Virus record (IMG/VR): IMGVR_UViG_3300021960_009982
Span: 1-23,324 of that record
DNA: 23,324 nucleotides
Source of the DNA: a virus
Strand: one strand, 5' to 3'
Under the pieces are notes generated by a model. That model saw only the letters and a list, made by a program, of their open reading frames with translations, was not told the origin of the DNA and ran no database searches. The number at the start of each line of letters is the position of its first letter. The stretch's first letter is position 1. Shown one piece after another: positions 1 through 23,324 of this stretch. Made by a program: the position numbers and the translations under genes.

Positions 1-82
1 TGGTCGTGCTTATATCAGATGTGCGGCGAATGAAGTTAAACACTACGTTGTTCGCAATGGCGAAATGGTTGAGGTTGAATAA
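1..82 (+). CDS. C-terminal end of an upstream phage gene (partial)
   Basis: An open frame enters at the left edge (first full codon at base 2) and closes at TAA 80-82. It gives 26 residues ending in NGEMVEVE. The stop directly abuts the next gene (TAAATG), as expected of a co-transcribed, translationally coupled pair. Too little is present to assign a family. Confidence 0.6.
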   Translation, partial: GRAYIRCAANEVKHYVVRNGEMVEVE

Positions 83-832
83 ATGACTACTTTCGATTTT
101 GGTAACGGTCCAGTCCCTGCTCATAAGCATGCTTATGGTGGTGGTTGGGTTGCTGATACTGCTAGGGTAGCAGATACAGCTTATGTTGGTCCTGACGCTA
201 AGGTCTTTGACAATGCTCGAATCCATGGATATGCTCGGGTCTCTGGCGATGCTCGGGTCTATGAATATGCTCGGGTCTCTGGCGATGCTCAGGTCTTAGA
301 CACTGCTCGGGTCTATGGATGTGCTCATGTCTCTGGCGATGCTAAGGTCTCTGGCAATGCTAGGGTCTATGACAATGCTCTGGTCTATGACAATGCTTGG
401 GTCTATGGCAATGCTCGGGTCTTTGAAAAAGCTCAGGTCTTTGACGATGCTCAGGTCTATGGCGATGCTCGAGTCTTTGGCAAAGCTCGGGTCTTTGACT
501 ATGCTTGGACTTTTGACTATGCTCGAATCTCTAACGACGCTGAGGTAACAGAGGCTAAGGTGGCTGAGTTGAAAGCGCAGGTGGCTAGGGCGCGGCAGGA
601 TGTAGCCCAATTGTTCCAAAAGTACGCAGAGATGAGGTCATCCAGGTCGTTGCAGAAAGCCCGCGCCGAAGCAGCAGAGGCAAAGAACGCCAAGCTGCGG
701 GAGGCGTTGTCCTCTATCAAGTGGAAGTCTGCCGACAAGGACAACATGGAGTTTTCTACAACGATCACCTATTTTCAGATGGACAACATCCGCGAAGCCC
801 TATCCGAACACGAGAAAGAAGGTGGAGAATGA
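83..832 (+). CDS. Hexapeptide-repeat (left-handed beta-helix) phage protein with C-terminal coiled coil
   Basis: Protein of 249 residues. After a short leader containing GGGWVADTA, residues 25-156 form 22 consecutive hexads of the pattern (D/G)-x-A-R/x-V-x, the periodicity of left-handed beta-helix (hexapeptide) proteins, so about seven helical turns are predicted. Residues 157-220 are rich in Ala, Glu, Lys and Arg with heptad-like spacing and probably form a coiled coil, suggesting oligomerisation. Hexapeptide proteins of this kind occur in many phages without a settled role; a virion-associated or scaffold role is possible but not shown. No acyltransferase catalytic His is evident, so an enzyme is unlikely. 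The stop overlaps the next start (ATGA, 829-832). Confidence 0.85.
   Translation: MTTFDFGNGPVPAHKHAYGGGWVADTARVADTAYVGPDAKVFDNARIHGYARVSGDARVYEYARVSGDAQVLDTARVYGCAHVSGDAKVSGNARVYDNALVYDNAWVYGNARVFEKAQVFDDAQVYGDARVFGKARVFDYAWTFDYARISNDAEVTEAKVAELKAQVARARQDVAQLFQKYAEMRSSRSLQKARAEAAEAKNAKLREALSSIKWKSADKDNMEFSTTITYFQMDNIREALSEHEKEGGE
155..550 (+). repeat. In-gene tandem 18-bp repeats coding for hexapeptides
   Basis: Twenty-two 18-bp units encode the hexads of the beta-helix protein. Several units are nearly identical in DNA as well as protein, for example the recurring gctcgggtctctggcgatgc, with gct-cgg-gtc used again and again for Ala-Arg-Val. Such in-frame units can gain or lose copies by slippage or recombination without shifting the frame. 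Confidence 0.85.
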
Positions 833-1149
833 ACACACAGGATTTCATCAACAACGCAGAATACCTAATCCGTCAATGTCTCAATCAAAAAAACATTGAT
901 CCGATTATGGAAGCGTGGTTGCGTGACGCATGTCTTGATCTTGCAAAGGCAAGGGAAAAGGATATTCGAACTACTCAGATTCTGTGTAAGGCATTTCCAG
1001 AGAAGTCAGGTCATTTCTTCATTTGTGGTGAAGCAGGCGAAAAGGATAGTATGGGTTTGCCAGAGAAGATCATGGTCTGTCCTGCATATGGTCTAGATGG
1101 ATTTGCATCGTATAAGAAGGACAGAGACTATGACGCACCCGGATGGTAA
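829..1149 (+). CDS. Small phage protein of unknown function (106 aa)
   Basis: The start is taken at ATG 829, which overlaps the upstream stop (ATGA) and follows the ribosome-binding site GGTGGAG. An in-frame upstream ATG at 721 lies inside the previous gene and is not credible. The product begins MNTQDFINNAEYL, has a predicted helical N-terminal half and a C-terminal part with two Cys (HFFICGEAG, MVCPAYG). No family was recognised. The 3' end overlaps the next gene by about 20 bases. Confidence 0.7.
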   Translation: MNTQDFINNAEYLIRQCLNQKNIDPIMEAWLRDACLDLAKAREKDIRTTQILCKAFPEKSGHFFICGEAGEKDSMGLPEKIMVCPAYGLDGFASYKKDRDYDAPGW

Positions 1150-1330
1150 ATGGGCAATTAAGGTTCCTTTCCTCTGTGATGGGAAAGATACGGATAACTG
1201 GCTCTATGTTGTACAAGGTGATTCCAACTTCCATTTGGAGCCTATAACATATGATACATTTGAGGAAGCTGATGAAGCCGGAAAAATTTGGAAAATATAT
1301 GAAGTGGTATTATTTGATGGAGAAAAATGA
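1130..1330 (+). CDS. Small phage protein of unknown function (66 aa)
   Basis: The start at ATG 1130 (MTHPDGKWAIKV) follows the ribosome-binding site AAGAAGGA; an earlier in-frame ATG at 1097 has no such site and would extend the overlap with the previous gene. The product looks like a small beta-rich domain (WAIKVPFL, NWLYVVQGD) followed by a helix (TFEEADEAGKIWKIYEV). This arrangement is common in small phage proteins that report no function. Its stop is followed by 43 non-coding bases before the transporter genes. Confidence 0.65.
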   Translation: MTHPDGKWAIKVPFLCDGKDTDNWLYVVQGDSNFHLEPITYDTFEEADEAGKIWKIYEVVLFDGEK

Positions 1331-1373
1331 ACTTCGACCAATGCTCTCTTTAGCCAATGATGATGACTAAGTA

Positions 1374-2645
1374 ATGGAACTAATCTTTGCCATTGTACTT
1401 GGTGTAATTGTAGGAATTGGAGCCGGTTTGCTACCGGCCCTTCCTGTGTTTACGGGACCTATGCTTCTTTACTATTTTGTAAATGAGCAGTATTCTCTAC
1501 TTGCAATTCTCATCTTCTGGATGACGTCATATTGTGGTACTCAGTACTATGGATCTATTGCCACTATCACAACTGGTATACCTGGTGAAGAATCATCAGC
1601 AATCTACTTAAAAGATATCAGTGCTCTGACTCTGAATCAGAAACGAACTCTACTCTATGACACTGCACTTGGCAGTGCAATTGCTTCTATTGCAGCTCTC
1701 GTTCTCTTATGGGCTGCGATTCGATTTGGATCTGTTTCGATCTTTCCTTTCTTGCTTTCCCTTGAAGTTCAACTTACAGTTTTTGGCCTTGCTTTCTTTT
1801 CATTTCTGTTTATGAATAATGAACGACGATGGGTTATTCTCTTATGCATGATCTTTGGTCTATTACTCGGTCCAAGACAGAACTATTCATTACCTGATTA
1901 TTGGTATGACATAACCACACTTATGAATGGGTATACACTGTACATGGTTGTCCTTGGAACGGTGCTTATTCCATCGATCTTCTCAGAGTACTCAAACGTC
2001 ATATCACGCGACGTGCACGGAAAACCAGTGAAGGGTATAATCTCTCCATTCGTGTATCTGAGGGGAACACTGATCGGTTGTCTTGCTGGGCTTATACCTG
2101 GACCATCCGCTTCGATTGCTACTATGTATGCGTATCGATTTGAAAGGAATGTCTATAACAAAGTTACGTCAGCAGAAACAGCAAACAATGCTGCTGTCAT
2201 TACATGTATCATACCATTCTTTTTGCTTGGTCTACCAATCAATCAAAATACTCTGATCATGTCAAATATCATGGATCTCTATAGTATAAATATCATTGAC
2301 GAAATAGTAACGCATATCGATACTCTTGCGGTGATAATGCTTGGAGTTGTTTCGTTTTATTTCGTAATGAGTACACGTCTTATCGATGTGTATGCGCAAG
2401 CTGTAAGACTATTGCATGGTCAAATGAAATGGATCGTTCTAATCCTTCTATTGACTCTTATAGGAATGGATCTGTACTATACAGAAATTACGTATCTGAG
2501 ATATGGTATTCTGTTATCGTTCTTTACTCTTGTTGGTTTCATTCTTCAAAGATTGAACGTATCTCCAATTCCTTTTCTATTCTCAATAATCTTAGCAGAT
2601 AAAATCATCTGGCTGACAAGCCAAGCAATAAGGATATACTTATGA
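1374..2645 (+). CDS. tctA: TctA-family (tripartite tricarboxylate transporter) large permease subunit
   Basis: Protein of 423 residues with about ten to twelve hydrophobic segments. It carries both signatures of TctA permeases: the first repeat YGSIATITTGIPGEESS (residues 59-75, family pattern YGGSxTxILxxxPGE) and the second repeat GLIPGPSASIA (239-249) followed by SAETANNAA (266-274, family pattern PEAANNA) and FFLLGLPIN. TctA is the membrane channel of tripartite carboxylate uptake systems. Cellular TctA proteins are usually near 500 residues; this one is shorter, notably between the PGPSASIA and ETANNAA motifs, where the family's FGxGxxxG stretch is missing. There is no clear Shine-Dalgarno before ATG 1374. 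It overlaps by ATGA a TctC-like gene; no separate TctB gene is visible. Probably a host-derived auxiliary metabolic gene; substrate unknown. Confidence 0.88.
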   Translation: MELIFAIVLGVIVGIGAGLLPALPVFTGPMLLYYFVNEQYSLLAILIFWMTSYCGTQYYGSIATITTGIPGEESSAIYLKDISALTLNQKRTLLYDTALGSAIASIAALVLLWAAIRFGSVSIFPFLLSLEVQLTVFGLAFFSFLFMNNERRWVILLCMIFGLLLGPRQNYSLPDYWYDITTLMNGYTLYMVVLGTVLIPSIFSEYSNVISRDVHGKPVKGIISPFVYLRGTLIGCLAGLIPGPSASIATMYAYRFERNVYNKVTSAETANNAAVITCIIPFFLLGLPINQNTLIMSNIMDLYSINIIDEIVTHIDTLAVIMLGVVSFYFVMSTRLIDVYAQAVRLLHGQMKWIVLILLLTLIGMDLYYTEITYLRYGILLSFFTLVGFILQRLNVSPIPFLFSIILADKIIWLTSQAIRIYL

Positions 2646-3508
2646 TCGATAAACATATGAAAGTTGGACTATGCGTGGTTGGAATCGTATTGATCCTTGT
2701 TGGTGCATTAGTCTATGCATCTAATCAACCAAGAGATCCAGAAACATTTAAAGACTATGTGGTGATTAACCAATCGTCAAAAGCTTCTCCTGCTGGCGTG
2801 TTTGCAAATGCAGTTAAAAGAAGCTTAAACGCGGGTTGGTATCAATCTTCTGATTGTACTGATGCGGCTCGTAAATTTAAGGAAACACCAAATGCTCTTA
2901 TGGTTTGGAATTCTTCTGTTGCCTTTGCTGCAGCAAACAAAGGACTTGAAGGATGCCAACTCTCTGACTTTGGATCTGTTAAACCTGTAATGGTCTCAAA
3001 GACATATATGTCTATTTGTCATTTGCCAAATAAAGAAGTACCATTCAAGCAAGGTGCAACTCTTGGCATGGCATCAATGTATGCTGTTCCAAAGCATGAA
3101 GCTCAATGGGGTGGAACCGTAAAGCTTATTCCATACTCTGGTTCAAAGACTGTTCTTCAGTCTCTAAGAGCTGGCAATATTGACTGGGGATGGATGGGAC
3201 AAGGTTTAGCGTTAAAGAATTCAGAGTTTATTATGTGTCCATACACCACGAATCCAGTAGGTTCCGAAGATCAGAGATGGATTGGTCATGAAGTGCCTGG
3301 ACTTACAATTGGAAACTTTACCATTAACATCGTAGTTATGAGTAACAACATGTTGGATACACATAAACTCAGAAACAATCTTTATAGAGATAAAGAGTTT
3401 GTGAAATATATTGAGACTTCTGCTATGTGGCCTAATTGGAATCCATTGCCTAGTAATATCGATAAGATTCAGTCGTATGTAAAAACTATGGTAAAGACAT
3501 GGAAATAA
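2642..3508 (+). CDS. Membrane-anchored TctC-like solute-binding protein
   Basis: Protein of 288 residues. Residues 7-27 form one strong hydrophobic segment (VGLCVVGIVLILVGALVYAS), acting as uncleaved anchor or signal peptide, so the remainder should lie in the periplasm. The stretch around residues 160-190 (KLIPYSGSKTVLQSLRAGNIDWGW) resembles the TctC/Bug pattern VPYKGxxxALxxLLxGxVD, and SSKASPAGVFANAVKRSL resembles its N-terminal ligand-loop region. Overall similarity is weak, so the assignment rests largely on position: it overlaps the tctA stop by ATGA. TctC proteins bind carboxylates and deliver them to TctA/TctB. Four Cys in the exported part could form disulphides. Start ATG 2642 follows an AAGGA site; ATG 2657 is an alternative. 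Confidence 0.6.
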   Translation: MIDKHMKVGLCVVGIVLILVGALVYASNQPRDPETFKDYVVINQSSKASPAGVFANAVKRSLNAGWYQSSDCTDAARKFKETPNALMVWNSSVAFAAANKGLEGCQLSDFGSVKPVMVSKTYMSICHLPNKEVPFKQGATLGMASMYAVPKHEAQWGGTVKLIPYSGSKTVLQSLRAGNIDWGWMGQGLALKNSEFIMCPYTTNPVGSEDQRWIGHEVPGLTIGNFTINIVVMSNNMLDTHKLRNNLYRDKEFVKYIETSAMWPNWNPLPSNIDKIQSYVKTMVKTWK

Positions 3509-3759
3509 AGGATCTCATAGAGTTTCTAAAAAATGATGTTCGCAACATCTCTTATATGGATATACTTGATAGAAAGGTTAACCTAAATGGCGTAACCCTT
3601 TTGAAAGATTACTGGAAAGATAGTCCTCTATATCCATCATTGTTCGAACCCTTGAATCCTGTTAATCCGGATCGTCTACCAGTATGGTGGATTAAATCTT
3701 CTTGTTGGATAACAATTCCGGTGAAAAAAGTTGTTTACATTGGTAGCAAACTATGTTAG
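3499..3759 (+). CDS. Small protein of unknown function after the transporter pair (86 aa)
   Basis: The gene overlaps the end of the TctC-like gene by 10 bases, which supports co-translation. The product is soluble-looking, begins MEIKDLIEFLKNDVRNI and contains PVWWIKSSCWITIPVKK. No transmembrane helix is visible, so it does not look like the missing TctB subunit (a small four-helix membrane protein). No family was recognised. Its last codons hold the -10 of the next promoter: the stop TAG 3757-3759 is the first half of TAGAAT. Confidence 0.6.
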   Translation: MEIKDLIEFLKNDVRNISYMDILDRKVNLNGVTLLKDYWKDSPLYPSLFEPLNPVNPDRLPVWWIKSSCWITIPVKKVVYIGSKLC

Positions 3760-3762
3760 AAT
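3734..3762 (+). promoter_or_regulatory. Sigma70-type promoter with extended -10 (P1)
   Basis: TTTACA (3734-3739), a 17-bp spacer and TAGAAT (3757-3762) preceded by TATGT, giving an extended -10. The same layout recurs at 5983-6011 and 8649-8677. It lies 28 bp before ATG 3790, which has a good GGAAGGA site. Confidence 0.8.
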
Positions 3763-3789
3763 CTAAAAATAACGGAAGGAACTTGCATT

Positions 3790-4083
3790 ATGGCAAAAGG
3801 TAAGAAGAGTAGCGGCAAGCATTACACCTCAAAGGGTGAACGCCGCAATGTGAATAAGAAGGTTACTAATGCGCTTCGGCGTGACTACATTGCAAACCAA
3901 CAGCTGGCTCGTGTTAACAACCAGCTTGACGCATGGATCAAAGGTAAGAACGTAGTCCTTACCGTTCAAAATCCTAATAAGAACGAAACCGCTAAACGGT
4001 TTATCAAAGTACGTGCCGTCGACTACTGGGGTCGTCCTGGTCAGAAGATGATGTTCAAAAGCAATGAAGGAGAAGCAGCATGA
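3790..4083 (+). CDS. Basic small phage protein of unknown function (97 aa)
   Basis: First gene behind promoter P1, with a strong ribosome-binding site (GGAAGGA). The product is highly basic at its N-terminus (MAKGKKSSGKHYTSKGERRN), then has a probable helix (TNALRRDYIANQQLARVNNQLDAW) and a beta-type C-terminal part (VLTVQNPNKNETAKRFIKVRAVDYW). Position directly after an early-type promoter and the charge fit a nucleic-acid-binding early protein, but no family was recognised. Ends in an ATGA overlap with the next gene. Confidence 0.7.
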   Translation: MAKGKKSSGKHYTSKGERRNVNKKVTNALRRDYIANQQLARVNNQLDAWIKGKNVVLTVQNPNKNETAKRFIKVRAVDYWGRPGQKMMFKSNEGEAA

Positions 4084-4598
4084 AGATTCTAATCACAGCA
4101 ACTTTAGTAGCTACCCTAGTATCTACTACAGCTTTAGCTAGTTCAAAGACGATTGCTGCAACAGTTACTGAGGTTACGCCTCAGTATAAGACTATTACTG
4201 TACAGCATCCGTATCAGGATTGCAGTATTACCTATCAGAACCAGACCACTACGCATAACAACTATGACCCAGGCGATGCACTTATTGGTGGTATCATTGG
4301 TGGCGTTATTGGTAACCAGTTTGGTAAAGGCAATGGTAAGGCTGTAACTACTGGTGTTGGTGTACTACTTGGTAGTCAAATTGGAGCCCGACATAGTGGT
4401 CACTCTTATGGGACTACCTCTCAGGTTCCAGTTCGAACCTGTGTAACTCGATATAACTTCACTGAAGAAAATCAGTTCATGGGTAATGTTATTCGATGGG
4501 AAGCAGTTGATGGAGTCACTGGCTCTTTTCAGACTACACGTCCATATCGAGTTGGTGATAGCATAAATGTAAGGGTGAATTATAGTGTCCAATGGTAA
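4080..4598 (+). CDS. Exported glycine-zipper protein (17-kDa surface antigen-like)
   Basis: Protein of 172 residues. Residues 1-20 are a signal peptide with a cleavage site after ALA (no lipobox Cys). Residues 65-102 form a glycine zipper, GDALIGGIIGGVIGNQFGKG then VTTGVGVLLGSQIG, as in the 2TM glycine-zipper domain of Rickettsia 17-kDa antigen, SlyB and similar outer-membrane-associated proteins. The flanking exported regions contain two Cys (QDCSI and VRTCV) that could pair. In the host such proteins sit in the envelope. On a phage it may alter the envelope during infection or at lysis, or block superinfection; this is inference. Overlaps its neighbours at both ends. Confidence 0.8.
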   Translation: MKILITATLVATLVSTTALASSKTIAATVTEVTPQYKTITVQHPYQDCSITYQNQTTTHNNYDPGDALIGGIIGGVIGNQFGKGNGKAVTTGVGVLLGSQIGARHSGHSYGTTSQVPVRTCVTRYNFTEENQFMGNVIRWEAVDGVTGSFQTTRPYRVGDSINVRVNYSVQW

Positions 4599-4893
4599 TG
4601 TGATTGATATTGATGAAGCAGTAGACTATTTGCGCTACTACGTCTGTGAAATTCAGTTTAAGAAGAAGGATGGATCTACTCGAGTACTACAAGGTACTCT
4701 TGATCCATTCTTCTTTCCAGCAGTAGAAGATGGTAAAGAGGCTACTACTTCTGAACGTAAAAAGAATGATAATGTACTTGCCGTGTGGGATACAGAAAAC
4801 AATGGATGGCGCTCATTCATTTGGAATAATATGATCTCATTCAAGGTTCCATTTACTCCTGAACCTCTAGAGTATGCGGGACCGCTGCAATGA
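4585..4893 (+). CDS. DUF2693/WYL_2-like SH3-fold phage protein
   Basis: Protein of 102 residues using a GTG start (4585) behind AAGGGTG. The pattern VCEIQFKKKDGSTRVLQGTL (residues 20-39), then VLAVWDTENNGWRSFIWNNM (residues 68-87), matches what I recall of the DUF2693 (WYL_2, Sm-like/SH3 beta-barrel) family, common in T4-like phages: an edge strand ending in a TL motif, and a VWD...WRSF motif near the C-terminus. Function in phages is not established; the related WYL fold binds ligands or nucleic acid. It overlaps the gene before by 14 bases and the next by ATGA. Confidence 0.75.
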   Translation: MSNGNVIDIDEAVDYLRYYVCEIQFKKKDGSTRVLQGTLDPFFFPAVEDGKEATTSERKKNDNVLAVWDTENNGWRSFIWNNMISFKVPFTPEPLEYAGPLQ

Positions 4894-5921
4894 CTAGCCT
4901 CAAAGTACTTGACTCAAAAGCTACTATGAAAAAGTCTTTGCCACCAACATTTCAGATGGGTGGCACTGAATATGGTACAGTAACTGATAATGGAATCATC
5001 TCCGGAGCTAAGGGTGGCACGGAGATGATGTATGAAAAGCTCATGGAACGGGTTAATCCTAACCTGACCGGAGCTTTCAATTTTATCTGTTCTAGAGTTC
5101 GAGACCTTGATCCAAATAAACCAAACATTCTTTGGCTTCATGATACATGGGATGATCCAGAGTCGCAACATCTAAAAGATGAGAATTCTAGACAGAGATT
5201 TGCCAAGCTGGTCTTTGTGTCAAATCATCAAATGAATACCTATATGCTTGCTCATGGTATAAAGCCTAGCGAGTGTGCGGTGATGCTGAATGCAATTGAC
5301 CCTATTGAACCACATCAAAAAGACATGAGCGTGATCAGATGTGTTTATCATACCACACCTCATCGTGGATTAGAACTTCTAGTCCCTGTTTTTGAGTGGT
5401 TGATTAAGCAGCCAAATATGCCTAAACTTCATTTGGATGTATATTCATCATTTGCTATCTACAATCGTAAGCAATCGGATCAGCCATATGAGCAACTCTT
5501 TGAGAGAATCCGTAACCATCCAAACATGACTTATCATGGTAGTCAACCAAATGATGTAGTACGTGAAGCTCTTAAGAAGGCTCATATCTTTGCTTATCCA
5601 AACATTTGGCCTGAGACTGGTTGTATTGCCGCTATGGAAGCTATGAGTGCTGGATGCGCTATAGTAACCAATAACAATGCAGCTCTCTATGAGACTCTAG
5701 GCGGCTTTGGTATGTCCTATCAGTATGATGAAGATCCAAATAGGCATGCCAATACCTTTGCTCATGTTATGCAGGTCGTCATTCAAAATCTACAGACTGA
5801 AATGCTACAGCAAAAATTACAGTTCCAGAAGATCTGGGCTGATAATATGTACTCATGGGATCGTAGAGCTAGTGAATGGGAAGGCCTTTTAGAGCATCTT
5901 CTTAATCAGAAAAATCAATAA
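4890..5921 (+). CDS. GT4-type (group 1) glycosyltransferase
   Basis: Protein of 343 residues with a GT-B layout. The N-terminal half carries GGTEMMYE (42-49) and ILWLHDTW (80-87). The C-terminal half has the donor-site elements HTTPHRGLELL (144-154, with an RGL at the position common in GT4) and IWPETGCIAAMEAMSAGCAIV (219-239), containing the E-x7-E motif at E222 and E230. It should transfer a sugar from a nucleotide donor. The acceptor is unknown: phage DNA (as with glucosylated or hypermodified bases), a virion protein or host surface glycan are all possible. Linked to its upstream neighbour by ATGA; followed by a terminator. Confidence 0.85.
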   Translation: MTSLKVLDSKATMKKSLPPTFQMGGTEYGTVTDNGIISGAKGGTEMMYEKLMERVNPNLTGAFNFICSRVRDLDPNKPNILWLHDTWDDPESQHLKDENSRQRFAKLVFVSNHQMNTYMLAHGIKPSECAVMLNAIDPIEPHQKDMSVIRCVYHTTPHRGLELLVPVFEWLIKQPNMPKLHLDVYSSFAIYNRKQSDQPYEQLFERIRNHPNMTYHGSQPNDVVREALKKAHIFAYPNIWPETGCIAAMEAMSAGCAIVTNNNAALYETLGGFGMSYQYDEDPNRHANTFAHVMQVVIQNLQTEMLQQKLQFQKIWADNMYSWDRRASEWEGLLEHLLNQKNQ

Positions 5922-5950
5922 CATCTCCTAAGCCATTGATTTCGTTCAAT

Positions 5951-5981
5951 AAAAAAAAAATCACTTTGAGGTGATTTTTTT
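5951..5981 (+). terminator. Rho-independent terminator (possibly bidirectional)
   Basis: An A-tract (5951-5960) and TCAC pair with GTGA and a T-tract (5971-5981) around the loop TTTGAG, giving about 11 bp of stem. It ends the unit that includes the glycosyltransferase. The T-tract abuts the -35 of the next promoter. Confidence 0.8.
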
Positions 5982-5982
5982 G

Positions 5983-6011
5983 TTTACATTTGCTGTGCTT
6001 TATGGTAGAAT
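5983..6011 (+). promoter_or_regulatory. Sigma70-type promoter with extended -10 (P2)
   Basis: TTTACA (5983-5988), 17-bp spacer, TAGAAT (6006-6011) preceded by TATGG. It follows the terminator directly, so a new transcript begins near 6018. That makes the ATG at 6018 leaderless and supports ATG 6045 as the true start. Confidence 0.85.
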
Positions 6012-6044
6012 CTAACTATGATAAAGAAATGTAAAGGAAACGAA

Positions 6045-6404
6045 ATGAAAAGCTTCAAGCTCTATCAGATCAACCTCACCAACGAGGAAGTTGATATCGT
6101 TAATGCCAAAGGTCATGATGCTCTGCCTAAGAACAAGCTTCGCCTAAAGCTTACGATGCCTTCTGGTAAGATTGATCCCATGCTTGTCAAGATCGGCTTC
6201 TCAAAAGGTTACTTTGAGCATGTTAGTAACATCACTGCTAATAGCCTCGAAGGAGTCTTTGAGGTTGGTAACATTGGCCCTGAAGAGAACATTGAGCGTT
6301 TAGCTCCAATGCATTCAGTCAGTGTTGGCGATGTTGTTGAAGACATGGATGGCAAACTCCATGTAGTAGCTAGCTTTGGATTTGAGGAGATTGTATGGCA
6401 ATGA
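6045..6404 (+). CDS. Phage protein of unknown function (119 aa)
   Basis: ATG 6045 (MKSFKLYQINL) is chosen over ATG 6018 because it follows AAAGGAAA by a proper distance and the promoter places the transcript start near 6018. The N-terminus (KSFKLYQINLTNEEVDIVNA) and the C-terminal module (HSVSVGDVVEDMDGKLHVVASFGFEEI) look like small phage domains in which an SVGDV strand is followed by a FGFEEI end, somewhat like the YodL-type module. The similarity is recalled, not tested. First gene after promoter P2, hence probably early. Confidence 0.7.
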   Translation: MKSFKLYQINLTNEEVDIVNAKGHDALPKNKLRLKLTMPSGKIDPMLVKIGFSKGYFEHVSNITANSLEGVFEVGNIGPEENIERLAPMHSVSVGDVVEDMDGKLHVVASFGFEEIVWQ

Positions 6405-6892
6405 CGATTTATGTAGACATGGATGGTGTCATTGCCGACTTCTTCAAGGAGTTGGCAAGCCATCATGGTGTTGATCACTGGAAGGATATTCCAGATAAAG
6501 AAGAGTCTATCAGACAACTTCAGGGAACTGACTTCTTTGGTCGGCTTCCAAAGTTCAAAACGTCTGATGAACTCATTGAATTTGTGGATGAAGTTACGGA
6601 TGGCAAATGGTGCATCCTCTCTTCTCCTCTTCGTGGTGACTATGATAACAGTTCTTTCTGGAAACAGGAGTGGCTGTCTAAACATGGTTACAAACCTAAG
6701 GAGGCAATCTTCACGGGTCGCAAAGAAAAATATGCGGTCAAAGCAGATGGTACTCCAAACATTCTAATTGATGATCGTCATCAGAATATCGATCGTTGGA
6801 TTAAAGCTGGTGGTGTAGGTATTCGCTATCAAGCCAATGAACATACTCTAGAAGGTCTCAAGGAGATGGTAAATGCCGTACTATCAAAATAA
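6395..6892 (+). CDS. HAD-family 5'(3')-deoxyribonucleotidase-like phosphatase
   Basis: Protein of 165 residues. Motif I DMDGVIADF (8-16) has the nucleophile Asp8 and acid/base Asp10 in the DxDGVxxD form of the NT5C deoxyribonucleotidase branch. CILSSPL (about 72-78) fits motif II, and NILIDDR (about 122-128) with its paired Asp fits the metal-binding motif IV. Such enzymes remove the 5' phosphate from deoxynucleoside monophosphates; in a phage this could adjust nucleotide pools or remove an unmodified nucleotide. The start at 6395 has GAGGAGA five bases upstream; ATG 6401, overlapping the preceding stop, is the alternative (MTIYVDMDG). Confidence 0.85.
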   Translation: MAMTIYVDMDGVIADFFKELASHHGVDHWKDIPDKEESIRQLQGTDFFGRLPKFKTSDELIEFVDEVTDGKWCILSSPLRGDYDNSSFWKQEWLSKHGYKPKEAIFTGRKEKYAVKADGTPNILIDDRHQNIDRWIKAGGVGIRYQANEHTLEGLKEMVNAVLSK

Positions 6893-7139
6893 ACAAGCTG
6901 AACCAAGTCCATCGTACTATGCATTCTCGGTTCTAACTGATCGAGGATTGTATAGATACTATGCAACCTTTATTGAAAATGTGAAGAGCATCGATAAAAT
7001 CAGTCACGTTCTGTGCGCGCCTGATGGAGTTATACATATTCTTCCAGCTGATGCTTGGGGAATTGGTTGCTTTCCAAGTCAAATGACTCTCAAAGAGTAT
7101 ATTATGAAGGAGATTGAGAATGGCACTGACTGCGCTTAG
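6873..7139 (+). CDS. Small phage protein of unknown function (88 aa)
   Basis: Overlaps the end of the HAD gene by 20 bases and is preceded by AAGGAGA. The product is aromatic at the N-terminus (MPYYQNKQAEPSPSYYAF), followed by an alternating beta pattern (RGLYRYYATFIENV, GVIHILPADAWGIGCF) and a terminal helix (LKEYIMKEIEN). No family was recognised. It overlaps the following gene by 20 bases. Confidence 0.7.
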   Translation: MPYYQNKQAEPSPSYYAFSVLTDRGLYRYYATFIENVKSIDKISHVLCAPDGVIHILPADAWGIGCFPSQMTLKEYIMKEIENGTDCA

Positions 7140-8283
7140 AGGAAAAAGAATTGTTAAGCCAAAAAAGGCTAGAGCTGGATCTAGAAGCTATGATGAAAAG
7201 TATCTAGGAACTGAACCAATGCCCACGGGAGATCCTGAAAAGGATATTCTCGAAATGAAGAGAGCTGGGAATTGGTACAACTACATGTACAATTCTAAGG
7301 AGGGCGTGACTAAGTTTGTCTATCCATTCTTTGCTAAGGATAAGGCAACCCTCAAGCTTTTGAAGGCACTCCCTGAATGGAGGATTGGTATTACCTTTGC
7401 TGGTCTATGTCGTCTTAAGACTAATGGGTTTACCCTCAGGGAATCTAGTCAGGAATGGTTCGACAATCGTCTAAAGGAGATCAAAGCAGAAGGTGCTGCG
7501 GCTCTTAAAGAAAAAAGTAAGGAACAGGTTGTTGAATCTCGTAAGCCAGTCGTGACCATTCAGGATCGTACTAAGGCTATTATTGATGATCACATTTCTG
7601 AACTTGAAGGAGTGCTTGACGAGTACTACCTTTCAAACTACAAAATGGAATTCAGTTGCTATGATTGGCTAACCAAGAATTCTGTTAAGCCAGGTAATGT
7701 TGGTCCTATCATTCAATGGTATACACCAGTGCTTGAAGAGATCCGTGAACTGAATGAAGGTAAGGATGAACAACTCAATGAGGGTTATAGCAATCTTACT
7801 AAGAAACAGCAAAAGGATTACCTTAAGTGGCTAGAGACTCTAGTGTCTGATCTTAAGCGCTATGCTGATAATACTAAGAAGGTTCGCAAGGCTCGGGTTA
7901 AGAAGCCACCTTCAATCGAGAAGCAGATCAAAAGCCTTAAGTACCTAGATAAGTCCGATGAATATAAGTTGGCATCCATCAACCCAGCTGATATCATCGG
8001 TGCACAGGCACTATGGGTATTTGATACTTCTAATAGAGAATTGGCTGTGTATCGAGCAATCACACCAGGTCCTGGTCTCGTCATTAAAGGAACTACCATC
8101 ACTGAATGGAGTGAAGGTGCATCCACCAAAAAGAAACTACGTAAACCAGATGAGACTCTACAAGAGCTTCTCAAAGCTGGTAAGCGTCAACTTCCTAAGT
8201 TCATGGATGAACTAACCACTCGTGGAAGTAGGCCGAAAGATCGGATAAATAAGAATATGATACTACTACGGATCGAATCATGA
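7120..8283 (+). CDS. Conserved-looking phage protein of unknown function (387 aa)
   Basis: ATG 7120 (MALTALRGK) follows AAGGAGA; a TTG six bases upstream is less likely. The protein is Lys-rich. The N-terminal part (about 30-120) contains GDPEKDILEMKRAGNWYNYMY and PEWRIGITFAGLCRL; a long helical middle (about 125-270) has charged, coiled-coil-like stretches; a compact C-terminal domain (about 270-345) includes LWVFDTSNRELAVYRA and GTTITEWSEG. The overall style is that of T4-like phage proteins of unknown role. The stop overlaps the next start (ATGA). Confidence 0.7.
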   Translation: MALTALRGKRIVKPKKARAGSRSYDEKYLGTEPMPTGDPEKDILEMKRAGNWYNYMYNSKEGVTKFVYPFFAKDKATLKLLKALPEWRIGITFAGLCRLKTNGFTLRESSQEWFDNRLKEIKAEGAAALKEKSKEQVVESRKPVVTIQDRTKAIIDDHISELEGVLDEYYLSNYKMEFSCYDWLTKNSVKPGNVGPIIQWYTPVLEEIRELNEGKDEQLNEGYSNLTKKQQKDYLKWLETLVSDLKRYADNTKKVRKARVKKPPSIEKQIKSLKYLDKSDEYKLASINPADIIGAQALWVFDTSNRELAVYRAITPGPGLVIKGTTITEWSEGASTKKKLRKPDETLQELLKAGKRQLPKFMDELTTRGSRPKDRINKNMILLRIES

Positions 8284-8645
8284 CGGCAACTGCAGCTAAC
8301 AACGTCATCGAGTTTCCTTTGGATCGGGCGGGAGCAGTTCCGCCCCGTCCTCCGGAAGACATGATGAAGGATATGGCTGATCGTAGGCGTGCGTTTGTAG
8401 ACAAGATCGTTGAGGATATTGGCAATGAGGTATATGCAAAGATCTTATTTCATGGCTTCCCTGCCAAGACTCAACCATTCATAGCTAGATATTCTTATGT
8501 TCTGGAATCTCTAAGGTCATGTCTATATTGGACTATTGAAGAGGAACATCCTTTCTCTCATCATATCCAAGACATTATCAACCAGTTCCATGAAGACATT
8601 AGTGATCTATTCGAAGAAGAAGATAACCCTGATCCTACAGGTTAG
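8280..8645 (+). CDS. Small acidic phage protein of unknown function (121 aa)
   Basis: Starts in an ATGA overlap. The N-terminus contains NVIEFPLDRAGAVPPRPPED, a short NVIEFP opening of a kind seen on small proteins in myoviruses. The rest is helical, with an acidic tail (DISDLFEEEDNPDP). No enzymatic motif. Last gene of the P2 unit; promoter P3 lies in the 62 bases that follow. Confidence 0.65.
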   Translation: MTATAANNVIEFPLDRAGAVPPRPPEDMMKDMADRRRAFVDKIVEDIGNEVYAKILFHGFPAKTQPFIARYSYVLESLRSCLYWTIEEEHPFSHHIQDIINQFHEDISDLFEEEDNPDPTG

Positions 8646-8648
8646 CTG

Positions 8649-8677
8649 TTTACAATGATTTGATTCTATGATAGAAT
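8649..8677 (+). promoter_or_regulatory. Sigma70-type promoter with extended -10 (P3)
   Basis: TTTACA (8649-8654), 17-bp spacer, TAGAAT (8672-8677) preceded by TATGA. It precedes the RNase H gene (ATG 8708) and a nearly unbroken run of plus-strand genes to about 20.7 kb. Confidence 0.8.
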
Positions 8678-8707
8678 AATATCTATTGTGGAATAGAGTG
8701 AAGAAAA

Positions 8708-9580
8708 ATGATACTAGTTGATCTTAATCAGGTTATGATTAGCAACCTTATGGTTACTATCAATAGCCGTTATTTCGATGGCGATCTTAATGAAGATCTT
8801 ATTCGCCATCAAGTTCTTAATACAATCCGTTTCTACAGGACTAAGTTTTCTGATAAGTATGGAGAACTAGTTATCTGTTGTGACGATCGTCATTATTGGC
8901 GCAGGGATGTATTTCCTTACTATAAAGCTGGTCGTAGAAAAGACAGAGAAGCTTCTGATCTAGATTGGCATATGATCTTTGAAGTCCTTAAATCTATTAA
9001 GGATGAAATCAAAGACATATTTCCTTATAAGGTTATCCAGGTACATGGTGCTGAAGCTGATGATGTGATTGGTACCTTATGTCATCAGTATGGACATCTA
9101 GGTATCAATGGTAATAACCCAGAACCAATTCTGGTACTCTCATCTGATAAAGACTTCGTACAACTACAGAAGTATGCAAATGTAGATCAATATAGTCCAA
9201 TTCAAAAGAAGTTCGTAAGGTGCAGTAATCCTGCTAGATATATCCATGAGCATATTATCAAAGGTGATCGTGGAGATGGTGTACCTAACTTCTTATCTGA
9301 TGATGATACCTTTGTTGCCAGTAAAAGACAAAAACCGATCTCATCAAAAAAGATCGATAATTGGAATGGTATGAATCCATCTGAGTTTTGCGATGAACGT
9401 ATGCTTAGGAACTACAAGCGCAATCAACAGCTTGTTGACTTGGATTTTATTCCAAAGGAACTACAACAAAATATTCTAGATGAATATGAAAACTATGATG
9501 TGAATGACAGAAGCAAACTGTTTAATTATTTCATTGCAAAGAAGTTACGTAATTTAATGGATTCAATACAGGAGTTCTAA
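8708..9580 (+). CDS. rnh: T4 RNase H-type 5'-3' flap exonuclease
   Basis: Protein of 290 residues, close to T4 RNase H (305). It carries the acidic metal-binding set of the FEN-1/5'-nuclease family: Asp5 (ILVDLNQ), Asp59-Asp60 (CCDDR) followed by YKAGR (72-76), Glu116/Asp118/Asp119 (AEADDVIG), Asp147/Asp149 (SSDKDF) and the helix-hairpin start GDRGDGVPN (186-194). In T4 this enzyme removes RNA primers and flaps from Okazaki fragments and is one of the phage replication proteins. First gene behind promoter P3, with AGTGAAG as ribosome-binding site. All key acids appear intact, so it is likely active. Confidence 0.92.
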   Translation: MILVDLNQVMISNLMVTINSRYFDGDLNEDLIRHQVLNTIRFYRTKFSDKYGELVICCDDRHYWRRDVFPYYKAGRRKDREASDLDWHMIFEVLKSIKDEIKDIFPYKVIQVHGAEADDVIGTLCHQYGHLGINGNNPEPILVLSSDKDFVQLQKYANVDQYSPIQKKFVRCSNPARYIHEHIIKGDRGDGVPNFLSDDDTFVASKRQKPISSKKIDNWNGMNPSEFCDERMLRNYKRNQQLVDLDFIPKELQQNILDEYENYDVNDRSKLFNYFIAKKLRNLMDSIQEF

Positions 9581-10015
9581 ATGCAGAAATCGATTTCAGA
9601 AATCTTAGAGGAAGCGTCTAAGATTGATAAGCGATATGGAAGACTCAAGCATCTCCAAGAGAATAGCTCAGCCGCTCTAAAGGCAGTACTTGGATTTTGT
9701 TTTGACCCAAAGATCAAATGGCTATTGCCTGAAGGAGCTCCTCCGTACAAGGCAGCTGATACAGGTGAAGACCTACAGGGCGTACTCTATTCTGAGTATC
9801 GTAGGATGTGGATCTTTGTTGAGTCGGTAGAATACAAGGATCTTAGACAAATGAAAAGAGAGCAATTGTTTTCTCAATTCCTTGAAGGTCTAGATCCGGA
9901 TGATGCTAAGCTTATCATTTCAATTAAGGATGGGAAGATGCCGTATAAGGGTATCACTAAGCCTTTAGTTGCAGAAGCCTTTCCTAACCTTGCAAAGGAT
10001 TGGGATCCAGCATGA
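9581..10015 (+). CDS. Conserved T4-like phage protein (DUF6433-like)
   Basis: Protein of 144 residues beginning immediately after the RNase H stop, with GGAG as ribosome-binding site. The sequence SISEILEEASKI, then LKAVLGFCFDPKIKWLLPEG and PPYKAAD, then DDAKLIISIKDGKMPYKGIT, matches a small helical family (DUF6433, from memory) widespread in T4-like cyanophages and related myoviruses, usually beside replication genes. Function is unknown. Its place next to the RNase H gene suggests a replication- or DNA-linked role, but the sequence does not show one. Overlaps the next gene by ATGA. Confidence 0.75.
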   Translation: MQKSISEILEEASKIDKRYGRLKHLQENSSAALKAVLGFCFDPKIKWLLPEGAPPYKAADTGEDLQGVLYSEYRRMWIFVESVEYKDLRQMKREQLFSQFLEGLDPDDAKLIISIKDGKMPYKGITKPLVAEAFPNLAKDWDPA

Positions 10016-10611
10016 GTAAGGCTTTTATCATTGGCAATGGAACGTCTAGGAAAGATTTTGATCTAACCAAGATTACCAACGCACATGGTATAACTATTGG
10101 ATGTAATGCTGTTCATCGTGATCGTAGAACTTGGCCTGATTATCTAGTAGCTATTGATGATGGTATTATTACAGAGATTGAAGGCTCTGAGTTTCCAGCT
10201 ATCCGATGCTTGTTTCCGCCTGAAGACGAAAGGTGGGAACCAGCAGACTGTAATCCAGCACGGCCTAGATCAAATGCTGGAGTTAATGCTATGCTTGAAG
10301 CAATTAAGATGGGTTGCACCGATCTATGGTGTCTTGGTTTTGATTTCTTAATGGTTGGAACCGAAGGCTTGGATAATATGTTCAAGGGTACTAATAATTA
10401 TGGACCTGAGACAGCTACATCTTATGCTGATAGTATTCGAAGAGTAAAGTACTTAGAATACATTGCACGAAAGAATCCTGATGTAAACTTTTATTTTGTA
10501 TTTAAGTCAGGCTATCAGTATAAGGTTGTTAATCAACCAAATATTCGTGGATGTTTCTATGAAGATTTTGAGAAGTGGTTAGATAGTAATGCCTCACATA
10601 ACAACAACTGA
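10012..10611 (+). CDS. Rossmann-like phage protein, glycosyltransferase- or DUF115-like
   Basis: ATG 10012 overlaps the upstream stop (ATGA); a TTG at 10000 is less likely. The 199-residue product opens with a nucleotide-binding-type loop, FIIGNGTSR (5-13), then TIGCNAV and PDYLVAIDDGI, and later AGVNAMLEAIKMGCTDLWCLGFDF. GNGxS followed by a conserved CNA and DYLVAID recalls DUF115/MptE-like and sialyltransferase-like proteins found in phages and surface-glycan clusters. Substrate unknown. With the 2OG oxygenase next door, it could belong to a modification pathway. The 3' end overlaps the next gene by 23 bases. Confidence 0.55.
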   Translation: MSKAFIIGNGTSRKDFDLTKITNAHGITIGCNAVHRDRRTWPDYLVAIDDGIITEIEGSEFPAIRCLFPPEDERWEPADCNPARPRSNAGVNAMLEAIKMGCTDLWCLGFDFLMVGTEGLDNMFKGTNNYGPETATSYADSIRRVKYLEYIARKNPDVNFYFVFKSGYQYKVVNQPNIRGCFYEDFEKWLDSNASHNNN

Positions 10612-11203
10612 AATTAAAGCAAGATATGGAGTAGGAGCTCCATACCTAGAACAATGGTCTGCTATTACATGGTATGATGATGCCTTTACCGATGAAGAGT
10701 GCGATAAAGTTCTAGAACTATATAAAGATATTGAACGTAGAACTGCTGTTGTCGGTAAACAAGATGAAGCTGAAGTCAATGAATCAATGAGGAAGTCTGA
10801 CGTAAGTTGGATATATCCTAATCCAGATAATTTCTGGATGTATGATCTTATTGGCCACTATGCTCAAGAGGCAAACACATATCGTTGGCGTATGGACATT
10901 GGTGGATTCCAAGAGCCTTTACAGTTTTCTCATTACGGTCCTAATGGTGGTCACTATGGCTGGCATTTGGATATTGGCCAGATGAAACCTTCCCTTAGGA
11001 AGCTATCATTCTCTTTGATTTTACAGAATGCAGATAAAGGTGGAGAGTTAGCGTTTTTGACTAGTGAAAATGAAACTAGGCTTAATCTAAAACGTGGTAC
11101 TATTGTATTCTTCCCATCTTATATTCTGCATAAAGTTTATCCAGTAACAGCTGGTGATAGGTTTAGTATTGTGGGATGGCTAGGTGGTGAACACTATCGA
11201 TGA
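10589..11203 (+). CDS. 2-oxoglutarate/Fe(II)-dependent oxygenase (PKHD-type)
   Basis: Protein of 204 residues with a complete facial triad: H126-x-D128 in HYGWHLDIG, H181 in YILHKVYPV, and R191 in DRFSIVGW for the 2-oxoglutarate carboxylate. The spacing and surrounding strands (KLSFSLILQN, GGELAFL, GTIVFFPSY) match the prolyl-4-hydroxylase/PKHD group. These enzymes hydroxylate an amino-acid side chain, nucleobase or small molecule while turning 2-oxoglutarate into succinate. They are frequent in T4-like phages and their targets are mostly unknown. It overlaps both neighbours, so it is co-expressed with the Rossmann-like protein and the following conserved phage protein. Confidence 0.88.
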   Translation: MPHITTTEIKARYGVGAPYLEQWSAITWYDDAFTDEECDKVLELYKDIERRTAVVGKQDEAEVNESMRKSDVSWIYPNPDNFWMYDLIGHYAQEANTYRWRMDIGGFQEPLQFSHYGPNGGHYGWHLDIGQMKPSLRKLSFSLILQNADKGGELAFLTSENETRLNLKRGTIVFFPSYILHKVYPVTAGDRFSIVGWLGGEHYR

Positions 11204-11766
11204 ATATATTTGTAGTAGATAATGATCCAAAGATTGCAGCGCAATCTCTATGTGACAAACACATTGTGAAGATGGTTACTGAATCAGCACAAATGCTGTC
11301 AACTGTTCATAGGTTACTTGATGGTATTGAATATAAGAAGCCATCAAAGTCAGGTAAGCGTCTAATCAAAGCATGGAAACTGAATGACCATAGAGAATCA
11401 TTACTCATGGGTGCAGTGCATATGCATCATCCATGTACAGTATGGTCTATGGAATCTTCAGGTAATTATGTTTGGCATTATCTACATTATGTGGCTCTAG
11501 CTGAAGAATATACATATCGTTATGGAAAGGAACATGGATCATTTGTTAATGGTGAAAAGTTTCCAAAGATTGGAAATACTTTAGCAACACCACCAAAGAA
11601 TATGCCAAACGGTCCACGTACTGATTTTGCAATTGCAATGTCTAAATATCCAGAATGTATAATCAAAGAGGATCCTATTACTTCTTATAGGAATTACTAT
11701 CATGTTGCAAAAAAAGACTTTGCAGTATGGACTCGAAGGGAAGCTCCAGAATGGTACTCTATATAA
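11200..11766 (+). CDS. Conserved phage protein, putative pyrimidine-dimer-glycosylase-like family
   Basis: Protein of 188 residues. The pattern DKHIVKMVTESAQMLSTVHR near the N-terminus, HPCTVWSMESSGNYVWHYLH in the middle and YRNYYHVAKKDFAVWTRREAPEW at the end belongs to a family recurrent in T4-like phages and some bacteria. It is often annotated loosely as related to pyrimidine dimer DNA glycosylase because of the HPCxxWxRxSxxNYxW core, but no activity is known to me. The start overlaps the oxygenase stop by ATGA. Its stop codon lies within a TATAAATA element that may serve the next gene. Confidence 0.7.
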   Translation: MNIFVVDNDPKIAAQSLCDKHIVKMVTESAQMLSTVHRLLDGIEYKKPSKSGKRLIKAWKLNDHRESLLMGAVHMHHPCTVWSMESSGNYVWHYLHYVALAEEYTYRYGKEHGSFVNGEKFPKIGNTLATPPKNMPNGPRTDFAIAMSKYPECIIKEDPITSYRNYYHVAKKDFAVWTRREAPEWYSI

Positions 11767-11769
11767 ATA
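11762..11769 (+). promoter_or_regulatory. T4-like late promoter element TATAAATA
   Basis: A perfect TATAAATA, the T4 late -10 consensus, overlaps the preceding stop codon. With initiation a few bases downstream, a short leader would carry the GGAAG site and ATG 11788. The motif is short and AT-rich, so the match could be chance. Confidence 0.45.
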
Positions 11770-11787
11770 AATTTGATGGAAGCAATC

Positions 11788-12102
11788 ATGCCAACATATA
11801 CATTTGAGAATACAAAAACTGGCGAGGTGTGGGATGACCTAATGTCCTACTCCGAAAAAGTCAGTTTTCTTGAAGAACACCCGCATATTAAATCCATCAT
11901 CACTCAAGTCAACATTGTTACCGGCGAGAAGATGCAATTCAAAAACTCTTCTGGTTGGAACACTCACCTAGATCGTATTGCCGCTGCAAATCCTAACTCT
12001 GCTCTTGCAGAAGAGCGTGGAGGAAAAGACGTGCGCACCGTCAAGACTAGACAAGCTGTAGAGAAATGGAGGAAGAAGCGAGCGGCCGATCCAAACAAGT
12101 AA
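11788..12102 (+). CDS. FmdB-like conserved phage protein (104 aa)
   Basis: ATG 11788 (MPTYTFENTKTGEVW) follows GGAAG at a good distance; ATG 11776 and TTG 11773 are alternatives. The start resembles the FmdB zinc-ribbon N-terminus (MPxYxFxCxxCG), but the Cys pairs are missing, so no zinc site is expected. The rest, HPHIKSIITQVNIVTGEK, SGWNTHLDRIAAANPNSALAEE and VKTRQAVEKWRKKR, follows a pattern I recall from small T4-like cyanophage proteins of unknown role. The very basic C-terminal helix suggests nucleic-acid or protein contact. A late-type promoter element lies just upstream. Confidence 0.65.
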   Translation: MPTYTFENTKTGEVWDDLMSYSEKVSFLEEHPHIKSIITQVNIVTGEKMQFKNSSGWNTHLDRIAAANPNSALAEERGGKDVRTVKTRQAVEKWRKKRAADPNK

Positions 12103-12112
12103 GGAAAGCTCC

Positions 12113-12886
12113 ATGTCGAGAGGTTATAGCGCCGAACAATTTTTTGAAGAAGAACACTTAGATTATAACCTACCTCACAATATTTTCAAAGACAGAGTTA
12201 AAGGAAAAAAGAAGCAGAAACCAAATCTATCGCTCAAGATTAAAGATATAGAACCAAGAACTAATACTCAACAACTAGTTTTTGACTCCTATTATTCTGG
12301 TCAAAACATGCTGCTTCATGGAATGGCAGGTACTGGCAAAACCTTCGTATCCACTTATCTTGCTCTTAATGATATTCTCTCCAAACAAACCGATAAAGAA
12401 AAGCTAGTCATTCTTAGATCGGTAGTACCAACTAGGGACATGGGATTCCTCCCCGGAAATCAAGCAGAAAAACAAAAGGTTTATGAAGCTCCATATAGCG
12501 CTATATGTTCAGAGCTTTTTGGTAGAGGAGACGCTTACCAGATCTTGAAGTCAAGAGATCTGATAGAGTTTACCTCTACTTCTTTTATCAGGGGCATAAC
12601 AATTAACAATGCAATTGTCATAGTTGATGAATGCCAAAACATGACATTCCATGAATTGGATTCAGTCATTACTAGGATGGGAGAAAATGTTCAGCTCATT
12701 TTCTCTGGAGACTTTAGACAAAGCGACTTTAAGTGGAAAGACGAAAGAGATGGAATTCTTAATTTCATCAAGATCATAAACAATATGGACTTCTTTGATT
12801 CAATAGAGTTCTATGCTAACGATATCGTAAGAAGCCCAATGGTCAAACAATATATAATTGAAAGAGCCAATCACGGACTAATGTAA
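12113..12886 (+). CDS. phoH: PhoH-like P-loop ATPase
   Basis: Protein of 257 residues. Walker A is GMAGTGKT (70-77), the second conserved block RSVVPTRDMGFLPG (102-115) and Walker B IVDECQNMT (170-178), followed by SGDFRQ (198-203); together these define the PhoH/superfamily 1-like ATPase. PhoH genes are widespread in marine and other myoviruses. The role is unsettled: RNA-related ATPase or helicase and a phosphate-stress link have been proposed. About 48 residues precede the NTQQ segment, with a basic patch KGKKKQKP. Start ATG 12113 has AAGGAAA upstream. Confidence 0.92.
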   Translation: MSRGYSAEQFFEEEHLDYNLPHNIFKDRVKGKKKQKPNLSLKIKDIEPRTNTQQLVFDSYYSGQNMLLHGMAGTGKTFVSTYLALNDILSKQTDKEKLVILRSVVPTRDMGFLPGNQAEKQKVYEAPYSAICSELFGRGDAYQILKSRDLIEFTSTSFIRGITINNAIVIVDECQNMTFHELDSVITRMGENVQLIFSGDFRQSDFKWKDERDGILNFIKIINNMDFFDSIEFYANDIVRSPMVKQYIIERANHGLM

Positions 12887-12887
12887 C

Positions 12888-13571
12888 ATGAAATTTTATT
12901 ATGCTCCCCGCGGGGATTTCGATTTAGACTTTGCTAGAGATATTTGCACTCCTTGTAGGAATAATAATCCACCTTGGTATAAGGACATGGGTTTCTTCCT
13001 ACAAGGAGCTAAGTCTGTAAAAGATTATTGGTCTAAACTAAGTCAACCAAATAAGTTACAAGCTGAAGCATTCACAACAATTAAAGCATGCCCAGGCTTT
13101 AGAGATTTATTTGCAAACAGTTTTATTATCAAGTTTCCTTGTGACCTTCTCTTAGAGACCAAAGAGGATGGAGGTTTCACTTGGAAGATTCCAAGCTCTG
13201 ATGAAATTCTAAAAATTATGAATCACAATTCAGAGCAGATGGTCAGTCCAGTTACTGATAAATACTTAGTATTCAAGTTTGAATTACCTTACCTCATGGC
13301 TGGTAAAGGTAACACTCTTGTTTTCATGGATCCAATTTACTGGAAAGAACAACCATATAAGGTAGTACCTGGTGTGGTTAAACTCCATGATGTCAATAGA
13401 GGTTTAGGCTTTAGTGTGCTAATCTTTATTGAGAAAAAAGATTCGGTGTATCACTTCAAAAAGGGCGAACCAATGGCATTGTTGTATATGCCAGAAAAGA
13501 CTCAAATGGTTCAGAAAAAACTTAGGACTTTTGTCAAAAAAGAGTTCATTTTAGAATATGGAAAAAAATAA
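12888..13571 (+). CDS. Phage protein of unknown function (227 aa)
   Basis: Starts one base after the PhoH stop. The product has a Cys/His-poor fold with IKACPGFRDLFANSFIIKFPCDL (residues 65-87), then YLVFKFELPYLMAGKGN and VVPGVVKLHDVNRGLGFSVLIFIEK, ending in KKEFILEYGKK. The CPGF...NSFIIKFPCD stretch resembles a small family (possibly DUF6065-like) seen in some myoviruses and biosynthetic clusters; this is recall and untested. It reads like a double-stranded beta-helix or other all-beta fold. The stop overlaps the next start (TAATG). Function not assignable. Confidence 0.65.
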   Translation: MKFYYAPRGDFDLDFARDICTPCRNNNPPWYKDMGFFLQGAKSVKDYWSKLSQPNKLQAEAFTTIKACPGFRDLFANSFIIKFPCDLLLETKEDGGFTWKIPSSDEILKIMNHNSEQMVSPVTDKYLVFKFELPYLMAGKGNTLVFMDPIYWKEQPYKVVPGVVKLHDVNRGLGFSVLIFIEKKDSVYHFKKGEPMALLYMPEKTQMVQKKLRTFVKKEFILEYGKK

Positions 13572-14245
13572 TGTTCATGCATTTACAAGGCTATGACTCA
13601 ATTAAGCTTAACGTGATTGAAGGTGTTGATGGAGGTCCAAGACTTTATGAAACGCCGGATGGTTATCAATATCCATCTATCACTTCAGTACTTTCTATTC
13701 TAAGCGAAGATTCAATTCGCAAATGGAAGGAAAGAGTTGGAGAAGAAGAGGCAGCCAAGATTGGTCGTAAGGCTGCTACTCGTGGAACAAAGATTCATAA
13801 TATGTGCGAAGCATATATTAACAATGATAGATATGAGTCAACGGATATTACACCTCTTGATACTGAAATGTTTGGACAGCTTAAGTCAGTCTTAGATGCT
13901 TATGTTACAGATGTGTTTGCACAAGAAACTACTCTCTATTCTGATGAGTTACAAACAGCAGGAAGATGCGATTTAGTTGCTAAGTTCCTTGGCACTCCTG
14001 CAATTATTGATTTCAAGACAAGCTCAAAAGAAAAGAAAGAGCAATGGATTCAAAGTTATTTTCAACAGACAACTGCCTATTCTCTCATGTTTGAAGAGAT
14101 GTATAATCAAAAGATTGATAAAGTGGTAGTCATTATTGCAGTAGAAGAAACAGGTAAACCACAAGTGTTTGTTCGAAAGAAAGATAAATATATTGAAGCA
14201 TTGAAAAACACTAGACAATTATATAGAGATAAGTACAATAGATAA
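13571..14245 (+). CDS. RecB/Cas4-like PD-(D/E)XK nuclease
   Basis: Protein of 224 residues with the PDDEXK_1 pattern in order: RGTKIHNMCEAY (71-82, His76 and Glu80), AGRCDLVA (130-137, Asp134), IIDFKTSSKEK (145-155, Asp147 and Lys149), and QSYFQQTTAY (161-170, the Gln-Tyr motif after the catalytic core). This arrangement is typical of phage exonucleases related to RecB, Cas4 and mitochondrial MGME1, which degrade single-stranded ends or host DNA. No Cys set for a Fe-S cluster is visible, so it is not a true Cas4. TAATG overlaps join it to both neighbours. ATG 13577 is an alternative start. Confidence 0.88.
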   Translation: MFMHLQGYDSIKLNVIEGVDGGPRLYETPDGYQYPSITSVLSILSEDSIRKWKERVGEEEAAKIGRKAATRGTKIHNMCEAYINNDRYESTDITPLDTEMFGQLKSVLDAYVTDVFAQETTLYSDELQTAGRCDLVAKFLGTPAIIDFKTSSKEKKEQWIQSYFQQTTAYSLMFEEMYNQKIDKVVVIIAVEETGKPQVFVRKKDKYIEALKNTRQLYRDKYNR

Positions 14246-15264
14246 TGGCACTAAAGTATGTAATTCCACCAAGCTCAATCTATCGCGACGATTATCATCC
14301 ACTCATAGATTACTTTACTGGCAGATTTTTAGATAGATCTAAACAGGCAAAGCTTGGATTCCAGTATCACGTAAGAGATCCATTGCCAACTAGTATGCCA
14401 GCTAATCCTGGCGACTTTGATTTTTGTATGGATGAAAGAGCTAAACAAATTGAGTTAGCTCAAAAAGAAGCGGGTAAGCCTCTTGCTCTTTTATGGTCTG
14501 GTGGCTGGGATTCCACTTCAATTGCTGTTGCTCTAATGAAAGCCGGTTTGAAGTTTAAAGTTATCTATACTGAATCTTCAATGATGGAGAATCCTAATTT
14601 CTATAAGGATATCTTGTTAAATAATTCTTCCATAGAAATGGAACAAGTAAAGCATCCGCTAAGATGGCTTCATTTTGATGGACCAGACTATGTGATTGTC
14701 ACTGGCGAATGCGGTGCTCAAATGATGGGTACCATCTCATTCAGAAAAATCTTAGTAGGCATGAATAAGTCATTTCATAATATTAGTGAAGGTGTAGATG
14801 AATCCTTTACTGAGTTTATGTCAAACCCAGAGCCTTTATATAAGTGGCCAGATTATTATAAGAATCCAGTCAAACATGTTTTAGATTATTATCCTGGCAC
14901 GCTTAAAACTAATTATGATGCTATGTGGTGGGTTACCTTTGTCTTTAAGTGGCAGGTAGTTCAGTATAGAATGGAACTATTTTCTGGTAAGATCCAGCCA
15001 GATATGCATCATTACTTTTTATGTCCATTGTTTGAAGCATGGTCTATGAATAATGATGCTACAGTTAAATGCCCAGAATATAAATGGGAAAACTATAAGC
15101 TTCCAATGAAAGATTATATATTTAAGTTTCAAGGAAACGAAGATGTTTATGAACTTCAAAAATATGCTTCAATGCAGTTGGCTCAACCGGAAATTCGATA
15201 CGGAGTATATCAAAACAGATATATTTACTTGGATGAAAATAATCAATTTCAGTTAGGACATTAG
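14245..15264 (+). CDS. Asparagine-synthetase-like PP-loop protein, paralogue 1
   Basis: Protein of 339 residues, first of four related proteins. The ATP pyrophosphatase loop is intact: LLWSGGWDSTS (82-92). It is followed by YTESSMMENPNFY (108-120), a block shared with paralogues 2 and 3. The second conserved block, TGECGAQMMG (153-162), corresponds to the AsnB SGEGADELFGG motif, but the Asp is replaced by Ala. MWWVTFVFKWQVVQYR (227-242) and the C-terminal MKDYIFKFQGNED are common to the set. AsnB-type domains adenylate a carboxylate for amide formation; no glutaminase (Cys2) domain is present, so ammonia or another amine would be the nucleophile. The start forms TAATG with the nuclease gene. 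Confidence 0.82.
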   Translation: MALKYVIPPSSIYRDDYHPLIDYFTGRFLDRSKQAKLGFQYHVRDPLPTSMPANPGDFDFCMDERAKQIELAQKEAGKPLALLWSGGWDSTSIAVALMKAGLKFKVIYTESSMMENPNFYKDILLNNSSIEMEQVKHPLRWLHFDGPDYVIVTGECGAQMMGTISFRKILVGMNKSFHNISEGVDESFTEFMSNPEPLYKWPDYYKNPVKHVLDYYPGTLKTNYDAMWWVTFVFKWQVVQYRMELFSGKIQPDMHHYFLCPLFEAWSMNNDATVKCPEYKWENYKLPMKDYIFKFQGNEDVYELQKYASMQLAQPEIRYGVYQNRYIYLDENNQFQLGH

Positions 15265-15267
15265 TGT

Positions 15268-15807
15268 ATGACAACAGTAGTACCCAATTGCGTTTTTCTC
15301 TCTCATGGGACAATCCCATGTTCAGATCTCCAGCATACAATTAAATTTCTTACCGAGCTTTTTGGTTTTGAACATGTTCAAACAAGCGATAATTCAGCTT
15401 CGTTTAGAATGGGTGGAAACTTTTGTTTTAGCGCAATTGAGAATTATGATGAACCACAGGATCTAAATGCTGATAAAGTGAACCATCATTTTGGTATTGA
15501 TATGGCTAATGAAGAAGATATTCAAAAGGCCTATGATATATTGTCTCAACCAGAGATTCTAAAAGAATATAAGATTCAAAAAATTACAGCACCAACACAT
15601 GGTCATGGAACTTACTTCATTTATGTTGTAGACCAAGATAGTATATATTGGGAATTGCTGGTTAATCCACCTGAAGGTTATATGTATAGATTCTTAGACA
15701 AAGATACAAATACAGATAATCGTAAATGGAAGAATCAAGAAAATATGAGAATGGAAAAACAGAAGAAGTGGAAAGATGAAATACCTACTTCCAAGGGTGA
15801 CAACTAA
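15268..15807 (+). CDS. VOC-superfamily (glyoxalase/dioxygenase-fold) protein
   Basis: Protein of 179 residues starting three bases after paralogue 1. Two beta-alpha-beta-beta-beta modules are visible: module 1 FLSHGTIPCSDLQHTIKFLT then LFGFEHVQ and SASFRMGGNFCFSAIE; module 2 NHHFGIDMANEEDIQKAYDI then TYFIYVVDQDSIYWELLVNP. The candidate metal ligands are His in LSHGTI, the NHHFG pair and Glu in YWELL, the VOC arrangement. These proteins act as glyoxalases, extradiol dioxygenases, epimerases or resistance thiol-transferases. The substrate cannot be told. The C-terminal tail after about residue 140 is highly charged. The gene overlaps paralogue 2 by 32 bases, so it is part of the island. Confidence 0.8.
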   Translation: MTTVVPNCVFLSHGTIPCSDLQHTIKFLTELFGFEHVQTSDNSASFRMGGNFCFSAIENYDEPQDLNADKVNHHFGIDMANEEDIQKAYDILSQPEILKEYKIQKITAPTHGHGTYFIYVVDQDSIYWELLVNPPEGYMYRFLDKDTNTDNRKWKNQENMRMEKQKKWKDEIPTSKGDN

Positions 15808-16990
15808 ATTATGGTTTAAGGCTTTCAATTTACTTAAATCACAATTAGAAGAAGAACGGAAAGTAGAGCCATATCCGAAAAGGTATGGCTTTCTTCCTAT
15901 GATCTTCAAGCATCAACTAGAATATTTTGAAGAGAATATGAAGCCAGGATCTAATAAGTATCCTCATGGCTTCTGTGATGCTTATGGTGAAGTTACAACT
16001 GGACTTAGAATCTATAATCATCTACAAACACCAGAGCTTAAGGACTGGGAGATTACATACACCTTTGCCGAGTCTATGCACGACAGAGCACTTCAGCTTA
16101 AAACACTAAGTGATGAGACTCAGCAGAAACTAGTACTATTGTGGTCTGGTGGATTAGACTCATCTGGAGCTTTAATAGCTTTGAATAAAGTTTGTGATCC
16201 AGAGCAACTTAAGATCACTCTTACTGAATCATCAATTGAAGAGAATCCAAACGCGTATCGCAATATCATTGAGAATAGAATTGAGCATACAGTAAATAGA
16301 ACTAGAACTCTTACTGATGATATTCAATATGACAAAGATATAACCATTGCTTGTAATGAAGCAGATGGTTTGATGGGAAGTGTTGGATTGAATGGACCGC
16401 CTTGGCAAAAACCAGCTCCTTGGTGGTGGGATATGGTTAAAGAAGATGGTTGGCTATACAAGGAAGAAAATCGACTACTATTCAGGAAGATTCATTTTCA
16501 GTTTGTAAGATATAGACAACATTATAGTACTCTTAAGTTATTAGGAACAACAAAAGGAAATACAATACCTCTTCATCATATCCAGCCTTTTTACGGACTT
16601 GGCGAAAAGATTCAAAAGTACTTTATCTCTAAATCTTTTAATCTTGACTTAGATTACTATCTACCAGTAAATAACTATGAACTATATACTAAATCAAAAA
16701 TGCCATTGAGACATTATATACATGAAATGACTGGAGATAATTGGGCTTACACTAAAGAAAAGATTAACTCATTTGTCCTTGGTCAATTTGATAGTCAAAG
16801 CGCTCATCCAGATGAACGACTTACTCTTCAAAGAGAAGAAAGAGTATTAGGGTTGACAAAAGATGGACAGGTCATTTCACCAGACAATATTATAGAGTTT
16901 GATTTAGAACCATATATAGATTATGAGGGTATGAAACCCCATCAAGAAAAGCATGTTGCAGAATTCTTGAGTAACCGGAGTAAAACATAA
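15776..16990 (+). CDS. Asparagine-synthetase-like PP-loop protein, paralogue 2 (divergent)
   Basis: Protein of 404 residues. The PP-loop is intact, LLWSGGLDSSGAL (121-133), and LTESSIEENPNAY (149-161) matches paralogue 1. The second motif is degraded: ACNEADGLMG (192-201) where the family has SGEGADELFG. The C-terminal element KMPLRHYIHEMTGD is recognisable but altered, and an extra C-terminal stretch of about 60 residues (LTLQREERVLGLTKDGQ and on) exceeds paralogue 1. It probably still binds ATP; it may be a divergent enzyme or a partner subunit. It overlaps the VOC gene by 32 bases and meets the cupin gene in TAATG. Confidence 0.8.
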   Translation: MKYLLPRVTTKLWFKAFNLLKSQLEEERKVEPYPKRYGFLPMIFKHQLEYFEENMKPGSNKYPHGFCDAYGEVTTGLRIYNHLQTPELKDWEITYTFAESMHDRALQLKTLSDETQQKLVLLWSGGLDSSGALIALNKVCDPEQLKITLTESSIEENPNAYRNIIENRIEHTVNRTRTLTDDIQYDKDITIACNEADGLMGSVGLNGPPWQKPAPWWWDMVKEDGWLYKEENRLLFRKIHFQFVRYRQHYSTLKLLGTTKGNTIPLHHIQPFYGLGEKIQKYFISKSFNLDLDYYLPVNNYELYTKSKMPLRHYIHEMTGDNWAYTKEKINSFVLGQFDSQSAHPDERLTLQREERVLGLTKDGQVISPDNIIEFDLEPYIDYEGMKPHQEKHVAEFLSNRSKT

Positions 16991-17637
16991 TGCTTACGTT
17001 TAATGGAATAGGCGAGTTTGATCGATTCAATACTATGTACCCATCCAAAGTTGAAAGCATTAGCGATGGAATTAAAACAACAATCCCTTATAGTACGGTG
17101 TATGGCTATTGTGCAAAAGGAGAAATTGAGCTACCAAATCTTTGGATGGTAAAAGAAGGCGAGTATTTCTCTTACTCATCTGTTGAAGAAGAATCAATTT
17201 ATGTTTCTGATTATGGCAAAGCAATCTTCTTTACTAGGCTTGGTCATATGCATCAAAATAATCTAGGTGGTCCAATTGAATCATCAGGACGACTATGTTA
17301 TATTGATGGATGCAGCGATAGTCTTTTAATCTATCCAAGTAGAGCTGGAGATCCAAGCTTAAATCTTCTACATTTTCCAGAAAATATCAATCAAACTCTT
17401 CACATTCATCCAAGTGTTAGACTTGGATATATTGCAAAAGGATCCGGAATTTGTTGGACTACAGATAATATCTATAATCTTGAAGAGGGAATGATTTTTT
17501 GTATTGAAGAACGTGAACTCCATAGATTTACTACATCGAATTCTGAGATGACGGTTATTGCATATCATCCAGATGGAGACTGGGGTCCAACTGATCAAAA
17601 TCATACAATGCTTAATAGGACTTATACAATCAAATGA
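16990..17637 (+). CDS. Cupin-domain protein
   Basis: Protein of 215 residues. The C-terminal half has the cupin pattern: TLHIHPSVRLGYIAKGSGICW (residues 136-156; His138 and His140) and LEEGMIFCIEERELHRF (164-180; His178). The usual Glu after the HxH pair is not evident, so metal ligation may be incomplete. The N-terminal half also reads as alternating beta strands (GEIELPNLWMVKEGEYFSYS), so a bicupin is possible. Cupins include oxygenases, isomerases and binding proteins. It begins in TAATG with paralogue 2 and ends in ATGA with the next gene, hence co-translated with the island. The natural substrate is unknown. Confidence 0.75.
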   Translation: MLTFNGIGEFDRFNTMYPSKVESISDGIKTTIPYSTVYGYCAKGEIELPNLWMVKEGEYFSYSSVEEESIYVSDYGKAIFFTRLGHMHQNNLGGPIESSGRLCYIDGCSDSLLIYPSRAGDPSLNLLHFPENINQTLHIHPSVRLGYIAKGSGICWTTDNIYNLEEGMIFCIEERELHRFTTSNSEMTVIAYHPDGDWGPTDQNHTMLNRTYTIK

Positions 17638-18362
17638 GGAAATCTATCTCAGGCTCTGGAGTACCAGACGCACCAGGCGAACCAATCTTTCTAATTAAAG
17701 ATGATCGCAATGATGGAATTATCAGAACAACAATGTTACCTGAAGCAGCTCATGCTGTACTTTTAAGATATTCATACTTGTCACTTAGAACTACAATGCC
17801 ATATTTTCGTGGATCTATTTTTGGACAAGGAACTGAGTTGTCTCTAAATAATATGACTCAAGGCTGGATATGGAAAGATAAAGAGCCAAAAGGACATCCT
17901 ATAGTTCCTATGCCTCCAGATTTATTTAACTATGATTGGCAAAACTTTAGAACTAAAGTCTTTGAAGAAGTCTCTCAATACGAGCATTTGTTTCAAACAT
18001 TAACTATGGGATCTGAAATTTGGACTTCAACTACTTTAAGCATGATCAATAGATTTCCAGATGTTGTAGTTCGAGAATTAAATGCATGTGACCCAGATAA
18101 TAATCAATATTCTGAAAACTTTAAGATCTATGCGTCATATCAATCATGCGATATTAAAACAGCATATGATGAATTAGCAAGGGATATAGATTTTGACAAT
18201 AAAATAAAAATGAAAACACTTGGTATTTGGAATCAAATTGTAGAGAAATCTTTAGATTGTGAAAAAGAACAAGACTGGATAGATTTGAGAGTATATCTAA
18301 GGTTGATGTTATTTAATGGTGGAGGAACTAATTCTTCCACTAGGTGGAGTAACTTTCAATGA
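17634..18362 (+). CDS. Unknown protein within the PP-loop island (242 aa)
   Basis: Joined by ATGA overlaps to the cupin before and paralogue 3 after, so it belongs to the same unit. The N-terminus (MRKSISGSGVPDAPGEPIF) is Gly/Pro-rich; the middle contains AAHAVLLRYSYLSLRTTMPYFRG and a region rich in Trp and aromatics (GWIWKDKEPKGHP, FNYDWQNFR); the C-terminal third is helical and charged (DIKTAYDELARDIDFDNKIKMK). No signal peptide, membrane helix or catalytic motif was recognised. It could be a scaffold or carrier-like partner of the PP-loop proteins, but nothing in the sequence shows this. Confidence 0.7.
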   Translation: MRKSISGSGVPDAPGEPIFLIKDDRNDGIIRTTMLPEAAHAVLLRYSYLSLRTTMPYFRGSIFGQGTELSLNNMTQGWIWKDKEPKGHPIVPMPPDLFNYDWQNFRTKVFEEVSQYEHLFQTLTMGSEIWTSTTLSMINRFPDVVVRELNACDPDNNQYSENFKIYASYQSCDIKTAYDELARDIDFDNKIKMKTLGIWNQIVEKSLDCEKEQDWIDLRVYLRLMLFNGGGTNSSTRWSNFQ

Positions 18363-19474
18363 GTGAGCTCTTTCTTATAACGTCTGATTCTAAAATTTAT
18401 ACTGATGACCTGCATAATCCACCATCATTTGATGTTGCAGCTTATTTGAGTATTAACAAATTAGTTGGTAGATTAACTTGCCAAAACATTTGTGATAGAA
18501 CAGGATATGTTAATACACCATATAAGTTCAAACGGTTTATTCCAATACCCGCATTACCAAGTGAGACTAATGCTCTTTCATTTTCAGATTTATGCGATGA
18601 TAGAGCTCATGAACTTATAAAATATAGTAATGATATCGGTAAACCATTATTGGTTATGTGGAGTGGCGGAATTGATAGCACTACTCTTCTTACTGCTCTT
18701 ATTAAGACTAAAAGTCTTGATAATATTATAGTAGGAATGTCAGTCCATTCAATTAGAGAAAACCCGAACTTTTATTATAAACATATTCGTGGTAAGATTA
18801 AAACTATTCCTTCTAACATTGCTTTATCTAAAATTAAAAATGATATGATATTAGTAGCGGGTGAAGGTGCTGATCAACTATTTGGAACTGATATCTACAA
18901 AAAAATAAATGTGAACATTGGTCTTGGTGTTATGACTGAACCATACTCAAAAACCAATATTGTTAGCTTTCTTAGATCAGTTAATATGACTGATGCAGAA
19001 GCTGATAAATGGTTTTTCATATTGGATGACCAAATCAAACATACTCAACTATGTGAGATTAAAACATTCAAAGACTTTTGGTGGTGGTACAATTTTTGCT
19101 ATAAGTGGCAATTTGTATTTTTTAGAACTCTTATTATGGCAGATCAAATTGGGCGTGAATATATTACAAAGGATTGGATCAATACTAACTTCAAACAGTT
19201 CTTTATGACTAATGCATTTCAAAGATGGTCTATGCTAAATCCAAATCTTAAAAGAGTAGATACGTGGACCTCATATAAAATAGAAGCTAAGAAGTATATA
19301 TTTGAGTTTGATAAGAATCAAGACTATTTTGATAACAAAGTAAAAATGTCTAGTATGATCAACCTAATTAGAAGTACTCATTCTATGATTGGTGGTATGG
19401 ATTCGAATTATGAAATGCTTCCACCAAGTTTTGATTTAACGCCATATAGGCAGATGGAGAATTCATTTGTATAA
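18359..19474 (+). CDS. Asparagine-synthetase-like PP-loop protein, paralogue 3
   Basis: Protein of 371 residues. It has an intact PP-loop, MWSGGIDSTTLLTAL (100-114), and the best AsnB-like second motif of the set, AGEGADQLFGTDIY (167-180). HSIRENPNFYY corresponds to the TESSxxENPNxY block of paralogues 1 and 2. FWWWYNFCYKWQFVFFR and KYIFEFDKNQD near the C-terminus align with paralogues 1 and 4. Both catalytic signatures are kept, so ATP-dependent adenylation of a carboxylate is likely. The N-terminal 95 residues are not a glutaminase domain. The start overlaps the upstream stop (ATGA) and the end overlaps paralogue 4 by 8 bases. Confidence 0.85.
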   Translation: MSELFLITSDSKIYTDDLHNPPSFDVAAYLSINKLVGRLTCQNICDRTGYVNTPYKFKRFIPIPALPSETNALSFSDLCDDRAHELIKYSNDIGKPLLVMWSGGIDSTTLLTALIKTKSLDNIIVGMSVHSIRENPNFYYKHIRGKIKTIPSNIALSKIKNDMILVAGEGADQLFGTDIYKKINVNIGLGVMTEPYSKTNIVSFLRSVNMTDAEADKWFFILDDQIKHTQLCEIKTFKDFWWWYNFCYKWQFVFFRTLIMADQIGREYITKDWINTNFKQFFMTNAFQRWSMLNPNLKRVDTWTSYKIEAKKYIFEFDKNQDYFDNKVKMSSMINLIRSTHSMIGGMDSNYEMLPPSFDLTPYRQMENSFV

Positions 19475-20702
19475 AGATCCTTTTTTCGATGAAAGGATAG
19501 AGTTTTATCCAATGTCGCATATTAAGTCTACTGATTCCTTATTTAATTTTATTGAAGAGGATGAACTAGAAATCTATATGCCACAGGTTTTCATTGGTGC
19601 ATTTCTTTTATGTTTATCTCCGGTTAATAGAGTAAGACACAATAAGTTTAAGAACATCGAATTCAATTATATTCCAGTACCTGAATATAAGCCAAACACT
19701 CCTAACTTTGCAGACACAGTAAGAAGTGTTGCTGAAAATATGTGGAAGGACAATGAGAAGATTACTGTCTCTTGGTCTGGTGGAATTGATTCAACTACAG
19801 CTCTTTGTGCTCTTATTGAAACTTGTGATAATTGGAAAGATCGCCTTAGAGTAATCTATACTGACACCAGTGTTTTAGAATATTCAGAGTTTCATGAAAA
19901 GTTTGTAACACAAGTCAAAGATAATATTTTGTGCAGTGAACATGATTTATTTACTAAGCATATACCTAATGCTTTAAATGATAGTCTTGTAACAAGTGGA
20001 GAATGTGGAGATCAAATTTTTGGTAGTATGATTCTAGCTAGTAATCCAGAAAGTATGATTCAACCATATCAATCAATTTTGAATTGGGATCACCTATTAG
20101 GTCCAGATGCAAACTTACATAGATCATCTCCTGTAAATAATGTCGGTAAAGTCTATAAAGACTTAATGTTCAATTATATTGATGAGCAATTATCATATTG
20201 TCCATTTGAAGTAAAGAGTGTCTTTGATTTTTATTGGTGGCTTAACTATACACTTAAGTGGAATCTATGCGTGTATAGAGTGATTGGTAAAGTTCCAGTA
20301 GGAGATGAGTTTAAGATCAAAAATTGGTATCCATTCTATAATGCTCCTGAATTACACCAATGGTCTATTTCTCATCATGAAGAGAAAGTTAAAGTTGGTG
20401 GTAATTGGAAGACCTATAAGCAGCCGGCTAAAGACTATATTTTTACAATTGCTGGAGATGAAGATTATAGAGATAATAAAGTTAAGACCGCGTCTCTTTC
20501 AGAAGAGAGTAGAAAACTAAGTGGATCAATATCGTTCATAAATGAGTCTGGAAAAATTAGACCTTGGGTTGAACAAGAATATGTTGAGAAACTTATAGAC
20601 ATTAAACGCGTTCCATATGGTTCTGATGAAGTACCTCCATACTTCAATGAAGTATATACACGTATGAAACCCTTCTACGATTTCTTATATTTTTATAAAT
20701 AG
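19467..20702 (+). CDS. Asparagine-synthetase-like PP-loop protein, paralogue 4
   Basis: Protein of 411 residues from a TTG start at 19467, chosen because GGAGA lies six bases upstream and it overlaps the previous stop by 8 bases; ATG 19512 is an alternative without a good site. PP-loop VSWSGGIDSTTAL (101-113) and TSGECGDQIFG (176-186) are intact; the TESS block is changed to YTDTSVLEYSEFH. YWWLNYTLKWNLCVYR and YKQPAKDYIFTIAGDEDYRDNKVK match the other paralogues. It has a longer N-terminal part (about 100 residues) and a C-terminal extension of about 55 residues. Last gene of the island; its end (Tyr-Lys-stop) forms a TATAAATA late-type element. Confidence 0.85.
   Translation: MYKDPFFDERIEFYPMSHIKSTDSLFNFIEEDELEIYMPQVFIGAFLLCLSPVNRVRHNKFKNIEFNYIPVPEYKPNTPNFADTVRSVAENMWKDNEKITVSWSGGIDSTTALCALIETCDNWKDRLRVIYTDTSVLEYSEFHEKFVTQVKDNILCSEHDLFTKHIPNALNDSLVTSGECGDQIFGSMILASNPESMIQPYQSILNWDHLLGPDANLHRSSPVNNVGKVYKDLMFNYIDEQLSYCPFEVKSVFDFYWWLNYTLKWNLCVYRVIGKVPVGDEFKIKNWYPFYNAPELHQWSISHHEEKVKVGGNWKTYKQPAKDYIFTIAGDEDYRDNKVKTASLSEESRKLSGSISFINESGKIRPWVEQEYVEKLIDIKRVPYGSDEVPPYFNEVYTRMKPFYDFLYFYK
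20694..20701 (+). promoter_or_regulatory. T4-like late promoter element TATAAATA
   Basis: A perfect TATAAATA overlaps the Tyr-Lys-TAG end of paralogue 4. It lies in the only gap between the PP-loop island and the next gene, which has a very strong GGAGGG site, so a separate late transcript is plausible. Confidence 0.5.
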
Positions 20703-20743
20703 ATCAGATACATTATGTGTAGGTCTGATTAACGGAGGGCAAA

Positions 20744-21976
20744 ATGTCGTCATCAATTATTTTTTACACAAACGAATTTTTAGATAAGTTAGAAGAAACA
20801 GCAGCAGCTATCTCATCTAATACTGCAGGAATTGCTGCTGAAATTGCTAATCTTAAGACAAAGGCAGATGAATATCGTATGCATTCTGCTATCGATAGAA
20901 ATGGCTCTGAATATTTTGACTTTCAGGTGCGGACGCTTAAGCCATTAGGAGCTGAATCTCCACATACTGCTAGATCAATTGCTAATATTATGAACATTAG
21001 AGCAAGAGCACTAGCTGCAAAAAACAAGAATATTGCTGTTTTTATGAGCCGGCCAAGCCTTGATCAGTTTGCCGCACTGGCTTCTTTTATAAAAGCTTTA
21101 GATGATTATAGGACTTTAGATCCTATTGCTACTGGTGGTACTGGTTCTAGATTAAATAAGCTTACTGTATATCATCACCCAAGTATCTTTAATGTTTCAA
21201 CAGTTTCAAATACTAACTATGCTACATTTTTAAGTTGGTGGGCTGATGAACATAAAGCAACTGTACCAGATGGCTTTGTGAATACTGATATTATTGCAGG
21301 TATTTTCAAGAGACTTAAAAATAGAGTTAACTTCCAACCATTCCACTTTGGAAGAAGACTACCAAAGGGTGGTCTAGGTTCTAGACTTTCTATTCCAGAT
21401 GAAATGCTAGATGGTAATACTCTTATCATTGGACTAAAATGTCCTCTCCTTAAATATCAAGGAGACGCTAATGGCTGGCATGAGTGGATGAGATACGCTG
21501 AAATAGATATGCGTTTCACGCAAATTAGACATACAGCTAGAGATGTTGTTGTTGATCCACTTGAGAATATTGAAAACTTCTATTCAGTAGACATGGAAGA
21601 AAAGATTGTTGAGCTCTGTGGCGGTGGTGAGTATCCATATGATGCTATTGTCGAAGGTCTCAAAGAAGCAGTTGTATATGGACTAGAAAATACTAGAGTA
21701 GCAGATAGTGAGTCTTATATTTCAAATACACACATTGGAACTGATGGTCTAAAGAAAGATAAGTATCCTCATCGTATGGCTAACACCTATGTACAAAACT
21801 GGGAAGTTGGTGGAACCATTACATATAGTAGTGGGTTTAGCATGAACATGGATACTATGCTGACTCATAGCACTCCAGCAAATACTAACTTCTATGCTTT
21901 ATGCGCCAATGGTTCAGTTATTAGAGAATCTAATATTGCTGACTTTGATCTTCAAGAATTCATAATCAAGACATAA
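20744..21976 (+). CDS. Large phage protein of unknown function (410 aa)
   Basis: Start ATG 20744 with GGAGGG five bases upstream. The N-terminal 45 residues look like a coiled coil (LDKLEETAAAISSNTAGIAA then IANLKTKADEYR). The central part has HHPSIFNVSTVSNTNYATFLSW and FQPFHFGRRLPKGGLGSRLS; the C-terminal part, NTYVQNWEVGGTITYSSGFS then LTHSTPANTNFYAL, has the polar Gly/Ser/Thr-rich, Asn-rich texture of many virion proteins. Together with the late-type promoter upstream this makes a structural protein the best guess, but no family was recognised. Separated from the next genes by a terminator, which are on the other strand. Confidence 0.65.
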   Translation: MSSSIIFYTNEFLDKLEETAAAISSNTAGIAAEIANLKTKADEYRMHSAIDRNGSEYFDFQVRTLKPLGAESPHTARSIANIMNIRARALAAKNKNIAVFMSRPSLDQFAALASFIKALDDYRTLDPIATGGTGSRLNKLTVYHHPSIFNVSTVSNTNYATFLSWWADEHKATVPDGFVNTDIIAGIFKRLKNRVNFQPFHFGRRLPKGGLGSRLSIPDEMLDGNTLIIGLKCPLLKYQGDANGWHEWMRYAEIDMRFTQIRHTARDVVVDPLENIENFYSVDMEEKIVELCGGGEYPYDAIVEGLKEAVVYGLENTRVADSESYISNTHIGTDGLKKDKYPHRMANTYVQNWEVGGTITYSSGFSMNMDTMLTHSTPANTNFYALCANGSVIRESNIADFDLQEFIIKT

Positions 21977-21980
21977 AAAT

Positions 21981-22003
21981 GAGGGGCTAACCATTGGCCC
22001 CTC
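21981..22003 (-). terminator. Hairpin terminator at the convergent junction
   Basis: GAGGGGC (21981-21987) pairs with GCCCCTC (21997-22003); inner T-G, A-T, A-T pairs leave a loop CCA. On the minus strand it is followed by ATTTTTAT, so it should stop the leftward unit. On the plus strand no T-tract follows, but it may still slow the rightward transcript of the 410-residue gene. Confidence 0.75.
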
Positions 22004-22068
22004 GCGAGTCTATTAGGCGACTAACCCAAATGAAGTAGAGCAGCTAAATATAGTGGCTGTTACGGTAC

Positions 22069-22509
22069 TTATTTATATACTTTGAAATTAGTATTTGCTA
22101 GTTCTCTATTTTTGAGATGCTGTTCTGCAATAGATTCTTTAGATTGTCCAAAGTATGCTACTGCTAGATTATGGTCAACTAGTAATTTGTTGACCGTGGT
22201 GTTAATAGTTACACCTTCCCATTCATGGGATACTGGAAACTCTCCGAGGATGCGGCCGTATTTACCAGCCGCATCCTTTTTTGTTCGAAGAATCGCGCTT
22301 TCGCCTTCAACTAAATAAGCTTTTACGAAAGCGGCCGCCAACTTACCAAACACTTTTTCGACTTTATCACTGGTACGCGATTCTGGCGTATCAATACCAT
22401 AAAGCCTAATCCTTTGATCTCTAAGCCAGAGGTCAAAGCCTAAGTCAATGTCGACGTCAACTGTATCGCCATCAACAACTCGTTTGATAATGCAGCGGTA
22501 TTCATACAT
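22069..22509 (-). CDS. Staphylococcal nuclease-like (thermonuclease) protein
   Basis: Protein of 146 residues with the SNase OB-fold core: VVDGDTVDVDIDLG (11-24), RIRLYGIDTPESR (33-45) and GKYGRILGEF (82-91). Arg35, Asp40, Glu43 and Arg86 match the catalytic and calcium-binding residues of staphylococcal nuclease, so the enzyme is probably active on DNA or RNA in the presence of calcium. No signal peptide is visible, so it would act in the host cytoplasm, for example in host DNA breakdown, or be released at lysis. Similar genes occur in T4-like cyanophages. It starts 5 bases after the stop of the upstream 77-residue gene, in the same leftward unit. Confidence 0.9.
   Translation of the reverse strand: MYEYRCIIKRVVDGDTVDVDIDLGFDLWLRDQRIRLYGIDTPESRTSDKVEKVFGKLAAAFVKAYLVEGESAILRTKKDAAGKYGRILGEFPVSHEWEGVTINTTVNKLLVDHNLAVAYFGQSKESIAEQHLKNRELANTNFKVYK
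22070..22077 (-). promoter_or_regulatory. TATAAATA element at the end of the nuclease gene
   Basis: On the minus strand TATAAATA spans the Tyr-Lys-TAA end of the nuclease gene. No gene follows before the terminator some 70-90 bases on, so if active it would make only a short RNA. It may equally be a chance product of the Tyr-Lys-stop ending. Confidence 0.25.
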
Positions 22510-22514
22510 TTTTG

Positions 22515-22748
22515 TTATGATTTCTTCTGAATGTATTCGTAAAGCTCAGTTGCTTTTGAAACGATCTCAGATGGATTGTACATCTTAGGAGCGTACTCAG
22601 AAAGGAATTCTTGGACTGGTTTACCTTCTTCCCTAAGGATGTCGGCTGCCATATGCATCTGCTGGATCTGTGCATCATAGGCTTGATCCATCATTTCCTT
22701 AGCCATCTTGAGAGTTTCTAACCGAATTTCGAAAGGATTCTTAGACAT
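22515..22748 (-). CDS. Small T4-like phage protein of unknown function (77 aa)
   Basis: Starts at ATG 22748 behind AGGAGA on the minus strand. The product is almost entirely helical: NPFEIRLETLKMAKEMMDQA, then QQMHMAADILREEGK, then NPSEIVSKATELYEYIQKKS. The NPFEIRLE...A...LY(E/A)(Y/F) layout is one I recall among small T4-like phage proteins of unknown function. It sits between the tmRNA gene and the nuclease gene and shares their transcript direction. Confidence 0.75.
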   Translation of the reverse strand: MSKNPFEIRLETLKMAKEMMDQAYDAQIQQMHMAADILREEGKPVQEFLSEYAPKMYNPSEIVSKATELYEYIQKKS

Positions 22749-22830
22749 ATCATGTCTCCTGTGTTGTGTGTTTAGTTTATAAGGTGGTGGGTTATTCTGT
22801 TTCTAGGGAACCCACCGAAACCCAGAGCAA

Positions 22831-22875
22831 TTATGCTGCTAGAGCATAATCCTCAAGTGCAAAGTTATCGTTTGC
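22831..22875 (-). other. tmRNA tag reading frame (ANDNFALEDYALAA)
   Basis: Minus-strand codons from resume codon GCA at 22875 to TAA at 22833-22831 encode 14 residues, ANDNFALEDYALAA. The start AND and the end ALAA are the hallmarks of proteolysis tags (E. coli: ANDENYALAA), so the tag should be recognised by ClpXP-type proteases. The frame begins right after the AU-rich CGAATAAAT, as in other tmRNAs. Confidence 0.92.
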
Positions 22876-22962
22876 ATTTATTCGAGATCTTGCGTTAACC
22901 GAGCTTGCGCCGGACAACTCCACTCTTCTACTACCTGCCAGTCGATCCTAGTTCGCCCCCAT

Positions 22963-23030
22963 CATAAGCATGCTCTGTCGCCGTTTTTGCCATGCTGGTA
23001 ACGACCAAGACCTCAAAGAACATGCTTATG
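22963..23030 (-). repeat. Inverted repeat joining the two tmRNA halves in the precursor
   Basis: On the minus strand CATAAGCATG (23030-23021) is complementary to CATGCTTATG (22972-22963). It directly continues the 7-bp acceptor stem: one more A-U pair (23032 with 22961) and one C-A mismatch lie between, giving about 18 paired of 19 positions. The loop (23020-22973) is excised in maturation. Confidence 0.85.
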
Positions 23031-23093
23031 GTGGAGGCGGCGGGTACTGCCCCCGCGTCCTGTACAGCGTTTGAATTGCTTCAACGTTGCATA

Positions 23094-23279
23094 TTATTTA
23101 TAAGACTGTTGTTTAGTCCTATTTGGTTTTGATAGCCTCTGTGGCCTAGACTGCAAACCCTGAAATAAGCTAGGACGATTTTTCATCTTATGCTTAGGAT
23201 CAAGCAGTTCATAGCCCTTGATACCCCAGTCTGCTGCCCAAGCGGCAGTCATCTCAGGGCTGTGTTTACGTGAACTCAT
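23094..23279 (-). CDS. Small basic phage protein of unknown function (61 aa)
   Basis: Start ATG 23279 (MSSRKHSPEMTAAWAADWG) follows AAGGAGG on the minus strand. An in-frame ATG at 23315 lies upstream of the expected transcript start of the promoter at 23306-23311, so it is not used. The N-terminal half contains a probable helix (PEMTAAWAADWGIKGYELL); the C-terminal half is Lys/Arg/Gln-rich and probably unstructured. No family was recognised. First gene of the leftward unit, directly upstream of the tmRNA. Confidence 0.65.
   Translation of the reverse strand: MSSRKHSPEMTAAWAADWGIKGYELLDPKHKMKNRPSLFQGLQSRPQRLSKPNRTKQQSYK
23095..23102 (-). promoter_or_regulatory. T4-like late promoter element before the tmRNA gene
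   Basis: TATAAATA on the minus strand overlaps the Tyr-Lys-TAA end of the 61-residue gene. Initiation a few bases downstream would begin near GCAACG, close to the expected 5' end of the acceptor half, so the tmRNA may have its own late transcript. Confidence 0.45.
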
Positions 23280-23305
23280 ATAAGTCCTCCTTGTTAATTT
23301 ATATG

Positions 23306-23316
23306 ATTCTACCACA
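23306..23316 (-). promoter_or_regulatory. Extended -10 element of a minus-strand promoter (partial)
   Basis: The minus strand reads TGTGGTAGAAT, the same TGnTAGAAT extended -10 as in P1-P3. The -35 would lie about 17 bp further right, beyond the window edge. It would drive the 61-residue gene, the tmRNA, the 77-residue gene and the nuclease. Confidence 0.65.
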
Positions 23317-23324
23317 GTTCAAGG

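Follow-up and report, generated by a model that had tools for sequence, protein, structure and literature searches.

An island of PP-loop paralogues nearest the AsnB class in a T4-like phage, and a two-gene cassette shared by its relatives

What does a virus gain from several related PP-loop genes packed together with genes for a VOC-fold protein, a cupin and a further protein, X? The question is raised by a stretch of 23,324 bases from IMG/VR (record IMGVR_UViG_3300021960_009982; the whole stretch is called the window below), which is part of a T4-like phage, as judged from its genes for T4 RNase H, a PhoH-like ATPase (identified by eye), a pyrimidine-dimer-glycosylase-like protein and a PD-(D/E)XK exonuclease. 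The island (nt 14245–20702) lies directly 3′ of the exonuclease gene, with all genes on the plus strand in the order A, VOC, B, cupin, X, C, D (Table 1). Gene overlaps throughout had been described in a first-pass annotation made from the letters alone, and all junctions from A to D do overlap, by 1–32 bases, except A/VOC, where a 3-base gap is found. Scans for promoters and terminators gave sites no more numerous than in shuffles.

Table 1. Genes of the island and associated features of the window.
Feature	Position (nt)	Strand	Remarks
TctA, membrane part of tripartite tricarboxylate transporter	1374..2645	+	PF01970 1.6e-36; 11 kb upstream of island
A, PP-loop paralogue, 339 aa	14245..15264	+	SGGWDST; GECGAQMMGT (second acidic residue is Ala)
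VOC-fold protein, 179 aa	15268..15807	+	PF00903 3.3e-7, above cut-off
B, PP-loop paralogue, 404 aa	15776..16990	+	SGGLDSS; most divergent; absent from L002
Cupin, 215 aa	16990..17637	+	PF02311 1.5e-7, above cut-off; HxH...H, metal-enzyme type
X, conserved partner, 242 aa	17634..18362	+	Directly upstream of PP-loop paralogue C
C, PP-loop paralogue, 371 aa	18359..19474	+	SGGIDST, GEGADQLFGT; X-paired member
D, PP-loop paralogue, 411 aa, TTG start	19467..20702	+	SGGIDST, GECGDQIFGS
E, degenerate fifth paralogue, 410 aa	20744..21976	+	SRPSLD replaces SGGxDS; purifying selection

Towards the left end of the window, nt 83–832 encode a YdcK-type beta-solenoid repeat protein (PF18836, 2.3e-19). In the region 1374–3508, TctA is followed by a periplasmic-protein-like ORF that occupies the position of TctC and has no Pfam hit, so that carboxylate transporter genes are borne by the phage.

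When A was searched against the window itself, C, D and B were recovered at 1.7e-27, 1.0e-21 and 3.6e-12, in agreement with the four related SGGxDS proteins of the first-pass annotation, and on this sequence evidence A, B, C and D are regarded as true paralogues. The SGGxDS motif is present in all four and in 68/68 aligned members of the family, and GExxD in 52/68. In the acidic motif, C (GEGADQ) and D (GECGDQ) fit GExxDE, whereas A (GECGAQ) and B (NEADG) deviate; the GECGA of A is also kept in its L002 orthologue. Other shared blocks had been described more strictly than the alignments allow. TESSxxENPNxY, ascribed to three proteins, is literal in A and B only, with C carrying SVHSIRENPNFY and D TDTSVLEYSEFH; an insertion in B splits the WW...KW...R block, which A, C and D have in clean form; and the KxYIF block occurs in all four in the looser form K/R-x-YIF/H. 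Just 83–124 residues precede SGG in the 68 aligned members, bearing out the view that an N-terminal (Ntn) glutaminase domain is lacking. A CxxC motif was found in 0/68 members, and the zinc motif C(x)8CxxCxxC of QueC/QatC (PF06508) is absent.

The first-pass annotation had overlooked a fifth paralogue, E, immediately beyond the four. Apart from the lost SGGxDS, it has the N-terminal motif and PP-loop region in common with the family, to which it aligns by hhalign at probability 86–93 (E 5e-6 to 3.5e-7, vs 0.2–0.5 for unrelated control profiles) over 71–72 columns around residues 47–121. E is thus, as far as profile comparison can tell, a family member that has lost its PP-loop. In a quick tree of the PP-loop (PP) genes, those paired with X form two large regions, one of which includes C, while A, B and D represent old, X-less lineages. 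Recent local duplication as the origin of A–D was rejected, being unsupported by this tree, in which B, A and D sit on long branches and are to be read with caution.

Matches of A–D to Pfam, PHROGs and NCBIfam were either PP-loop-sized or below cut-off, the Pfam Asn_synthase model (PF00733), for example, scoring 11.7 bits with C and 12.1 bits with D vs a cut-off of 21. Weak profile matches of the family extend to QueC, TilS, ThiI, MnmA-type and PAPS-reductase models. A search of the PDB with the AlphaFold model of C (pLDDT 92.9) was led by E. coli AsnB (1ct9), human ASNS and TsnB9, with carbapenam and beta-lactam synthetases further down and LarE also among the matches. Most had probabilities of 0.95–1.00, with Foldseek E-values near 1e-3 and TM-scores of about 0.35 (AsnB, the top match: 1.00, 1.5e-3 and ~0.35), values that mark the kinship of C to AsnB as remote. 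A chain of profiles leads to the same class: PP1 matches PP2 (96.3%, E 1.6e-9), a PP2 member (L085:6826-7698) exceeds the Pfam Asn_synthase cut-off, PP1 matches the full-length AsnB-like C70 proteins (92.9%, E 3.6e-7), whose GDGGD stands opposite GExxDQLFG, and the C70 proteins match AsnB at 8e-21. When E. coli AsnB, QueC and GuaA were each used as a single control, the PP-loop alone aligned, slightly better for QueC than for AsnB, so the family is placed by its fold, by its GExxD motif and by the chain of profiles. The PP-loop fold itself is almost certain, and the assignment of A–D as glutaminase-free PP-loop ATPases nearest the AsnB class (the C-terminal domain of asparagine synthetase B) is supported, in keeping with the first-pass annotation; a fold outside the PP-loop ATPases, which would have spoken against it, was not what the search returned.

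The VOC and cupin identities proposed earlier also held, at 31.2 bits (cut-off 20.6) for PF00903 and 31.6 bits (cut-off 21.1) for PF02311. H138, H140 and H178 are invariant in the cupin alignment, and the nearest solved proteins are acireductone dioxygenases (6.8e-5). X, modelled at pLDDT 84.8, has no supported family in Pfam or PHROGs, no fold match in the PDB, and only uncharacterised phage proteins as matches in BFVD. Its alignment is too variable for a pattern scan, and its N-termini vary (MR, ML, MN, MS and others) with no conserved glycine motif. Small proteins encoded upstream of X-less PP genes were considered as remote homologues of X; the best E-value, 8e-4, is too weak to claim.

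A second virus (L002) carries A, VOC, cupin, X, C, D and E in this order, without B. Gene identities between the two are about 52–86% (A 77%, VOC 84–85%, D 86–87%). Their shared genes show purifying selection (pN/pS 0.13–0.47, VOC 0.13; rough ratios, since dS is near saturation), with A, VOC and D as constrained as core phage genes and cupin, X, C and E evolving faster. A, VOC and D were otherwise found only in L001, which is the same virus. X–PP is found again in many viruses, as is the cupin. At least 514 relatives were confirmed when IMG/VR was scanned with profiles, and 80 of them were taken forward. Across 77 non-redundant viral loci with 110 PP genes, 49 of these genes have X immediately upstream, the stop of X and the start of PP usually overlapping by 4 bases, which identifies X–PP as a conserved two-gene cassette; co-occurrence counts of this kind are biased towards the PP family, by which the loci were found. 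The collections searched are fragmentary, and gene calls by script took the longest ORF greedily, missing at least one PP gene (L108). Single unlinked copies are not the rule among relatives: 20 long virus records, chosen by the analyst, hold one to seven PP copies each, with two or more in 19/20 and seven in a 244 kb record. The cassette adjoins the exonuclease family that flanks the island in L085 and L084, and lies close to it in L061 and L076. X–PP is also found in candidate-phylum bacteria, Bdellovibrionales and a Polynucleobacter contig with tail genes (L160), and PP with cupin but without X in Bacteroidota, Planctomycetes and Verrucomicrobiota.

Protein searches of INPHARED gave no match for A, B or the cupin, and C matched Pseudomonas phage Cygsa01 only. 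Cygsa01, the one INPHARED phage with the family, has two PP copies in its tail-gene region, and no X was found. Both copies (L027, nt 6679–8921) are annotated MnmA, which looks wrong.

Organic-anion transporter genes are unusually close neighbours of the cassette. Genes of the SSF, DctP and TctC clusters, labelled by the Pfam hits of one member each (one SSF-cluster member has no Pfam hit of its own), adjoin X/PP in relatives; 20/24 lie within 1.5 kb, vs 9.3 expected, a nearness reached in 0/5000 within-locus permutations, and the linkage is seen in viruses and bacteria. The TctA of the window is possibly linked in function to the island. Genes for an ACP, a desaturase, a radical-SAM protein, AdoMet decarboxylase, an amidase, a carbamoyltransferase, and YcaO together with SagB are among the further neighbours. 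In L085, L090, L091 and L160 the order is a tail-tip-like (Cys-x)n protein, a radical-SAM gene, one or more small proteins, X and PP, with the cupin after X–PP in the last three. PP lies directly 3′ of, or near, Gly-rich tail-type genes in L027, L095, L096, L104 and L106. Radical-SAM cassettes have been described in the tail-fibre hypervariable region of T4-like pelagimyophages (PMC7029224).

Several individual loci have features of their own. The tail-tip-like proteins with C-terminal (Cys-Ala/Asp/Asn)n repeats (L085, nt 2623–3120; L090, nt 4654–5064; L091, nt 4657–5067; L160, nt 4866–5261), each followed by the radical-SAM gene, are candidate modified tail peptides. YcaO and SagB-type genes occur a few kb from X–PP in candidate-phylum bacteria (L109, L110, L111 and L118), and L110 has a small Gly/Cys-rich ORF nearby (nt 2497–2796, minus strand). 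A viral island in L032 (nt 611–6891) combines ACP, acetyltransferase-like genes, a PP-loop gene, a fatty-acid desaturase, radical-SAM/SPASM and oxygenase-like genes, and L116 (nt 2774–13001, Bdellovibrionales) carries a carbamoyltransferase, a cupin, two PP2 genes, X–PP, an amidase and an SSF-type transporter.

AsnB-class PP-loop enzymes adenylate a carboxylate, and by family chemistry those of the island probably do the same; formation of an amide product, judged on the same basis, is moderately probable. Gene order suggests that X is likely to be a physical partner. The preferred reading, put forward tentatively and with slightly less than even confidence, is that the island is a tailoring operon for ATP-dependent carboxylate activation and amide formation, in which X would work with C, the cupin and VOC proteins would act alongside, and E would be non-catalytic. 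The glutaminase-free synthetases would adenylate the carboxylate with ATP; lacking a glutaminase, they would depend on free ammonia or an amine of the substrate as the nucleophile that attacks the adenylated carboxylate to give an amide. X would be the dedicated adaptor or partner of C, while A, B and D could act on other intermediates, or elsewhere on one and the same product. Gene order suggests a joint pathway, to which the cupin and VOC proteins would probably contribute as metal-dependent enzymes of oxygenase or isomerase type; E would perhaps be a scaffold. The most likely starting carboxylate would be a small organic acid or an amino acid, in keeping with the tight packing of transporter genes and cassettes in relatives and with the TctA of the window phage. 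The 11 kb between transporter and island in the window counts against this reading, and some relatives lie within tail-gene modules, where a protein would be as fitting a target as a small molecule. Both a small organic acid and a peptide or tail protein fit better as target than a nucleobase.

The strongest rival, unlikely though it is, holds that the cassette modifies phage proteins or peptides, with X-guided PP-loop enzymes forming amides on tail-tip (receptor-binding) proteins or, as in RiPP systems, on ribosomal peptides. The (Cys-x)n and radical-SAM genes that precede X–PP, the PP genes at Gly-rich tail-type genes and the bacterial YcaO and SagB genes all point this way, as do Cap9 and QatC, which pair with a neighbouring partner whose N-terminus is modified or proposed to be so (PMC13279940). 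The overall nearness of PP to Gly/Cys-rich tail-type genes is, however, not significant (15 vs 11.8 expected, p = 0.057); no gene of this kind lies near the island in the window, and most cassettes were not seen beside tail genes. The RiPP likeness, radical-SAM or YcaO/SagB with Cys/Gly-rich small proteins beside the cassette, is seen in one viral clade and some candidate-phylum bacteria, whereas the window has no recognised precursor or maturase, and X–PP is not described as a RiPP component in the literature searched. Distinctly less probable is a combination in which X–PP would be a new class of phage conjugase, the AsnB-like enzyme, targeted by X, amide-linking an imported small carboxylate to virion tail-tip proteins or peptides, with paralogues differing in substrate; if true, it would unite the transporter linkage with the radical-SAM/cysteine-repeat tail-tip context. 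That the island is a loose pile of unrelated auxiliary genes is improbable: A, B and D are indeed old separate lineages rather than recent duplicates, and A, VOC and D have a very narrow distribution, but the gene order is shared with L002 at about 52–86% identity, the genes overlap, and X–PP and the cupin recur in many viruses.

PP-loop chemistry also includes sulfur transfer (ThiI, MnmA and LarE), which sequence alone cannot separate from amide formation. A LarE-, ThiI- or PAPS-reductase-like activity in its place would be consistent with the match of D to a PHROG labelled PAPS reductase (3.4e-6) and with LarE among the fold matches, and is considered very improbable given the lack of CxxC, the resemblance of GExxDQLFG to the AsnB sequence GEGSDEVFGGY, and a fold list led by AsnB, ASNS and TsnB9. 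Nucleobase modification, one of the roles floated in the first-pass annotation, or a QueC-, TilS- or MnmA-like role on tRNA, has a slimmer chance still. The matches to QueC, TilS and ThiI that favour it, alongside the MnmA labels in Cygsa01, are confined to the PP-loop region, CxxC is absent from the aligned members, and around the cassette there is no recurring gene for queuosine, deazaguanine or base hypermodification; nucleobase modification was rejected on motif and context. A Qat-type defence or counter-defence pair was rejected on the same two grounds and is rated just as low. Like QatC–QatB and Cap9–CD-NTase (PMC13279940, PMC13329287), the cassette joins a PP-loop enzyme to a dedicated adjacent partner, and neither QatB nor X has a fold homologue of known function. 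The family nevertheless lacks the zinc-cysteine motif and X the N-terminal glycine; PADLOC assigns no family to A, C, D, E, X or the cupin; and the QatC match of B is negligible (16.7 bits in PADLOC, 25 vs a cut-off of 280 in NCBIfam). X–PP is, moreover, spread in viruses and linked to transporters and cupins, unlike Qat. By analogy of logic, the QueC-family partner-modifying enzymes (PMC13279940) would be the nearest published counterpart.

Returning to the tailoring operon, the family resembles AsnB, beta-lactam/carbapenam synthetase and TsnB9 in SGGxDS, in the GExxD of most members and, remotely, in nearest overall fold, and differs from AsnB-type synthetases in having no Ntn domain, in scoring below Pfam and NCBIfam cut-offs, in its pairing with X and in its many paralogues per virus. 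It is unnamed in curated families, and no description of X–PP or the PP-loop island as a system was found in the literature searched. The question is testable, since an isolated phage, Cygsa01, has two PP genes and a contig of a Polynucleobacter genome has the family together with X. With up to seven PP-loop genes per record, large viruses from the environment appear to be equipped with dedicated chemistry for amide bonds. A small-molecule product would mean that viral genomes specify biosynthetic routes supplied by transporters which they also encode; if proteins are modified, the receptor-binding proteins of the tail tip may be chemically decorated.

Follow-up and report, generated by a model that had tools for sequence, protein, structure and literature searches.

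The closest described counterpart of the locus studied here is the ssrA gene of the T4-like phage Melnitz, in which Buchholz et al. (2022) reported a two-piece tmRNA; they counted 53 tmRNAs of the two-piece kind in phage genomes and found such a gene in 17 out of 47 Melnitz-like contigs (PMC9004378). In that work, the Melnitz gene was placed with those of alphaproteobacteria and their phages, its promoter was called early and the gene was called riboswitch-controlled (PMC9004378). Phage-encoded tmRNAs are also carried by mycobacteriophages and Bacillus phage G (one-piece) and by phage DS6A (tRNA-like-only). The one-piece and tRNA-like-only molecules are other gene forms and are not permuted. 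Permuted tmRNAs scoring 84-112 bits are present in the Rhodobacter phages RcSimone-Hastad and RcRudolph, the Mesorhizobium phage Cp1R7A-A1 and the Erythrobacter phages L02 and XM05, in whose records (L003, L004, L005, L006 and L007) they are unannotated.

We analysed a 23,324-nt stretch of DNA from a marine-type phage (IMGVR_UViG_3300021960_009982; hereafter, the window) carrying a tmRNA gene near one end. A previous sequence-only reading of the window named no permuted tmRNA on a T4-like phage; since one had already been described on Melnitz (PMC9004378), the kind of molecule is known, and what is new here is the late promoter box, the placement of gp33 and the genes in the spacers of relatives. 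Melnitz SsrA (Methylophilales phage EXVC043M/044M, Kyanoviridae) resembles that of the window in being a permuted alpha-type tmRNA of a T4-like marine phage, in belonging to the same wider tmRNA clade, in having a TATAAATA box before the tmRNA and in sharing PhoH and T4 RNase H genes. They differ in sequence (73% identity over 61% of the query), tag (ANDNYVPVDYALAA in Melnitz), spacer (142 nt with a small ORF in Melnitz, 68 nt without an ORF in the window), surroundings (gp33 and a glutamine riboswitch downstream and a sigma-70 -35 element in Melnitz; no -35 and no riboswitch in the window) and gene order, which is rearranged in the window. RcSimone-Hastad, Cp1R7A-A1 and XM05 have no TATAAATA box and share no Melnitz protein in the stretch examined. 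We consider it probable that the window encodes a resident, functional phage permuted tmRNA that is expressed late and rescues stalled ribosomes through host SmpB.

The circularly permuted two-piece tmRNA proposed at 22786-23090 on the minus strand is complete, with every element in place (Table 1). Rfam covariance models matched the minus strand and aligned end to end, with scores more than twice their gathering scores of 50 and 47, respectively: alpha_tmRNA (RF01849) at 23142..22786 (109.3 bits, E 2.3e-29) and tmRNA_permuted (RF04321) at 23090..22831 (107.6 bits, E 1.9e-20). ARAGORN reported no tmRNA in the window; a covariance model is therefore needed to detect the gene, and standard phage annotation would miss it. 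The acceptor half, with its CCA encoded at 23031-23029, lies 5' of the coding half both in the window sequence and in the Rfam alignments. The acceptor stem has seven base pairs (GGGGGCG/CGCCUCC), is followed by GGATCGAC and carries G-U as its third pair, which is the alanine identity pair. The tag frame (GCA AAC GAU AAC UUU GCA CUU GAG GAU UAU GCU CUA GCA GCA UAA) contains an alanine resume codon, a degradation signal ending in ALAA and a stop. The order of the two halves, the CCA, the 7-bp stem with its G-U pair and a tag ending in ALAA had been read correctly from the letters, as had the pseudoknot after the tag, whose score compares with a mean of 15.7 in shuffled viral sequences. The spacer hairpin has a minimum free energy of -42.1 kcal/mol (z -6.4). 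A 30-codon frame within it begins with an ATG that lacks a Shine-Dalgarno sequence and was not accepted as an ORF.

Table 1. Features of the tmRNA locus and other genes of the window.
Feature	Position	Strand	Basis or remark
T4 RNase H-type flap nuclease	8708..9580	+	PF09293 E 2.9e-16, phrog_107 E 1.6e-57
PhoH-like protein	12113..12886	+	phrog_170 E 1.9e-77; in Melnitz upstream of tmRNA
Staphylococcal-nuclease-like endonuclease	22069..22509	-	PF00565 E 1.3e-12, phrog_452 E 9.3e-31
77-aa protein, next gene downstream	22515..22748	-	Conserved neighbour
Coding piece, 175 nt	22786..22960	-	Rfam alignment
Pseudoknot after tag, GUUUC/GAAAC + GGUGGGUU/AACCCACC	22786..22821	-	Score 33
Tag reading frame ANDNFALEDYALAA + stop UAA	22831..22875	-	Rfam alignment
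Pseudoknot before tag, CCG/CGG + GCG/CGC	22892..22913	-	Sequence; weak family support
Spacer, 68 nt	22961..23028	-	Hairpin extending acceptor stem, CCA buried
Acceptor piece, about 62 nt, T arm + CCA	23029..23090	-	RF04321 and RF01849 alignments, 7-bp stem, T stem
Possible 61-aa ORF upstream of tmRNA	23094..23279	-	Mechanical ORF; uncertain
T4-type late promoter box TATAAATA	23095..23102	-	Perfect consensus

Helix conservation was assessed in 113 non-redundant viral relatives, using shuffled 3' letters as a control. The T stem was paired in 100% of cells, compared with 74% after shuffling, with compensatory changes at 4 of its 5 pairs; for the distal helix, the values were 93% and 58%, with compensatory changes at all 5 pairs. 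Family-wide support for the pre-tag pseudoknot is weak, with pairing in 62-69% of cells and in about 50% after shuffling. On the sequence alignment, the post-tag region, too divergent to show its pseudoknot well, had 59-60% of cells paired; when scored directly, this pseudoknot reached at least 25 in 80% of viral loci and in 10% of shuffles. An Rfam check identified 20 out of 20 related loci as permuted tmRNA. The compensatory changes in the helices, together with the conserved pseudoknot, indicate selection on the mature RNA. A decaying relic without present function is very improbable, given a complete structure, this covariation and, as described below, a mature RNA that is identical beside a replaced spacer. 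Only marginally better placed is the role suggested for the tRNA-like-only tmRNA of DS6A, in which a decoy RNA would titrate host SmpB and thereby prevent rescue in the host: tRNA-like-only tmRNAs do occur in phages and such a molecule inhibits tmRNA, but the window keeps the tag frame, resume codon, stop and pseudoknots, and 81 out of 107 phage tags end in ALAA.

A second contig, 3300021961_010455 (L127), matches window positions 12518-22968 at 99.9% and 23025-23324 at 100% identity. It carries an identical mature tmRNA and runs about 950 bases past the end of the window. Over a 925-base comparison, the mature RNA is identical and a single base differs in the remainder outside the spacer. The spacer itself has been exchanged: the 68 nt of the window correspond to an unrelated 39 nt in L127 (1249-1287). 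Each folds into a strong hairpin that prolongs the acceptor stem and leaves the CCA buried. An identical mature RNA next to a replaced spacer indicates that sequence constraint is confined to the mature pieces. In 86% of viral loci, the spacer adds 8 bp or more to the acceptor stem, compared with 8% when the spacer is shuffled; the corresponding values in bacteria were 51% in a first set and 26% in a second, smaller set. A spacer that is free in sequence while its shape is kept would be expected of a processing substrate. A megablast search of the whole window against phage records gave no match.

These data bear on whether the gene could be a recent host ssrA fragment or an assembly chimera, an idea suggested by the location of the tmRNA less than 250 bases from the contig end. 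A chimera with host DNA, the case against itself that the sequence-only reading had raised, does not hold, since L127 contains the same RNA, matches the surrounding 10.4-kb block at 99.9% and the 300 bases upstream at 100% identity, and continues beyond the window. Moreover, a neighbouring gene is kept in 28 viral loci, the viral tmRNAs form a separate clade, and the promoter differs from the bacterial one and has a shorter leader. Of all the explanations considered, this one appears the least probable.

The relationships of 224 tmRNAs (113 viral and 111 bacterial) were assessed using FastTree. Bacterial sequences had been selected with the same DNA pattern and for their resemblance to the window, and this sample is not exhaustive. 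All 113 viral tmRNAs fell on one side of a split with only 2 of the 111 bacterial sequences (support 0.91), and the tree required 3 host/virus changes, compared with about 75 in shuffles. The window belongs to a 15-member viral clade (support 0.97), within a wider viral clade of 88 members that also holds Melnitz. Its distance to the nearest phage tmRNA is 0.30 and to the nearest bacterial one 1.03. Acquisition of ssrA from the host, as previously inferred, is unsupported by what is essentially one viral clade, with the nearest bacterium about three times farther away than the nearest phage. Given this separate clade and a phage as nearest relative, the tree suggests that the window tmRNA is most likely a long-standing gene of a phage-only lineage, which would make the permuted tmRNA an old, stably kept phage gene and not an occasional host souvenir. 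Nor can the host class be read from the tmRNA, because OM43, the host of Melnitz in the wider clade, lies outside the alphaproteobacteria (PMC9004378). The suggestion that the phage might use its own tag fared better: no phage tag is identical to any sampled bacterial tag. An alphaproteobacterial-type tmRNA pattern was also seen in a metagenome-assembled genome labelled Spirochaetes (L284 612-631), possibly through misbinning.

The box before the window tmRNA recurs at a fixed distance in its relatives. TATAAATA lies 60-90 nt before the CCA in 142 out of 198 distinct viral loci, at 71-82 nt in all of these and at 74-81 nt in almost all; about 28% of viral loci lack a perfect box. It occurs in 12 of 5157 equally long upstream control windows (0.23%) and at none of 104 bacterial tmRNA loci. 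When 385 alphaproteobacterial genomes were searched for the TATAAATA pattern, 14 matches were obtained, and those listed in full do not resemble tmRNA. Alphaproteobacterial ssrA (RF01849) shares with the window the permuted layout, the acceptor stem, GGATCGAC and an ANDN-type tag. However, its -10 element, which in most cases resembles TATATT, is separated from the CCA by about 92 nt, with a 5' hairpin in between, whereas this distance is about 76 nt in the phages and the window has no hairpin.

T4 late boxes span positions -13 to -6 and have no -35 element (PMC2988020). The window box fits this arrangement: neither a -35 element nor a sigma-70 promoter was found at the locus, which has the late box only. 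A box at -13 to -6 predicts a start at about 23089-23090, the first base of the acceptor piece, so that 5' trimming would be unneeded. It would seem that a phage late promoter activates the tmRNA gene of the window. In 102 of the 142 loci, by contrast, TTGAC stands 18 nt before the box, at sigma-70 spacing, so that a sigma-70 and a late promoter are combined. RB49, S-PM2 and Syn9 are known to have early promoters that overlap late ones (PMC2984593). Because TATAAA also resembles a sigma-70 -10 element, the argument for late use consists solely of the extra conserved TA and of the loss of the -35 element in the window, and early transcription may also take place in most relatives.

Wherever gp33, the T4 late coactivator, was found (72 out of 72 loci), it lies downstream of the tmRNA on the same strand, mostly 75-1900 nt from the start of the coding piece. 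Among 25 related records, gp33 (phrog_254) was identified in 8, the late sigma factor gp55 in 16 and gp23 in 13. Neither gp55 nor gp33 is in the 23-kb window fragment, in which no structural genes were identified either; here, the 77-aa gene and then the nuclease follow the tmRNA in place of gp33. The 77-aa gene is downstream of the tmRNA and on the same strand in all 28 viral loci holding both (E <= 1e-4). It was considered as a candidate gp33 and rejected: only one of 17 aligned members matched phrog_254, a match taken to be the Melnitz row, and the two families align poorly. Both genes occur together in 17 relatives. The last codons of the possible 61-aa ORF overlap the TATAAATA box, and this ORF is present in only one other contig. 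The RNase H-type flap nuclease suggests a T4-like ancestry for the window, which also encodes PhoH and further homologues of Melnitz proteins. With a late box before the gene and, in many relatives, gp33 behind it, phage ribosome rescue would be tied to the T4-type late transcription programme, an architecture of which we found no description in the literature searched.

An alternative, put forward for Melnitz, is that the tmRNA acts early, tagging host proteins for degradation so that their amino acids are recycled. The Melnitz promoter, TTGACA-N17-TATAAATA, is a good sigma-70 promoter and was called early (PMC9004378). The window, however, lacks the -35 element, and most loci have the T4 late consensus as their -10 box. 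The targets of tmRNA are also stalled ribosomes and not chosen proteins, which counts against such a role. We regard early protein tagging as unlikely, although less so than the other alternatives.

No SmpB gene was found in 25 related records, nine of them longer than 100 kb plus the complete Melnitz genome, while the control search was positive in 10 out of 14 bacteria; tmRNA function would therefore need the host SmpB. In late ribosome rescue, the reading we favour, transcription would start from the phage late promoter TATAAATA, roughly where the acceptor piece begins. Enzymes of host tRNA processing would excise the hairpin of the spacer, so that an acceptor RNA of 62 nt and a coding RNA of 175 nt remain and pair with each other, and the host alanyl-tRNA synthetase would charge the molecule by recognizing the third acceptor pair G-U and the CCA. 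Delivery would fall to host SmpB, whose involvement and compatibility are assumed. Ribosomes stalled on broken mRNA would then be rescued, and a phage-specific tag ending in ALAA would mark the peptides for proteases of the host. If expressed late, the RNA would provide rescue capacity at a time when the phage has degraded host DNA and late mRNA is abundant; keeping translation running, as first suggested, is a plausible putative role. The time of synthesis and the role of phage tmRNA, questions dating from 2022, become directly testable in a cultured phage.

In many relatives, the spacer contains more than a hairpin. Nested frames, defined as frames led by a Shine-Dalgarno sequence and filling at least 55% of the spacer, were detected in 47 out of 110 distinct viral spacers of at least 100 nt, compared with 1-3% when shuffled, and in none of 9 bacterial spacers of at least 60 nt. 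With two further frames from shorter spacers, the total of 49 is grouped into 18 families, three of which have 12, 11 and 5 members. In the nine compared pairs where dN/dS was computable, it ranged from 0.06 to 0.42, suggesting that small protein genes under purifying selection are common in the spacers of relatives; the window spacer has none. In 11 of the 49 frames, the stop codon is located within the tmRNA coding piece. Several nested frames have homologues that stand alone near the tmRNA of other phages, among them the annotated gene just upstream of the Melnitz tmRNA; Melnitz also has a 54-aa nested frame that starts in its 142-nt spacer. Spacers with nested genes include those of L002 (10032-10174), L033, L035, L095, L131, L142, L145, L064, L098 and L519, among others.

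These frames raise the possibility, to which we give an even chance, that the locus combines a rescue RNA with an exchangeable spacer slot. In many relatives, Melnitz included, the slot would be occupied by the gene of a small protein, transcribed together with the tmRNA from a combined early/late promoter; if its stop codon falls in the coding piece, excision of the spacer would create a non-stop message to be rescued by the same tmRNA. The output of the nested protein would then be coupled to rescue capacity. The window and L127 have two different gene-less versions of this slot. If translated, the spacer genes would represent an unusual way of fitting a protein gene inside a stable-RNA gene. 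No mention of spacer-nested genes was found in the literature searched, which was largely open access.

A glutamine riboswitch begins at the tmRNA 3' end, or no more than a few bases beyond it, and precedes gp33 in Melnitz (L002 10354-10402), L043 (778-828) and L046 (1019-1072). In this location, it cannot be the leader of the tmRNA, and, contrary to the wording of the original description, the Melnitz riboswitch more likely controls what follows, namely gp33. Control of the window tmRNA by such an element was considered and rejected: there is no riboswitch near the gene and nothing credible below the threshold.

The remainder of the window carries additional genes of note. Between 14245 and 20702, four same-strand genes with SGGxDS PP-loop (asparagine-synthase-like) motifs have a glyoxalase-family protein and a cupin encoded among them, possibly forming a biosynthetic cluster in a phage. 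At 1374-3508, a TctA-family transporter gene (PF01970, E 1.6e-36), an unusual phage cargo, is followed by a protein resembling a substrate-binding partner, and positions 83-832 encode a YdcK-type beta-solenoid repeat protein (PF18836).
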